Part shown: positions 1 to 55,168 of the stretch, one piece after another
How the letters are laid out: every line of letters starts with the position of its first letter
Numbering within the stretch: position 1 is the stretch's first letter
From: Candidatus Methanomethylophilaceae archaeon
Lineage (GTDB): Archaea > Thermoplasmatota > Thermoplasmata > Methanomassiliicoccales > Methanomethylophilaceae
NCBI GenBank assembly: GCA_017507885.1
Contig: JAFVZY010000098.1
Location: 1 to 55,168, forward strand
Reading direction: 5' to 3'
Length of the DNA: 55,168 bases
Notes under the pieces: generated by a model
What the model was told of the DNA's origin: nothing
Database searches by the model: none
What the model saw: only the letters and a program-made list of their open reading frames with translations
Translations under genes and position numbers: made by a program

Positions 1-995
1 CCTTGATCATGCTGCAGGGGTCGGCGTACTGGGCCCTTCCCTCGGTGACCATCCTGGGGGCGGATCCGTGGATTGCCTCGAACATGGCGTACCTCTTTCC
101 GAGGTTGGCGGATCCCGCGGTTCCCACTCCACCCTGGATCTGGGCGGCCTCGTCGGTGATGATATCGCCGTAGAGGTTGGGCAGGACGAAGACGCGGAAG
201 TCGCTCCTCCTTGCGGGGTCGATGAGCTTGGCGGTCATGATGTCTATGAACCAGTCGTCCCACCTGACGTCGGGGTAGTCCTTGGCGACCTCCTCGGCGA
301 GGGAGAGGAACTTTCCATCGGTGGTCTTGACGATGTTGGCCTTGGTGACCACGGAGACGTAGTTCAGGTTGTTCTTGCTGGCGTAGTCGAATCCGGCCCT
401 GAGGATCCTCTCGGTTCCCTGGGAGGTGGCCACGCAGAAGTCCATGGCGAGGTCGTCTGTGACGTTCATTCCGTCGGGTCCCATGACGTAGGATCCCTCG
501 GTGTTCTCCCTGAAGAAGGTCCAGTTGATCCCCAGCTCGGGGACGGAGACGGGCCTGACGTTGGCGAAGAGGTCGAGTTCCTTCCTCATCGCGACGTTGG
601 CGCTCTCGATGTTGGGCCAGGGGTCTCCCTTCTTGGGGGTGGTGGTGGGTCCCTTGAGGATGACGTGGCATTTCTTGAGCTCCTCGAGGGTGTCGTCGGG
701 GATGGCCTTCATGACCTCCACGCGTCTCTCGATGGTGAGTCCGTCGATCTGCCTGATCTCGACCTTTCCGGCCTCGATCTTGTCCTTCAGGAGGAACTCC
801 ATGACCTTCTGTGCGGATGCGCAGATGTAGGGTCCGATTCCGTCTCCGCCGCAGACTCCGATGATGAGCTTGTCGAGTTTGGAGTAGTCGGTCCAGTCGC
901 CCTCGTCCTTGAGGACGTCGACCCTCTCCAGCTGCTTTCTGAGCAGGGCACCGAATTTCTCCTGTGCCGCTTTGATTGCCTGTTCGTCGACCATT
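1..995 (-). CDS. Isocitrate/isopropylmalate dehydrogenase family protein (3' end outside window)
   Basis: Oxidative decarboxylation of a 2-hydroxy acid; isocitrate dehydrogenase is the likeliest activity. The reading frame runs from ATG at 995 off the left edge, so about 331 residues are visible. Seen: an N-terminal extension of about 40 residues, then the nucleotide-fold opening with GGDGIGP, the substrate-loop motif RENTEG (isocitrate-type rather than the isopropylmalate-type motif), KANIVK, the metal-site region LPNLYGDIITDEAA, and EAIHGSAPR before the edge. The gene is divergent from the parvulin gene with 92 bp between the start codons. An isopropylmalate or homoisocitrate dehydrogenase is possible, because substrate specificity cannot be settled from motifs alone. 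Confidence 0.88.
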
Positions 996-1087
996 TTAAT
1001 CCAACCGTCATCCCTATAATCCTATTAAATGGGTGGCATTAGTTCCAGGACCGACAGTATTATAACCTGTCCAGCATGCCCATCCGT

Positions 1088-1369
1088 ATGGTCAAATCCG
1101 TAAACGCATCGCACATTCTGGTTGGAAACGCAAGGGACGCCGAGGGCATAATGATCCGTCTCTCCAAGGGGGAGGAGTTCGAGGCCCTCGCCAAGAGGTT
1201 CTCCAAGTGCCCCTCCAAGAGCAAGGGCGGAAACCTCGGATGGTTCGGAAAGGGCGACATGGTCCCCGCGTTCGAGAAGGCATGCTTCGAGGGACAGGTC
1301 GGAGAGGTCGTCGGACCCGTCAAGACCGAGTTCGGCTACCACATCATCCTGATCAACGGTCAGAAGTGA
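1088..1369 (+). CDS. Parvulin-type peptidyl-prolyl cis-trans isomerase
   Basis: Single-domain rotamase that speeds cis-trans isomerisation of peptidyl-prolyl bonds, probably a cytosolic folding helper because there is no signal peptide. The 93 residues carry the PpiC/parvulin signature almost end to end: NASHILV at the start, then FEALAKRFSKCPS, KGGNLGWFGKGDMVPAFEKA, and FGYHIILI at the C-terminus. I chose ATG 1088 over the in-frame ATG 1076 because a TATA-like element (TATTATAAC, 1057-1065) lies about 26 nt upstream, which would make the mRNA leaderless, and because family members usually begin just before the ASHILV strand. Confidence 0.92.
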   Translation: MVKSVNASHILVGNARDAEGIMIRLSKGEEFEALAKRFSKCPSKSKGGNLGWFGKGDMVPAFEKACFEGQVGEVVGPVKTEFGYHIILINGQK

Positions 1370-1502
1370 ACGCATCTTCGTGAAAACGGGTCGGGTGGAA
1401 CGTCCATCCGTCCCATACTTCCATCATATCATTCTTCGAATCCATGGGAATCCACGCCTTCCGGATGGAAGGTCGTGTAAGTGGTTTCTGATCATCGGTT
1501 TC

Positions 1503-2030
1503 TCAGTATTCCTTTTTGAGCTGGAATGCCTCCACGACGTTCAGGATTCCCGATATCGCGACCATCACTCCGATGACGATCATGACGATCTCGGCTGTGT
1601 CGTTGAGGTTGAGGATCGCGTACACACCCATGATCAGCATGATGGCTCCGACCACGATGGAGATGATCTTGCCGGCGTTCGATGCACCGACGGTTCCTAT
1701 TCCGAGGATGGTGGTGAGTCCGATGATGATCAGCATCACGGCCAGAAGGATCATGAGGATGTCCTGGAAGAAGTTGGGTGCCAGGATCAGGGCCAATCCC
1801 AGGACCGCTTCGACGACGCCTATCACGATGCCCATCGTGGACTTGTATTTCATCGCGTCCACGAGTCCGATCAATCCGGATATGAGGATGAACGCTCCGG
1901 AGATCATGAGGATCCACTGGAGGGATTCCTCCTGATACACCACCATCAGAATGCCTATGATCAGAAGGAAGATCCCTATGATCAGCGTGTTCTTCCAAGG
2001 GTTGTATTTCTTTTCGATTATGACTTCCAA
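1503..2030 (-). CDS. DUF308/HdeD-like polytopic membrane protein
   Basis: A 175-residue hydrophobic protein with six predicted membrane segments in three hairpins (roughly residues 14-30, 36-55, 66-83, 87-104, 119-136, 143-162). It has the Gly/Ile-rich repeated pattern of the DUF308/HdeD family (for example GIFLLIIGILMVV and GVVEAVLGLALILAP). HdeD is linked to acid resistance in enterobacteria; the function in archaea is unknown. The start is a TTG at 2030, preceded by a Shine-Dalgarno-like GGTGAT about five bases upstream, with a TATA box (TATAAATATG) near 2064-2074. A short inverted repeat (CACCTG/CAGGTG) lies between the TATA box and the start and could be an operator. Confidence 0.8.
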   Translation of the reverse strand: MEVIIEKKYNPWKNTLIIGIFLLIIGILMVVYQEESLQWILMISGAFILISGLIGLVDAMKYKSTMGIVIGVVEAVLGLALILAPNFFQDILMILLAVMLIIIGLTTILGIGTVGASNAGKIISIVVGAIMLIMGVYAILNLNDTAEIVMIVIGVMVAISGILNVVEAFQLKKEY

Positions 2031-2365
2031 GAAATCACCTGTCCATGACCAGGTGTCTTTTCATATTTATACCCGAACACCAACGTAGTATAATCGCGGG
2101 TTATGTGTCGTTTTTGGATCGACATTTGAGTTGGATTAATCAATTTATATATTTTTAGAAAAGTTCATATAATAATATGCATAAAATTACAAGTATTCCA
2201 CAACTGGTGGTATTGTTTTCAACAGGGTTCCGATCTCACGGGGGATGCATGATGCGGAGTGGTGAAATCGGGGTCGACCGACTTGAAAAAGGGTATTCTC
2301 CGAGGGTTTCCCTGCTTCAATCACCAACATATAAATCCCATAGAGTAGATGTTAGAAACGGTTCC
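2031..2365. promoter_or_regulatory. AT-rich intergenic region with divergent promoters
   Basis: This 335-bp stretch holds no gene I can support. It contains a minus-strand TATA for the DUF308 gene near 2064-2074, a plus-strand TATA-like run (AATTTATATATTTTT) near 2142-2156, and a second plus-strand TATA (CATATAAATCCC) near 2328-2339, about 27-30 nt ahead of the corrinoid protein start. The upstream TATA would give a leader of about 185 nt. The reading frame is open upstream of the chosen start, but its composition does not resemble protein. Confidence 0.5.
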
Positions 2366-3025
2366 ATGAACAGAGAGGAGATACTGGTTGAACTCGCACG
2401 GTCGGTCGAGACGTGGAACGTCCCCAACGCCAAGAAATACGCTCAGATGGCAATGGACTAGGGTATGTCCCCCGCCGATGCCATCACGGATGGGTTGGCG
2501 CGCGGGATGGATGTCATCAGTACGAGGTTCGACGAGGGCACCGTGTTCCTGCCCCAGATCCTCGCGGCCTCCCTCGCCATGGAGTCGGCCATCGCGATCA
2601 TGGAGCCTTACATGACGTCGGACGACCGCGTGTCCCTGAAGGGTGTGGTCGTAATGGGATCCGTCAAGGGTGACATCCACGAGATCGGGAAGAACGTGTG
2701 CTGTGCCATGATGCGCGGTGCCGGGTACAAGGTCATCGATCTCGGTCCCGACGTCTCTTCCCACGACTTCGTGAATGCAGCGTTGGAGAACAATGCGGAC
2801 ATCGTCGGTTGCTCCGCACTCATGACCGTCAGTCTCATACAGCAGAAGGACGTAGTCCGCGTGTTCAAGGAGGAGGATGCGACGACCATGCTGATCTTCG
2901 GAGGCGCTCCCTGTTCCCAGGAATGGGTGGATGAGATCGGAGGGGACGGTTATTCCGCATCCGGTACGGAGATCGTGGAGTTGGTCCGCAGACTCATCCC
3001 GTCGAAGGTTCAGGATTCCCCGTGA
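2366..3025 (+). CDS. Methyltransferase corrinoid protein with in-frame amber (putative pyrrolysine) codon
   Basis: B12-binding methyl carrier of the MtmC/MtbC/MttC type, which accepts a methyl group from a substrate methyltransferase and passes it to a coenzyme M methyltransferase. From ATG 2366 the frame meets TAG at 2459-2461 (codon 32) and continues without a break to TGA at 3023-3025, giving 219 residues if TAG is read. Residues 1-90 match the helical cap domain and residues 91-219 the cobalamin domain, with the D-x-H-x-x-G motif at D103, H105 and G108 (KGDIHEIGKNVC) and SALMT further on. TAG sits at a helix turn where relatives have an ordinary residue followed by Gly. No methyltransferase gene is adjacent. 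Restart at ATG 2465 would remove part of the cap domain. Confidence 0.85.
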
Positions 3026-3290
3026 ACCTCACGACCGCAGGCACCTGGTGGCACAGGTCCTGCCCGAAGAACACCTGTCCATCGACCGGTTCGAGCAGTT
3101 CCCAATGATCGAAGAACGTGGCTTCGATCCCCTCTTCTTCCGCCACGGAGGCCACCAGTTCCACCAGTTCGCTGCGTGGCATCCTCCTGGGTCCGGCGAT
3201 CATGTTCGATCCCTCATCCCTGAGGAAACGTCTGATTCTGGGTACGAGCGTCTTCGGGTCTCCATGTTCCACGGGGCATCCGATGTTCAT
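2994..3290 (-). CDS. Small hypothetical protein
   Basis: A 98-residue reading frame that I do not recognise. Its composition is protein-like (acidic, with a plausible helix around residues 40-55, SELVELVASVAEEEG), whereas the competing frames look like noise. It converges on and overlaps the last 32 bp of the corrinoid protein gene. A TATA-like sequence on the minus strand near 3330-3340 lies 40-50 nt before the ATG. It has no membrane segment, signal peptide or obvious metal motif. It could be spurious. Confidence 0.45.
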   Translation of the reverse strand: MNIGCPVEHGDPKTLVPRIRRFLRDEGSNMIAGPRRMPRSELVELVASVAEEEGIEATFFDHWELLEPVDGQVFFGQDLCHQVPAVVRFTGNPEPSTG

Positions 3291-3409
3291 GCATGTCGGA
3301 TGGGCGATGGGACGGATATCCGTTTCGGTCGGGTATAATTCCTATGGTGCTATCGACAAATAGATACCCTAGTACAGACATGTCCCTGATCGAGGAGGAT
3401 TAGATTTCA

Positions 3410-4396
3410 ATGGATCCCATGGACGAGGTCGCGGAATTCGATGCCAACATGATCTCCCAGGAGGCCCTGCGTTTCATGCATGACGCATGGCGCAGGAACG
3501 GAAGGGCGGGTGACGCCGACAGGATGCTCAACGAGCTGGGACTGGTCCGTGATGACGGATACACCCTCGCAGGGGCCCTACTGCTGTCACGCAGGCCGGA
3601 CCTGATCTCGCAGGGTGCATACGTGAAGATGGGCGTATTCGATTCCGAAGGGAACCTCGTCTCCCAGGATTCCGTGGCGGTGCCGTTGGTGATGCTTCCG
3701 TCCAGGGCGATAAGCAAGCTCTACGAGAAGCACATGGAGGGTCGTTTCGTCTATGGGGACGGGTTCATGGGGACCAGATACGATTTCCCTCCGGAGGTCG
3801 TCTCCGAAGCCGTGTTGAACGCGGTCATGCACAGGGACTATTCGTCGGGATACCCCGTCGAAGTCCGTGTCCATCCCGACAGGGTGGTCGTACTCAACGA
3901 CGGCACGCTTCCGGAAGGGTGGGACACCGGTTCCCTCATGGATCCCGAACACAGGTCCAAATCCCCCAACATCAGGTTGATGGAGGTCTTCAAAGCCCTC
4001 GGTATCGCCGAGGGATGGGGCCGCGGTGTCAACGCGATGGTGGACGGGTGCGTCGATGCAGGCGTCCTGGGGCCGTTCTTCAGGGTCTCCGACGGGGTGT
4101 CCGTGGAGTTCCGTCTTCCGGTGAAGGCGTATGAATCCGAGTTCGGGGACGATTTGGAACAACCCGACATCCACACGGAGAACCGTGCCCTGGAGGAGAC
4201 CCTCCTGGATTACATAGAGGCCGGCGAGCTCCGTACCGGTCCGGAACTGTCCGCCGCATTGGGTATCAACCGTCGCAGGTTCACCCGCATGATCAACCGT
4301 CTGACGTCCGGAGGGGTCATCGTGCGCGAGGGTAACCGTCGCAAGGGCAGATGGATCGTGGTGAACCGCGACTGTCTGGACGACCGTTCGTCGTAA
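3410..4396 (+). CDS. ATP-binding transcriptional regulator with RecG-C-like HATPase_c_4 domain and C-terminal helix-turn-helix
   Basis: 328 residues. The N-terminal third is a reduced AlbA_2/Schlafen-like region (SRPDLISQGAYVKMGVF). The centre (about 125-240) is a GHKL-like HATPase_c_4 domain with PPEVVSEAVLNAVMHRDY (N-box-like), RVVVLNDGTLPEG and EGWGRGVNAMVDGC. The end (about 260-325) is a winged helix: GPELSAALGINRRRFTRMINRL followed by a basic wing. Proteins of this architecture are annotated as ATP-dependent transcriptional regulators; the ligand and targets are unknown. A purine-rich GAGGAGG lies 12-17 nt before the ATG. The N-terminal AlbA_2 core appears shorter than usual, so this may be a pared-down member. 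Confidence 0.78.
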   Translation: MDPMDEVAEFDANMISQEALRFMHDAWRRNGRAGDADRMLNELGLVRDDGYTLAGALLLSRRPDLISQGAYVKMGVFDSEGNLVSQDSVAVPLVMLPSRAISKLYEKHMEGRFVYGDGFMGTRYDFPPEVVSEAVLNAVMHRDYSSGYPVEVRVHPDRVVVLNDGTLPEGWDTGSLMDPEHRSKSPNIRLMEVFKALGIAEGWGRGVNAMVDGCVDAGVLGPFFRVSDGVSVEFRLPVKAYESEFGDDLEQPDIHTENRALEETLLDYIEAGELRTGPELSAALGINRRRFTRMINRLTSGGVIVREGNRRKGRWIVVNRDCLDDRSS

Positions 4397-4433
4397 CGGC
4401 AAGTATATCCGCCCTCACGTCATTCCCGTCCAC

Positions 4434-4832
4434 ATGGTTAACGTATGTCCGGCAGAATCGGATCCCAGGGAGACCGTAGAGGCCTTCGTGGCGAATCGCA
4501 ACGAGAAGACCATGGCGGGACTCCGTGCAGAAGGCGCATTCTCACTCATGGATATCATCGAGGCCGAAATCAGGAGACAGCGCCCCGGTACGAGGATCAT
4601 CCGTCTGGACAGGGACGTCCTCTGTGACAACGGAATCGATTTCGAGAGGGACCTTCAGAGGTATCTGGACTCCCAGGTGGCCGCCGACGGTCCCAAGGCG
4701 ATCCTCGTCAGGGAGGACCTCCCCGTCATCGGATGGGAGATGTGCCTCGGAAGGTACAGGAGCAGAGGGGACATCGAGATCATATTCGCGTCCACCGCCT
4801 GCAAACAGGTCCCTCTTGCCACCAGGCTCTGA
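4434..4832 (+). CDS. Truncated, degenerate AAA_14-like protein (possible gene relic)
   Basis: 132 residues without a P-loop. The second half aligns by eye with the Walker-B part of AAA_14/DUF4143 ATPases: a Leu-rich helix, then KAILVREDLPVIGWEMCLGR where intact members have a hydrophobic strand ending in Asp-Glu followed by a Trp/Phe-Glu helix, then IEIIFASTACKQVPLATRL where they have a strand, a sensor-like Gly-Ser and a Leu-rich segment. The Walker-B Asp-Glu is replaced by Arg-Glu-Asp, and the whole DUF4143 part is missing. A TATA-like AAGTATATCC at 4402-4411 lies about 26 nt before the ATG, so it may be expressed leaderlessly. An intact AAA_14 gene lies at 15.9-17.2 kb. Confidence 0.5.
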   Translation: MVNVCPAESDPRETVEAFVANRNEKTMAGLRAEGAFSLMDIIEAEIRRQRPGTRIIRLDRDVLCDNGIDFERDLQRYLDSQVAADGPKAILVREDLPVIGWEMCLGRYRSRGDIEIIFASTACKQVPLATRL

Positions 4833-4882
4833 GGGTGAAAACAAAACGGGGTTTCCCGGACCTTCCGTCCGGGGCCCCCTGC

Positions 4883-5509
4883 TCATATTCTTTCAAGTAT
4901 CTTCGGAAGGGGCTGGTCGTCCAGGACGAGGTCGGGTTCGATTCCGATGTGCCCCATGTAGGCCCTTGCGGTGGGTCCGACCGTCACGACCTTCACGTGC
5001 TCTTCGAGGTAGTATCTGGAATCGTCGATCCCGTACTTGTCGTCCAGGGATTTGACCAACAGGTCTGCGGATTCGGCGTTGTTGAGCACCAGGGTGTCCA
5101 ATTCCCCGCGTTTCAATGCGATCATGATGTGGAGCAGGGCGCTTCCCTTGAGGACCTCCGGGCATTCGCACACCACGATGTCATCCGCGCCGTCCATCAC
5201 CGGGTCCTCCTTCGCCCTGACGCATGCGATTCTTCCGGTGCATGCGTCCGAGACGTCCATACCCAGACCGCGCATGACGCCCATGACGTCCTGATTCTCG
5301 GACCATACCTTTCCCTTCAATTCGCCATGACAGGCTTCGAGTGCGGCGAGGGACCTCACCGCGACGGTGTCGCAATCGGGCAGGACGTGTTCGACGGGTG
5401 TTATCTCGGAGCATTGCATGCCGAAGGGTTGGAATCCCGCCTCGGTGGCCTCCGCCGCGCGGTCCTTGATCATCTTGGCGGGATAGAGTATCCCTATCGT
5501 TCTAGTCAT
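4883..5509 (-). CDS. hemD: Uroporphyrinogen-III synthase
   Basis: Cyclises hydroxymethylbilane to uroporphyrinogen III, the precursor of sirohydrochlorin, F430 and cobalamin, all of which a methyl-reducing methanogen needs. The 208 residues have the two-lobed HemD pattern: an N-terminal strand with conserved Pro/Gly loops, then a second domain ending in VVTVGPTARAYMGHIG, matching the family's C-terminal Gly-Pro-Thr-Ala helix. Start ATG 5509 is chosen because homology begins there; the frame is open further upstream but overlaps the HemC-like gene. It lies 23 bp after that gene's stop and is the last gene of a minus-strand operon starting at 7054. Confidence 0.85.
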   Translation of the reverse strand: MTRTIGILYPAKMIKDRAAEATEAGFQPFGMQCSEITPVEHVLPDCDTVAVRSLAALEACHGELKGKVWSENQDVMGVMRGLGMDVSDACTGRIACVRAKEDPVMDGADDIVVCECPEVLKGSALLHIMIALKRGELDTLVLNNAESADLLVKSLDDKYGIDDSRYYLEEHVKVVTVGPTARAYMGHIGIEPDLVLDDQPLPKILERI

Positions 5510-5532
5510 GGTCCGGAGCAAAGATTGGTTGC

Positions 5533-6276
5533 TTAATACATTGCCGATTCGCAGAACAGGGCTTCGGAACGTTTTCCGTTCAGGTATTCCGCCATCCCCA
5601 GGAGATCGTCCATGACATAGTCCACGAATATGCAGCAGTCTATCCTCCTTTCCGTTCCGTCTGGTAGAAGGTTGAAGCATCTGACCCTGAGTTGCATCCC
5701 CTCCAATTCCGCCAGCACTCCCAGAGGGGAAAGGGGCCCCAGTCCCGACAGGTGCTGGATCCCGCGTTCGACGGTGATGGTGATGCGCGTGGGCCTGTGG
5801 TCCAGTCTCCTGAGGATCGATCTTGTGGACTCGTCGTCCTTCCTGCACAGTATCACCGCGGTGCCCTGTCCGGGTGCCGGGACCAGGATGTCCGGATCAA
5901 CAGGATGCAATCCCCCCTCCGGATGGAGTGCCTCCGCCCAGGCGCGGGTGCATATCCTCACCCCCTCCTCCGACAACGGTATCCCCGCGGAATCCATCTG
6001 GGCCGAGATCCTGTCGCAGTCGGTACACACGGAATCGGCCTCCTCCACCGGTGCGGGGTGGGAGACCTCTCCCGGAACCGTCCTTTCCAGGAACGTCACG
6101 ATCTCCAGATCTCCCAGATTCTGTGGGACATCCGGCAGTTCCATCAGACACGCGTCCGCCACACCCGTCTCCACATCGTGGATGGGGCTTTCCGATTCCA
6201 TGAATTCCGCGTCGTCGAGACGGACCAGGGTCTGAAGGAGTTCCGGGATTCTCCCTGTATTACGCGTTATTATCAA
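5533..6276 (-). CDS. Reduced hydroxymethylbilane synthase-like protein lacking the cofactor cysteine
   Basis: 247 residues against roughly 290-310 for HemC. Seen: an N-terminal ITRNTGR in the place of the family's Thr-Arg motif; ADACLMELPDVP (residues 40-51) matching the ADIAVHSMKDVP block with the catalytic Asp kept at about 49; PAPGQG (133-138); and ERGIQHLSGLGPLSPLG, where the dipyrromethane-binding cysteine of the usual Gly-Gly-Cys motif is replaced by Pro181. The central Ser-Ser-Leu-Arg-Arg and Gly-Asn-x-x-x-Arg region is missing. It starts with TTG, with GAGGT upstream inside the preceding gene's tail. Its position before hemD suggests a tetrapyrrole role, but normal HMBS chemistry looks impossible from this sequence. 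It could be a regulator, a scaffold or a decayed gene. Confidence 0.7.
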   Translation of the reverse strand: MIITRNTGRIPELLQTLVRLDDAEFMESESPIHDVETGVADACLMELPDVPQNLGDLEIVTFLERTVPGEVSHPAPVEEADSVCTDCDRISAQMDSAGIPLSEEGVRICTRAWAEALHPEGGLHPVDPDILVPAPGQGTAVILCRKDDESTRSILRRLDHRPTRITITVERGIQHLSGLGPLSPLGVLAELEGMQLRVRCFNLLPDGTERRIDCCIFVDYVMDDLLGMAEYLNGKRSEALFCESAMY

Positions 6277-6277
6277 T

Positions 6278-7054
6278 TCAATACCTCAGCGGGATGCCCA
6301 GGACCTTGTTCTTGTAATCCTTGTGGAAGTATCTTCTCCTGCCCTGTGTGGAATCCCCGTATTCTATGGCCTGTTTGGGACACAGGTTGAGACAGGACAT
6401 GCACATGTCGCACTTCTCCTCGTCCCATACGGGTTTCCTGTGGTAGATTTTGATGACCCTGGTGTTGCAGACCTCTTCGCATACCCTGCATTCGATGCAC
6501 CTGTCGTTCACATGGAAGTGTTCGGTCACGCGGAAGTCCTCGTATCCCGCATACATGCCGTCGCCGTCGTCCCCTTCGTAACGGATCGTGCGCATGTCGC
6601 CGACATCACCGTTTCTGATTCTTTCGATGATCGAATCCGTCTCCGCATCCGCCTGTGCGAGGATTTCCGATGCCTCCTCGGGTGTGGGGGGTTCGCTGTA
6701 GGACACGGCGTTGTTGGGCATCCTGACGCCGAAACATCCGTCCACGGTCAGTCTTCCGTTCAGCTGTTCCGACAACTGGTGTGCCTCGACCCCGGATGAT
6801 CCTGCGAACGTGGATACGCAATACACCTTTCCCGGGTTCCTGACATCGAGTTTCGATGCGAACTCCATGACTGTGTGCGGGAGTCCCATGCAGTACACGG
6901 GGACGACGAATATCACATCCCCGCCTTCGGCATCGTAGGTATGGCGGTTGTAACGGTGGGCCACGGCCATGTCTATGATCTTGTGGTCCAGTGCATCCGC
7001 GATGCGACGGGCCACGTGGTAGGAGTTGCCTGTTCCGGAGTAGATGAACATCAT
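6278..7054 (-). CDS. EFR1-type flavodoxin/ferredoxin fusion protein
   Basis: Electron-transfer protein with a flavodoxin domain and two [4Fe-4S] clusters, 258 residues, cytosolic. The N-terminus MMFIYSGTGNSYHVAR is the FMN phosphate loop, and VVPVYCMGLPHTV and the CVSTFAGSSG region follow the flavodoxin_5/EFR1 pattern. The C-terminal third has two classic clusters, CIECRVCEEVCN and CDMCMSCLNLCP. It is the first gene of a tight operon: one base separates its stop codon from the HemC-like TTG start, with HemD behind. The context suggests low-potential electron delivery to a tetrapyrrole-modifying step, which is inference only; EFR1 proteins occur in many settings. Confidence 0.88.
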   Translation of the reverse strand: MMFIYSGTGNSYHVARRIADALDHKIIDMAVAHRYNRHTYDAEGGDVIFVVPVYCMGLPHTVMEFASKLDVRNPGKVYCVSTFAGSSGVEAHQLSEQLNGRLTVDGCFGVRMPNNAVSYSEPPTPEEASEILAQADAETDSIIERIRNGDVGDMRTIRYEGDDGDGMYAGYEDFRVTEHFHVNDRCIECRVCEEVCNTRVIKIYHRKPVWDEEKCDMCMSCLNLCPKQAIEYGDSTQGRRRYFHKDYKNKVLGIPLRY

Positions 7055-7106
7055 GTCCGGTGGAATCCGTTGTCGGGTGTTAATGGTTGTGTAGAAAAGG
7101 TAAGTG

Positions 7107-7133
7107 GGGTCCCGGCCCTTTATTCCGGGACCC
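7107..7133 (-). terminator. Hairpin downstream of the large surface-protein gene
   Basis: A perfect 9-bp inverted repeat, GGGTCCCGG (7107-7115) and CCGGGACCC (7125-7133), with a 9-nt loop. It lies about 100 nt beyond the stop of the 1480-aa gene and before the flavodoxin operon promoter. On the minus strand it is followed by a pyrimidine-containing stretch rather than a clean T-run, so terminator or 3'-UTR stabiliser are both possible. Confidence 0.5.
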
Positions 7134-7231
7134 TGTTTCTTTGGGTGCTCGAGGGTTCACGTTCACTCAACGTGGGAGCAGATGTTCTTCCTTTTGTCGG
7201 TGTTCAACCCTTAAACTTCCTTTGGCGTTTA

Positions 7232-10200
7232 TCAGGACCTGAGCATCCTGAAGATGACGACGACACCGATGACGATGATCGCTGCGGTGATGATGATCAG
7301 CAGGATCTCGATGAGGGTGAGTCCTTCGTCTCCGCCCTCGCCGCCGGTGGCGGTGGAGGCGTCGTAGGTGAGGGAGATCTTGATGTCGATCTGCTGGAGG
7401 TTCTCGGTGTTCTCGGGCAGAACGAAATCGAAGTTGTCACGGAGGTTTCCGTTGACGTACATCTCGACGGATCCGGTGTAACCGTTGACGAGGTTGTACT
7501 TCACGGAGTAGCTGGTCTTGTTGGCGTCGTAGGACATGTTGGAGTCCATGAAGAACACGTTTCCGGACTTGGAAAGGGGAATGTTCTCGATGTAGACTCC
7601 ACCGATGGCGGGATCTGCGACGACGGTGACGGCGTAGATGTCGTACCTGATGTTCTGGTAGACGTTCTCGACGGCTCCGATGATCTCGTTCTCGATGATC
7701 TGTCCGGGGAAGGTGGCGGTGAGCCTCCATCCGTCGACGTATGCGTAGGCATCGGTTCCCTCAACGACCTTGTTGATGGCGATGACCTTGCTGTCCTCGA
7801 CGTATGCGGTGAACCACTCGACTCCTCTGTAGTAGGAGTCGACCATGTAGAAGGTGGTGGATTTCTCGTCTGCGACTCCGGTTCCGATGGTGGATCCGGC
7901 GGAGGCGTATGCGACTCCTGCGGTGTCGAGGTAGACGTTGTTTCCGACGGTTCCGGTGCTCTGGGCTCCCTTTCCGTTCTGGAAGATGTCTTCGACGTCG
8001 ATACCGACGACGAGCTCGTCGACGACGACGTTGGCGGCGGTTCCGGTTGCGAGTGCTCCTCCGTTGGTGATGTCGGCGTGTCCGAGGACGAGGACATCGT
8101 TGGCGATGAGCTTTCCACCGTCGATGGAGGTGGTCTCCTCGATGATGGAGGTGTATCCGGCGAGTCCGTTGATGGTGAGCTCTCCGGCGAGGTCGAGGTT
8201 GACGGTGTTGAAGATCTTGCTGACGACCATCGCTTTGGCTGCGATGTCGACGGATTTGGTGGCCTCGATGAAGCACACGGTGATCTTTCCATCGACGTCG
8301 AGGGTCTCGGTGTAGATTCCGGAGTGGTATCCCTCGAAGTCGACAAGGGTTGCGGTTCCTGCAACGGCGACATCCTTTGCGACGATGGCGGATCCGTTGT
8401 AGACTCCGGCGACGGAAACGGTTCCGAACTCGCCGGTGGTGTTCTCGATGACGGTCTGGATGAGGTCCTCGATGACCTGACGGTTGATCTCGTTGATGAC
8501 GATGTTCTCATCGGTGACGTCGACGACGACGTTGTCGACTGCGATGATTGCGATTCCGTCGACGGTTCCGGGGATGACGACGTCTCCTCCGATGATGACG
8601 TAGCTGTCGACATCGCCTGCGAGGTTGATGTTTCCTCCCTCGACGGTGAAGACGGTCATCTCATCGTTGACATCGAAGTTTCCTGCAGCCATGACGTAGG
8701 TCTCGGCCTTTGCACCCTCGGCGACGGTGATGTTTCCGCCCTCGGTGTTTCCATCGATGGGGACGAGGGTGGCGACGATGGCCTGGGTCTCGACGGTTCC
8801 GGTGATGTCGACGTTGTTTCCGCAGATGGCTGCGGGGATCTTGAGGGCGCTGATCGCGTTGTAGACGTTGTAGACGACCGCCTGGACCTCGGGGTCGAGC
8901 TGTGCGACCATGTTGTCGATGACGGTCTGTCCGACGACTCCTGCGACGAAGTCCTTGATCTCCTTGACGGTGGGGACGTAGTCGCGGATTGCGACGTCTC
9001 CGTCGATTGCGACGTTTCCGAGTGCACCGATCATGATGGCGGTGACGTCTCCGTCGATGGTGACGTCTCCGGCTGCTGCGAGTCCGAGGAAGTCTGCGGT
9101 TCCGTCGATTGCGACGTCTCCGTTGACTCCGGCGACTGCGAGGTAGGCCTTTGCACCCTCGGCGACGGTGAGGTTGTGCTTCTCCTCGATGTCCTCGCAT
9201 GCGAGTCCGAGGAAGATGTTGCTGTCTGCGGTTCCGAGGGTTCCGTTGACGACGACGTCTCCGTCGACGGTCACGAGGGCGACCTTTCCGGCGAGATCGG
9301 AGACGAAGTCGATGGAGGTTCCTGCGGGAACGGTGAGATCGGAGGAGATCAGGAACATGGGGCTCTTGACCTCGAGTTTGGCTCCGTCCTTGATGTAGAA
9401 GTTGACGGGTGCGTCGTAGTATCCGACCTGGGTTCCGATGATTCCGAGGTTTCCGCCGAAGGATGCGGAGGACTCCTCGTTTGCATCGTCCTTGACGATG
9501 TTTCCGACGAGACTGACGAGTCCGCCGTCACAGACGAAGACGAGTGCCTGGGATTCTGCGGGCTTGGCGTTGACGAGGGTGACGTCTCCGGTGACAGGGG
9601 TTGCACCGCTGATGGTTCCGATGACGGTTGCGTCGACTCCGGCCATGAAGGTGATCATGTCGGTGGTCTTGATGGTTCCGACGTCGACGTTCTTCATGAA
9701 GACTGCCTTGTTCTTTCCGAAGTCGATGCCATCTCCTCCGGAGAGGACTGCGTCGTTGAAGACGATGGTCTTGTCGTTCTCGAACACGAGGTCCTTGGGG
9801 ACTTCGGTCTGTCCGTAGACCGCGACATCGCTGGTGGCGTCTCCGATTCCGGCCTCGAGTCCGAGGATGGAGGTGATGACGTCTGCATCGGCGGTGCTGT
9901 ACCATGCGCCCTGGGGCTGGTTGGTTCCTGCGGCGTTCAGTTCGATGTTGTCGAATGTGTCCATCATGATGTAGGGGAGGGCATCCGTGGTTGAGGTGTC
10001 ATCCTTTGCGATCATGACTCCCTTCTCTCCGAGGTCGACGATGCTGTCGGCCTTCTTTCCGTCGAGGGTTCCCATGACGGTGATGGTGACGGTCTTGGTC
10101 GCTGCGGGGGAGACGGTGATGTCGTAGCCGTCCATGACGAGGGTGACCTTCTCGGGGATGAGGAGGTCGTCGGTCAGAACGACGTCCTTGCGGAGGGTGA

Positions 10201-11674
10201 CGGTCTCTCCTCCCTCGACCTCTCCAAGGGCCTTGTTGAGGTTGGTGTAGGTGAGGGTGTCTCCATCCTTGAGTGCGATGTCGCTGGTGACGTCTGCATC
10301 GAGGAGTTCAGTGCTGTCGTTGACATCCTCGACGATGATGGTTCCGTTGACGATGACATCGGTTCCGGCGGAGTTGATGTTTCCTCCGACACCGGCTCCT
10401 GCGGTTCCGGCGGCGTCCTCGTCTGCCTTGATGGTGACGGTGACGTCCTTGGCGACGGTGAGGCTGTCCGCCTCGGAGATGTCGAGGGTGACATCGTCGG
10501 GGATCACGAGGTCCTCGTTGATGACGACGTCTCCGTAGACCTTGATGACGGACCCCTCTGCGGGGTTCTGGAGTGCCTTCTCGACGGTGACGTAGTAGTT
10601 GTAGTTCGCATCGGCGTAGGTGACTCCGTTGAAGTCGAGTCCGACGTTGGGTGCGGATTTGGTGTTGATGGTCAGGGGCTGGTTCACATACGTGGTGATG
10701 ATGGAATCCATGCCGGTGACGGTGAGTGCACCGGTTCCCTTGATCATGGGGACTCCGTTGTCATCCTTTGCATCGAGTGCTCCGTTGACCTTGAGTTCTG
10801 CATCGTACTCGATGTTGATGATGACCTTCTTGGTGACCATGTCGTCGATCTGTGCGACTCCCTTGACGATGGAGAATGCGGCCTCCGCATTCTCATCGGA
10901 CATGATGGGGGTTCCGCTGATGACGGCGCTGTCGTCGTGGGTGATCTCGAGTCCCTTGAGGTTCTTGAGATAGACCTGGTTTCCATCGGCATCGGTGATG
11001 GAGACCTCTCCGGCGGCATCGATGATGTGGACCTTTGCGGTGTCGTTCATCTTGAACACGGCGTTGAGGCCGGTTTTGGTGGTGTTGACGGTTGCTTCTC
11101 CTCCGGTGAGGATGATGGTACCAGCGACGGTTCCGTTAACGTTGACTATGTTGGTCACGGTGACGGTTCCGTTGTATATTGCGGACCCATCTTTGTTGAT
11201 GTTAAGGATTCCGGGCACATTCAAGGTTGCTCCGTTCTTAACTTCCATGGAGTCTGCTCCATTGACGGTGAGGGTTCCGTTAACGGTCATAGTGGAGCCG
11301 TCGTTCATGGTGAGGGCGTTGGTTCCCTCGGTGACGATGGCTCCTTTGATATCGACCGCTGCTCCGCTGTTGACTGTGAACTCAGAGTTCTGCTTGAGAG
11401 TTACAGTGACTCCCTCGTTCACAGTAAGGGTGTTGGTGTCGTTGAGTCTGATGAATGTGCCGTTTTCAAGAACCAGGTCCTGGTTGACCACGAATTTCTG
11501 GTTCTGTAATCCGGTAATTCCGGAAATAAGAGTTCCTCCGATGTAGAGGGTTTCCTCATCCTCTGCATCGTAGGAATCGGACATTCCGATAACTCCCACT
11601 GCACCAACGACCATGGCCAGGGCCAGGACGGTTGCAAGAATCTGCTTCTTGCTTGTGAGTGCTTTCATTTTCAT
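7232..11674 (-). CDS. Very large secreted adhesin-like protein with C-terminal membrane anchor
   Basis: About 1480 residues. The N-terminus is a signal peptide or anchor (KQILATVLALAMVVGAVGVIG) followed by a mature domain of Asn/Thr/Val/Gly-rich short repeats (TMTVNGTLTVNGA and VAIDGDV types) that predict a right-handed beta-helix or stacked beta-solenoid. The C-terminus has one membrane segment (IEILLIIITAAIIVIGVVVIF) and a short basic tail, so the bulk faces outside. It probably mediates attachment or forms part of the cell surface, as adhesin-like proteins do in gut methanogens. Several ATGs compete (11668, 11674, 11683, 11695); GGAG at the 11690s best serves 11674, though its spacing is long. 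The composition is low-complexity, so long overlapping antisense frames are artefacts. Confidence 0.82.
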   Translation of the reverse strand: MKMKALTSKKQILATVLALAMVVGAVGVIGMSDSYDAEDEETLYIGGTLISGITGLQNQKFVVNQDLVLENGTFIRLNDTNTLTVNEGVTVTLKQNSEFTVNSGAAVDIKGAIVTEGTNALTMNDGSTMTVNGTLTVNGADSMEVKNGATLNVPGILNINKDGSAIYNGTVTVTNIVNVNGTVAGTIILTGGEATVNTTKTGLNAVFKMNDTAKVHIIDAAGEVSITDADGNQVYLKNLKGLEITHDDSAVISGTPIMSDENAEAAFSIVKGVAQIDDMVTKKVIINIEYDAELKVNGALDAKDDNGVPMIKGTGALTVTGMDSIITTYVNQPLTINTKSAPNVGLDFNGVTYADANYNYYVTVEKALQNPAEGSVIKVYGDVVINEDLVIPDDVTLDISEADSLTVAKDVTVTIKADEDAAGTAGAGVGGNINSAGTDVIVNGTIIVEDVNDSTELLDADVTSDIALKDGDTLTYTNLNKALGEVEGGETVTLRKDVVLTDDLLIPEKVTLVMDGYDITVSPAATKTVTITVMGTLDGKKADSIVDLGEKGVMIAKDDTSTTDALPYIMMDTFDNIELNAAGTNQPQGAWYSTADADVITSILGLEAGIGDATSDVAVYGQTEVPKDLVFENDKTIVFNDAVLSGGDGIDFGKNKAVFMKNVDVGTIKTTDMITFMAGVDATVIGTISGATPVTGDVTLVNAKPAESQALVFVCDGGLVSLVGNIVKDDANEESSASFGGNLGIIGTQVGYYDAPVNFYIKDGAKLEVKSPMFLISSDLTVPAGTSIDFVSDLAGKVALVTVDGDVVVNGTLGTADSNIFLGLACEDIEEKHNLTVAEGAKAYLAVAGVNGDVAIDGTADFLGLAAAGDVTIDGDVTAIMIGALGNVAIDGDVAIRDYVPTVKEIKDFVAGVVGQTVIDNMVAQLDPEVQAVVYNVYNAISALKIPAAICGNNVDITGTVETQAIVATLVPIDGNTEGGNITVAEGAKAETYVMAAGNFDVNDEMTVFTVEGGNINLAGDVDSYVIIGGDVVIPGTVDGIAIIAVDNVVVDVTDENIVINEINRQVIEDLIQTVIENTTGEFGTVSVAGVYNGSAIVAKDVAVAGTATLVDFEGYHSGIYTETLDVDGKITVCFIEATKSVDIAAKAMVVSKIFNTVNLDLAGELTINGLAGYTSIIEETTSIDGGKLIANDVLVLGHADITNGGALATGTAANVVVDELVVGIDVEDIFQNGKGAQSTGTVGNNVYLDTAGVAYASAGSTIGTGVADEKSTTFYMVDSYYRGVEWFTAYVEDSKVIAINKVVEGTDAYAYVDGWRLTATFPGQIIENEIIGAVENVYQNIRYDIYAVTVVADPAIGGVYIENIPLSKSGNVFFMDSNMSYDANKTSYSVKYNLVNGYTGSVEMYVNGNLRDNFDFVLPENTENLQQIDIKISLTYDASTATGGEGGDEGLTLIEILLIIITAAIIVIGVVVIFRMLRS

Positions 11675-11875
11675 TTCTAACATCTGCTCCTTCATCCCTT
11701 TCGGGATTGAATCCGGCGCAGGTGCCGCAGAAGACAGCGACAACGGGACGTGGAACATCCCGTCTTTGAATCCCATCCTCTGACGGCCTTCCCGGCACGG
11801 ACGATGGCATCCATGCGGGGCGTGGCCTGCGTCAGCGGAGGGGTATAGGCCTTCCCTATATAATATAATACTCGC
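11675..11875 (-). promoter_or_regulatory. Promoter and long structured 5' leader of the large surface-protein gene
   Basis: On the minus strand a TATA-rich element (TATTATATTATATAGGG, about 11853-11869) is followed by roughly 165-170 nt before the likely start codon. This is unusual in a window where most genes look leaderless. The leader holds a hairpin with stem ACGGGA/TCCCGT and several GC-rich segments. I see no match to a known riboswitch. Confidence 0.5.
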
Positions 11876-11929
11876 ACGTATGACCTGACGTGCGCGTTAT
11901 TTATAGCTTTAAAAACAGGGGTCGACGGT

Positions 11930-12565
11930 TCAGATGCCCTTCACTGCCCTGTAGACCACCCATCCCTTCTCGGGGACGGATTCGCACGACGCCTCGAACC
12001 CCGCATCCGACAGCAGCGACAGCATCTCACCGTCGGTCACCAGCCTGGTCCCGTACAGTCCGGACGCGATGGCCATCTCCTCCGCGTTGTCGTCCCTTAG
12101 CTGCATCTCCGACAGGACGACCAGCATCCCCCCGGGGGACAGGACCCTCTCCAGGTCCCTCAACGCACGCGGCAGGTCCGGCCAGAAGAAGTACGTCTCC
12201 ACGGCCGTCGCGAGGTCCACGGAGCCGTCGGCCAGCGGGAGGTCGTCCACCGACGCCCCGATGAGTTCCAGGGACCCGTCGTCCAGGAGGTCCCGGTTCA
12301 CCTCCGAGGTGACCTCCAGGGCCTTCCCCGAGATGTCCACGCCTATGAACGATGCGTACGGGTACCTCTCGGACAGCCTTTTCAGGAACCCCCCGCCGCC
12401 GCAGCCCACGTCCATGACGGTTCCGTCGAACCCCTTCGGCATGCGGGAGATGCCCCAGTCCCAGAGTTCGGAATGGTGTTCGTTCATCCCCTCGAGGACG
12501 GCCCTTCCGTCCTCGCCCTGCGGGTTCCTGTATTGGATCCTGATGTTCTCCGGTGCCTCTGCCAT
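11930..12565 (-). CDS. Class I SAM-dependent methyltransferase
   Basis: Transfers a methyl group from S-adenosylmethionine to an unknown substrate; 211 residues, soluble. Motif I is VMDVGCGGGGFLKRL (about 50-64), the acidic strand-2 motif is FIGVDISGKAL, motif II is DLPLADGSVDLATAVETYFFW, and the post-II region is RVLSPGGMLVVLSE, the Methyltransf_11 pattern. A minus-strand TATA-like AACTATATCA lies about 28 nt before the ATG, so the gene is probably leaderless and is divergent from fprA. The target (small molecule, quinone-like compound or tetrapyrrole) cannot be read from sequence. Confidence 0.88.
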   Translation of the reverse strand: MAEAPENIRIQYRNPQGEDGRAVLEGMNEHHSELWDWGISRMPKGFDGTVMDVGCGGGGFLKRLSERYPYASFIGVDISGKALEVTSEVNRDLLDDGSLELIGASVDDLPLADGSVDLATAVETYFFWPDLPRALRDLERVLSPGGMLVVLSEMQLRDDNAEEMAIASGLYGTRLVTDGEMLSLLSDAGFEASCESVPEKGWVVYRAVKGI

Positions 12566-12657
12566 GCATCATGGATGAATCATCCCACTTGATATAGTTA
12601 ATCATGATATTATTTCCTACGGGAAAGTAGATATTTATCCGATACCTATACGGGTGC

Positions 12658-13866
12658 ATGAAGGATGAAAGCCTGTACATCACCATCGCCGACAACGTCC
12701 ACCGCATCGGAGGGGACGACCGCACCTGCGAGATCTTCGAGGGCATGCTCCCCATACCCGAGGGCGTGTCCTACAACGCGTACGTCCTCACCGACGAGAA
12801 GACCGTCCTCCTGGACACCTGCGACGCATCCGTCGCCGCGGGTTTCATGGATTCCCTGAAGGCCTCCCTCGGCGGAAGGACCCTGGACTACTTCATCGTG
12901 AACCACATGGAGCCCGACCACGGCGCATGCATCAAGTCCGTGATCGCCGCATACCCCGACGCCGTCGTGGTGGGGAACGCACGCACCTTCGAGATGATCA
13001 ACAACTTCTACGGCATCGAGCCCTCCAACAGGCTCGTCGTGGAGGACGGGGATTCCCTCGACACCGGTTCCAGGAAGCTCGTCTTCGTCTTCGCCCCCAT
13101 GGTCCATTGGCCCGAGGTCATGGTCACCTACGACGCCACCAACGGAATCCTGTTCTCCGCAGACGCCTTCGGCACCTTCGGAACCCTGGACGGCTGCATG
13201 TACGCCGACCTCCGCGACTTCGACAGGGAGTACCTCGACGGTGCGCGCAGGTACTACTGCAACATCGTCGGGAAGTACGGTGCCAAGGTCCAGTCCCTGT
13301 TCAAGAAGCTCGACGGCAACCCCGTCAACATGATCTGCCCCCTGCACGGACCCGTCTGGAGGCAGGACTTCGGTTACATCCTCGGCAAGTACGACCTCTG
13401 GAGCAGGTACGAGCCCGAGGAGAAGGGTGTGGCCATCGGATACGTGTCCATGTACGGCAACACCCGTGCGGCCGCCGATAGGCTGGCATCCATGCTCAGG
13501 ACCAGGGGCGTCCGCAACGTCGTGCTTAGGGACCTGTCCCGCATCCACCCGTCCTACCTGGTGGCGGACGCGTTCAGGTTCACCAACATCGTCCTCGCCG
13601 CGCCCACCTACAACAACTCCCTGCAGCCCCTGATGGACGCCGCCATCACCGACATGGAGAACATGGCGGTCCAGAAGAGGAACTATTCGGTCATCGGAAA
13701 CGGTTCCTGGGTTCCCAGGTCCCATGAGTTCATGATCGGCCGCATGTCCAGGTTGAAGGACATGACCCTGGTCGGGGAGCCCGTGGTGTTCAAGTCGTCC
13801 ATGAACGACGAGGCCGTGGCCGCCCTGGAGAGGCTGGCCGACGCCATCGTCGCGTCCATGGAGTGA
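12658..13866 (+). CDS. fprA: FprA-type flavodiiron protein (F420H2 oxidase)
   Basis: Reduces O2 to water using F420H2, an oxygen defence of methanogens. 402 residues: the N-terminal metallo-beta-lactamase-like domain (1-250) with the diiron ligand motif HMEPDHG, the conserved acidic ligand region GILFSADAFG, and PLHGPVW; then the C-terminal flavodoxin domain (about 258-402) beginning IGYVSMYGNTRAAAD and including APTYNNSLQPLM and GNGSWVP. The length matches A-type flavoproteins with no rubredoxin fusion. TATA (GATATTTATCC) is centred about 26 nt before the ATG, so it is leaderless. It is divergent from the methyltransferase and convergent with the ABC-F gene. Confidence 0.93.
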   Translation: MKDESLYITIADNVHRIGGDDRTCEIFEGMLPIPEGVSYNAYVLTDEKTVLLDTCDASVAAGFMDSLKASLGGRTLDYFIVNHMEPDHGACIKSVIAAYPDAVVVGNARTFEMINNFYGIEPSNRLVVEDGDSLDTGSRKLVFVFAPMVHWPEVMVTYDATNGILFSADAFGTFGTLDGCMYADLRDFDREYLDGARRYYCNIVGKYGAKVQSLFKKLDGNPVNMICPLHGPVWRQDFGYILGKYDLWSRYEPEEKGVAIGYVSMYGNTRAAADRLASMLRTRGVRNVVLRDLSRIHPSYLVADAFRFTNIVLAAPTYNNSLQPLMDAAITDMENMAVQKRNYSVIGNGSWVPRSHEFMIGRMSRLKDMTLVGEPVVFKSSMNDEAVAALERLADAIVASME

Positions 13867-13870
13867 TCGC

Positions 13871-13897
13871 AAATAAAAAACGGACGGTGGGGGTCCG
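13871..13897 (-). terminator. Intrinsic-type terminator of the ABC-F gene
   Basis: Short inverted repeat CGGAC (13881-13885) and GTCCG (13893-13897) located just past the ABC-F stop. On the minus strand it is followed by TTTTTTATTT (13880-13871). It sits in the 34-bp convergent gap with fprA. Confidence 0.55.
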
Positions 13898-13900
13898 CCC

Positions 13901-15709
13901 TCATCCGTCCTTCTTCTCGTCCTTGGCCACGGCCACCTTCTTCCTCTGACGGCCGCCGGTCTTCTTCAATTTGCCCTGTTCCAACGCCCATTCGAAGCTC
14001 TTCTGCTCCGCGGGGGTTATCAGCACCCTCTCTCCCTTGGCGTACTTCCTTCCGGTGACCCAGTTGGTGAACGACGACAGCACCCTGTACTCGTCCGCGT
14101 CCATCACCACCTCCCTGGTGTTGGGTCTGCCCTTCATCCCGGAATAGGTGCCGTTGAACACCCTGGCGCGTCCGTCGGCGACCTCCACCACGCTGGTGCA
14201 CACGGTGTCCAGGAAGTACCTGTCGTGGGTGACCGCGATTATGGTGCCGTCGTACTCGTTGAGCGCCTCCTCCATGGCGTGTTTGGCGGGGATGTCGAGA
14301 TAGTTCGTCGGCTCGTCCAGGACCAGGACGTTGGTCTCCTCCAGCAGGAGCATGCACATGGCGACCCTGGCCCTCTGCCCTCCGGAGAGGGTGGATATGG
14401 GCTTGTCCACGTCGTCACCGGTCAGGAGGAATCTTGCGAGAAGGCTCCTGGCCTCTCCCCTGCGCTCCTTCCCTATCAGCTGGAGGATCTGCTCCTCGGC
14501 GGTGAGTTTCAGGTCCAGCCTGTCGTGGTGCTGCGCGTAGTATCCTATCTTCGCACCCGGCGCCACCCAGAGCTCCCCCTCGTACTCCAACTCCTCCAGG
14601 AGTGCCTTCAGAAGGGTGGATTTCCCCTCCCCGTTGGAACCGAAGACCCCGATCTTGTCGCCCTTGTGGATGTCCAGGTTCACCTTGTCGAGGATCGTCC
14701 TTCCGCCGAGGTCCACCCTCAGGTCCTTGGCCGTCAGGACGTTCTTGCCGGATTTGTGGGCGGCCTGGATCCTGACGGTGATCTCCCTGCTCTCCTCCGG
14801 CTTCTCCTTCTCCTCCATCCTGGCGATCATCTTCTGCCTGGTCTTGTGGGTGGTGAGGAACCATTGGTCCAGATGGAGTTCCCTGGCGATCTCCTCCTGC
14901 TTCTTCTTCTGGGTGACGTATTTCCTGTACTCCTTCTCCATCCTGTCCAGGTCCAGCATCTTCTTCATGATGAAGTCGGAGTAGTTCCCCTTGTACTCCC
15001 TGGATTTCCCGTTGGAGATCTCCAGCATCCTGGTGGCCATCTTGTCCAGGAAGTACCTGTCGTGGGATATCACCAGGAGGGAGCACTTGATGTCCAGGAG
15101 GTAGTCCTCCAGCCATTCGACGGTGTTGACGTCCAGATGGGAGGTGGGTTCGTCCATCACGAGGAGGTCGCACTCCTCCGCCTGCACCACGATGCGGGAG
15201 AGCATGACCTTGGTCCTCTCCCCTCCGGAGAGGGAGTCCATGGTGCGGTCCATCATGTCCGCGGACAGACCCACCTTCTCCAGGGCGGTCCTGAGCTTGC
15301 CCTCGTCTTCGACGTCGGACTGTGCCAGCTTCGATTCCAGTTCGGCGTTCTCCTCGGCCAGGGCGTTCCAATCGATGTCCCCTCCGGCGATCATCAGGTC
15401 CTCGATCTCCCTCAGCCTGCGGCGGATGTTTTCTATGTGCCCGTAGGGTCTTCCGAGGACGTCCCTGACGGTGAACTCCGCCGATGATTCGGCGAACTGT
15501 TCGAGGTATCCTATCCTCTCGGTGTTGCGGATGAGTTCGCCGGTGTCCGGTTTCAGCTCCCCGAGTATGATCTTCAGAAAAGTGCTCTTCCCGGCGCCGT
15601 TGACACCGATGAGGCCTATGCTGTCGCCCCTGTTTATCTGGAGGCTCACGTCTTTGAGGACCTTCACAGGTCCGAAGGCTTTGGTGATGGATTGGGCCTT
15701 GATGAGCAT
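13901..15709 (-). CDS. ABC-F family ATPase (ribosome-associated type)
   Basis: 602 residues with two ABC ATPase domains in one chain and no membrane segments, as in ABC-F proteins that act at the ribosomal E site (EttA/Uup/YdiF relatives). First Walker A GVNGAGKST, signature LSGGERTKV and Walker B LLVMDEPTSHLD; a linker rich in Lys/Glu helices (about residues 240-310); second Walker A GSNGEGKST, signature LSGGQRARV and Walker B VLVLDEPTNYLD. The C-terminus ends in a basic tail (GGRQRKKVAVAKDEKK) that could touch RNA. A TATA-like CATATTCTATCC lies about 27 nt before the ATG. Whether it serves translation rescue, antibiotic tolerance or another role is not visible. Confidence 0.92.
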   Translation of the reverse strand: MLIKAQSITKAFGPVKVLKDVSLQINRGDSIGLIGVNGAGKSTFLKIILGELKPDTGELIRNTERIGYLEQFAESSAEFTVRDVLGRPYGHIENIRRRLREIEDLMIAGGDIDWNALAEENAELESKLAQSDVEDEGKLRTALEKVGLSADMMDRTMDSLSGGERTKVMLSRIVVQAEECDLLVMDEPTSHLDVNTVEWLEDYLLDIKCSLLVISHDRYFLDKMATRMLEISNGKSREYKGNYSDFIMKKMLDLDRMEKEYRKYVTQKKKQEEIARELHLDQWFLTTHKTRQKMIARMEEKEKPEESREITVRIQAAHKSGKNVLTAKDLRVDLGGRTILDKVNLDIHKGDKIGVFGSNGEGKSTLLKALLEELEYEGELWVAPGAKIGYYAQHHDRLDLKLTAEEQILQLIGKERRGEARSLLARFLLTGDDVDKPISTLSGGQRARVAMCMLLLEETNVLVLDEPTNYLDIPAKHAMEEALNEYDGTIIAVTHDRYFLDTVCTSVVEVADGRARVFNGTYSGMKGRPNTREVVMDADEYRVLSSFTNWVTGRKYAKGERVLITPAEQKSFEWALEQGKLKKTGGRQRKKVAVAKDEKKDG

Positions 15710-15891
15710 GGGGGTCCGGATGCCCTTGGGATAGAATATGGTTGCCCCGTTCGGATGTCCGATTCCGTCGTTTCGTTTGCGGTTCCGGGGTGGTCAAGGC
15801 ATCACGGATGTATCCGCGGATTTCCCGATATCCGGCAGGATGGTAAGGGCGACGGCGTGGGACGTTTCGATACGATGCGGTCCCGCCGATG

Positions 15892-17248
15892 TCAGAGTTC
15901 CAGATGCTTCAGATACATTTCCAGTTTCCATGCCATGTACAGCGGTACGAAGGTGTATCCCCCCCCCCTTGTGGATGCGGGTGTTTCTGTTCGAAATCAC
16001 CAGCACTTCCTTCGGAGAATATTTTTCGCAGTACGTCTCCAGGGACCTCATCCTGCCGACCTCCCCGGATTTCACCTCCACGGGGACGATGGTCATGCTA
16101 CGCATGAGCTGGAAATCGATTTCCGCATCCCCTTTCGGGTTGGTCCAGAAGTACGTATCCCCTTCGATGCCCAGGGATGACGACATCTGGATGAGAACGT
16201 AGTTCTCGGCGACGGCACCACGGACCTTCGATGTGCTTTCATCCTTGGACATTAGTGTTTGACGGCTGATTCCGGCCATGCATGTGAGCAGACCCGTATC
16301 GGGAAGGTAGAGCTTGAAGTATATCCCTCCGCGTGGGTTCGGCGGTATGGAGTCGTCATTGACCTCCCATGTGCGCCTCAGAAAATCCGCATCCAGAAGC
16401 CATTGGATGGAATTGTCCAGAATCCTGGTGGTGCCACCTGCCTTTTTGAGATTGAATCTGTTTCCCGCTTCGGCAACCTGATATGCGGCGGAATCCCACA
16501 ATGCGGAGATTCTCTGATAATTCTCACCGCTGTATTTTCCCATGTCCTCTTTGAACGAACGGATGATGTCCCTTTGAATCCTCCTGACTTCTTCCGCATC
16601 CCCTGTATCCATCCAGGTCTGTACAGCTTCCGGCATCCCTCCTACGACCAGGTAGTCGATGTAGAGGTCGTTCAGATCCGATATCATCCACTCGGGGAGG
16701 GGATCCTCCGCTGAGATGTCGTTCAGTGCTCCGAAGTATTCCTCGCCTTTGACCGCAAGGACGAATTCACCGAAATCCATCGGCCACATCCTGATGAAAT
16801 CGACCTTTCCGACGGGAAACGAAGTCTTCCACCCGGGTTTGTCCCTTCTTTCGCGTCCAGCCAATGCCAGTCCGAGGAGTGATCCCGCGCAGACCACATG
16901 GTAGTCGGGAAGCTCCTCACCCAGGTATTTGAGAGAGGTCAGTGCGGGGTAGCAGTGTTGGATCCCATCGAAGATGATCAGCGTATCCTTCGTGATCATC
17001 CTCCCTCTGAATGAGGATAGTTCCTTCAATATGCGTTTCGGATCCAGGTCGTGGAACACGTCGGCCAAACGGGGGTTGCGTTCGAAGTCGAAGCAAACGT
17101 AATCTTCGAAATGATTTTTTCCGAATTCCGTCAGTATGAACGTCTTTCCGCATCGACGCATTCCCAACAATACGAGCGGTTTACGCCTGTCGTAATTCTT
17201 CCAGGACAGGAGTTTTCCTTCGACGGATCTTCTCATCATATGCTCCAT
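15892..17248 (-). CDS. AAA_14/DUF4143 ATPase with a C-terminal frameshift at a ten-G run
   Basis: P-loop ATPase of the archaeal/bacterial AAA_14-DUF4143 family; its cellular role is poorly known. Walker A GMRRCGKT (about residues 28-36), Walker B LIIFDGIQ (the usual Asp-Glu is Asp-Gly here), sensor CAGSLLG, then DUF4143 with RMWPMDFGEF, YLVVGGMPEAV and the terminal nuclease-like block GDAEIDFQL...VPVEVKSG. The as-read frame passes a run of ten G (plus-strand C, 15959-15968) and continues to 15794 with unrelated sequence. With one G fewer the frame ends canonically (FVPLYMAWKLEMYLK...) at TGA 15892-15894. The start may be an ATG 9-12 nt downstream of 17248, better spaced from GGAG. Two direct repeats lie upstream. 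Confidence 0.82.
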
Positions 17249-17267
17249 ATCGTTGAACGTATATTTT

Positions 17268-17318
17268 ATTCTACTTTTAGGGGGGTAAAAAGTGGTTGAA
17301 ATTCTACTTTTAGGGGGG
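17268..17318. repeat. Two 18-bp direct repeats upstream of the AAA_14 gene
   Basis: The 18-mer attctacttttagggggg occurs at 17268-17285 and 17301-17318, a start-to-start distance of 33 bp (about three helical turns). The first copy is 19 bp upstream of the ATG at 17248, next to an AT-rich stretch that would serve as the promoter, so a repressor bound here could block transcription. Confidence 0.7.
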
Positions 17319-17403
17319 CAAACTCAACGACAGTACATTTAAACATCCGATAACGTGGGAAGCGGGCCCTATGCACCCATATGTGACCGATCCGCAATCG
17401 CCG

Positions 17404-18030
17404 TCAGATGTACTCGTCCCTTCCCTTGACCAGGCGGACGTGCCTTTCGGTGAGGTCGGTGATCCTTCTGACGAACTCGTCCTCCCTGTCGGTGAGGATC
17501 CACGCCTTCACATCCACGTTCATCCCGAACTCGCATTCCGGCCTCTTCGCCATCATGTCCCTGCATTTGGATTCGAACACGCTGTACCAGTGGTAGTCCA
17601 ACGAGAAGGTGTAGGTGCAGCATGCGGTGTACCTCTTCCTGACGATCCCGGACAACGCCTGTTTGGCGGATTCGGTATAGGCATGGACCAACCCCCCGGT
17701 ACCGAGGAGGGTTCCGCCGAAGTATCTGACCGAGACGATCATCACATCGGCGAGTCCTGACCCCTTCAACACGGCCGCCATGGGTTTTCCCGCGGTTCCG
17801 GCCGGCTCCCCGTTGTCGCTGGACCTCTCCCTCCTCTCCGACCCTCCGAACACCGCCGCGTAGCAGTAGTGGGTGGCGTTGGGGTATCTCCTCATGACGT
17901 CCTCGAGGTTCGGTTTGATGTGCCCCTCGGTGGGACACGGCATGGATATGCCTATGAAACGGGAGCCCTTGAGGGTGAATTCGTCCTCGAACACACCCGT
18001 GACCGTCTCGAAATCCTCTATCATCGGCAT
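17404..18030 (-). CDS. IMPACT/YigZ family protein
   Basis: 208 residues with the UPF0029 N-terminal domain: FIGISMPCPTEG, then NATHYCYAAVFG, the family hallmark DNGEPAGTAGKPM, and VRYFGGTLLGTGGLVHAY. The remaining 80 residues match the DUF1949-like C-terminal domain. The eukaryotic relative IMPACT modulates GCN1; archaeal function is unknown. Its ATG overlaps the last 10 bp of the upstream pRiA4b-like gene, indicating co-translation. No signal peptide. Confidence 0.88.
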   Translation of the reverse strand: MPMIEDFETVTGVFEDEFTLKGSRFIGISMPCPTEGHIKPNLEDVMRRYPNATHYCYAAVFGGSERRERSSDNGEPAGTAGKPMAAVLKGSGLADVMIVSVRYFGGTLLGTGGLVHAYTESAKQALSGIVRKRYTACCTYTFSLDYHWYSVFESKCRDMMAKRPECEFGMNVDVKAWILTDREDEFVRRITDLTERHVRLVKGRDEYI

Positions 18031-18452
18031 GACAGCTGCAACTCCTCCGGCATGTAGAACCTGTCCCAGGTGAGTCTCCTGAGCCTTTCGTCGACGAGTC
18101 CCACGTCGACCTCCGACCGGTCGCCGTATTCCACCAGGAACACGCCCTCCGTGTCGGAATCCCCGACGTGCGTTATGTCGACCTCGGGACCCTCCTCGGG
18201 ATCCGGGGTGAATCCGAATCTCGCATTGTCCTCGGTCTCCCCTATGGGTGTGAGCTCCTCCAGCTCCCTCTCCAGGACGAATCCGAACTCCGTGAACCTG
18301 TAGTCGAATCTGGACCTCCAGCCCATGGAGAAGCAGATGACCCTCTCGAAATCGGAGAGCGGCATGGTCCTGGGGACGTTCAGCACGCGGTACGTGGAGG
18401 GGTCGTCCCTCAGTTCGATCCTTACCAGGAAATAGCCCGCATCACCGTTCAT
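18021..18452 (-). CDS. Plasmid pRiA4b ORF-3-like family protein
   Basis: 143 residues from ATG 18452, the start chosen because the family homology (YFLVRIELRDDPSTYRVLNVP) begins immediately after it; the open frame extends further upstream in less protein-like sequence. Further family features are MPLSDFERVICFSMGW and FDYRFTEFGFV, followed by an acidic middle (GFTPDPEEGPEVDITH) and a terminal RFYMPEELQLS helix. The family is widespread on plasmids and in accessory regions and has no assigned biochemical role. It is directly upstream of, and overlaps, the IMPACT gene. Confidence 0.72.
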   Translation of the reverse strand: MNGDAGYFLVRIELRDDPSTYRVLNVPRTMPLSDFERVICFSMGWRSRFDYRFTEFGFVLERELEELTPIGETEDNARFGFTPDPEEGPEVDITHVGDSDTEGVFLVEYGDRSEVDVGLVDERLRRLTWDRFYMPEELQLSCR

Positions 18453-18533
18453 CTTGGGGCCCCAGCCCCCTTCGTCGTGGTCCGCAGTCAATGATGGATG
18501 CCTCCGATGGATGCGAATCCGCAAGGATGTAGA

Positions 18534-18562
18534 AAAAGGGGTCGGCGGGTGCTGGACCCGCC
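18534..18562 (-). terminator. Intrinsic-type terminator of putP
   Basis: A perfect 7-bp stem, GGCGGGT (18544-18550) and ACCCGCC (18556-18562), with a 5-nt loop. It lies 25 bp past the putP stop on the minus strand and is followed there by CCCCTTTTTC. Confidence 0.7.
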
Positions 18563-18587
18563 TGTAAAGGGAGTTTGTCCTTCAGGC

Positions 18588-20090
18588 TCAGTAGTTCATC
18601 GGTTCCTCGTAGACCTGTGCGGCGTCGAACTCGTCCTGGATGTCCTGGGAGGGTTCGGGGGTTGCAAGGGATACGACGACTCCCACGATCAGGGAGATGA
18701 TGAATCCGGGAAGGAGCTCGTAGATTCCGGTGGAAGCCGCGAGGAAGGTGTTCCACAGGATGACCACGAGGAATCCGGAGATGACCGAGGCGTACGCCCC
18801 GTAGAGGTTCATCCTCTTCCAGTACAGGGAGAGAATCATCAAGGGACCGAAGGCGGCTCCGAATCCGGCCCATGCGTAGGAGACGAGTCCCATGATGGAG
18901 TCGCTTCCGTTTATGGCGAGGATCAGTGCGAGGACGGAGATCAGGACGACCACTCCTCTGGAGATCCACATGAGCTTGTTGTCGGAGATGTCCTTGTTGA
19001 GCTTCTTGAGGACGTCGTTGGTGATCGCGGACGCGGAGACCAGGAGCTGGGAGTCCGCGGTGGACATGATCGCGGCCATGAGTGCGGCGAACAGGAGTCC
19101 CGCGATGATGGGGACGAACATGTCGCCGGCCATGGTGATGAAGATGTGCTCGGGGTTGTATCCGACGGGGATCCCACCGTAGGTGGACTCCATGTAGGAC
19201 CTTCCGATCATACCGATCATGATGGCCGCGGAGAGTGCGATGACGATCCACACGAGGGAGACCCTGCGTGCGATTTTGACCTCCTCGGGGTTCCTGATGG
19301 ACATGTACCTGACCACGATGTGGGGCATACCGAAGTATCCGAAGGCCCATGCCAGGAGCGAGAGGATGGCGATGAAGCTCAGGGGTTTCCCGCCGTCCCA
19401 GAACAGGTTGGCGAACTCCTCTACTCCGACGGTGTCCCATGCGGCGGTGACCTCGCCCCATCCGCCGAGGTGTCCCATGGCGGCCAGGGGTACGACGACG
19501 ACGGCGACGAGCATGAGCAGGCCCTGGAAGAAGTCGGTCCAGCAGACGGCCTTGTATCCTCCCATGAAGGTGTAGACGATGATGATCGCGGCACCGATGG
19601 CCATGGCCAGGGTGAAGTCGATCTCGGGGAAGATGGTCTGAAGGATGGTTCCGCATCCCTTGAATCCGGATGCGACGTAGATGACGAAGAAGAACAGGAT
19701 GATGACCGCGCAGATCATCGCGAGGTATCCGGTCTTGTCCTTGTAGCGGTTGGAGAAGAACTCGGGGACGGTCAGGGAGTTGCCTGCGACCACGGAGTGC
19801 TTTCTGAGTTTCTTTGCGACGAAGAGCCAGGACAGGTAGGAACCGGCCGCGAGACCGATACCGATCCATGCCTCTCCGAGACCGGCCACCAGCACGGCAC
19901 CGGGAAGTCCCATGAGCAGCCAGCTGCTCATGTCCGACGCCTGGGCTGAAATGGCCGTGACGTAGGGGTTCATCGACCTTCCGCCGAGGAAGTAGTCCTC
20001 CATTCCCTCGGACCTCTTGTAGAAGTAGAATCCGACACCGAGGACTATGGCGAAATAGATGATGAACGCCAATAGAATCATGTAATCCAT
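18588..20090 (-). CDS. putP: Sodium:solute symporter, proline-type
   Basis: Imports a small solute (probably proline) with sodium across the cytoplasmic membrane. 500 residues, about 13 membrane segments, SSSF fold. Seen: YFLGGRSMNPYVTAISAQASDMSSWLLMG near the N-terminus (the signature region for sodium and substrate binding), YTFMGGYKAVCWTDFFQG, and MSTADSQLLVSASAITND, which are typical PutP blocks. Start ATG 20090 is preceded by AGGTGG at suitable spacing and a TATA near 20126. In a methanogen it could serve compatible-solute or amino-acid uptake. Other SSSF substrates remain possible. Confidence 0.9.
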   Translation of the reverse strand: MDYMILLAFIIYFAIVLGVGFYFYKRSEGMEDYFLGGRSMNPYVTAISAQASDMSSWLLMGLPGAVLVAGLGEAWIGIGLAAGSYLSWLFVAKKLRKHSVVAGNSLTVPEFFSNRYKDKTGYLAMICAVIILFFFVIYVASGFKGCGTILQTIFPEIDFTLAMAIGAAIIIVYTFMGGYKAVCWTDFFQGLLMLVAVVVVPLAAMGHLGGWGEVTAAWDTVGVEEFANLFWDGGKPLSFIAILSLLAWAFGYFGMPHIVVRYMSIRNPEEVKIARRVSLVWIVIALSAAIMIGMIGRSYMESTYGGIPVGYNPEHIFITMAGDMFVPIIAGLLFAALMAAIMSTADSQLLVSASAITNDVLKKLNKDISDNKLMWISRGVVVLISVLALILAINGSDSIMGLVSYAWAGFGAAFGPLMILSLYWKRMNLYGAYASVISGFLVVILWNTFLAASTGIYELLPGFIISLIVGVVVSLATPEPSQDIQDEFDAAQVYEEPMNY

Positions 20091-20168
20091 GTATCCACCT
20101 GCGCCTTAACACGGTTGGATACAATATAACAGTTACCTTCAGGATTCCATAGTGCCAGAATGGGGATA

Positions 20169-20188
20169 GAGGGGGATTTCACCCCCTC
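20169..20188 (-). terminator. Hairpin after the MMPL gene
   Basis: Inverted repeat GAGGGGG (20169-20175) and CCCCCTC (20182-20188) with a 6-nt loop, 24 bp past the exporter stop on the minus strand. There is no clear T-run afterwards, so terminator activity is tentative. Confidence 0.4.
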
Positions 20189-20211
20189 CGTTAACGTGTT
20201 TGCGGTGTTTC

Positions 20212-22836
20212 TCACTCGGATCCGTTGCCGAGTCTCTTCAGGAACGCGGGTCCCTTCCAGTTGAGGTCGCCCAGGAGGTGCATGACCGCGGGCACGATGT
20301 AGGTACGGACGATCAGCGCATCGACCAGGATGGCGAAGCATAGTGCGAATCCGAACTCCTGCATCATCAGCATGGACGAGAGCATCAGGGTTCCGAACGC
20401 CCCTCCCATGATGAGTCCGCAGACGGTGATGACCGAACCGCTGTGGGTGACGGCGTGGAAGATGGCGTCGTCGTTGCTCATGCCCTTGTGGACGTTCTCC
20501 TTGATCCTGGTGGTGAGCAGGATGTCGTAGTCCATGCCCAGTCCGAGGCAGATGACCAGCAGGATGAGCGGAATCATCCACATGACCTCCGCACCCAGGA
20601 CGCTGCCGAACAGGACGTGGGTGATGGCCAGGGTCCATGCGATGCTCATCAGGATGGTGAGCACGGACCTGACGGGGATGGTGTACGACTTCATGACCAG
20701 GAACAGCAGGATCATGATCAGGATGACCACGAGGACCTCGATGTGGGTGAACTCCTCGCCCACGGCCTTGGAGATGTCGTACATGATGGCGGGGGTTCCG
20801 GTGGACCACTCGTTGGCTATGATGCCGGAGTGTGCGGACACGTAGTCATCCACGATTCCATCGACGGTGTCGATGGTTCCCATGGACAGCGGGGACATGG
20901 CGGCATCCTTGGTGGAGTAGTTGATCTTCAGGAACGTGACGTCCCCGGATCCGTCCGCGGACTGGACGAAGGGGCCTCCGACTATTCCGGCCATGACGTT
21001 GACGTTGTAATCTATGACGTTTCCGGTGTCCAGTATGAACGTGTCGACCATGCTCGGGGTCATCATGGGGTACAGGCCCTCTATGGTCGTACGCATGGTG
21101 GTCACGACCCCTTCGATGTAGGGTTCGATGACGGGTGAGGATCCGGCAATGATGGCATCGATGATGGCGGTCGCGTTGGTCGCACGATCCACGGGGGTGG
21201 CGATGGAGAGGTTCATGTCCGCGGCCGTCTCCGCGACGACCTCGTCCCATACGAAGGGTCCCACGACCTCGGCGATGTTGGAGTCCTGATGTATCTCGGC
21301 GTACAGTTGGTCCAAATCCATCTGGGCCAGCTTCTCGCTCCATTCCAGCGTCGTTATGGTGCCCATTCCCATGACGTTGTCGACGGTTATCGTGGCGACG
21401 GGTGCGGAGGTCTCGAACAGGATGTAGTTGGGCATCATCAGGCCCTGGTAGGCGTACTCGCCGATCAGGTCCATTCCCTCTCCGGAGTCCCCGTTCTGCA
21501 TGGCACCGACCATGTCGTAGGACGTCTCGGCCTCCATGAGTACGTAGACGCAGGGAACGGTGGCGATCACCGCGGCGATGACTATGGCCTTGGCGTGCTT
21601 GATAGAGAACTTCGCGGAACTCTCGAAGTACCTCTTCCCGACCCTTCCGCACCAGGCGAACCATCCGCGGGTTGCCTTTCCACCCTCCTGGAACGCGTCC
21701 ATGCGGGTGGGCCAGAAGATCCTGTCGCCGACGAGCTCGATGATGGCGGGGATGAGGGTGAGTGCCGCGAGCAGGGCCACGAGGATTCCCAGTGCGAGTC
21801 AGATACCCATGGTGGAGATGAAGCTGATGGAACAGATGCACATGGTTCCGAATCCGATCATGACCGCGAGTCCGGAGATGCTGATGGATTCGCCGGCCCA
21901 CTTGATGGCCTCGTGGAGCGCATCGTGATGGCTCTTGCCGGCACGGAGCTCCTCCCTGTAACGTGCGATGATGAAGATGCAGTAGTCGCAACCGGCACCC
22001 ATCATGGCCACCAGCAGCAGCATCTCGGTGATGAAGAAGATCTCCAGGAACTGTCCGAGTCCGAAGATCAGGGCCATGACCACCACGAACGCGGCCCCGA
22101 TGGTGACCGGGGGTGCGCCGGAGGACACGAAGGACCTGAAGAACAGTCCGACGAGGATGAGGATCAGCAGGACGGTGAACGGGTCGATCTTGGAGATGTC
22201 CTCCATGGCGCCCGCGGCTGTGTCGTGGCTGATGGCGGGGGATCCGGTGACGTACGCACCGACGTCGGAGACGACGGGGTCGACGGCGGCGTAGGCCTCC
22301 TTCTGTTCGGATATGAACTCCCTGATGGAGGGGGTGTCGTTCTGGATGAAGACGTCCACCTTCTCCTCGCCCTGTGTGGCGGTGAGGTACTCGGAGTTGT
22401 ACACGACCCCCACGAGGAGGATTCCGATGTTCTCCACGTCCTCGCCCTGGCATCCCATGGACATGAAATAGGGCGGGTCGGAGGCGGGTCCGTTTCCGAG
22501 CAGCGGTTTGCCGTCGGAGTCGACGTATTCCGTACCGTGTGCGTTCAGCCAACCGGCGAATCCCTCGGCGGCGGCCTTTTCGGCGGGCGTGGTGTAGTGG
22601 AGCACCAGGATCGGCACCGCGGCGACGTCCGTGGACGAACCGGGGAAGTGCTCCTCGATCACCAACATGCCCTGCATGGATTCGCTGTCATCGCTGCCCA
22701 TGTCGTTCATGTCGTAGTTCATGACCTCCCCGGCCTTCAGGGCCAGGGGGGCGGAGCATAGCAGGATGACCGCCCATACGACGACGATGAGCTTCGCGTG
22801 TCTTATGATGGAATCCGCGAGCTTGTCGAATATCAT
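20212..22836 (-). pseudogene. RND/MMPL-family exporter interrupted by one in-frame TGA
   Basis: An HAE3-like exporter of about 873 residues with 12 predicted membrane segments in two homologous halves, each having the family motif (GAGCDYCIFIIARYREEL and GLGMDYDILLTTRIKEN). The frame from ATG 22836 stops at TGA 21799-21801, right after FISTMGI, and continues in the same frame as LALGILVALLAALTLIPAI, which is precisely the sequence expected next in the family. A single change from GGA (Gly) to TGA would explain it. No frameshift is present. It is either a recent nonsense mutation, a sequencing error or a read-through site; separate translation of the halves is less likely because the break falls inside a membrane bundle. 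The gene start is set by a TATA about 27 nt upstream. Confidence 0.85.
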
Positions 22837-22956
22837 GAGGTGGGGAATCAAGGCATTTTATTTAAAACAGTATAAAACAGCAACGGGTGTCCCGGGAGGT
22901 CCCCCGTCGTTGTGCGGCTCCCTGGGGGAGGGCGGGACGTTTTTCATCAGATTACA

Positions 22957-22969
22957 TTTTTATATTACA
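22957..22969 (+). promoter_or_regulatory. TATA promoter of RNA unit A
   Basis: TTTTTATATTACA at 22957-22969 fits an archaeal TATA box. Transcription would start near 22985-22990. A nearly identical element precedes unit B. Confidence 0.6.
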
Positions 22970-22987
22970 TTAATTATGTACTGCACG

Positions 22988-23150
22988 GAGGTCGACGCCC
23001 TTTCGGGGGTCATGGTTTCACGTCACCCGTCAATCACGGGCGAAGTATATCGTCAGTATCCAAATCCTAGACCATAGACGATCACCTCCTGCGGGGATCC
23101 GACGTGTCAAAAGTCGTGGCGCGACTCGACGCGTCGAATCTCCGTTTTTT
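22988..23150 (+). ncRNA. Structured RNA candidate, unit A
   Basis: About 163 nt from the predicted start to a T6 run at 23145-23150. Elements in order: a weak hairpin around GAC-GCCC/GGGG-GTC (22993-23010); hairpin CCCGT-CAATC-ACGGG (23026-23040); an unpaired-looking ATCACCTCCT (23081-23090), identical to the conserved 3' end of 16S rRNA and so able to pair with Shine-Dalgarno sequences; and a terminal hairpin CGACGTGTC (23100-23108) with GACGCGTCG (23128-23136) plus an inner stem AGTCG/CGACT. The terminal hairpin followed by T6 works as a terminator on this strand. The stem contains a T-G pair where unit B has T-A, so RNA pairing is preserved on the plus strand. Confidence 0.6.
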
Positions 23151-23172
23151 CTTTGGTTTCTCTGACGGATAA

Positions 23173-23184
23173 TTTTATATTACA
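23173..23184 (+). promoter_or_regulatory. TATA promoter of RNA unit B
   Basis: TTTTATATTACA at 23173-23184, matching the promoter of unit A. The predicted start is near 23200-23210. Confidence 0.6.
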
Positions 23185-23203
23185 CTTATGAGATGTTGGA
23201 AAC

Positions 23204-23395
23204 AGAGGTGAGATGTAACGGCCCTCTCACGAGAGCCGGACCCTTCGAAGAGGGTCATGGTTTCGCATTCACCCGTCAATCACGGGCGAAATAGATTGTC
23301 AGGATCCACAGTTTCAGGATGAAGACCATAGACGATCACCTCCTGCAGGGATCCGACGTGTCAAAAGTCGTGGCGCGACTCGACACGTCGGGCCT
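23204..23395 (+). ncRNA. Structured RNA candidate, unit B
   Basis: A second copy of the unit, about 190 nt. It has an additional 5' hairpin (CTCT-CACG-AGAG within GGC...GCC, about 23219-23237), then GACCCT-TCGAAG-AGGGTC (23238-23255), CCCGT-CAATC-ACGGG (23272-23286), ATCACCTCCT (23335-23344), and a terminal 10-bp stem CCGACGTGTC/GACACGTCGG (23353-23362, 23382-23391) with the same inner stem as unit A. The last roughly 65 nt are nearly identical between the copies while the 5' parts diverge yet keep hairpins. The T-run after the last hairpin is weak here. Confidence 0.6.
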
Positions 23396-23493
23396 CTGCC
23401 TTTGACATTCGTGCATACTCCAGTTTGTATAATAATCTTTTTTACACACGCTGGTAATAAACAATATTAACAGCGTAGTTACAATAAAATTGA

Positions 23494-25143
23494 TTGGATA
23501 TCATCGTATCGGACCGGTTTTGCATCTCGGGTCGGTACGGTAAAGTACTCTCGGATGGTTTCGGTGGCATGGATGGGACCGTATTGCAGCACATCGTCAC
23601 GGGGAGGGATTCCCCTGCACCCGTGCTGTACGAGGTCGACGGTTCCTTCGTCACCTTCATGAACCTGTTCTCGGTGGATTCCTGGAGGAGGTACACCGTC
23701 GTGTCCGACGTGTCCGTGGAGGTCGTCACCGACGGTCCGGCCACGGTCAGGCTGGTACGTCCGTCGGGGGAGGTTCTGGATTCGGTCGAATCCGACGGCG
23801 TCGCGGTCATGCCCGTCGTCACGGACCACGGCATGGTGGGTGTGGAGGTGGACGGGACGTTCGTGTCCGGGTGCTTCTACACGTCCGCCGATCCGGTGCG
23901 TACGTGCAGGATGGCCCTCAACGTCTGCACCCACGACAGGGTCCCGTACGTGGAACGCAAGGTGGCGGACTTCCTGCGCTTCTCACGGGACGCGTGCTTC
24001 GACGCGGACATGTTCGTGGTGGACAACCACGGGAACCTTCCGGATCTGCCGGTGCGCGTCATCCGCAACGGGAACCTCGGCGGGAGCGGAGGGTTCGCCC
24101 GGGGGCTGTACGAGATCCGTAGGGAGGGCGGATACACGCACATGGTTTTCATGGACGACGACACCGTCCTGGATTTCGAATCGGTGCACAGGATGTGGGC
24201 GCTCTGCTCCTTCCTGAGGGATGAGAACGCGGGATGCATGGTGGGCGGTGCGATGCTCCGTTCCGATATGCCCACCGTGGTCCACGAGAAGGGGGTGTCC
24301 ATCGGGATGGAACGCTACGGCGGCAACCTGGACGTCTCCACCCCCGGGGGGTGTGCGGAGTTCGATTCGCAGGACCCCGCGGTGGCGAACGGGTGGTGGC
24401 TGTGCTGCACCCCGTTCCTGGGCGAGGACGACTACCCCGCACCGTTCTTCACCGGGTACGACGACCTGGAGTACGGTCTGAGGCACGGCTCCGCCGTGAT
24501 CCATCTGAACGGGGTGTCCGTGTGGCACGATTCCTTCGAGACCAAGTACGATCCGCGCAGACTGTACTACTACGACGTCAGGAACTACCTGGCCATGCGC
24601 GCCATGGGCGGCAACCTGGATGCGGGTCTGATGTGGGACGTGTACCGTCACTGCGTGGTGGAGGCGCTTTGCATGAGGACGGTCAACGCCGGACTGGTCC
24701 TGAGGGCCCTGGGGGATTTCATGTCCATGGGGTTCCTGGAGACCGATCAGGAGGGGTTGCATGCCCGGTTGCCGGTCGTGGTCGATTGCGGATGCGACGC
24801 GCCCCTCGGCGTCGAGTCCCGGAGGCCCCGCCTTTTGACCGTCCTGACCCTGAACGGGATGCTGCTGCCGTCCAGGGGTGCGGTCATCGCCCCGGCCAGG
24901 ACCAGGTCCGTGTCGTATTCCTACAGGGCGTCCCGTGTGATACACTACGATGCGGGCAGCGGGAGGAGGTTCGCCCAGGACCGCGACCTTCCCGGGACGT
25001 TGCGCATACTGTTCGGGATGACCTTCGGGACCGTCCGCTGCATCCTTTCACGCAGGGGGTTGTGCCGTCGTTACTCTCTGGTCTCGGACAGGGTGCATTC
25101 CGAGGGTTTCTGGAGGGACAGGTTCCGATCAGGGACACTTTGA
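23494..25143 (+). CDS. GlfT2-like galactofuranosyltransferase (GT2 family)
   Basis: Adds galactofuranose from UDP-Galf to a growing surface glycan, probably on the cytoplasmic face of the membrane. 549 residues: an N-terminal beta-sandwich (FVTFMNLFSVDSWRRYT resembles the GlfT2 Tyr/Phe-Asn-Ser-Phe...Trp block), a GT-A core with NGNLGGSGGFARGL and the metal-binding MDDDTVLD near residue 220, the acceptor-side VWHDSFETKYD, and a C-terminal helical part. The start is TTG 23494, supported by homology to the full N-terminal domain and by an ATATTA element about 28 nt upstream. UDP-galactopyranose mutase and GalE, which would supply its donor, are at 36.7-38.8 kb. Confidence 0.85.
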   Translation: MDIIVSDRFCISGRYGKVLSDGFGGMDGTVLQHIVTGRDSPAPVLYEVDGSFVTFMNLFSVDSWRRYTVVSDVSVEVVTDGPATVRLVRPSGEVLDSVESDGVAVMPVVTDHGMVGVEVDGTFVSGCFYTSADPVRTCRMALNVCTHDRVPYVERKVADFLRFSRDACFDADMFVVDNHGNLPDLPVRVIRNGNLGGSGGFARGLYEIRREGGYTHMVFMDDDTVLDFESVHRMWALCSFLRDENAGCMVGGAMLRSDMPTVVHEKGVSIGMERYGGNLDVSTPGGCAEFDSQDPAVANGWWLCCTPFLGEDDYPAPFFTGYDDLEYGLRHGSAVIHLNGVSVWHDSFETKYDPRRLYYYDVRNYLAMRAMGGNLDAGLMWDVYRHCVVEALCMRTVNAGLVLRALGDFMSMGFLETDQEGLHARLPVVVDCGCDAPLGVESRRPRLLTVLTLNGMLLPSRGAVIAPARTRSVSYSYRASRVIHYDAGSGRRFAQDRDLPGTLRILFGMTFGTVRCILSRRGLCRRYSLVSDRVHSEGFWRDRFRSGTL

Positions 25144-25238
25144 ACATGTCTCTGTTTAATCAGAGACATGACGGGATGCTTCGTCACGAACGTCCCATGT
25201 CGGACGAACATCTTATACCGAAGGGGTGATTGGGCGTC

Positions 25239-25931
25239 ATGCGCGAGATAAAGGCGATCGGTTTCGACCTGGATGGGACGGTTCTGGACACCCGTGTGGA
25301 TTACGACAGGCTCAACGATGCCGACCGCGAGGTCCTGGATCGTCACGGCATACCCTTCGACGACGTCTTCGGGCCGGATCCCCCGGTCAGGAGGAGGCGC
25401 GCCCCGATCAGGGACTGGTTGGATTCCGTCGGCAGGGGCGACGAGTTCCCGGGAATAGACGGGGAGATAGACGATCTCTGCACCTTCTACGAGACCCAGT
25501 TCATCGATTCGGCCAGGGAGTTCCCCGGTACGGCGGAGTGCATCGATTCATTGAGGTCCATGGGCTACCGCACCGGGCTCCTGACTAGGGGTTCCAGGGA
25601 GTATGCCGACAGGGTCCTCCCCCGGTTCGGTCTCCACGACCGCATGGATGCGATAGTCGGTCGCGACTACACCTGGTTCGACGATGCCAAACCGTCCCCC
25701 ATGGCGATGATCCATTTCGCGGGGGAACTGGGCGTGGAACCCGACGAGATCCTCTATGTAGGCGACAGCATCACGGATTATCTTCCGTGCAGGGACGTCG
25801 GTGCGGTGTTCGTGGGCGTGTTGACCGGTTCCATGGACAGGGCTGGATGGGAATCCGCAGGCGTGGTCCACATCATCGACAGGGTCGGCGATCTGGCGGA
25901 TGCGATCCCGGGCATCCTGGATTCCCTTTGA
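25239..25931 (+). CDS. HAD-superfamily phosphatase (phosphoglycolate phosphatase-like)
   Basis: 230 residues. HAD motif I FDLDGTVLDT (nucleophile and acid/base Asp), a helical cap of the C1 type (about residues 20-95), motif II region LLTRGS, motif III Lys in DDAKPSPMAM, and motif IV VGDSITDYLPCRDVG. This fits a Gph/PGMB-like phosphatase for small phosphorylated metabolites; the exact substrate is unknown. ATG 25239 is chosen: TATA (CTTATACC) is 25 nt upstream, and the nearby TTG at 25230 lies too close to the GGGGTGAT sequence. It follows the glycosyltransferase by about 95 bp with its own promoter. Confidence 0.87.
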   Translation: MREIKAIGFDLDGTVLDTRVDYDRLNDADREVLDRHGIPFDDVFGPDPPVRRRRAPIRDWLDSVGRGDEFPGIDGEIDDLCTFYETQFIDSAREFPGTAECIDSLRSMGYRTGLLTRGSREYADRVLPRFGLHDRMDAIVGRDYTWFDDAKPSPMAMIHFAGELGVEPDEILYVGDSITDYLPCRDVGAVFVGVLTGSMDRAGWESAGVVHIIDRVGDLADAIPGILDSL

Positions 25932-25965
25932 GCGACGGGGTCCCGGAAGTCGGGACCCATGGCCG

Positions 25966-27327
25966 TCAAAGATACATCCTCACCATGTGTGTCGAATTGT
26001 ATTTCGGGAACATGGTGCATACCGTGTCGATTCTTTCGATGTAATCCCTTGTCTGTTTACGGTCCAGGTCCAGCTCCCTTATGCGTATGTCCCGTATGCG
26101 TTGTATCACTATGTGTTCAATGACGTCTTCATTGCACAGTGAATCGAATAATACATCCGTATCATTGGATGAATCGTATGATTCCATTAATTTTTGATAT
26201 GTTTTAATTGCTTTCTGTGTTTTCAGATTGTTCGACATCAATTCACGTAGACTATGTATGTCCGCATGACGTCTCATGCATGAATTGTATAGACTCAGTA
26301 GTTTCTCATCGGACCATTGGATGTCCGATGAGATCATGCGTTTGACCGATTGTATGAACGAGGTGCCATCCAACGTCTCCGCGAATTGAATCAGCATATG
26401 GAATGCGTTGTCGGACAGGTTCCCGTTCGGCGATTCCCTCAACAGTCCGTATAGTTTCTCCAACACGCCTGGTGATCCCCCGTTCTTCGATATCTCATGG
26501 GCATACAGCATCAATTCCATCGAATTGCCGGATTCCTCTGTATGATTCCCGCATGTCGATGACAGGACGGCATCCGACATCCCCTTGTTCCTCAATTCCC
26601 CGAATATCTCCAAGGCACGGTCCAGGTCCCTGTCCACCCCTATGCCCGTCGCATGGAGGATTCCTAGACAATACAGGACGTCGCTCCTGTCCGATCCGAG
26701 CAGCACATCCGATAGTCTGTGGTCCAAATCGCTTTCCGGTAACGTCAACACCCTCCATAGTATGTTCCTCACGGGGGTTTGGTCTGATCCCATGCGCATC
26801 GACATCTCCACTTCATGCAGGTATTGCAACGTCCTTCTCGATTCGGACATCCGGTCATCCATATGTTGGATGCCCGTCGTGTCGCATTTCGACGCACAGG
26901 CGAACACGGGATCCCACCCCAGTTCGATGTCCCTCAGCCCCTCTATTCCTGATGAACGGCGTTGACATATTTCGAGTTCATATCCGTCGATGCGACCATA
27001 ACGGTCCCTGCGACCCGTTTCTTGGATGGCTCCTATGCTGTCCTCCGCGGAGCGGGCCTTGCATATCATATCGTTCTTCAACAGGGTGTTCTCCCTGCAT
27101 CTGCCCTTCCTCGATCTCACATGGACCATGAACATCAGCTCCTTGGCGGTCCTGTCCATGATGTACGCGATCTCCCTGGAGTCCGCATGGGTCGGATCGT
27201 CCCTGTACCTCCCCCACATCCCGTCCATGCGGGACGTCAGTTCCCTCTGCAGGTCCCACAGCTCCTCCCTGGACGTGTTCCCGTCGAGGGACGACATGCA
27301 TCCGGTCGAATCAAAGGGTCCTGTCAT
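25966..27327 (-). CDS. Hypothetical protein with a single Sel1-like repeat
   Basis: 453 residues that I do not recognise as a whole. The only recognisable element is one Sel1-like unit, VLYCLGILHATGIGVDRDLDRALEIFGELRNKGMSDAV, in the middle; the rest is helix-rich with many charged residues and no membrane segment. The last two thirds are more AT-rich than the first. Start ATG 27327 has GGTGACC about five bases upstream and overlaps the end of the preceding gene by 17 bp, so the two are translationally coupled. It is the third gene of the minus-strand block at 25.97-29.62 kb. Possible role: protein-protein scaffold. Confidence 0.65.
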   Translation of the reverse strand: MTGPFDSTGCMSSLDGNTSREELWDLQRELTSRMDGMWGRYRDDPTHADSREIAYIMDRTAKELMFMVHVRSRKGRCRENTLLKNDMICKARSAEDSIGAIQETGRRDRYGRIDGYELEICQRRSSGIEGLRDIELGWDPVFACASKCDTTGIQHMDDRMSESRRTLQYLHEVEMSMRMGSDQTPVRNILWRVLTLPESDLDHRLSDVLLGSDRSDVLYCLGILHATGIGVDRDLDRALEIFGELRNKGMSDAVLSSTCGNHTEESGNSMELMLYAHEISKNGGSPGVLEKLYGLLRESPNGNLSDNAFHMLIQFAETLDGTSFIQSVKRMISSDIQWSDEKLLSLYNSCMRRHADIHSLRELMSNNLKTQKAIKTYQKLMESYDSSNDTDVLFDSLCNEDVIEHIVIQRIRDIRIRELDLDRKQTRDYIERIDTVCTMFPKYNSTHMVRMYL

Positions 27328-28483
27328 TTCCGGTCACCTCCGTCCTTTCCAAATCGTATTCGAGACATTCGGACACGGGTACGTCCAAACCCTTTCCAGA
27401 ACAGGCATCCATCGTGAGCCTCAGGGAGGTCATGCGCACGGATTCGTCCACCACGTCCGTGGTCCCGTACAGTCTGAACCTTTCCATGAGGACTGGCTTG
27501 TTCCCGATGTGGTGCGTCTCCACCGTTCCGAACTCCTTCAGGATCCTGGCCACCACGTCCGGGGACACCCTGTCGCCGATCACCACGCGGCATCTCCTCT
27601 CCGAAGCGAGGATGAACCTCTTGGCGAAATCCATGTCGTGATGGAGGGTGTCGATGACCTCCAGGGTCATGTGGGCGGAATCGAAATCCCCCGTGCGGAG
27701 GATCGTGGTCCCGAAATTGCATTCCGCCGTGGTTCTGCCCTTCATCCCGTCCATGGAACCGAATACGACCAGGTCGTGTTCCTCCCTGTTCGGGACTGAC
27801 GGTATGTTGCACAGGTTCTCCACGGATTCCATCGTGAACACGAGTCTCAGACGGTCGTCTGCAGGTTCGGGGGTGCATGCATCCACGAGACTGTTCAACA
27901 TGATGGCGTCGATCCTGTACCGCGCATCGGCGTAGCTTCCTCCGGCCGTGCAGGCATTCGCGCAGATCTCCCTTCCGCCCTTGAACTCCATCAGGTCGTT
28001 GATGTGCTTCTGGGCCATCCTGCCTTTCTCGAGATCCACCCTGTTGCTGTTCAGATATCTGAATACGTCCATGTCCCCCATGCCGAACGCATTCCCTGCG
28101 ATGTTCCGGATCTCCTCGGATTCACGGATGCAGAACACACCCTCCCTCCTGCTCATCAGGATGTCGATTAGGGGCGACCATGCGCTTTCGGAACTCGCCT
28201 CCCCCTTGATGTGGGACACGATGTCGTGTGCGATGCCCTCCATGACGGTGTCCAGGTCCTTGTGGATGGGACCGTGATGCCTGACATACATCCTCTTGGA
28301 GAGCTCCACCATCTTCCTGGAGGGGGCGTTGGAGTCCAGACGCCCCAGCGTGCCGGGTTTGATGTTGTTGTCGCGACACATCCTGTTGAAGTAGCAATTG
28401 GATGCCACGAAGCCCAGGAGTCCTCTGAATTCGATGTCGTCGGTGTCTTCGATGCCTTCCAACCAGATTCTGAACCTATCCAT
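27311..28483 (-). CDS. Hypothetical protein, middle gene of the three-gene block
   Basis: 390 residues of unknown family; soluble, no signal peptide. The N-terminal 190 residues are helical with Cys residues (NACTAGGSYADAR). The C-terminal half alternates strand and helix (DLVVFGSMDGMKGRTT, CRVVIGDRVSPDVVARIL, VLMERFRLYG), suggesting an alpha/beta domain, but no catalytic motif is clear. It has GGGTGG before the ATG and a possible TATA near 28540 on the minus strand, so it may be transcribed separately from the first gene. It overlaps the following gene. Confidence 0.65.
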   Translation of the reverse strand: MDRFRIWLEGIEDTDDIEFRGLLGFVASNCYFNRMCRDNNIKPGTLGRLDSNAPSRKMVELSKRMYVRHHGPIHKDLDTVMEGIAHDIVSHIKGEASSESAWSPLIDILMSRREGVFCIRESEEIRNIAGNAFGMGDMDVFRYLNSNRVDLEKGRMAQKHINDLMEFKGGREICANACTAGGSYADARYRIDAIMLNSLVDACTPEPADDRLRLVFTMESVENLCNIPSVPNREEHDLVVFGSMDGMKGRTTAECNFGTTILRTGDFDSAHMTLEVIDTLHHDMDFAKRFILASERRCRVVIGDRVSPDVVARILKEFGTVETHHIGNKPVLMERFRLYGTTDVVDESVRMTSLRLTMDACSGKGLDVPVSECLEYDLERTEVTGNDRTL

Positions 28484-28588
28484 GTTCCCACCCTGTATCC
28501 CCGCATCCCGTGGATGCGGAGATATGGCTAGTCGCTGATGGTATAAAAGCGTCTGATGTTTTTCCGTGTGAAAAAACGCAAACGGACG

Positions 28589-29617
28589 TCATTCTACGTG
28601 TTTGTTCACTATGGATGACACTATCTGTATGAACTGCTCCATGTCGTCGAAGTCCACGTTCATCGGCCCCTCGGCATCGTCCACGAACCTGTACACCGGC
28701 GACATCCCCTCGGCCGTCAGTTCGTCGATGACCTTCATGGCGATGTCGAAGGTGTTGTGGGAGGTCATGCCGAAGATCACCACGGCACCGGAGCGGAACA
28801 GGTCGCGAACGAACTCCTCGGTGACCCTGACGTTGCCGAAGTAGTCTAGGTCGAACAGACCCTTCCTAAGACCCTGTCTGATGTACGGGGGTTCGCGGAT
28901 GGAGTCGAGCAGCGGCACGTGTCCCAGGACCGCCACCCTGTTGCCGGAGTGCTTCTGGTCCCTGTTTCCGAACGGGATGAACACGTCCGTTCTGATCTTG
29001 GGTTTCACGACCGCGTAGACGTCCGGTTCGTCGTCGAACCCGTAGTCCACCTTCCTGATCCAGTTGTACGCGTTTGCGATGGCCTCCTCCATGCGCATGG
29101 ACGGTTGCGGATAGAGCATCTCGGAAAGGTACCTGTTCAGGGTCTTCCTGGAATACTCCTTGGTGAAGGGGACGTCCACCGGCGAGAACCTGGTGACGAT
29201 GGATGTGAACGTGGCCGGGGTGTCCGTGGGTTCGGTGCGGAGGCTTCCCGATTCGTCCATGTACCACTGCCTGCCCTCTGAATCCAGTATGCCCATGAAC
29301 CGGTGAGTGTCGTCCAGGCCGCCATTGCGGGCGTCCATGATCCTCTCGTGGACCATCATGATGTCCTTGGGCATGTCGATCCCGGACCATCCGTTGTAGA
29401 ATCCGCGTTTCACGCCCTCGCAGAACTCCCTGAAGTCCCTGGAGTTGTTGTTGGACGTGGCTTTCCTGTTGTTGGCCACCAGCATGAGTCTGAGCATCTC
29501 GAATGCGCCCTTCTCCCTCTCGGCCTCGGTGCGGTCCAGGGGGAATACGGATGACAGGATGAGGACGTACTCGAACTTCATGGTCCTGAGTGCGCTCCTT
29601 CTGAGTGGTCGTTCCAT
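28589..29617 (-). CDS. Hypothetical protein, first gene of the three-gene block
   Basis: 342 residues with no family I can name. Around residues 225-300 there is an alpha/beta stretch (NRVAVLGHVPLLDSI, SGAVVIFGMTSHNTFDIAMKVIDEL, MSPVYRFVDD) that looks like a nucleotide- or sugar-binding Rossmann-type fold, preceded by a helical N-terminus rich in Asn/Arg (NNRKATSNNNSRDFREF). TATA (AAATTATATTAAATC) sits about 25 nt upstream of the ATG, consistent with leaderless transcription. A palindromic candidate operator lies 58-82 bp upstream. The gene is divergent from a PP2C phosphatase across 612 bp. Confidence 0.68.
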   Translation of the reverse strand: MERPLRRSALRTMKFEYVLILSSVFPLDRTEAEREKGAFEMLRLMLVANNRKATSNNNSRDFREFCEGVKRGFYNGWSGIDMPKDIMMVHERIMDARNGGLDDTHRFMGILDSEGRQWYMDESGSLRTEPTDTPATFTSIVTRFSPVDVPFTKEYSRKTLNRYLSEMLYPQPSMRMEEAIANAYNWIRKVDYGFDDEPDVYAVVKPKIRTDVFIPFGNRDQKHSGNRVAVLGHVPLLDSIREPPYIRQGLRKGLFDLDYFGNVRVTEEFVRDLFRSGAVVIFGMTSHNTFDIAMKVIDELTAEGMSPVYRFVDDAEGPMNVDFDDMEQFIQIVSSIVNKHVE

Positions 29618-29674
29618 AAAGGTTCATTCTTTATTGATTTAATATAATTTGTCATAACGGGATGTATTTTATTT

Positions 29675-29699
29675 ATGAAGCGTGTTATTATTGCTTCAT
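29675..29699. repeat. Palindromic candidate operator 1
   Basis: ATGAAGC (29675-29681), an 11-nt spacer, and GCTTCAT (29693-29699). Arm sequences and spacer length are identical to site 2, which argues for a dimeric regulator site rather than chance. Confidence 0.55.
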
Positions 29700-29881
29700 T
29701 ACGTTACTTAAATATCATAATGAGGTCGGAATATGTTATTGGATACCGATTTCACTGCGAATCGGACGTGTTTCGTAGACGGTTTCGCCTATCGACCATG
29801 AAGAGTATGCATTTCGTTGAATCGATTTTTATATGCATGTGCATCGGTGCACCTTTGGCCGTATGGTCCATCGTGTAATGT

Positions 29882-29906
29882 ATGAAGCATTTTTTATTTG
29901 CTTCAT
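29882..29906. repeat. Palindromic candidate operator 2
   Basis: ATGAAGC (29882-29888), an 11-nt AT-only spacer, and GCTTCAT (29900-29906), followed by TAC as in site 1. A lone half-site follows at 29928-29934. Confidence 0.55.
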
Positions 29907-30229
29907 TACAAATGGAAAGCCTTTGATGCTTCATTCTGTTTTTTATATCCTCGGTCGCTGGTATATCGCACAGTATCCGACATGGTCTTGGCAGATTCAG
30001 CCCCGAATCGTATGCCGAGCCCCCCAACGTGCAACCGGGGGGGGGAGGTGGAATCCTTTTCCGACGGTCGGGACCGGAAACGTCCTCCGAACGGACGTGG
30101 CCGATCATTTTTGCAACCCATCTGGCGGGACCGTGGGAGGATACCGCACCGCACCTTCCACCACCATTCGACGGGTGCGGTGCCCATTTTCACATTCGTA
30201 TTTATCCGGATTCTTCCGTATGTGCACTC

Positions 30230-30907
30230 ATGACAACCATCCGTCTTCTTGGGGAGACCCTCACCGTGACCATGGCATCATCGACGGGTCCGCACGGGAC
30301 CAATCAGGACTCCTGCGGCTGGTACGCACGCACCTCAGAGGGCGCGTTCCTCGATGGAACACCCGTGGACTCTCCGGGAGGGGAGTTCCTGGTGGCGATC
30401 GTCTGCGACGGCCTCGGGGGTTTGGAACACGGGGAGACGGCATCCCGCATGGTCGTGGATACGGTGCTGCATACCGCATCCTCCGTGGAATCCCACGGTC
30501 TCCTCATGCAGGCCCTGCTGGTGGCATTGATCCAATGCGAGACGGCGATCCCGGAGGGTTCCGGGACCACCGTCGCGATGATCGTCGGAACCCCGGAGGG
30601 ATGGTTCACGGTGCACCTGGGAGACTCCAGGTGTCATGCGGTGCTCCCCTTCGAGGTCCGTCGCACCACGGACCACACGCCCCGGGAGGGCTCCAACCTC
30701 GTTTCGCGTTTCATCGGGAACGGCGACCCGATCCCGGAGGTGAATCCCGTCGACAGGTTCAACCTCCTGTGCATCACATCGGACGGCGTCCACTCCCAAC
30801 CCGGTTTCGAGGAGGTCCTGAGGCAATCGATGACCGCCTCGGACCTCCTCCCGCCGGTACCATGGGACGACGCCACCGCCGTCCACATCATGCCACGTCT
30901 CAGTTGA
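30230..30907 (+). CDS. PP2C-family protein serine/threonine phosphatase
   Basis: 225 residues, a minimal PPM/PP2C catalytic domain. Motifs: NQDSCGWY (usual Asn-Glu/Gln-Asp start), VCDGLGGLEHGETAS with the metal-binding Asp-Gly, GSGTTVAMI with VHLGDSRC, TTDHTPREGS, LLCITSDGVHS with the second metal Asp, and a terminal WDDATAVHI. All main metal ligands are present, so it should be active. ATG 30230 is chosen because a TATA near 30199-30208 lies 22-30 nt before it, making it leaderless, and the longer upstream frame is low-complexity. No partner kinase is visible in the window. It converges with and overlaps the tspO end by 8 bp. Confidence 0.85.
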   Translation: MTTIRLLGETLTVTMASSTGPHGTNQDSCGWYARTSEGAFLDGTPVDSPGGEFLVAIVCDGLGGLEHGETASRMVVDTVLHTASSVESHGLLMQALLVALIQCETAIPEGSGTTVAMIVGTPEGWFTVHLGDSRCHAVLPFEVRRTTDHTPREGSNLVSRFIGNGDPIPEVNPVDRFNLLCITSDGVHSQPGFEEVLRQSMTASDLLPPVPWDDATAVHIMPRLS

Positions 30908-31370
30908 GGACCAATGCGCCCCCGTTGAGATACATGGCGTACATCATCCATGCGAGGTACGGGACGAGCAGCATCCCCGCCCTGGGGTTCACCCTCCAGG
31001 CGACCAGGGTCGCCAGAAGGGTGCATGCGAACATGCCCACCAGGATGACCAGTGCGGCACCCATCGCCTCCATCCCGAAGAACACGGGGGTCCATGCGAA
31101 GTTGAGGGCCAGCTGGATGCAGAACAGGATGTAGAACGCCAGGTCCCCTCCCTTGAGATACACGGACCAGATGGAGAGGCCCATCAGGATGTAGAGTACG
31201 ACCCATGCGACGGGGAACAGCCACCCGGGGGGCGAGAACGGGGGCATGTCCAGCCCCGTGTACCCTCCGGCCGAATCCGACAGCAGGGAGGATGAGAAAC
31301 CCACGATAAGACATCCTCCCACGAACAGCAGGAGGGGGAAAGCGTCCTTCCAGGACGATCCTGACATCAT
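30900..31370 (-). CDS. tspO: TspO/MBR family membrane protein
   Basis: 156 residues with five membrane segments, the translocator protein fold that binds tetrapyrroles and other hydrophobic ligands. Family blocks are PPFSPPGWLFPVAWVVLYIL, LALNFAWTPVFFG and VPYLAWMMYAMYLNGG (the signature Trp/Tyr/Asn-rich fifth helix). TATA (ATATAAACC) overlaps the stop codon of the upstream MazF-like gene and is about 25 nt before the ATG, so it has its own promoter. With hemD in the same window, a role in tetrapyrrole handling is possible but unproven. Confidence 0.9.
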   Translation of the reverse strand: MMSGSSWKDAFPLLLFVGGCLIVGFSSSLLSDSAGGYTGLDMPPFSPPGWLFPVAWVVLYILMGLSIWSVYLKGGDLAFYILFCIQLALNFAWTPVFFGMEAMGAALVILVGMFACTLLATLVAWRVNPRAGMLLVPYLAWMMYAMYLNGGALVLN

Positions 31371-31391
31371 GGGAGTACGAACGACGGTGGT

Positions 31392-31730
31392 TTATATCGA
31401 ATGGAGGGAACGATAATCCGAAATCATGTTGCGAAGCTCCTCCGCATCGTCCTTGCAGAGGGTCCCGAGCCTGTGGGAGAGGGTGTTCGGTGTCAGAGAG
31501 ACGGAATCGAGGGTGACGTAAGAGTCCCCGTCCAATCCCGCGTACAGCGGGTCGAGGAGACGCATCCTCGCCGTGCCGTTCTTGGATGTGCACGGGAGGC
31601 AGGTGCACCTGTCACCGGTCGTCCCGAGGACGACCACCGGTCTGCCCTTGCCTCCGCCATTCCCGTACCTGAGCATGTCGACCCACCACACCTCCATCGG
31701 TCTGGGCGAGTTGTTCCTGTTTCTTCCCAT
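31392..31730 (-). CDS. MazF/PemK-like toxin-fold protein
   Basis: A 112-residue version starting at ATG 31730; an in-frame ATG at 31793 would add 21 residues. The core MEVWWVDMLRYG...GKGRPVVVLGTTGD matches the PemK/MazF opening (Gly-Asp-hydrophobic-Trp-Trp-Val-Asp and Arg-Pro-Val-Val-Val), and DSYVTLDSVSLTPNTLSHRLGTL matches the second family block. MazF proteins are mRNA-cutting endoribonucleases of toxin-antitoxin pairs. No conventional antitoxin gene sits upstream; instead a divergent NYN-domain gene starts close by. I prefer the shorter start because GTATATG lies about 27 nt upstream of it. Confidence 0.62.
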   Translation of the reverse strand: MGRNRNNSPRPMEVWWVDMLRYGNGGGKGRPVVVLGTTGDRCTCLPCTSKNGTARMRLLDPLYAGLDGDSYVTLDSVSLTPNTLSHRLGTLCKDDAEELRNMISDYRSLHSI

Positions 31731-31822
31731 GCCCGGTGCATGTCCCTCGGCATATACATCATTCGTGATGATGCAACCGAAACGGTACTTCATATGCGGC
31801 GATGTTTCCGTATTACGATACC

Positions 31823-32404
31823 ATGTGCATATACGGTTTCAACGGCAGCGACAGGGTTATGGTGTTCATCGATTTCAGGAACGTGACCGCAAATTCCTTC
31901 GATCCCCGCACGGGCAGGTTCGACTACTCGTTGATGACCCACCGTCTGGTCGCGGGCAGGAGACTCGTCAGGGCCTTCGTGTTCGACGGGGAGTACGGCG
32001 ATTCCGACGGATGCGACAGGGGCAGGAGGATCAGGGACTGTTTGGAGTACAACGGGTTCACGGTCCGCACCAGGCCCTACGACGCCCATGGCGAGAGGCA
32101 GAAGGGGGTGGACGTGGACCTCGCGTGCACCGTGATGTTCCATGCCGCCGCGGGGGATTTCGACGTGGCTGTCCTGGTGACCGGTGACGGGGACTTCGTC
32201 CCGTTGGCGGAGCATCTCAAGCTCATGGGCAGGAGGGTGGAAGTGGCCTCGTTCGAAGGCAGTCTGTCCAAAGGGTTGAGGAGATGTGCGGACAGGGTGC
32301 ACATCCTGGACGACATGGGCCTGTACAGGCCCTTGGACGCGGTGGTCGGCGGCTGTCCCCCGGGGGAGGTCTGCAGGACGCGACTCCCCGAACCGATTGT
32401 ATGA
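31823..32404 (+). CDS. NYN/LabA-like (DUF88) PIN-fold protein
   Basis: 193 residues. The NYN pattern is clear: VMVFIDFRNVTAN with the first acidic residue, LVRAFVFDGEYG, GVDVDLACTVMFHAAAG with the conserved Lys/Asp region, VAVLVTGDGDFVPLAEHLKLMGRRVEVASF with the third acidic site, and HILDDM near the end. NYN proteins are predicted metal-dependent RNases. The start could also be ATG 31802. It is divergent from the MazF-like gene, the promoters overlapping. It may be half of an RNA-targeting toxin pair or a stand-alone RNase. Confidence 0.82.
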   Translation: MCIYGFNGSDRVMVFIDFRNVTANSFDPRTGRFDYSLMTHRLVAGRRLVRAFVFDGEYGDSDGCDRGRRIRDCLEYNGFTVRTRPYDAHGERQKGVDVDLACTVMFHAAAGDFDVAVLVTGDGDFVPLAEHLKLMGRRVEVASFEGSLSKGLRRCADRVHILDDMGLYRPLDAVVGGCPPGEVCRTRLPEPIV

Positions 32405-32614
32405 AATACTTGTACATTCATCAGTGTAATACTATGAATGTCGTCGCCCTGCGGACGGGGTTCCCCCGTCCACGGGACGACCGAGGATCGAACGTCATCA
32501 GGGACACGTGTCCTGCGGATTCCAAGGTTCACTCGTGACTGGGCGACCATTCAAATAACCATGCGGGATGGATTCGATGGGGTCGAACCCCGGAGAAGGA
32601 ACAAGGTGAATCCG

Positions 32615-32854
32615 ATGCGTAAGATGTCTTTGAATACGGCGATGTTCGTGTACTGCCTGTTGTGGATATTCGTGGTGTCCGTGGCCATGTGCTTGTTGTA
32701 CTATGGCTTCAAGGGTCACCCGTATCACGAGTACATCATCCTCTATCCTACGATCGCTCTGACGTTGTTCTATTACGTCATAGGCCGTTGGGTGGTTGAA
32801 AGGTACGGATGGGGACCTTTCGATGATACTATGAAGTCCCGCAGGAGATGGTGA
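32615..32854 (+). CDS. Small two-helix membrane protein, copy 1
   Basis: 79 residues: MRKMSLNTAMFVY start, two membrane segments (about 10-31 and 40-61), and a cytosolic tail VERYGWGPFD...SRRRW. The start is fixed by AAGGTGAA six bases upstream of ATG 32615 and by the near-identical start of copy 2 at 33414. One base separates its stop codon from the ATG of the next membrane protein gene. The family is unknown to me. Confidence 0.72.
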   Translation: MRKMSLNTAMFVYCLLWIFVVSVAMCLLYYGFKGHPYHEYIILYPTIALTLFYYVIGRWVVERYGWGPFDDTMKSRRRW

Positions 32855-32855
32855 C

Positions 32856-33320
32856 ATGGATGGGACCAATCCGGACATATGGATTCAGCACATTCTGTCT
32901 CTGAAGAATGCTTTATTCGTTTCAACACTGTCCATCATAGTTGCAATCGTATTGGCATTCAGACCGTTATGGGGGGATTGGTCCGATGCGATGGCGATGA
33001 CATTTCTGTTCGGCATAATCATCGTGTGCATCATATCTTTGACCTATTTCCTGTTGGAAGCCCATGTATGTTCTAGAAGATATTCGGTTTTGAGTTCCAT
33101 TCGGTACATCCAGGACTATGCCGACAGGGTGTATCAGGGGGATTACTCGAAAATCGATGAATTGGATCTGGAGGTCTTGGTTTGTAGAATGGGTTCAAGA
33201 TGTCACATCGATGGGAGAGAGATCCATTGGGGGTTGGAGCGTGCATTGGAATTGTTGAATGACAACAATCCGTCCATGGCAATCGCGTTTCAACATGGCG
33301 TCGAAGAACACGTGTTCTGA
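32856..33320 (+). CDS. Hypothetical membrane protein between the duplicated genes
   Basis: 154 residues with two membrane segments (about 18-37 and 45-67) followed by a cytosolic domain of about 85 residues with no recognised family (YADRVYQGDYSKIDELDLEVLV). It starts immediately after copy 1 of the small membrane protein and is probably co-transcribed with it. It does not resemble the flanking duplicates. Together the three genes look like a small membrane complex. Confidence 0.68.
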   Translation: MDGTNPDIWIQHILSLKNALFVSTLSIIVAIVLAFRPLWGDWSDAMAMTFLFGIIIVCIISLTYFLLEAHVCSRRYSVLSSIRYIQDYADRVYQGDYSKIDELDLEVLVCRMGSRCHIDGREIHWGLERALELLNDNNPSMAIAFQHGVEEHVF

Positions 33321-33413
33321 ACCAAACCCTTGGAACGGATTCCGACGATGCCGGGAATCGTCTCCTACGTCGTCGTGTCCATTCATCAAGGGATGGAAAC
33401 GGAGGTGAATTTG

Positions 33414-33722
33414 ATGCGTAAGATGTCTTTGAATACGGCGATGTTCGTGTATTGGGTGTTGTGGGTGCTGGTGTTTTCCGTGGTCATGTGTTCGTTGTAC
33501 TACGGTTTCGTAGGCCATCCGTACCACAAATGGATCATACTCATCCCAGCGATCATCATGACGTTGTCCATCCTGGTCGTGGGTCATTGGGTCATCGAAA
33601 GGTACGGGTGGGAGCCGTTCGATCATTCGTCCAAATCCCGAAGGGGACGGTGGCGAGGTCTGGACGTACAAATCCTCGCATCCGACCTGGGAAAACCACT
33701 TATAAAAACCGTTCCTATGTGA
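33414..33722 (+). CDS. Small two-helix membrane protein, copy 2 with extended tail
   Basis: 102 residues. The first 80 match copy 1 closely (same MRKMSLNTAMFVY start, GHPYHKWIIL, VIERYGWEPFD); about 23 extra residues follow (LDVQILASDLGKPLIK), read through sequence that also holds the TATA box of the next gene. The start is fixed by GGAGGTGA five bases upstream. Tandem duplication with copy 1 is also evident at DNA level over the first roughly 40 coding bases. Confidence 0.7.
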   Translation: MRKMSLNTAMFVYWVLWVLVFSVVMCSLYYGFVGHPYHKWIILIPAIIMTLSILVVGHWVIERYGWEPFDHSSKSRRGRWRGLDVQILASDLGKPLIKTVPM

Positions 33723-33733
33723 ACACGATTCCA

Positions 33734-36661
33734 ATGGTATCTGACGACATCTTCTTCAACATCATGGGCAGCCGGCTGTGCGACGAGATAGTGGGTTTCA
33801 GACAGGGCATATCGATGCATCCGCGTGCGGCGGTCCGTTTCACGGAACCGCTCGTCCTGTCGGAGGACGAGAAGTCCCGTCTCCTTTCGGACAGGGCCCA
33901 TTGGCTGATCATGGACACCGTCTGCATGGCACCCACCGACAGTTCCCCCGAACCCCTGTCGAGGATGGACGAGCTGGTGTCCTTCGTGAAGGAGAATTGG
34001 GGGACCAACGTGATAGTGGTGAACCCCCGTCCGTGCAGGTACCGTCTTGAAGACGGCATAGTGTTCGCCCTGTCCGATTTCGAGGGTTCCAGTCCGGGTT
34101 TCCCCGAGGGTTCCCGTCTCGCGTTGGAGTTGGCCCGCAGGTTGAGGTGCCAGATCCTGAACGTCCCCTTCGAACCCGTCTCCAGGGACGGGGGCAGGTT
34201 CTCCTACGTTCCGCACGTCCTGGGGTATCTGAAGGAGATGACGGACATGTCCGTGACCCGCTGGGACCGCAGGAGGGCGGACATGCTGGCGGTTCAGGCT
34301 CAGATGGAGTCCGACCTGATGGTATCCGACAACGTGATGGACCGTCTGACGTTGAAGTCCATCTACGACGAGAGGATGTCCGAGAGGAGGTACGAGTCCG
34401 TGCCCGAGGTGTGCGAGCTCCTGGCGGAGCTCGGCGACGCCGACGGCATGGGGTGGATGGCCAGGTTGTACAGGGAGGGTCACGGCGTTCCCCCCAACCC
34501 GGGGATGGCCATGGAATGGTACGTCAGGGCGTCCGAGACGGACCTGGGATGGACCACGGAGTATCTGGAGTACCTGTGGACGATGGATTCGGATTTCGCC
34601 AGGGACAGGATGCTGGAGTGCGCCTCCGCATGCTCCCGCAGGGGCCACGGTGGTTCCGCACTGATATTGGCGAGGGCCTGCAGGGACGGAAACGGACTCC
34701 CGCAGGACGGGAGGAAGGCCGTCGCGTGGTACAGGAAGGCGATGGAGCGTGGCGAGAGGGTCGCGGCGGGAGAACTGTATGATTTGATGATGTCGCTGGG
34801 GGGCCGTTACGTACAGAACGCCGGTGTGATGATCGAGAGGCAGGCTGTCCTCGGGAACCCGCATGCGATGGTCAGGATGGCCCGTGCCTCCGACGATATC
34901 GCGGACAGGTTGAAGTGGCTCAAGAGGGCGTGCGCAGAGGACGGGTCCTTCTGTGCGGAGTATGCGGACCTGCTGTGGATGCAGAGGAGGCCGGAGCACG
35001 ATGCGGAACTGGTGAGGGTGCTCACCGGTGCGGGATCCCCCGAGGCCATGTGCCGTCTCGGAAGGGCGTACAGGGACGGTCGCGGCGTCAAGGCGGATCT
35101 GAACGAGGCCGCAAGGCTCATTAGGCCCGCCGTCGGTTCGGTACCGTGGGCCGCTCCGGAGCTTTTCGACATCCTGTGGAGGATAAACACCCCCGAGTCC
35201 AAGGGGGAAATGGTCGCACTCTGCGGAAGGTTCCCGGAGGACCATGCGATGCTGGGGCGCATGGGTCGTGCCCACAGGGACGCTCGCGGTGTGCCGAAGG
35301 ACCTCGTGAAATCCGCAGAATATTTCAGGAATGCGTATTCCTGGAACCAGGTGTGGGGCAACGAGCTGTTCGATGTGCTCTGGTGGATAAACACCCCCGA
35401 GTCGAAGACGGAGATGATGAACGTCATACAACCGTTGGTGGATCGTGGTGACGGTTCCGCATTGGGAAGGATGGGTCGTGCGTACCGCGACGGTCGCGGT
35501 GTGAATCAGGATCTGAACCTCGCGGCGGAATGGATGAGGAAGTCCGCTGGCAGGAACGTCGGTTGGGCCAAGAACGAACTGTTCGACATCCTCTGGAGGA
35601 TCAACACCCCCGAGTCCAAGGAGGAGATGATCAAAGTGGCATCTGATTTCGCTGCTAAGGGCGACGGCAACGCCATGGGGAGGATGGGTCGTGCGTACCG
35701 CGACGGTCGCGGTGTGAACCAGGACCTTGGTATCGCCGCGGATTGGATGCGCAAGGCGATCAGTAGGAACGTCTGGTGGGCACATCACGAGCTGTTCGAT
35801 ATCCTCTGGAGGATCAACACCCCCGAATCGGTCAAGGAGATGATCGACAGGGCGCAGCAACAGGCCGATGCCGGCAACCAGGAGATGATGGGGCGCATGG
35901 GTCGTGCGTATCGCGACGGTCGCGGTGTGCCGAAGGACCTCGTAAAATCCGCCGAGTGGTTCAGGAAGGCCCTTCCGAAGAACATCTGGTGGACGAACGA
36001 GTTCTTCGATGTGCTCTGGGCGATCAACACTCCCGAATCCCTGAAGGAGATGATGAATGTAATCAAACCCCTCGTGGACCGCGGTGACGGTAACGCCATG
36101 GGAAGGATGGGGCGCGCCCATCGTGACGGGCGCGGCGTCGGGCAGGACCTGAACAAGGCCGCCGAATGGATGAGGAAGTCCGCGGAGAAGAACGTCGGCT
36201 GGGCGAAGATCGAGTTGTTCGACACCCTCTGGAGGATCAACACCCCGCAGACCGATGAGGAGATGATCAGGGTGGCGTCGGATTTCGCCGCCAAGGGTGA
36301 TCCCAACGCCATGGGAAGGATGGGTCGCGCCCATCGCGACGGGCGCGGTGTGCCCAGGGACCTCGTGAAATCAGCGGAATGGTTCAGAAAGGCCCTTCCG
36401 AAGAACATCTGGTTCACCAATGAGCTCTTCGACGTGCTTTGGGCGATCGAAACCCCCGAAACGGATGCGGAGATGCTGAGGATCGTGAAACCGATGGTGG
36501 ATCGTGGGGATCACGGTGCCATGGGCAGATTCGCCCGCATGCACCGTGACGGCAGGGGTGTGGAAAGGAACCTGGACCTTGCCAGGGAATGGTTCATACG
36601 CGCCGTCGATAAGAACAAGGTGTGGGAGAAGGAGTTGACGGCGTTGCCGCCGTCGGAGTGA
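33734..36661 (+). CDS. Large Sel1-like repeat protein with unassigned N-terminal domain
   Basis: 975 residues. Residues 1 to about 225 form an alpha/beta domain (FFNIMGSRLCDEIVGFRQG, HWLIMDTVCMA, NVIVVNPRPCRYRL, ILNVPFEPVSRDGG) vaguely resembling SGNH-like DUF6270 proteins, which I hold only tentatively. From about 235 on there are Sel1-like (TPR-related) repeats, first diverged, then six or more nearly identical 70-71-residue units, each with GRMGRAYRDGRGV and ELFDILWRINTPES. Sel1 arrays are protein-binding solenoids. ATG 33734 is chosen because TTATAAAAA near 33700 gives a leaderless start. No signal peptide is seen. Confidence 0.82.
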   Translation: MVSDDIFFNIMGSRLCDEIVGFRQGISMHPRAAVRFTEPLVLSEDEKSRLLSDRAHWLIMDTVCMAPTDSSPEPLSRMDELVSFVKENWGTNVIVVNPRPCRYRLEDGIVFALSDFEGSSPGFPEGSRLALELARRLRCQILNVPFEPVSRDGGRFSYVPHVLGYLKEMTDMSVTRWDRRRADMLAVQAQMESDLMVSDNVMDRLTLKSIYDERMSERRYESVPEVCELLAELGDADGMGWMARLYREGHGVPPNPGMAMEWYVRASETDLGWTTEYLEYLWTMDSDFARDRMLECASACSRRGHGGSALILARACRDGNGLPQDGRKAVAWYRKAMERGERVAAGELYDLMMSLGGRYVQNAGVMIERQAVLGNPHAMVRMARASDDIADRLKWLKRACAEDGSFCAEYADLLWMQRRPEHDAELVRVLTGAGSPEAMCRLGRAYRDGRGVKADLNEAARLIRPAVGSVPWAAPELFDILWRINTPESKGEMVALCGRFPEDHAMLGRMGRAHRDARGVPKDLVKSAEYFRNAYSWNQVWGNELFDVLWWINTPESKTEMMNVIQPLVDRGDGSALGRMGRAYRDGRGVNQDLNLAAEWMRKSAGRNVGWAKNELFDILWRINTPESKEEMIKVASDFAAKGDGNAMGRMGRAYRDGRGVNQDLGIAADWMRKAISRNVWWAHHELFDILWRINTPESVKEMIDRAQQQADAGNQEMMGRMGRAYRDGRGVPKDLVKSAEWFRKALPKNIWWTNEFFDVLWAINTPESLKEMMNVIKPLVDRGDGNAMGRMGRAHRDGRGVGQDLNKAAEWMRKSAEKNVGWAKIELFDTLWRINTPQTDEEMIRVASDFAAKGDPNAMGRMGRAHRDGRGVPRDLVKSAEWFRKALPKNIWFTNELFDVLWAIETPETDAEMLRIVKPMVDRGDHGAMGRFARMHRDGRGVERNLDLAREWFIRAVDKNKVWEKELTALPPSE
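35040..36600 (+). repeat. Tandem 210-213-bp DNA repeats encoding Sel1 double units
   Basis: The marker atgggtc/atggggc followed by the RAxRDGRG codons recurs at 35471, 35684, 35897 and 36107, i.e. every 213, 213 and 210 bp, with high nucleotide similarity. Such arrays can expand or contract by recombination. Confidence 0.75.
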
Positions 36662-36663
36662 TC

Positions 36664-37662
36664 TCACTCCCTTCTCTTCTTCTCCCAGGCGTACGCGGTG
36701 GAGATGCTGTCCGCTAGGGTGCGTCTGGGATTCCATCCCAGGATCCCCTTTGCCTTCCTGTTGTCGGCCACCAGGGATGCCGGGTCCCCCGGTCTCCTCC
36801 CCTCGACCTTCAACGGAATCCTCTGTCCGGTGATCCTTTCGCATTCGTCGAAGACCTCCTTCACCGTGCTTCCGTCGTTGGTTCCCAGGTTGAAGAAATC
36901 GGTGGTTCCGCCGTTCTCAAGGTATTTCAATGCCAACACGTGGGCGTCCGCCAGGTCCTCCACGTTCACATAGTCCCTAACACATGTTCCGTCCCTGGTC
37001 GGGTAGTCGTCTCCGAACATTTTGAAATCCCCCTCGCCGCCGAACGTGGACTTCAATATGTTGGGGATCAGGTGGGTTTCTGGGACGTGCCATTCGCCCA
37101 CCCTGTTCAGGTGGTCCGCACCGGCGACGTTGAAGTACCTGAGCCTCACGCTCCTGAGTCCGTACGACTTGTCGTAGTCGTCCATCATCTGTTCGATGAC
37201 CAGTTTGGAACTGCCGTAGGGGTTGATGGGGTTCTGGGGGTGTTTCTCGTCGATAGGTATGTACTCCGGTTCACCGTAGGTGGCGGCGGTCGAGGAGAAC
37301 ACGATGCTGTTCACCCCGTGGGAGCGCATGGAATCCAGGAGGTGCATGGTGCCGACGACGTTGTTGTTCCAGTATTTCGACGGGTCCCTCATGGATTCGG
37401 CCACCTGGGAATATGCCGCGAAGTGGACGACCGCATCCACACGGTGGGTTTCGAACACCCTGTCGATGTCGTCGATGTTCATGAGGTCGCCCTCCATGAC
37501 GTCCACGACCCTACCTTTGCAATCCAGGTTCTTCAGGGTCTCGGCGGTCTCCCTGTGTCCGATCTCCATGGAATCGAAGATCACCACGTCGTATCCGCTT
37601 TCGAGGAGTGCTATGACGCAGTGGCTTCCTATGTATCCCGCACCACCGGTGACCAGGATCAT
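36664..37662 (-). CDS. galE: UDP-glucose 4-epimerase
   Basis: Interconverts UDP-glucose and UDP-galactose, feeding UDP-galactopyranose to the mutase encoded just upstream. 332 residues: the NAD-binding GGAGYIGSH at residues 6-14, DSMEIGHRE, the catalytic Ser-Thr in VFSSTAATYGEPE, the YGSSK Tyr-Lys pair, RYFNVAGA and RDYVNVEDLADAH. Length and motifs are those of standard GalE. ATG 37662 overlaps the glf stop codon (ATGA), so the two are translationally coupled. The frame is open further upstream inside glf, but the Rossmann start defines the N-terminus. Confidence 0.94.
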   Translation of the reverse strand: MILVTGGAGYIGSHCVIALLESGYDVVIFDSMEIGHRETAETLKNLDCKGRVVDVMEGDLMNIDDIDRVFETHRVDAVVHFAAYSQVAESMRDPSKYWNNNVVGTMHLLDSMRSHGVNSIVFSSTAATYGEPEYIPIDEKHPQNPINPYGSSKLVIEQMMDDYDKSYGLRSVRLRYFNVAGADHLNRVGEWHVPETHLIPNILKSTFGGEGDFKMFGDDYPTRDGTCVRDYVNVEDLADAHVLALKYLENGGTTDFFNLGTNDGSTVKEVFDECERITGQRIPLKVEGRRPGDPASLVADNRKAKGILGWNPRRTLADSISTAYAWEKKRRE

Positions 37663-38777
37663 TCGAATACCTCTTCGAACAGATCCATGGCCCTCAGCAC
37701 GGCTTTGTCCATGTCGTAGTACCTGTAGTCCCCGAGTCTTCCCAGGAAGTGGATGTTGGACCTCTCCCTGGATGCTTCGAGGTACCTGTCGTAGAGTTCG
37801 GTGTTCTCCCGTCCGGGGATGGGGTAGTACCTCTCGTTCCTCCCGGGTTCGAAGAACTCGCTGTACTCCTTGGCGATGACGGTCCTGGGGGATTGGTCGT
37901 TCAGATAGTACTTGTACTCGTGGACCCTGGTGAAGTCGTAGTTGCAGGGGTAGTTGACGACGGCGTTGGGGAGGTAGTGCTCCATGTCGTACTCCTCGAA
38001 CTCGAAGTACACGCTCCTGTAGGGGAGGGCCCCGAACCTGTAGTCCATGTGCTCGTCTATGGCCCCGCAGTGGAACACGTGCTCGTAGTCGTCCAGGTTC
38101 AGCGAGGATGCCTCCGTGTTCAGGGACACCTCGATGTTGGGGTGGTCCAGCATCCTCTCGATCATTGTCGTGTAGCCTTCGAGGGGGATTCCCTGATACG
38201 TGTCCTGGAAGTAGCGGTCGTCCCTGCTGAGGTAGACCGGGACCCTTGCCGTGACCGCACCGTCCACACCCTCGGGGGAGGTGCCCCACTGCTTGGTGGT
38301 GTAGTGGAGGAACACCTTCTCGTAGACGTAGTCGGCGAGGAACTTCAGGTCGGGGTCGTCCTGGTTGCCGAACTCCATGATGGGGATCTTCCTGTTGTAT
38401 TGGAACTTCTCCAGGAGTTTGGATTCCAATCTGTCTGCCAGTTCCCCGGGGAACACGTCGCGGATGGTGTTGAAGTTGAACGGGATGGTGGTCTCTATCC
38501 CGTCTATGAGGGCGATGACCTTGTGCATGTATGTGTTGAATCCGGTGAATTGGCGGAGGAACCTCCAGACGTCGTCGTTAGACGTGTGGAAGATGTGGGA
38601 TCCGTACTTGTGGATCATTATGCCGTTGTCGTCGCGGTAGTCGTAGCAGTTCCCGGCGATGTGGTCCTTGCGGTCGATCACAAGCACCTTCCTGTCGAGT
38701 TTCGTTGCGATGAGGTTGGCCATGGTGGCACCGGATATCCCGGCACCGATCACGAGAACGGGGTGTTCGGAGGACAC
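37659..38777 (-). CDS. glf: UDP-galactopyranose mutase
   Basis: FAD enzyme that converts UDP-galactopyranose to UDP-galactofuranose. 372 residues: the FAD-binding VLVIGAGISGATMAN at the start, YGSHIFHTSND, the TKQWG...VTARVPVYLSRDDRYF block of the active site with its conserved Arg, and the later IPGRENTELYDRYL and GRLGDYRYYDMDKA motifs that bind flavin. The length is normal and all the main motifs are present. It leads a two-gene operon with galE. The GlfT2-like transferase at 23.5 kb is the probable consumer of its product. Confidence 0.95.
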   Translation of the reverse strand: MSSEHPVLVIGAGISGATMANLIATKLDRKVLVIDRKDHIAGNCYDYRDDNGIMIHKYGSHIFHTSNDDVWRFLRQFTGFNTYMHKVIALIDGIETTIPFNFNTIRDVFPGELADRLESKLLEKFQYNRKIPIMEFGNQDDPDLKFLADYVYEKVFLHYTTKQWGTSPEGVDGAVTARVPVYLSRDDRYFQDTYQGIPLEGYTTMIERMLDHPNIEVSLNTEASSLNLDDYEHVFHCGAIDEHMDYRFGALPYRSVYFEFEEYDMEHYLPNAVVNYPCNYDFTRVHEYKYYLNDQSPRTVIAKEYSEFFEPGRNERYYPIPGRENTELYDRYLEASRERSNIHFLGRLGDYRYYDMDKAVLRAMDLFEEVFE

Positions 38778-38839
38778 GGGGGCATAATCGATACATCCTG
38801 TATAAGTCTATTTTTAAAATAGTGGAGGAAAGGGGTTTG

Positions 38840-38859
38840 GAGGGGGTTCGAACCCCCTC
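38840..38859 (-). terminator. Hairpin after the 851-aa surface protein gene
   Basis: A perfect inverted repeat GAGGGGG (38840-38846) and CCCCCTC (38853-38859) with a TTCGAA loop, 14 bp past the stop on the minus strand. It looks like a tRNA T-arm, but no other tRNA element surrounds it. Confidence 0.5.
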
Positions 38860-38872
38860 GTTCGGGTCCGAT

Positions 38873-41428
38873 TCAACCCTTTCTGGTGTAGTAATAGGTG
38901 ACGGCCGCGATGACGATCACTATCGCGATGACCGCACCCAGGATTATCCACTGGGTGTTGTCCTCCACCACCTCGGAGGCCGCTCCCGGGGTCTCCTCGG
39001 CGATCATGTAGACGGAGAAGTGGGGGAGGGTCATGTCGATCTTTCCGTTCTGGTACTTGGAGTCCATCATGGCCTTGATCCCCAGGTCGTCGACGAAGTA
39101 GACCACGACGTCCATGGCGGGGTCCTTTTTGACGTAGTCCATGGTCACATGGGCCTTTCCTCCGAAGTCGGGCAGGGGTTGACCGTTGATGGTGATGCCC
39201 AGTTCGTAGAAGGCATTTTCCCCTATGGTTCCGGCCTGCTTGTCGGTGAGGTCCGCCTTCTTTCCGGGGATGAAGGTCATCCTGATGTCCCCGTTCAGTC
39301 CGGACAGGGTCTTCACAGCCATCCCGTCGAACCTGACGTCCACGGAGGTTCCGGTGACGAGCAGCTCCGTCCCGGAGTCCTTCAGTCCCTGAAGGGCATC
39401 GCCGAACACGGCGGTCCCGTCGGTGGTGGTGACGGCGATCACCGGCGTGGCGGTGGAACCGGCGACGGTCGCGGCCTTCTTCGCTGCGGAGACCGCATCC
39501 GTCATGGTGTCTTTAGAGATGACCTGGACGGTGGCGGTCACGTTTCCGGAATCCGCGGACGCCCGGACGTTCCCGATCGTCGCGGTCGCGGAGACGGTGC
39601 CGTCGGTCGCGGTGTTCTTCCAGACATGGATGTTTCCGTCCGTGTAGGATTCGGTGACGTTTCCGGACTGGTCGACGGTGGTGACGTATCCCTCGGAGTA
39701 GGTGAAGACCGCGGAGACGACGACGTCGGACTGGACGTTCGACACGGTGTAGACGACCTTGGCCCCGACGGGGTTCCCTCCGATGACGAGGTCGGTGAGC
39801 ATGTAATTCTCATCGGCGACGACGGTGATCCTCACGGAACCTCCGGCCACGACCTCGTTCCTGTCGGCGGTTATGGTTCCGTCCCCGTTCTGCTGTATGA
39901 CGACGTCGTAGATGTCGGTGACGGGTTTCCACTGTGCGTAGAGGGTCACATCAGAGGTGACGACGAGGGTGGATCCGACGCCATAGGATGTTCCGGAACC
40001 GTCCGCGGCGGTGTTCCACCCCTCGAATGCGTATCCTTCCCTTGCGAGGTCCCCCGCTTCGGCGACGATCGCATCGGTTCCGTTCACGTAGACGGCGGAC
40101 TGGGGTGCGGTACCTGAGGTGTTGCCGTTCCCGTCGTAGGAGACGGTGTATTCGGTGACGTCCCTGAATGTAGCGTCGACCCTCCATTCGGTAGCGGGGA
40201 TGGTGAATGCCCTGGTGAGGAGGATGTTCTTCACGACCTCGTTTTCACCGTCGTTGTAGGTGAGGGTCATGGTGTCGATGACGTAGTTCTCCTTCACGGT
40301 CAATCCGAGTGCGATGCACTCGGGGTCGAGGGTGGGGAGGACGTACACCTGGTTGCCATCGTCGTTCACGAGGAGGGGGTCCGCGACGGTGGCCTGGTCG
40401 ACGATCTGGAATCCCATCTCCATGGAGATCACGGGGTATTCCGGATACCCGGTCTCGAATGCGAGGGTGCCCTTCGCGAGGTAGATCCCCTCCACATCGG
40501 TCTCGAATGCGGCGACGGGGGTGTCCCAGACATCGGATCCCATGGATCCGACGAGTCCGTTGACGAGTTTCTGGAAGTTGTCCGCACCGGTCTCGGTAAC
40601 GTATCCCGTCAGGTCGAAGACCATCTCATCGTCCCCGATGTCGGTGGTGAAGGTCACGGAGTTCATGAGACCGGTCATCCCGATGACCTTTCCGAAGACC
40701 ATGTTGTACATGTACGCGTACTCGAACCCGAGGATCTTGTCGCATGTGAATCCGTCGACGGATGCCAGGGCATCCTTGACTGACATGTATCCCCCGAGGT
40801 TGTAGGTGTTTACGGACACCACGGGCATGCCGGTGTACTGGAGGTCGACGATCCCCTGGAGGTCTCCGAGGAATCCGATGGCCATGTCGTTGACGTTCCT
40901 GAGGACGAGGCGGACCTCGGTGGATGTGGTGGGGAGGTCCTCCCCGTCCATGTTCCTGTCTATGACGATGTCGTATGCGAGGTACTCCTGCTGGTACGTC
41001 GCCTCGAGGTTCCAGATGTTGTCATAGGCATCCTTCACAAAGGTGTATGCGAACGCCTGGATGTTTCCGAAGTCGGGTTTCCCGTCATCGGCGATGGTGT
41101 ATCCGTCGACGGTGATGGTGTATCCCTCGGCGGCATCGACGATCTTCCCGATGATCCCGTTGATGTCGATTTCGGCATTCTGGAATGCGAAGAGGTCGAC
41201 GACGACGTCGATCCCGTCGTCGTCCATGGTCAGTTCCAGGAACGGGTGTTCGGGGTCGGCGGACGTGACGATGCCGTCGATGACCGTGTTGGCATCCGTG
41301 ACGAACCGTTCGCCGGATGTGAGGTCGCCCTCCTCCGCGGAGTACCCGTCCCAGTCGGGAACGACCGCGAGGCAGAGTGCGACGGCGAAGGCCACGGTCG
41401 CCAGTGCTGTTATGTGTGTCTTGTTCAT
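38873..41428 (-). CDS. Secreted surface protein with Listeria-Bacteroides (InlB B-type) repeat and C-terminal anchor
   Basis: About 851 residues. Signal peptide THITALATVAFAVALCLAV; a long N-terminal beta-rich region with no recognised family; one List-Bact repeat around residues 430-510 (VSYDGNGN...GYAFEGWNTAADGSG...VTLYAQW); a Bacteroides-type beta domain after it (ITADRNEVVAGGSVRITV...); and a C-terminal membrane helix WIILGAVIAIVIVIAAVTYYY with a short basic tail. The bulk is therefore outside the cell. ATG 41428 gives a clean signal peptide; ATG 41440 is an alternative. It probably serves in adhesion or as a surface coat protein. Confidence 0.8.
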   Translation of the reverse strand: MNKTHITALATVAFAVALCLAVVPDWDGYSAEEGDLTSGERFVTDANTVIDGIVTSADPEHPFLELTMDDDGIDVVVDLFAFQNAEIDINGIIGKIVDAAEGYTITVDGYTIADDGKPDFGNIQAFAYTFVKDAYDNIWNLEATYQQEYLAYDIVIDRNMDGEDLPTTSTEVRLVLRNVNDMAIGFLGDLQGIVDLQYTGMPVVSVNTYNLGGYMSVKDALASVDGFTCDKILGFEYAYMYNMVFGKVIGMTGLMNSVTFTTDIGDDEMVFDLTGYVTETGADNFQKLVNGLVGSMGSDVWDTPVAAFETDVEGIYLAKGTLAFETGYPEYPVISMEMGFQIVDQATVADPLLVNDDGNQVYVLPTLDPECIALGLTVKENYVIDTMTLTYNDGENEVVKNILLTRAFTIPATEWRVDATFRDVTEYTVSYDGNGNTSGTAPQSAVYVNGTDAIVAEAGDLAREGYAFEGWNTAADGSGTSYGVGSTLVVTSDVTLYAQWKPVTDIYDVVIQQNGDGTITADRNEVVAGGSVRITVVADENYMLTDLVIGGNPVGAKVVYTVSNVQSDVVVSAVFTYSEGYVTTVDQSGNVTESYTDGNIHVWKNTATDGTVSATATIGNVRASADSGNVTATVQVISKDTMTDAVSAAKKAATVAGSTATPVIAVTTTDGTAVFGDALQGLKDSGTELLVTGTSVDVRFDGMAVKTLSGLNGDIRMTFIPGKKADLTDKQAGTIGENAFYELGITINGQPLPDFGGKAHVTMDYVKKDPAMDVVVYFVDDLGIKAMMDSKYQNGKIDMTLPHFSVYMIAEETPGAASEVVEDNTQWIILGAVIAIVIVIAAVTYYYTRKG

Positions 41429-41521
41429 GTTACCACTCATCGGATTCCGGAGCCGGTGTACCACGGATGGAATCGATGTGTTCGCAGTGGCCGATGTTGC
41501 TTATAAACGGGGAGAAAGGTT

Positions 41522-41548
41522 CCACGGGGATGATGTAACTCCCCGTGG
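41522..41548 (-). terminator. Hairpin terminator of the 1139-aa surface protein gene
   Basis: A perfect 8-bp stem CCACGGGG (41522-41529) and CCCCGTGG (41541-41548) with an 11-nt loop, 9 bp beyond the stop on the minus strand and ahead of the next gene's promoter. Confidence 0.6.
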
Positions 41549-41556
41549 GTTTGGAT

Positions 41557-44500
41557 TCAGGTCCTGAGGCGCATGTATACGACTGTTCCGACCACGATGG
41601 CGATGGCCGCCAACCCGATGATCAGGTACGTCCATGGGAACCCTGATTCCTCGTGGACCCCGTCGTCGGTGATGCGGTACAGGGACAGGCTGTCCGTCTG
41701 GAACACCACCTTCCCGTCTTCGACCTTGAAGGTGCGCGGTTCGATGGAACCGTTCCCGTTCAAACGGTCCACCGATGTCACCCTGCCCTCCGGGGTGTAG
41801 TCCACCGACACGTATGCGGTCCCGCCGAGTTCGGAGACCGTTCCGTCGTTGATCTCTATGCTCACGACGGTCATGGGGCCGGCGGCATCCCTCTGGGAAT
41901 CGTTCATGTCGTCCTTCGAGGCGATCGAGATGTCGAATGTCGCATCACCTTCGGAGAAAACATTCCCCAACGTGTCCTTGGGCAGCTTCAGAGAAATCCC
42001 GTTGCATTCGACGGTCAGGGAGTTCACATCGACCTTCGGGATGGTGGCCGGTCCCGTGGACACGACCGTCAGGTCCAGGGGTGCGTTTCTTCCGGTCTGG
42101 CTCTCCGCTATCGACGCCATGTTCTCCAACGAATCCATGACGGTGGATTCCATCCTCTGTCCCGGAAGGATGACGGTGGCGACCGTCGTGGAACCGTTTT
42201 TCGTCACTGAGGATACTGCCTTCAGGTCACCCGAGGTCACCACGGATTCCAGAAGGTCCGTCCCGTTCTGGGATTCCACCTTCGTGAGCACGGTTCTGCA
42301 TCCGTCCACGGTGGATTCGATAATCGTGGATACCGTTCCGTCGTCGTTGACGACGGTGGATGTCCCCGGCGCGGGTACGAATTCCACGGAGAGGACATGG
42401 TCCGATGACACGGTTATGGTCTGAACGGCGGATGCGGGGATATCCGTGCCGTCCAGTTTCACCGAATCTATGCGGAATCCGTTGTCCGGAATCAGGTTGA
42501 TGGTGAACGTGTATCCCAACGGGTGTCTGACCCTGTCCGGATTCGCTATGCCCTCCCCCGTGACCTCCACGGTCACGTCGTGGAACGGCAGCGCCTTCCA
42601 TTGTGCCGTCAGGACGAGGCTTCCGGCGGGCATGGTCGCCGGTATCCCCGGTTCCCATCCGAGGAAACCGTATCCGTATCTGACGGGTGCTTCGGGAATC
42701 GGAATCGCCTTGCCGTATGTGACGAGGATGGAATCCACGGGTGTCCCGCCTGCGGAATCAAACGTCACTAGGTATTCGTTGATCTTCCACTGGGCCTTCA
42801 CGGTCGTGCCCTTCCAGGGCATGGTCGCCGGCAGTTCTGGGGACCATCCCATGAACGTGTACCCCTCGCGGGTCGGATCCTCAGGTTTGGTCACGGGGGT
42901 TCCGTATTCCTGGGTCATCGGTTCGACCGATGAACCGCCTGCGGAATCGAACGTGATGGCGTACGTCCCCACCTCCCAGACGGCGTACAGGAAGACGTCC
43001 GAATCAATGGGGATGACGTCGCCTTCGTGATAGGCGGTCCCGGTGCCGTCGGGGGAGGTGTTCCACTCCCTGAACTCGTGGCCGGTGAACTCCATGCCCC
43101 CCGGTCCGAGGACGGTGACGTCACCTTCGTGACCGGCCGTGTCCCTGGGCACATGTCCGTCGTAATCCGCGTTTCCGTCGTATACGATGTAGTTCCCCTC
43201 GCCACCGGTGAAGGTCCAGATGGCGTGGAGCGTGACATCCTTCGTCATTTCCACCGCATCCCCTTCGCGATAGGCGGTCCCGGTGCCGTCGGGGGAGGTG
43301 TTCCACTCCTTGAACACATGACGGATCATGTAGATGTCGGATGAACCGGCGACGGTCGCATCGGAACCGTGGGCGTACGGAGTCCCGTCCTTCGGAACAT
43401 CGCCGTTACCGCCGTTCAGATCATAGGACAATACGAATGCCGAACTGACCCAGGATCCCGTGACGTGTGATGCGATGTCCATGGTCCCCCTGACCGATTC
43501 TGATACGGAGAGGTATTCGATGGTTCCGATCCCGTGTTGTTGGGAATCGACGATCTGGCACGTCTCCCCCGGGACCATGTCGAACATGGTCCCGTAGGAG
43601 GAGAACAGGAATCCCGACGATTGGAACCTGGACAGGTTCCTGATGGACGATCCGTTGAAGGAACCGGTGGCACCGTGTTCCAGTCTCCCCTCGGACACAT
43701 CCGCATCCCCTCTCACGTGGATCATGGCGCCGGGGGTTCCGGAGACGGTCCCCCTGAACTTCCCCTCGATAATCATGGTCCCGTCGATGTTCAGCATCGC
43801 GGTGTCGGGATACCAGGGTGATGCCGCAAGGGTCTCGGGTCTCGGGTAGTGCTTGTCCCTGAACTCCGTGGAATACAGTCCGGGGAACACCTGCAACTCC
43901 CCCTTCACCCTCAGGACGGCGTCGGATGAGACGGTCATTTGTGCACCCGGAAGGAGTCTGAAACCGTCGTTGACGACGTATTCCCCGTTCCTGAGCGTGT
44001 AGCTGTAGTTGTAGGGGACGGAGAACACCGTTTCCGCCGTGTCCGCGGATTCCCCTCTGAAGTGGATGACGATGGAGCCCGTTTCGGCACCGCCGGATAT
44101 GACGATGTCCTTCCTTCCGATGTCGCGGTATATGTTACTCTCCCAATCCTCCTCCAGATACGCCCTCGGTTCGTATGTGGACGTGTATGTGGAGCCGGGG
44201 GACAGGACGATGAACCCGTCGTCCTTCCCGATGAGGGTCACCTCCGCCTTGTTGTACTGTTTGTCGGCGTAGAGGTTCATCATACCCATGAGGACGGAGC
44301 CGTGTTCCATCTTGAACTGGGATTGGATGTTGATCACCGCGTATCTGTCGAAGGGGGACTGTCCATCGGTGTACTGCACATAGACGCAATCGCCTCCCAC
44401 GTAATCCGTGACCACGAACGGTTCGTAGATCCTGGAACCGTCTTTGCAATCCACCATGCCGGTTCCCTTGATGTATCCGTGGCATCTCAGGACGCCCCCG

Positions 44501-44976
44501 TCGTTCACGGTGATGGAGCCGTTGTTCCTGACGACGGAGTGTTCCCCCGAGGTGTGCCCCTGGTAGTCGAAGGTGAACGGTCTGGACATCACGCCCCCGA
44601 CGACGAGGGTCCCGTCGACCCTCATGGTGGTTCCGGAGGGGACGGTCAACGTGATGTGCACCCTGTCGTTGTGATGGATCTTCGCCGTGGTGGAATCCAT
44701 GTCCGCCCCGTCCATGGTCCCGTCCGCATCCCTCTCATCGGAGTAGGGTATCACCAGGACGACCCCCTCGGGAACGGTGACGTCCGAGGGGAGGGTGTGG
44801 TCCTGCAGGAGGAACACCACGTCCCCGTCGACGGATGCCGACAGGGCATCCTTCAAAGACGGGAACGTGTCGTTCCCGATGGCCGCCACATCGCCCGTCG
44901 ACGCATCCGCATGCGGGATGAGGGTGATGCAGGCCATCGCAACGACCAGTAGGGTGGTCGCGATTATCTTGTACAT
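41557..44976 (-). CDS. Large secreted surface protein with four Listeria-Bacteroides repeats and C-terminal anchor
   Basis: 1139 residues. Signal peptide MYKIIATTLLVVAMACITLIP; residues about 40-500 are beta-helix-like (many short strands, NNGSITVNDGGVL); then four consecutive List-Bact/InlB B-type repeats (each ending in a hydrophobic-x-Ala-x-Trp pattern such as TLHAIWTF, FLYAVWEV, TVKAQWKI, VLTAQWKA); a further beta domain; and the C-terminal anchor TYLIIGLAAIAIVVGTVVYM with an Arg tail. A TATA (TTAAATAC) about 25 nt upstream of the ATG suggests a leaderless mRNA. It has the same architecture as its downstream neighbour. Probable adhesin. Confidence 0.84.
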   Translation of the reverse strand: MYKIIATTLLVVAMACITLIPHADASTGDVAAIGNDTFPSLKDALSASVDGDVVFLLQDHTLPSDVTVPEGVVLVIPYSDERDADGTMDGADMDSTTAKIHHNDRVHITLTVPSGTTMRVDGTLVVGGVMSRPFTFDYQGHTSGEHSVVRNNGSITVNDGGVLRCHGYIKGTGMVDCKDGSRIYEPFVVTDYVGGDCVYVQYTDGQSPFDRYAVINIQSQFKMEHGSVLMGMMNLYADKQYNKAEVTLIGKDDGFIVLSPGSTYTSTYEPRAYLEEDWESNIYRDIGRKDIVISGGAETGSIVIHFRGESADTAETVFSVPYNYSYTLRNGEYVVNDGFRLLPGAQMTVSSDAVLRVKGELQVFPGLYSTEFRDKHYPRPETLAASPWYPDTAMLNIDGTMIIEGKFRGTVSGTPGAMIHVRGDADVSEGRLEHGATGSFNGSSIRNLSRFQSSGFLFSSYGTMFDMVPGETCQIVDSQQHGIGTIEYLSVSESVRGTMDIASHVTGSWVSSAFVLSYDLNGGNGDVPKDGTPYAHGSDATVAGSSDIYMIRHVFKEWNTSPDGTGTAYREGDAVEMTKDVTLHAIWTFTGGEGNYIVYDGNADYDGHVPRDTAGHEGDVTVLGPGGMEFTGHEFREWNTSPDGTGTAYHEGDVIPIDSDVFLYAVWEVGTYAITFDSAGGSSVEPMTQEYGTPVTKPEDPTREGYTFMGWSPELPATMPWKGTTVKAQWKINEYLVTFDSAGGTPVDSILVTYGKAIPIPEAPVRYGYGFLGWEPGIPATMPAGSLVLTAQWKALPFHDVTVEVTGEGIANPDRVRHPLGYTFTINLIPDNGFRIDSVKLDGTDIPASAVQTITVSSDHVLSVEFVPAPGTSTVVNDDGTVSTIIESTVDGCRTVLTKVESQNGTDLLESVVTSGDLKAVSSVTKNGSTTVATVILPGQRMESTVMDSLENMASIAESQTGRNAPLDLTVVSTGPATIPKVDVNSLTVECNGISLKLPKDTLGNVFSEGDATFDISIASKDDMNDSQRDAAGPMTVVSIEINDGTVSELGGTAYVSVDYTPEGRVTSVDRLNGNGSIEPRTFKVEDGKVVFQTDSLSLYRITDDGVHEESGFPWTYLIIGLAAIAIVVGTVVYMRLRT

Positions 44977-45043
44977 GATTCGTGATGGGTACGTTCGTAT
45001 TTAAGGCGCATCGGGTTAATAATCCGACATCCATACGGGTGCC

Positions 45044-46510
45044 ATGAATGGGATGAACAAGGCGGTCGTGTCGATCGTCTATGGAATTGCACTCTTGTTC
45101 ACCGGGGCGTGTCTCGCGTTCTCGGTGTTGGAACTTCAGAAGACGGGCGTCCCGAGGTTGGAGGTGTTCTCGCCGCTGTTCGATGCGTCCGGAATCACCG
45201 GACCCTTCTCGCAGGCGTATGCGGACGTCATGGAACTCCTCTTCGGATGGGGCGGTGTGGAGGCGATGTATGCCGTGATGGTCGTGGGATTCGTCTTGGC
45301 CGTAGCCGGGATGTTCACCGGATACCCCTTGGACGTCAAGGGCGTGGGTAACCGTGCGGAGGTCATCTGGACCGAGAGGCCGAATGCGGCGGTCAGGTGC
45401 CTCTCTGGACCCTGGGGTTTGATCACGGCGGCGTACGGCAGGAACAGGTATCTCGTCATACTGCCGATCGCGCTCCTCCCACTGTACGGATGGTGGTCGC
45501 TGATACTCACGATATCCATGGTCCCCGTGTTTGTGGTCGTCAAACTGGTCATCGGTGTGATGGTCGACCGTGCCAGGAGGAGGGACAGGGAGGCCTACGA
45601 AAGGGACACCCAGTATGCCGTCTGCCCCGTGTGCAAGAGGAACTTCGACTACCCCCAGGTGCGTTGCGGTTGCGGCATTGTGCTGGATTATCCCGTCCCC
45701 GGAATCCACGGAATCGGCAGGATCACATGCAACAACGGACACGGCATGGACTGCAGGGCCGGACTCAGGGATTCCCTGAAGACCGTGTGCCCCTATTGCG
45801 GGGAATCCATCGAGACCCGTGAGTCCAGACCGATATGCATATCGCTGGTCGGCTCCGTCGGTTCCGGGAAGACGACCCTGATGCTGTCGGCGGTGGATTC
45901 GATACAGAAATCCGCCGTGAGACATGGCGTCAACACGGATGCGGTGACCCCCGGGATAGGGTCGTCCGCGATCGCGGGAAGGATGGATGTCCCCGCGACC
46001 CCGGAGGGGGAGCTGGATTCGGAGTGTCTGTTCATAAGGTCCCCGTATCTGCACGGAAGGGAGCTCGTCTTCAACGACATCTCCGGAAGGGAGTTCGAAC
46101 CCCGCAAGGACAGGTTCATCTTCCAGGAGTACTACTCCTACACCGACGGGATCGTGTTCTGCGTGGATCCGTTGAATCTGGATTCACGCACGTCGAAGAT
46201 AAGGCCGATGGACGTCTTCGAATCCTTCCATTTCATATTCACCCGCGTCAAGGGTTTCGGGCCGGAAACCGTCTCCAACGTCCCGCTGGCGCTGGTGCTC
46301 ACCAAGAGGGATGTGACGGGTGTGGACGACGACGGGGTCGAGGATTATTTGCGCGACAACGGACAGGGGGAGTTCGTGAGGATCCTGAAGTCCTTGTTCT
46401 CCGACGTTCGCATGTTCTCCGTGTGTTGTTTCGAGGACTCCTCCAGACCTGTGTGGTGGATCATGGAGTCCAGTGACCCCGAGCTTGTGGAACACGTGCC
46501 TTTGGAATGA
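45044..46510 (+). CDS. Membrane-anchored double-GTPase-like (DO-GTPase2-type) protein with zinc ribbons
   Basis: 488 residues. An N-terminal membrane region with segments about 8-28, 75-95 and 140-165; a Cys-rich region with CPVCKRNFDYPQVRCGCG and CPYCGES resembling zinc ribbons (about 190-260); then a P-loop domain with LVGSVGSGKTTL (G1), FNDISGREF (Asp-x-x-Gly, G3) and ALVLTKRDV (Thr-Lys-x-Asp, G4), so GTP binding is likely. Similar proteins occur in bacterial conflict systems of GTPases with partner modules; the partner here is not evident. It is leaderless with TATA TTAATAATC about 27 nt upstream, and is divergent from the 1139-aa surface protein. Confidence 0.72.
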   Translation: MNGMNKAVVSIVYGIALLFTGACLAFSVLELQKTGVPRLEVFSPLFDASGITGPFSQAYADVMELLFGWGGVEAMYAVMVVGFVLAVAGMFTGYPLDVKGVGNRAEVIWTERPNAAVRCLSGPWGLITAAYGRNRYLVILPIALLPLYGWWSLILTISMVPVFVVVKLVIGVMVDRARRRDREAYERDTQYAVCPVCKRNFDYPQVRCGCGIVLDYPVPGIHGIGRITCNNGHGMDCRAGLRDSLKTVCPYCGESIETRESRPICISLVGSVGSGKTTLMLSAVDSIQKSAVRHGVNTDAVTPGIGSSAIAGRMDVPATPEGELDSECLFIRSPYLHGRELVFNDISGREFEPRKDRFIFQEYYSYTDGIVFCVDPLNLDSRTSKIRPMDVFESFHFIFTRVKGFGPETVSNVPLALVLTKRDVTGVDDDGVEDYLRDNGQGEFVRILKSLFSDVRMFSVCCFEDSSRPVWWIMESSDPELVEHVPLE

Positions 46511-46515
46511 ACGAT

Positions 46516-46547
46516 GACGGCCACCCAGAAGTCTTCGGGTGGCCGTC
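46516..46547. terminator. Bidirectional terminator
   Basis: A perfect 11-bp inverted repeat GACGGCCACCC (46516-46526) and GGGTGGCCGTC (46537-46547), 10-nt loop, between convergent genes and followed on the plus strand by a T-rich tract (46548-46567). This is the strongest terminator hairpin in the window. Confidence 0.8.
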
Positions 46548-46570
46548 TTAAACTTTTTCAATAGGGTTTT

Positions 46571-47209
46571 TCAGAGTTCGCCCTTCCTCAGGAGGACGAA
46601 GACGAGTACGAGGATCGCGAAGGTTCCGGCACCGGCGACCGCAACGGCGACGGCGGGGGTGAGGTCCTCGGGTTCGGATTCGGTCTCGGGGATGATGGGT
46701 TGCTCGTCGACGGGGGTGTACATCACATACAGTCCCTCGGAGGGTCCGGTGATGGTGAGCTGTCCACCAGAGTAGGTTCCGGCGTTCCTCACGGTGATGT
46801 TCCCGAGGTCGTCCATCATGCAGACGTTGTGGGGGAGGCTGACGTTGAATCCGCTGAAGTATCCGGGGAACGTCATGGTGACCGCACCGTTCTGGGGTAC
46901 GGTACTGAAGTCGATCGAGAAGCTGTACAGGTTTCCACCCTGACGCTGCGCGGTGGTCTTCTGTGCGGTGTTGAGGGTCTTGCCCATGTCGAAGACGACG
47001 TCGACGTTCTGGGAACCGGTGCGACCGGTCTTGTTGATGTCGATGACGATGCGTGTGCCGTCGGAGAGTTCTTTACTGAAGTCGACACTCTTCTCCGCAG
47101 GTATCGTCACGGTCTCGGTCGCCGCATCGGATTCCGAAGCGGACCAGGGGACGATGGTGAGCACCAGTGCGGCCAGCACGACGAATGCCATCGTTTTTCT
47201 TGCATGCAT
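46571..47209 (-). CDS. Small secreted, membrane-anchored surface protein
   Basis: 212 residues: signal peptide TMAFVVLAALVLTIVPWSASE, an all-beta extracellular domain of about 130 residues (VTMTFPGYFSGFNVSLPHN...), a short acidic spacer (EQPIIPETESEPEDLTP), and a C-terminal membrane helix AVAVAVAGAGTFAILVLVFVLL with a basic-acidic tail RKGEL. It has the same topology as the large surface proteins but no List-Bact repeat. The function is unknown, presumably cell envelope. Confidence 0.72.
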   Translation of the reverse strand: MHARKTMAFVVLAALVLTIVPWSASESDAATETVTIPAEKSVDFSKELSDGTRIVIDINKTGRTGSQNVDVVFDMGKTLNTAQKTTAQRQGGNLYSFSIDFSTVPQNGAVTMTFPGYFSGFNVSLPHNVCMMDDLGNITVRNAGTYSGGQLTITGPSEGLYVMYTPVDEQPIIPETESEPEDLTPAVAVAVAGAGTFAILVLVFVLLRKGEL

Positions 47210-47346
47210 GAACCTGCAATCCCCTTCTTTCTAAATAAGCTATCGGGAAGGTGGATGGAGAATGATGTCCCGGAGGATGTTGGATTACCCATCCGACGAT
47301 TGACCAACCGTTAAATAACATAACGGTATGGAAACGCAGGGATGGT

Positions 47347-48354
47347 TTGGAAGAGGATGCATCTAAGGTACCTGTGGTGAGCGTCATCATACCCGTGTTG
47401 AACGGGGAGGAATACCTCGAATCCATTGTGGGGCATGTGATGTCCCAGACGTTCGACTATTGGGAGATCGTCATCGTCGTATCCAGCAGGTGCACCGACT
47501 CCACCCCGGACATCGCTCGGCGTCTGTCCGACGGCGACAGGGTACGCGTCGTGGATTATGTCGACACCGGGGCGTTGGGCGGTTCCAAGAATGCGGGCCT
47601 CGACGAGTCCCGCGGAAGGTACGTCTGGTTCCTGGATGTCGACGACATCCCTTCCTCACTTTATCTCTCCACTCTTGTGGAGATCGCCGAGAGGGAGTCG
47701 GCGGATGTGGTGGGTTGCAACTACTTGTACTCGGTGGAACGCGGTCCCTTCGAGGACCCGAAGGGGGAGTTCTCCGTGGATGTCATGGATTCCCGGGAGG
47801 CTTTGAGACGCCGTGCCACGGAGAGGTTCCCCGTGGCGTCATGGTCAATGATCTACAGGAGGTCCATGGTCTTCGACAACGGGATCCGTTTCGAAGATGG
47901 CTTCTCCGAGGACATATCATTCACCGTCAGATCCCTGATGGCTTCGGGGACCGTCTGCTACTGCCACCGGCCTTTGTACAAGTACATGAGGACGCCCGGG
48001 TCCATCTGTCAGAGTAGCAGGGATTCCAGAGGCAGGTCCGAGGTGGACCGTTACAACCATCTGGAGGCTTCCCTGCATCCGGAGGACCCCGACAGGGACT
48101 TCCTGGCCAGGAGGTTCACCCTTACCCGCATGAGGTCCGCGGGACACATGACGTTCAAGGGATTCCTGGAGTATGTGTACAGCGACGAGTATCTGGAGAT
48201 GGTGTCGAGGAACCGTTCACCCCAGGTGTGCTTCGAGTGCGCATGTCAGTATGTGGTCCCGTACATTTACTTCGGTTCCATACGTTTATTCTTTAGGATA
48301 TATTATTATAACTCAGGGAGATACTTCACTCATCTAAGGCGTAAGCTGAGGTGA
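47347..48354 (+). CDS. GT2-family glycosyltransferase
   Basis: 335 residues. GT-A fold: VSVIIPVLNGEEYLESIVGHVMSQTF at the start, EIVIVVSSRCTDST, NAGLDESRGRYVWFLDVDD with the metal-binding Asp-x-Asp, and WSMIYRRSMV and FSEDISFTVR acceptor-side motifs. A C-terminal amphipathic helix (YIYFGSIRLFFRIYYY) may contact the membrane. The start is probably TTG 47347, since TTAAATAAC lies about 30 nt upstream and the homologous segment begins shortly after; no in-frame ATG fits better. It is the first gene of the surface-glycan island and is followed five bases later by a regulator gene. Confidence 0.85.
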   Translation: MEEDASKVPVVSVIIPVLNGEEYLESIVGHVMSQTFDYWEIVIVVSSRCTDSTPDIARRLSDGDRVRVVDYVDTGALGGSKNAGLDESRGRYVWFLDVDDIPSSLYLSTLVEIAERESADVVGCNYLYSVERGPFEDPKGEFSVDVMDSREALRRRATERFPVASWSMIYRRSMVFDNGIRFEDGFSEDISFTVRSLMASGTVCYCHRPLYKYMRTPGSICQSSRDSRGRSEVDRYNHLEASLHPEDPDRDFLARRFTLTRMRSAGHMTFKGFLEYVYSDEYLEMVSRNRSPQVCFECACQYVVPYIYFGSIRLFFRIYYYNSGRYFTHLRRKLR

Positions 48355-48358
48355 GTTT

Positions 48359-48817
48359 TTGGAAAACGAGATGAGAGGTGTCGGATCAACCCTGCATTGC
48401 TACGATAGGAACTACTACCGTCCCGATCTCTGTCCCAGGGAACCCCGGGTCAAAAGCGTACCGGATGTAATCGATTTCAACCATTCCTTGGCGAGGTTGG
48501 AACCGATTCTGCTTTTCGCCGGATTCAACATCGGGGAGGCGCGGATAATAATCGCTCTTCTGATCTACGAGAGGCTGGGTGCAAGAGACCTTCTCAGATT
48601 GACTGGAATGAAGCAGTCCGCCGTTTCACGTTCGCTTGATACGTTGAACTACCACGGTCACCTTCTGGTGAGGGTCGGTAAGGACAAAGGGAGGCCGTAT
48701 CAGGTGTACAGTCTGAAATACACCCCGAAGGAGGTCGTCGCAATGATGAAGGACAGGTTGAAGGAGCGTGAGGACGATCTGGACGTCCTCATGGATGTTC
48801 TGGAGTTGAGTGAATGA
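48359..48817 (+). CDS. Winged helix-turn-helix transcriptional regulator
   Basis: 152 residues (TTG start at 48359; ATG 48371 is the alternative, 15 nt from GAGGTGA). The core is a wHTH of the MarR/TrmB-like type: IIIALLIYERLGARDLLRLTGMKQSAVSRSLDTLNYHGHLL with a wing RVGKDKGRPYQVYSL, then a C-terminal charged helix (KDRLKEREDDLDVLMDVL) for dimerisation. It lies between the glycosyltransferase and the sugar isomerase genes, so it probably regulates this cluster. Its stop overlaps the next start (ATGA). Confidence 0.82.
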   Translation: MENEMRGVGSTLHCYDRNYYRPDLCPREPRVKSVPDVIDFNHSLARLEPILLFAGFNIGEARIIIALLIYERLGARDLLRLTGMKQSAVSRSLDTLNYHGHLLVRVGKDKGRPYQVYSLKYTPKEVVAMMKDRLKEREDDLDVLMDVLELSE

Positions 48818-49782
48818 TGCGGACCGACTACGAATCCATCCGTTGGGAGGATGGGGTCGAACTTGCACCATGGGTGGAGAGGACCTCGTTCCCGGAGCAG
48901 CTGCGCTTCGGGATGGGTTTTTCCAAAAAATACGATTACAAGGCGGGGAAGGTGTGCATCTTCAGCACCACCGGTTCCTGCACCGCAGGGGACATCCTCT
49001 GTGACTATTCGAACGAGTTTTCCGATGTTTGTATATCATCGTATTCCTCCGCGAGGTTGCCCGGCTGGGTGGATTCGGATACGGATCTGTTCCTCGTCTC
49101 CTATTCCGGTTCCGTCGGGGAGTTGAAAGGTGTTCTGGAGAAGGCCAAGCAATCTGGGTGTAGGATTCATGCCGTCACCTCCGACAGGGATTGGGAATTG
49201 ATCCACGGATTGGATTGCGACGTCTGCATTCTTCCCAAAGGCATGGCTTCTGATTGTGCCACGGGTCTGATTCTCGGTGCTTTGGTAGGGATGTTGGATT
49301 CCCTTGGAGTTTCTGGAATCAGAGATGATTTCGAGGCTATGGTTCCTGTGTTACGGGAATATCGTGATTTTTTCCTTCTCGATGACGATTGGTTAAAGGG
49401 CATGAGGTGTTTTTTCAAGGGAAAAGTCCCCTCGTTCTACAGTTATCCTCATATGCGTTCAGTCGGAAAGAGGTGGAGAACGACTTTTATCAAGGAAATT
49501 GGAGATTTGGCTTTTGATTCTGAATTTCCCGAATTCAATCACAATGAGATTGTTGGTTGGGCGGATGCCAAGGAACATTCTTGGGATCTTTTGCCTGTGT
49601 TCTTTTCTAGAGGTGTTGTCCTTAACATGAATGATGCTATCCTGAGTTGTACTTTGGAGGTGTTGGATTCCAAGGGACGCGATTATTTAATTATAGATTT
49701 CGAGGGTTGCAATGATTTGGAGAGGATTCTAAAGGGCGTGATGATGGCTGATTTCGTGAATTTCAAAGGGTGTTTGCAGTGA
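48814..49782 (+). CDS. PGI/PMI-like SIS-domain protein A (phosphate loop lost, catalytic His motif kept)
   Basis: 322 residues related to the bifunctional phosphoglucose/phosphomannose isomerase family. The first SIS half has lost its sugar-phosphate loop: FSTTGSC (50-56) stands where the family has a Gly-rich Gly-Met-Gly-Gly-Ser-Gly loop. SYSGS (96-100) is only partly kept, the Pro-Arg motif is absent (KGMASDC), and the catalytic Glu region is changed (FIKEIGD). Yet FPEFNHNEIVGW (238-249) with the histidine at about 243 is perfect. The C-terminus ends early, without the final Lys helix. Its stop overlaps the start of gene B. GC content falls within this gene from about 49.2 kb. Probably the partner subunit of B. 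Confidence 0.78.
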   Translation: MMRTDYESIRWEDGVELAPWVERTSFPEQLRFGMGFSKKYDYKAGKVCIFSTTGSCTAGDILCDYSNEFSDVCISSYSSARLPGWVDSDTDLFLVSYSGSVGELKGVLEKAKQSGCRIHAVTSDRDWELIHGLDCDVCILPKGMASDCATGLILGALVGMLDSLGVSGIRDDFEAMVPVLREYRDFFLLDDDWLKGMRCFFKGKVPSFYSYPHMRSVGKRWRTTFIKEIGDLAFDSEFPEFNHNEIVGWADAKEHSWDLLPVFFSRGVVLNMNDAILSCTLEVLDSKGRDYLIIDFEGCNDLERILKGVMMADFVNFKGCLQ

Positions 49783-50801
49783 AGAGTGTGGAAGAGCAGT
49801 TGGCCAATTTTGTCGAGGATTTGGAGCAGAGCATCCAGTATCAGGTAAAATCCAATATTTTTTGTAAGAATGTTCTTCTTTGTGGGATGGGTGGATCTGG
49901 ATTCAGTGGGATGTTTGTTTCCGATTATTGTTTTGAAGATTCGAAGATACCGATTAAGACCAACGGAAATCCGTATCTTCCAAAGTGGGTGTCAGACGAT
50001 ACGTTGTTGGTAATATCCAGTTATTCTGGGAACACTGTTGAGGTTTTGCAGATGTTTCTGGATGGTATTGAGAAAGGATGTAGAATTATCACTATGTGTT
50101 CTGGAGGTAAATTGAAAAAACTTGCTGATGAATATGAAGTTGAATGTATTTTACTTCCAGAGGATATGCAACCGCGTCATGCGATAGGGTTTATGATTGG
50201 GTATACCTTGGCTATTATGGATAAGGTTGGGGCCGTGAATGATTTGGAAGATGTTCGTGGTTGCATAGTTGGGTTGAAAGCATATCGTGATTCGTTGAGT
50301 GATTATAAATCGGATAATGAGGCTAAAAGAATAGTCAAAATGATTGAGGGGTGTGTTCCGATGATATGCATCGATCCAAGTTTGATTTCTATAGGTTTTA
50401 GATGGAAGACCCAAATCAATGAAAATTCCAAGAGGGTTGCGTTTAAGCATGTGACCAAAGACTCGATTGTGAGAATTGTGGATGCTTGGGGAGATTCTCA
50501 TAGGAGGGAGTTTGCGTTGGTATCCATGTTAGGTTATGATGATGGTTTTGTTGATAGTAACCGTATGATAATTGTCAAAGATGGTTGTATTGATAATTCG
50601 ATTCCGTTTATGGGTTGTTTTATCCATTGTGATTCTATGGTTGAAGGGATGTTAAAATATCTTATTCTTGGTGATTATATGTCTTTGTATCTTGCTAAAA
50701 AGAGCGAAGTGGAGCCTACTGCAGTACCTTCAATTACAGATTTAAAAAATAGAATGAAACAAATGTTTTGTAGAATGAATATTTCAGATTTATTTAAGTA
50801 A
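49779..50801 (+). CDS. PGI/PMI-like SIS-domain protein B (phosphate loop intact, His motif lost)
   Basis: 340 residues from GTG 49779, which overlaps the stop of gene A (GTGA). It keeps the sugar-phosphate loop LCGMGGSGFSG (about residues 35-44), SSYSGNTVE, the Pro-Arg in EDMQPRHAIGF, and KTQINENSKRVAF with the catalytic Glu, plus a C-terminal helix with Lys (ITDLKNRMKQMF). In the segment where the family has Asn-His-Asn-Glu it reads KHVTKDSIVRIVDAW, so the ring-opening histidine is missing. This is the mirror image of gene A. Together they could isomerise or bind a hexose phosphate for the glycan encoded by this cluster. The gene is AT-rich compared with the chromosome to its left. Confidence 0.82.
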   Translation: MKSVEEQLANFVEDLEQSIQYQVKSNIFCKNVLLCGMGGSGFSGMFVSDYCFEDSKIPIKTNGNPYLPKWVSDDTLLVISSYSGNTVEVLQMFLDGIEKGCRIITMCSGGKLKKLADEYEVECILLPEDMQPRHAIGFMIGYTLAIMDKVGAVNDLEDVRGCIVGLKAYRDSLSDYKSDNEAKRIVKMIEGCVPMICIDPSLISIGFRWKTQINENSKRVAFKHVTKDSIVRIVDAWGDSHRREFALVSMLGYDDGFVDSNRMIIVKDGCIDNSIPFMGCFIHCDSMVEGMLKYLILGDYMSLYLAKKSEVEPTAVPSITDLKNRMKQMFCRMNISDLFK

Positions 50802-50829
50802 GTGATTTATTATTGAAAATAACATTTTG

Positions 50830-51630
50830 ATGGATGGGTGTGAGACAATAGATATTTCAAATCATTTAAGGGAAATATATGAATCCCGCAATATACTTCA
50901 TTCTTTGATAATAAAGAACTTATTTGGCAGATATAGAAATACATACTTCGGATTTGCATGGCATTTTTTTACTCCAGCTATAATGATGCTTGTTTATTTT
51001 TTTGCATTCACCCAGTTGAGAACAGCACAACTCGATAATTTTTGGATTTATCTTGGATCTGGTTTATTTCCTTTTACATTCATGGTGACCAATCTTACTG
51101 GAGGTTCTGGAACAATTGTTTCAAATTCAGGGATGATTAAAAAAATGTATTTTCCTCGCGAAATACTGGTCTTATCGCAAGTGATTAGTACGTTTATAAT
51201 AATGCTTTTAGGTTATGTAATTATTGTGATTGCGATGGTGATTACTGGGTTTGAATTGAGTATTACAATTTTATTGTTACCTATTATATTTCTATTGATG
51301 TTTTTATTTGTATATGGGTATACTCTATTATTTTCATCTATCGCAGTATACAGTAGAGATTTACAATATTTCTTATCATCAATTAGTATAGTTTTTATTT
51401 TTATGACTCCCATGTACTTCACTGTAGATTCTGTAGCAGGTCCATTAAGTACACTGATATGGTTTAATCCTTTTACCTATTATATAGAGTCAATTCATCA
51501 GTTGGTATTTTTTGGAATTGTTCCTGACTTGGGGTTGTTAGCAATGTGCTTATTGTTGCCTATGATATCAATGGTAGTTGGGCAATACGTATTCAATCGT
51601 CTAAAGAAAGGGTTTGCGGAGAGACTGTAA
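50830..51630 (+). CDS. ABC-2 type polysaccharide export permease (Wzm/TagG-like)
   Basis: Membrane subunit that exports a lipid-linked glycan. 266 residues, six membrane segments, N-terminal cytosolic amphipathic part with LIIKNLFGRYRNTYFGFAWHFFTPAIMMLVYF (the typical family start: Arg-Tyr-x-x-x-x-Leu-Gly-x-x-Trp), PLLFPF-like GSGLFPFTFMV, NSGMIKKMYFPREIL (the conserved Phe-Pro-Arg-Glu coupling motif), and TPMYFTVDSV...WFNPFTYYIESI. ATG 50830 is preferred over TTG 50827. The stop codon overlaps the ATPase start (TAATG). Strongly AT-rich. Confidence 0.92.
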   Translation: MDGCETIDISNHLREIYESRNILHSLIIKNLFGRYRNTYFGFAWHFFTPAIMMLVYFFAFTQLRTAQLDNFWIYLGSGLFPFTFMVTNLTGGSGTIVSNSGMIKKMYFPREILVLSQVISTFIIMLLGYVIIVIAMVITGFELSITILLLPIIFLLMFLFVYGYTLLFSSIAVYSRDLQYFLSSISIVFIFMTPMYFTVDSVAGPLSTLIWFNPFTYYIESIHQLVFFGIVPDLGLLAMCLLLPMISMVVGQYVFNRLKKGFAERL

Positions 51631-53858
51631 TGGAAGAAAATAATGCAATTATATTAAAAAATGTAACTAAGTCTTTTTCTGTTGATATTGTTACGGTAGA
51701 CGCTAAAAAGAAGTTATATAAAAACAGTGTTAAACGGTCAAAGAACATTGTTATTGATGACATATCATTGGAGATAAAGAAAGGGGATGTTTTAGGGATA
51801 GTTGGGAGGAATGGTTCTGGAAAAAGTACTTTATTATCATTAATTGCAAAAATATTAGTTCCCGATGAGGGATTGGTAGTTTGTAATGGAAAGGTTGCAT
51901 CAATTTTAGAGTTGGGCATGGGTTTTCATCCAGATATGACTGGGCGGGACAATATTTACTTAAAAAGTGAACTCTATGGTTTTGATAAAAAAGAGATTGA
52001 TAAAAAAATAGATACGATTATAGATTACTCAGGTATTCGTGGATATATAGATAATCCTGTTAGAACCTATTCATCTGGAATGATGGGTAGATTGGCCTTT
52101 TCAATAATGGTTAATGTGGAATCAGATATAATGATTGTTGACGAGGTATTAAGCACGGGTGATGCAACTTTTTCGTTAAAAGCACGTGAACATTTTAGAA
52201 AGATGGCAAAAACAAAAAAGACAATTGTGTTTGTGTCCCATAATTTACATGATTTGGAATCGATGTGCAATCGCATAATATGGATTGAAGATGGAAAAAT
52301 CGTTGAGGATGGAAAACCTTCAACCGTGGTATCACATTATCAGAATGCTATGATATCTTCTCCAGAGATAATATATGATTTGGCCATGGGTGGTGTATCA
52401 AAAGCTCAATATGATTTAGCTTTAATGTATAAATGTGGTAATTTTTTTGATAGAAATTATGACATGTATCGTGAGTTGTTAAAGAAATCTGCTGAGCAGG
52501 GGTATATAAAAGCTCAAATTGAATATGCTGATGTGTTGATGGATAGTAATCCGACAGAGGCTTTGATTTATTTACAATCCGCAGCATTAAAGGGCGATCA
52601 ATTTGCTAAGCAGAAGTTATCTATGATTAATTCGAATTCAGATAATGACTATGCTGTATTGGATGATATTTTAAAGAAAGCGATGCATAGCAACGACTCT
52701 ACATGGGTATATAGATATGCGGAGTTTAAATACAGATGTGCAAAGAGTATGGATGATTATGCTGAAGCATTTGGTTATTATTTGAGAGCTGCTGAATTAG
52801 ATAATGTATCAGCGATTTATCAGATAGCTATAATGTATCGTGATGGAATCGGTATTGGAAAAAATTATATCGAAATGGAGAAGTATTTGAAGATGGGTGT
52901 AAACCATAACCATCTGCAAAGTATATTGTTGCTTGCGGATATATATTTGCAAGGTAAATTACTTCAAAAAGATGAGAGTCAAGCTTTAAATCTGTATACA
53001 AAAGCTGCTGAAATGGGTAATGCTGGGGCATTGTTTAAGCTAGCAACATTTTATTCCGAAGGAATTGGTGTTGAAGCAGATGTCGAAAAATCTAATAAGT
53101 ATTATAAAAAATATAATGATTCCTTACTGAACATATATCGCACATGGGCATTTGAGTATATTAAAAATAATAAAACTGGGGTGGATTCATTGACCAGCAT
53201 ATTAAGTTCAAGTGTACCGATTATCAATTCTGCGATGATAAATGCCTTGTTATCCAACAGTGAGTCGTGTAAAGATGATGTTCATAAAAATATAGAATCA
53301 TTATGTTTGTTGTCCGACAATGATAATATTGAATCTATCAAGATTCTTGGAAAGATGTATGTTGAGGGGGTGGCCGTGGACCGGAATCCGGGCAGGGCCC
53401 TGTCACTTTTCGAGAAGGGTGCCAAATTGGGCGATCCCTGGTGTAAAAATAAATGTGCGGAGATGTATCGCGACGGGGTCGGTACCGTTGCGGATGTCTC
53501 AAAATCCATACACCATCTGAATGATCTCGCTGAACGCGGCAATGTACAGGCCATATCCAGTCTGATTAACATATACCTGGGGATGAGTGATGCCCCCGAG
53601 GAGGAGGTGATCGCCCTTGTAGGCCTTCTGGAAAACCTGGCCAATACGGGCAACGTCGAGGCCTGTAAGCGTCTGGGTATCTTTTTCATGGATGGGGTGG
53701 CCGTGGACCGGAATCCGGGCAGGGCCCTGTCACTTTTCGAGAAGGGTGCCAAATTGGGCGATCCCTGGTGTAAAAATAAATGTGCGGAGATGTATCGCGA
53801 CGGGGTCGGTACCGTTGCGGATGTGAAAAAAGCAATAAGGTGGTGGATGGAATGTTGA
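51630..53858 (+). CDS. ABC exporter ATPase (Wzt/TagH-like) fused to Sel1-like repeats
   Basis: 742 residues. Residues 1 to about 245 are a polysaccharide-export ATPase: Walker A GRNGSGKST (60-68), Q-loop region ELGMGFHPDMTGRDNIYL, signature TYSSGMMGRLAFSI, Walker B IMIVDEVLSTGD and the switch His in FVSHNLHD. From about 255 to the end come Sel1-like repeats (AQYDLALMYKCGN, AIYQIAIMYRDGIGIGKNY, AGALFKLATFYSEGIGVEAD) in place of the carbohydrate-binding domain found at this position in classical Wzt. The last roughly 165 residues are encoded by GC-rich DNA with a perfect internal 131-bp repeat. It pairs with the upstream permease. Its stop overlaps the next start. Confidence 0.88.
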   Translation: MEENNAIILKNVTKSFSVDIVTVDAKKKLYKNSVKRSKNIVIDDISLEIKKGDVLGIVGRNGSGKSTLLSLIAKILVPDEGLVVCNGKVASILELGMGFHPDMTGRDNIYLKSELYGFDKKEIDKKIDTIIDYSGIRGYIDNPVRTYSSGMMGRLAFSIMVNVESDIMIVDEVLSTGDATFSLKAREHFRKMAKTKKTIVFVSHNLHDLESMCNRIIWIEDGKIVEDGKPSTVVSHYQNAMISSPEIIYDLAMGGVSKAQYDLALMYKCGNFFDRNYDMYRELLKKSAEQGYIKAQIEYADVLMDSNPTEALIYLQSAALKGDQFAKQKLSMINSNSDNDYAVLDDILKKAMHSNDSTWVYRYAEFKYRCAKSMDDYAEAFGYYLRAAELDNVSAIYQIAIMYRDGIGIGKNYIEMEKYLKMGVNHNHLQSILLLADIYLQGKLLQKDESQALNLYTKAAEMGNAGALFKLATFYSEGIGVEADVEKSNKYYKKYNDSLLNIYRTWAFEYIKNNKTGVDSLTSILSSSVPIINSAMINALLSNSESCKDDVHKNIESLCLLSDNDNIESIKILGKMYVEGVAVDRNPGRALSLFEKGAKLGDPWCKNKCAEMYRDGVGTVADVSKSIHHLNDLAERGNVQAISSLINIYLGMSDAPEEEVIALVGLLENLANTGNVEACKRLGIFFMDGVAVDRNPGRALSLFEKGAKLGDPWCKNKCAEMYRDGVGTVADVKKAIRWWMEC
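53367..53824 (+). repeat. Perfect 131-bp direct repeat inside the ATPase-Sel1 gene
   Basis: 53367-53497 and 53694-53824 read identically base for base, offset 327 bp (109 codons, so in frame). Each encodes GVAVDRNPGRALSLFEK and on to MYRDGVGTVAD. The block is GC-rich, whereas the gene before it and the gene after it are AT-rich. Confidence 0.9.
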
Positions 53859-55168
53859 AAGATGAAATTGTTCAGCAATTGAACCATCAGATAAGATTGT
53901 TGGATTCAATAGAGAAAAAAAAAGAAAATGTAAATAAAGATGCAAAAATTGTAAATTTTGTAAGTGTAGGTTATAATTGTGAAGTTTCGATGAGAATAAT
54001 CGATTGTTTTGGCTTAATTGATTCATTTCCTTGGTCGTGGGCATATTGCTCTGATTTGCATTCTTTATTAAAGATATTATGTGATTCCGATTATCTGTTG
54101 AAATCAGATGTTGAAGTGGCCTGGGGGGGTAAAGGAATAAGATATGTTAATCCAGATATTACATTCCACATAAGAAAAAGTGTTATTCATAACAATGTGA
54201 TAGATGAGCATGAATTTAATGAGCAATATTTGGAATTAAACAGTCGTTTGAAACATATGATGGATAAGTTTGGAGATTTATGCAAATCCCGTGTCGAGAC
54301 TGTTTTTTTGATGAAGATTCCTCCAAAATATTTTATCAATAAAGAATACATGATATCGATAAATGTATTGTTAAAAGAGATATGTGATGTATTTGAAAAA
54401 ATCAGCGATATTGATTTTCAATACAAGATTAATGTTGTATTATCTAGAGAATATCCTATTGATGAAATTACATTTACAAATGATCATTTGGTTATAGATT
54501 ATGTAAAATGTTATTCTCATGATAATTTAACAGATGTCGGTGGAGATTTGATTGGGTGGTACAATATCATCAATAGATATACGCCCGTATCTTTGGAATA
54601 TTATTTGCAATGTATTTCTAATAGGTTGAAGAAACGTATCAATACTCTTGACAATAAAACAACGGAATTGTTACATTCGTCGAAGTTGTTTGAAACAGAT
54701 CAGCTTTTTTTTGGAAAAATCAATTATTGTCCAGCGGATTCATATTTACATTTTAATTATTGTTACGAAATGGCAAAAAATGGAAATACTACATTTCAGC
54801 GTAGATTATCTCAACTATATTATGAAGGAAAAATTGTTGCTCGGAGTATGGATCAAGCAATTTTTTGGTCAAAATTAAGTGTTAAAAGTAATAACATAAT
54901 GGCGATTAACGAATTGATTGGTTTATTATTAATGCGTAATGCGATAGGTGATGATGAAGAGGCATACAAATTAGCAATTATTTCTTCAAATACTAAGGAT
55001 CCAAGTATATTGATGAGATTATCCAAAATGCAGAGACATGGGAAAGGAACCGTCAAGGATCTGGATTCCGCCATAGTCAATCTCCGTCTAGCTGCGGAAT
55101 CCATCATCGGTGCCAACTATGATCTTGTGGATGCTTTGCAGGAACGTGGGGGCCCGGACGATCTCAAG
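53852..55168 (+). CDS. DUF1796-like (putative papain-like cysteine peptidase) protein with Sel1-like tail, 3' end outside window
   Basis: 439 codons are visible with no stop. After a charged N-terminal helix, FVSVGYNCEVSMRI (Cys43) and LIDSFPWSWAYCSD match the opening of the DUF1796 family (strand-Gly-x-x-Cys followed by Pro-Phe-Asp-Trp-like), whose members are predicted cysteine peptidase-like proteins often found in glycan clusters. Residues about 285-300 onward show Sel1-like units (QRRLSQLYYEGKIVARSMDQAIFWSKL, LMRLSKMQRHGKGTVKDLDSAI). The last roughly 130 bp turn GC-rich as in the preceding gene. The start ATG overlaps the ATPase stop region. Peptidase activity is not demonstrated for this family to my knowledge. 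Confidence 0.68.
   Translation, partial: MLKDEIVQQLNHQIRLLDSIEKKKENVNKDAKIVNFVSVGYNCEVSMRIIDCFGLIDSFPWSWAYCSDLHSLLKILCDSDYLLKSDVEVAWGGKGIRYVNPDITFHIRKSVIHNNVIDEHEFNEQYLELNSRLKHMMDKFGDLCKSRVETVFLMKIPPKYFINKEYMISINVLLKEICDVFEKISDIDFQYKINVVLSREYPIDEITFTNDHLVIDYVKCYSHDNLTDVGGDLIGWYNIINRYTPVSLEYYLQCISNRLKKRINTLDNKTTELLHSSKLFETDQLFFGKINYCPADSYLHFNYCYEMAKNGNTTFQRRLSQLYYEGKIVARSMDQAIFWSKLSVKSNNIMAINELIGLLLMRNAIGDDEEAYKLAIISSNTKDPSILMRLSKMQRHGKGTVKDLDSAIVNLRLAAESIIGANYDLVDALQERGGPDDLK

Follow-up and report, generated by a model that had tools for sequence, protein, structure and literature searches.

The window, i.e., the whole stretch of 55,168 nucleotides analysed here, belongs to a 1.64-Mb genome in 135 contigs, and the presence of methyl-coenzyme M reductase (PF02249, E 6.4e-63) identifies the organism as a methanogenic archaeon. 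Two related sequence units, A (22957-23150) and B (23172-23405), lie in tandem in a 642-base intergenic stretch between a minus-strand gene for an MMPL-type transporter and a plus-strand glycosyltransferase-like gene, the latter assigned on weak Pfam matches below the cut-off. The transporter gene, whose ATG is at 22836 on the minus strand, has a TATA-like site, TTTAAATA, starting 30 nt upstream of this codon. One TGA in frame, at 21799-21801, interrupts the transporter frame (20212-22851), and most MMPL relatives have one open frame of approximately 830-1080 amino acids; the interrupted gene is possibly a pseudogene, a case of recoding or an assembly error. Elsewhere on the minus strand of the window, three proteins in a row, 453, 390 and 342 amino acids long (25966-29617), and a 1514-amino-acid frame (7232-11776) had no Pfam match, and neighbouring proteins of 863 and 1139 amino acids with Listeria-Bacteroides repeat domains (Flg_new; 38873-44976) are probably surface proteins. 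The plus strand encodes a 1069-amino-acid protein whose sequence has six Sel1 stretches and matches the TPR-S sensor domain (33452-36661) and a 488-amino-acid protein matching a Double-GTPase 2 domain (E 3e-9; 45044-46510).

The features of the two units are collected in Table 1. Units A and B are 85% identical across the 139 columns of their matching part, and their 5' parts were not aligned by MAFFT at the 5' arms of the long-range stem. A TATA-like element, TTTTATATTACA, heads both units in identical form, and each unit holds a CCCGT-CAATC-ACGGG hairpin, one copy of the 10-mer ATCACCTCCT carrying an anti-Shine-Dalgarno (anti-SD) block, and a long 3' hairpin that is directly followed by T6 in unit A only. 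These elements had been noted in the preliminary description and all were recovered, including a terminal-stem pair that is T-G in one copy and T-A in the other. The 10-mer occurs once more in the window, at 53602 on the minus strand. The organism's own 16S rRNA gene is missing from this assembly, and the 10-mer is a putative match to the 16S 3' end of this organism.

Table 1. Features of the two tandem units (positions in the window).
Feature	Position	Strand	Remark
TATA-like element, unit A	22957-22966	+	about 28-30 nt before the closing-stem 5' arm
Predicted structured RNA, unit A (putative antisense RNA)	22987-23150	+	fold z -3.9
5' arm GGAGGT, unit A	22987-22992	+	pairs with ACCTCC 23084-23089 (long-range stem)
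CCCGT-CAATC-ACGGG hairpin, unit A	23026-23040	+	
Micropeptide ORF remnant, unit A	23030-23068	-	RIWILTIYFARD-stop, not in the frame of the ATG
ATG GTC TAG, unit A	23067-23075	-	start, one codon, stop (M-V-stop)
SD AGGAGGTGATC, unit A	23080-23090	-	other strand of the anti-SD
10-mer, unit A	23081-23090	+	
3' hairpin, unit A	23091-23145	+	then T6, 23145-23150
TATA-like element, unit B	23172-23181	+	about 30 nt before the closing stem
Predicted structured RNA, unit B (putative antisense RNA)	23204-23405	+	fold z -4.3
5' arm GAGGTGA, unit B	23205-23211	+	pairs with TCACCTC 23336-23342 (long-range stem)
CCCGT-CAATC-ACGGG hairpin, unit B	23272-23286	+	
17-codon hydrophobic micropeptide ORF, unit B	23276-23329	-	MVFILKLWILTIYFARD; positions include the stop
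SD AGGAGGTGATC, unit B	23334-23344	-	4 nt before the ATG
10-mer, unit B	23335-23344	+	
3' hairpin, unit B	23345-23399	+	nearest later T6, 23438-23443
Candidate BRE/TATA, unit B minus-strand mRNA	23428-23435	-	TTATTATA, preceded by AAAAAAGA; about 30 nt before the 5' hairpin

The anti-SD block and the hairpin are among the best-conserved segments between the units, which, like the identical promoter-like heads and the T6 after unit A, is consistent with the reading first given to this locus, that of a plus-strand family of trans-acting small RNAs whose exposed anti-SD either imitates the 16S tail or base-pairs with ribosome-binding sites on other mRNAs. None of 200 dinucleotide shuffles folded as well as either unit, and, also in favour of this reading, the 3' hairpin forms 23 of its 24 pairs on the plus strand in each copy, in comparison to 20 (A) and 21 (B) of 24 on the complement, with 7 G-U versus 2 A-C cells. 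One pair differs between the copies in a fully compensatory way (G-C in A, A-T in B), besides other, one-sided changes. Over whole units the complement folds slightly better (-74.2 versus -68.9 and -93.3 versus -87.6 kcal/mol), so that folding energy cannot decide the strand. Against this reading, the anti-SD did not prove to be exposed: in partition-function folds of the full-length units the unpaired probability of CCTCC was 0.0 in A and approximately 0.1 in B, because CCTCC closes the molecule with GGAGGT (A) or GAGGTGA (B) of the 5' arm. When the 5' arm was omitted from the fold, CCTCC opened in B and stayed shut in A. The full-length predicted folds therefore lack the accessible anti-SD that a trans-acting anti-SD RNA or a 16S-tail mimic requires.

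The opposite strand, which had been overlooked in the preliminary description, accounts for the same letters. In both copies the complement of the 10-mer reads AGGAGGTGATCGTCTATG, i.e., AGGAGGTGATC-GTCT-ATG, a perfect SD with a start codon at normal spacing. In copy B this ATG opens the 17-codon hydrophobic ORF, giving the short hydrophobic frame with a ribosome-binding site by which type I toxins are recognised. Copy A retains the SD and the ATG with a broken ORF; eight nucleotides present in unit B are deleted there, which leaves the ATG in the wrong frame. It reads ATG GTC TAG, so that copy A cannot make the peptide, and the tail WILTIYFARD-stop is kept. Reading the TAG of copy A as pyrrolysine was rejected, as the product would be hydrophilic (judged by eye). 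A plus-strand ORF was likewise rejected, since a 1-nt indel puts the two copies in different frames and their differences, read in plus-strand frames, are non-synonymous.

Across 147 genomes of the order, AGGAGGTGATC followed by ATG after 2-8 nt was found at 46 places, 44 of them outside the own genome, and the reversed-pattern control gave 2 matches in all 147 genomes. Among the 44, the 29 that became loci were examined; 14 head frames of at least 90 amino acids and 15 shorter ones, and several of these short-frame loci are presumably due to chance. This excess over the control, together with the 14 of 29 loci that head frames of at least 90 amino acids, indicates that AGGAGGTGATC serves as a ribosome-binding site in the genomes of this order, where single matches can be chance. 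The anti-SD 10-mer is then probably present because it is the complement of a dedicated minus-strand SD, and as one such SD explains the 11-mer, no trans role is needed. It is still likely that the plus strand gives a structured small RNA from a promoter of its own; that this RNA mimics the 16S tail or binds ribosome-binding sites in general appears improbable, given the predicted pairing of the anti-SD core, the SD, correctly spaced ATG and coding-like ORF on the opposite strand, the lack of target specificity that a free 11-nt anti-SD would presumably have, and the lack of any homologue in the searches given below.

TATA-like sites lie approximately 30 nt before the predicted RNA start on both strands. 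The minus-strand sites are weak, the best being the candidate BRE/TATA of unit B. That of unit A, AATATAAA (23181-23174), is merely the complement of the plus-strand site of unit B and could serve a unit A minus-strand transcript. A sigma-70 promoter and terminator scan, whose rules are not suited to archaea, returned three promoter-like and no terminator-like signals, the hairpin and T6 of unit A falling below its rules. Since the plus-strand 3' hairpin out-pairs its complement, both strands carry signal, with structure on the plus strand and SD plus coding sequence on the minus strand.

The ORF was assessed with coding tests that were partly post hoc, being picked once the ORF was noticed, and that compare two copies only. 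Across the 11 unambiguous codons from TGG to the stop (stop included), all four substitutions between A and B were third-position and synonymous (P 0.0042 permuted from B and 0.0074 from A with the frame set by SD and ATG; 0.022-0.028 with any of six frames allowed). In a 13-codon set, which includes a gap-adjacent stretch of less certain alignment, 6 of 8 changes were third-position and the two altered residues were K/R and L/I; P was 0.0046 for residue changes and 0.00025 for the BLOSUM score, and became 0.083 and 0.0014 when the best of the six frames was taken. Codon usage in copy B was positive only in the ORF frame (+3.4 nats; -1.7 to -8.0 in the other five), and the conserved tail of the copy A remnant scored near zero (+0.14). 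Among 4000 random ORFs, 49 had a GRAVY as high as that of the peptide, 1.39, as did 13 of the 530 short ORFs in the window. Together, these sequence comparisons provide significant but modest evidence for a peptide.

Relatives of the module were sought at several levels. A covariance model of the RNA (E <=1) and a peptide pattern with up to two mismatches each found 1 of the 147 order genomes, its own, and a DNA search of a phylum sample found its own genome and none of 388 others (1 of 389). The preliminary description had named a lack of homologues with compensatory changes as grounds for refutation; no homologue was found outside the two copies, to which the support by covariation is thus confined. 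Rfam gave no family at the gathering score anywhere in the window, and at E <=5 across 22800-23500 its sole match was cow-rumen-1, not credible at 14.4 bits against a gathering score of 53.4. A tRNA/tmRNA scan, pattern scans of viral contigs and a phage search had no matches, and a plasmid search gave two weak ones only, of 28-33 bases. Matches to unit B DNA (E <=1) occurred in 105 of the 147 order genomes and are presumably coding or chance matches; among the matches listed, those besides the two copies were shorter than 50 bases, had E 4e-4 or worse and often lay at query positions 145-164. Exact CCCGTCAATCACGGGCGAA had three matches in bacterial metagenome-assembled genomes of the contig collection, set aside as chance because their flanks were dissimilar. 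At genus level, SD-led ORFs opening with four NTN codons were found at seven other places in 31 genomes, none of similar layout as judged by ORF length and sequence. Upstream of MMPL genes, two GGAGGTG sites were present at the own locus only among 30 loci, 27 of which had the full 610 bases, and all 26 other full-length regions hold an open frame of at least 100 codons.

Because neither the order and phylum genomes nor these upstream regions held the module apart from its own, it looks like a species-level insertion, although a fast-evolving RNA could be missed, as the closest MMPL relatives are only approximately 60% identical. With no homologue in any searched collection, the arguments from selection and covariation are drawn from two sequences. 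The species-specific repeats and their absence upstream of MMPL relatives would also suit a palindrome-rich intergenic insert that was duplicated in tandem and is now decaying, with neither strand functional any longer and the anti-SD and ORF partly chance, and the broken ORF of copy A beside a transporter gene itself broken by an in-frame stop fits such decay. We regard it as unlikely in view of the conserved blocks against diverged spacers, the compensatory pair, the fold z-scores and the synonymous pattern.

A cis-antisense RNA that covers the ORF of a hydrophobic micropeptide is the simplest model to use the signals of both strands, and we put at about one half the probability that the locus is a tandem-duplicated cis-antisense micropeptide module working like a type I toxin-antitoxin locus of Sib/Ibs layout. 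The repeats, the SD and ATG in both copies and the coding-like substitution pattern are seen directly in the DNA; the folds are predictions. In this model, the minus strand of copy B would yield a short mRNA that has, besides a stable 5' hairpin, the perfect SD and the ORF of the 17-residue hydrophobic peptide. The plus strand would yield a structured RNA overlapping this mRNA in full, whose pairing with it across SD and ORF would block translation. When the predicted minus-strand RNA of either copy is folded, its SD is for the most part paired, and trimming 20-60 bases off the 3' end partly freed that of B, whereas that of A opened after 60; in the mRNA the SD is predicted to be closed by a complementary stretch of the 3' region, which would be a second lock like those of type I toxin mRNAs. 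Copy A lost its ORF through the deletion and may now be either in decay or a spare source of antisense RNA. By their position the RNAs of the two strands would be complementary; that either strand is transcribed, that the RNAs form a duplex and that the mRNA is repressed are steps that we infer, as are action on the membrane and toxicity.

The same sequence evidence would serve a micropeptide that is not a toxin and has a regulatory or membrane role, or else an upstream short ORF; the plus-strand RNA would then be a cis regulator comparable to sRNA162 on the short-ORF-bearing MM2442 leader of Methanosarcina mazei, and a methanogen cis-antisense RNA over short ORFs has been described (PMC3510493). 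We consider this alternative rather unlikely, since tandem duplication and a strongly hydrophobic 17-residue product suit type I toxins better, and the upstream-ORF version is further opposed by the transporter gene's own TATA-like site, which probably leaves the ORF outside any MMPL leader.

Returning to the type I reading, a more specific proposal, which we offer tentatively and hold to be short of probable, is that of an archaeal type I-like module independent of the bacterial families, in which a tandem, fully overlapping antisense RNA is combined with a 17-residue membrane peptide and a doubly sequestered ribosome-binding site. Going by title and abstract, no archaeal type I system was recognised in the open-licence literature, where we also found no paper on anti-SD small RNAs in methanogens and, by title, nothing on topic for small RNAs in Methanomassiliicoccales. 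According to a 2025 paper, which itself adds a cyanobacterium, type I systems had been known in Proteobacteria, Firmicutes and Tenericutes alone (PMC12390103). If the reading is true, this methanogen would show that toxic micropeptides under antisense control are not confined to bacteria. A general trap is also illustrated, namely that an apparent anti-SD small RNA can be the reverse side of a Shine-Dalgarno sequence.

Among known systems, Sib/Ibs of E. coli has an approximately 140-nt repeat in five copies whose antisense RNA spans the whole ORF and the ribosome-binding site (PMC4147584), and IbsC is a 19-amino-acid hydrophobic peptide reducible to 15 residues with at least 10 hydrophobic ones (PMC4147584, PMC8309996). 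The present locus shares the multi-copy repeat and the very short hydrophobic ORF, and its putative antisense RNA would likewise overlap ORF and ribosome-binding site; it differs in its archaeal TATA-type signals, its longer unit (approximately 165-200 nt) and the lack of the ORF in one of two copies. Frame-shifted ibsC reportedly keeps its toxicity (PMC7192591), which does not rescue copy A, since it stops after two codons. No sequence relation was seen in a comparison via Rfam only, which is relevant if Sib is modelled there; as no Rfam model matches and as toxicity and transcription are what we infer, the locus is not assigned to the Sib/Ibs family and the likeness is one of layout. In AapA1/IsoA1 of H. 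pylori, as is proposed here, an antisense RNA encoded in cis covers the gene of a short membrane peptide (PMC8309996), and in ZorO/OrzO of E. coli O157:H7 the loci are likewise duplicated in tandem and, as is predicted here, mRNA structure sequesters the ribosome-binding site (PMC8309996, PMC3919570); these systems, likened by layout and not by sequence, differ in being bacterial and in having peptides of 29-30 amino acids. M. mazei sRNA162 differs as a single locus with partial 5' overlap and additional action in trans, not proposed as a toxin-antitoxin system, and resembles the RNA proposed here as a methanogen small RNA that lies opposite a short-ORF leader and pairs over the ribosome-binding site (PMC3510493).

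Follow-up and report, generated by a model that had tools for sequence, protein, structure and literature searches.

Adjacent PGI/PMI paralogues with reciprocally lost active-site halves in Methanomethylophilaceae archaea: a probable one-site heteromeric isomerase

Introduction

The active site of PGI is shared between two protomers, with Gly, Ser, Ser, Lys, Thr, Thr, Gln, Glu and Lys residues contributed by one of them and a single His by the other (PMC9436075). Composite sites with a His from the other subunit are the rule in the PGI superfamily. In the bifunctional PGI/PMI of Pyrobaculum aerophilum (1tzb/1x9h; PF10432, TIGR02128, PRK08674), the family, the fold and the site residues match those of two adjacent archaeal gene products, here called A and B, when these are combined. 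Known PGI/PMI enzymes carry both halves of the site intact on one gene (33/33 members checked from other bacteria and archaea), whereas in the A-B pair the halves lie on two genes. Heteromers of paralogous subunits have been described in other families. Galactose-6-phosphate isomerase, LacAB, is encoded by adjacent paralogous genes and is a heteromer with one site at the interface, a second that is vacant, and subunits that are inactive alone (PMC3755991). In trypanosomatids, DHSc/DHSp (PMC3663545) and AdoMetDC/prozyme (PMC5201418) are obligate heteromers in which a diverged paralogue is required for the activity of its partner. Molecular evolution has long asked how a homomer turns into an obligate heteromer when no new function is gained, and a site that is naturally split between chains offers one route, since duplication lets one whole site decay.

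The pair considered here lies in a stretch of 55,168 nucleotides (the window) on contig JAFVZY010000098.1 of a Candidatus Methanomethylophilaceae archaeon. With a probability of about 0.84, A and B are interpreted as partner subunits that together form a heteromeric aldose-ketose isomerase belonging to the SIS-fold PGI/PMI family; dimerisation, catalysis and the substrates (G6P, F6P and M6P) are inferred. The basis for a heteromer is homology, reciprocal retention and loss, co-inheritance, purifying selection and the absence of other PGI/PMI families.

Two overlapping genes of the PGI/PMI family

Gene A (48814..49782, + strand, 322 aa) encodes a PGI/PMI paralogue that is proposed to be the His-donor subunit and has a degenerate pocket of its own, and gene B (49779..50801, + strand, 340 aa) encodes one that is proposed to bind the substrate and provide the catalytic base without the partner His. 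The stop codon of A and the start of B overlap in the sequence GTGA (49779..49782, + strand), an arrangement that might balance the synthesis of the two proteins, as the sequence-only reading of the window conjectured. The GTG at 49779 was taken as the best start for B; a GTG at 49770 is also permitted by the ORF tool. The genome measures 1.64 Mb, is 89% complete and has no family member other than A and B.

Homology to the bact-PGI_C domain, which served as the membership test for SIS-fold PGI/PMI, is above the cut-off for both proteins: PF10432 (cut-off 24.5 bits) matches residues 201-316 of A with 60.5 bits (E 2.3e-16), and B with 84.5 bits (E 9.7e-24). Against the PRK08674 models, A reaches E values down to 1.3e-26 and B is matched over nearly its full length at E 1.4e-55, and both stay below the cut-off (best 93 of 254 bits and 189 of 471 bits, respectively). 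By the NCBIfam equivalog standard, A and B have thus both diverged too far to qualify as the enzyme. Neither polypeptide has a complete site (loop, SYSGNT, Arg, Glu, His and Lys), which is found only in the two as a set. This also serves as a warning for annotation, as each protein would be labelled either as a PGI/PMI or as a broken one, and neither is complete.

The pair is flanked in the window by an HTH gene, a GT2 glycosyltransferase and an ABC-2 exporter. The first of these, a winged-helix regulator-like gene 5' of A (48359..48817, + strand), overlaps A in the sequence ATGA and likely belongs to the same operon; its matches to TrmB (E 4.5e-4) and to an MreA-type regulator (E 1.8e-9) are weak, each being below the cut-off. 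A conserved upstream regulator was considered and rejected, as this gene was not seen beside other A-B pairs. Further downstream, an ABC2 permease (50827-51630) adjoins a polysaccharide-export-type ABC ATPase that is extended at its C-terminus, within the same frame, by a long series of Sel1 repeats (51546-53858, + strand; ABC_tran E 1e-18, Sel1 E 1e-37), and a fusion of Sel1 repeats to an export-type ABC ATPase looks unusual. At 45044-46510 (+ strand), the window also encodes a membrane protein of 488 aa that ends in a Double-GTPase 2 domain (PF19993, E 3e-9).

Reciprocal loss of active-site residues

A sequence-only reading of the window had claimed that A lost its sugar-phosphate loop, Pro-Arg motif and catalytic Glu and kept a perfect His block, and that B kept the former set and lost the latter. 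Motif tables and column scoring bear this out. In A, the degenerate phosphate loop STTGSCTAG (48964..48990, + strand) places STTGS where GMGGS is expected, and SYSGSV stands at the position of SYSGNT. Ser-Asp replaces Pro-Arg (49249..49254, + strand), and a Lys replaces the catalytic Glu (49492..49494, + strand), the adjacent Glu228 being one residue off. The block NHNEIVGW (49537..49560, + strand) is intact, with H, N and W present in 25/25 A proteins, and its His243, which corresponds to His219 of 1tzb, is the proposed partner-supplied His.

The features of B, likewise on the + strand, comprise the phosphate loop GMGGS (49884..49898; G38 and S40 in 24/24 B), the phosphate-binding motif SYSGNT (50019..50036; Y82, S83, G84 and T86 in 24/24), Pro132-Arg133 (50172..50177; 24/24) and the catalytic Glu215 within NENSK (50421..50423; 24/24), and alignment to 1tzb equates Arg133 with Arg135 and Glu215 with Glu203 of that structure. 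At the place of the His block stands VRIVDAW (50469..50489), the His being found in 1/24 and the Asn in 2/24 B proteins. Two further reciprocal features had been overlooked earlier. A conserved C-terminal Lys segment is missing from A and present in B, where Lys323 (50745..50747, + strand; Lys298 of 1tzb) occurs in 24/24 B and 0/25 A, and Tyr209 is found in all A and never in B.

The same split emerges without hand-picked motifs. In 25 A and 24 B proteins, 45 alignment columns were scored whose residue is shared by 90% or more of 47 canonical members, drawn from other bacteria and archaea (33), from other families of the order (8) and from genus g7 (5) and their like. As the 33 outside members were retrieved by His-block patterns, part of the His conservation among them follows from the way they were chosen, which does not apply to their Pro-Arg, Glu and Lys. 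The A proteins are invariant at Pro, Gly, Tyr, His, Asn and Trp (100%), retain the Glu and Val of the His block in 96%, and have fallen to 36% at the loop Gly, 48% at the loop Ser, 12% at Thr, 24% at Pro, 16% at Arg, 20% at Glu, 8% at Asn and 0% at the C-terminal Lys. The B proteins keep 100% at the loop Gly and Ser, Thr, Pro, Arg, Glu, Asn, Lys218 and Lys323, and retain 0-8% at Tyr, His, Asn, Val and Gly, nearly the reverse of the losses in A. With loss defined as retention of 25% or less, none of the 45 columns has been lost from A and B alike. This pattern is what a one-site heterodimer would predict.

A composite site from two subunits

That the ring-opening His of PGI comes from the partner subunit, as the sequence-only reading had stated, agrees with the published PGI structure (PMC9436075); for A and B the statement rests on this plant PGI paper and on residue mapping. 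When B and canonical copies were combined into a profile, this aligned to 1tzb with E 1.1e-32 and placed the active-site positions at Arg135, Glu203, His219 and Lys298. The double-SIS fold is supported for B by this alignment and for A by predicted structure, since the AlphaFold model of A (pLDDT 90.6, pTM 0.91) has 1tzb as its best PDB match (Foldseek, TM 0.61-0.66). In one related genome (G073), only a TGA codon separates A from B and the reading frame is shared, and an A-B fusion was built from these sequences. The resulting model (pTM 0.68) has an artificial helix across the joint, its B part was folded from one sequence, and it is uninformative on packing.

In the proposed mechanism, the ancestor would have been a homodimer with two equal sites, each formed by the phosphate loop, SYSGNT, Arg, Glu and Lys of one subunit and the ring-opening His of the other. 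Following duplication, A may have retained only the His block, which it lends to B, whereas all other parts were kept by B. A dimer of A and B would thus contain one working site, made of the B pocket and His243 of A, and one dead site, made of the A pocket and the lost His block of B. With the His coming from the other protomer, as in PGI, all parts of one composite site are kept and all of the other have decayed, and both retention patterns are accounted for by a single cause, selection having been relaxed on exactly one composite site. A heterodimer in which one site is complete and the other empty, as first suggested from the window alone, remains the best fit to the column test, to the mirrored trees and to the purifying selection described below; its assembly is inferred.

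Distribution, neighbourhood and function of the pair

The relatives with named records belong to Candidatus Methanomethylophilaceae and Methanomassiliicoccales and are chiefly rumen and gut MAGs. PF10432 proteins occur in 26/31 genomes of the genus, which consists of gut methanogens, and are missing from the other 5. The A-B pair is present in 23 genomes including that of the window, always with A followed by B on one strand, overlapping or nearly touching. One genome has A alone at a contig end (G101), two have one intact copy each and no pair (G079 and G091), G084 is the only one with both a pair and an intact copy, and G089 has a pair together with a third, diverged copy. A pair close to those of the archaeal genus was also observed on contig L203 (CALURX010000104.1, 6001-7823), which is filed as a Candidatus Gastranaerophilales bin and is probably misbinned.

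Since a further 23 pairs (22 genomes and contig L203) and one A-only contig end show the same split, the complementary losses of A and B are not due to chance. According to the motif tables, all A have His-Asn and all B have Pro-Arg, Glu and Lys and lack His-Asn. The decay is not uniform, as A retains Pro-Arg and a Glu-like residue in three genomes (G080, G085 and G092), and one B (G087) retains the His and not the Asn.

Other PGI/PMI families (PF00342, PF06560 and PF01238) were not found in any of the 31 genus genomes, with positive controls, which leaves the A-B pair as the sole candidate of a known type for this function. The genus does not strictly depend on this function, since the fairly complete G083 (96%) and G090 (91%) have no PF10432, PF00342, PF06560 or PF01238 protein.

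The neighbourhood bears on the reaction. An archaeal GlmM (TIGR03990, above cut-off) adjoins the pair in 20/23 genomes, which fits a supply of hexose phosphate for surface sugars; none was seen beside the copies fetched from outside the genus, where the flanks were short. No GlmS was found above the cut-off in the 31 genus genomes, the matches covering only its N-terminal 230 positions (the amidotransferase part) or a short SIS stretch. Both observations would also suit an A-B heteromer that has acquired a new reaction, for example the production of glucosamine-6-phosphate for the neighbouring GlmM, and the lack of GlmS keeps such a role possible. This interpretation is nevertheless held to be improbable, because no canonical PGI/PMI catalytic residue is missing from the combined A and B site, 10 of the 20 GlmM genes are on the opposite strand and the pair in the window has no GlmM beside it. 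Moreover, archaeal GlmM-family mutases may also use mannose or glucose phosphates.

Origin and selection

In the tree, genus A proteins form one clade and genus B proteins another (SH-aLRT 99 each), and the two subtrees mirror each other (co-phylogeny r 0.85 against a maximum of 0.42 in 5000 permutations), a correlation that partly reflects shared species history. With other families as the outgroup, genus A joins the A-like copies from sister genera (support of 97 on the branch that leads to the rest), and the A lineage is therefore older than the genus. An origin by duplication is part of the reading that fits best; the two were not born in place as an adjacent pair, the A lineage being found at separate loci in sister genera. 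Intact copies of the family in G084, G091 and G079 (L085, L086 and L087) cluster in the tree with those of genus g7, which suggests transfer or replacement. Genus g12 (L094 of G117 and L141 of G112) harbours a third diverged lineage with HNSLE[AG]W and the other motifs intact.

The A-like copies of sister genera keep HNE[IL][VI]GW. In most of them Pro-Arg has become Ser-Arg, and the C-terminal Lys is missing. Other copies in these genera show decaying His blocks (YNEISGW, PNELSGW, YNDVSGW and HGDFEGM), with at least three His losses in separate genera (g6, g9 and g14). By their motifs, the sister genera keep unlinked, partly decayed intermediates. The His or Asn is lost in 9/37 sister-genus copies that share a genome with an A-like copy, versus 0/32 elsewhere; these counts lack phylogenetic independence, and the set does not include every A-like copy.

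These losses are relevant to the possibility that B is a self-sufficient homodimer for which the ring-opening His is dispensable, for instance with an open-chain or different sugar phosphate, and that A is a dead regulator or stabiliser. Some SIS-fold isomerases do work without the His block. There is also precedent for a dead paralogue that activates its partner, as in trypanosome DHS (PMC3663545). However, nothing would make a pure regulator conserve the His, Asn and Trp of 25/25 A proteins when the rest of the site is lost, the block is gone from B in every pair, and the losses in sister genera favour genomes with an A-like copy, so that this explanation is considered decidedly improbable. 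That A or both genes are decaying pseudogenes is barely conceivable and was rejected, for despite the strong divergence of A (mean tree distance among copies of 2.8 changes per site) the frames are open in all genomes, the His block is invariant, the fold of A is confidently predicted, and both genes are under purifying selection, with dN/dS well below 1 (A 0.17-0.40, B 0.12-0.34; seven close pairs).

Under the preferred one-site heteromer, the course of decay can be read residue by residue, from intact single copies through the partly decayed, unlinked copies of sister genera to complete reciprocal loss in overlapping genes within the genus. A conceivable if unlikely extension is that stepwise reciprocal decay gave an obligate one-site heteromer which may also make glucosamine-6-phosphate for the adjacent GlmM without GlmS. 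As A and B are small soluble proteins, they offer a directly testable system.

Comparison with known systems

The one-site heteromeric mode of an isomerase is already known from LacAB, and no report of a heteromeric PGI/PMI, or of a one-site heteromer in the PGI superfamily, was found in the open literature, outside of which most subscription papers lie. DHSc/DHSp and AdoMetDC/prozyme differ from the A-B pair in that they mainly involve activation by a catalytically dead paralogue, and they concern other enzymes in another domain of life. LacAB is of the RpiB/LacAB fold and family, which is unrelated to A and B, whose Pfam, NCBIfam and Foldseek matches are all SIS/PGI and none RpiB. Furthermore, the A-B heteromer is inferred, and graded intermediates such as those of the sister genera are not described for LacAB in PMC3755991. 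What the two systems have in common is the arrangement itself, two paralogous and adjacent genes; A and B are co-inherited and have reciprocally lost the halves of a site, as a one-site heteromer of the LacAB type would require.
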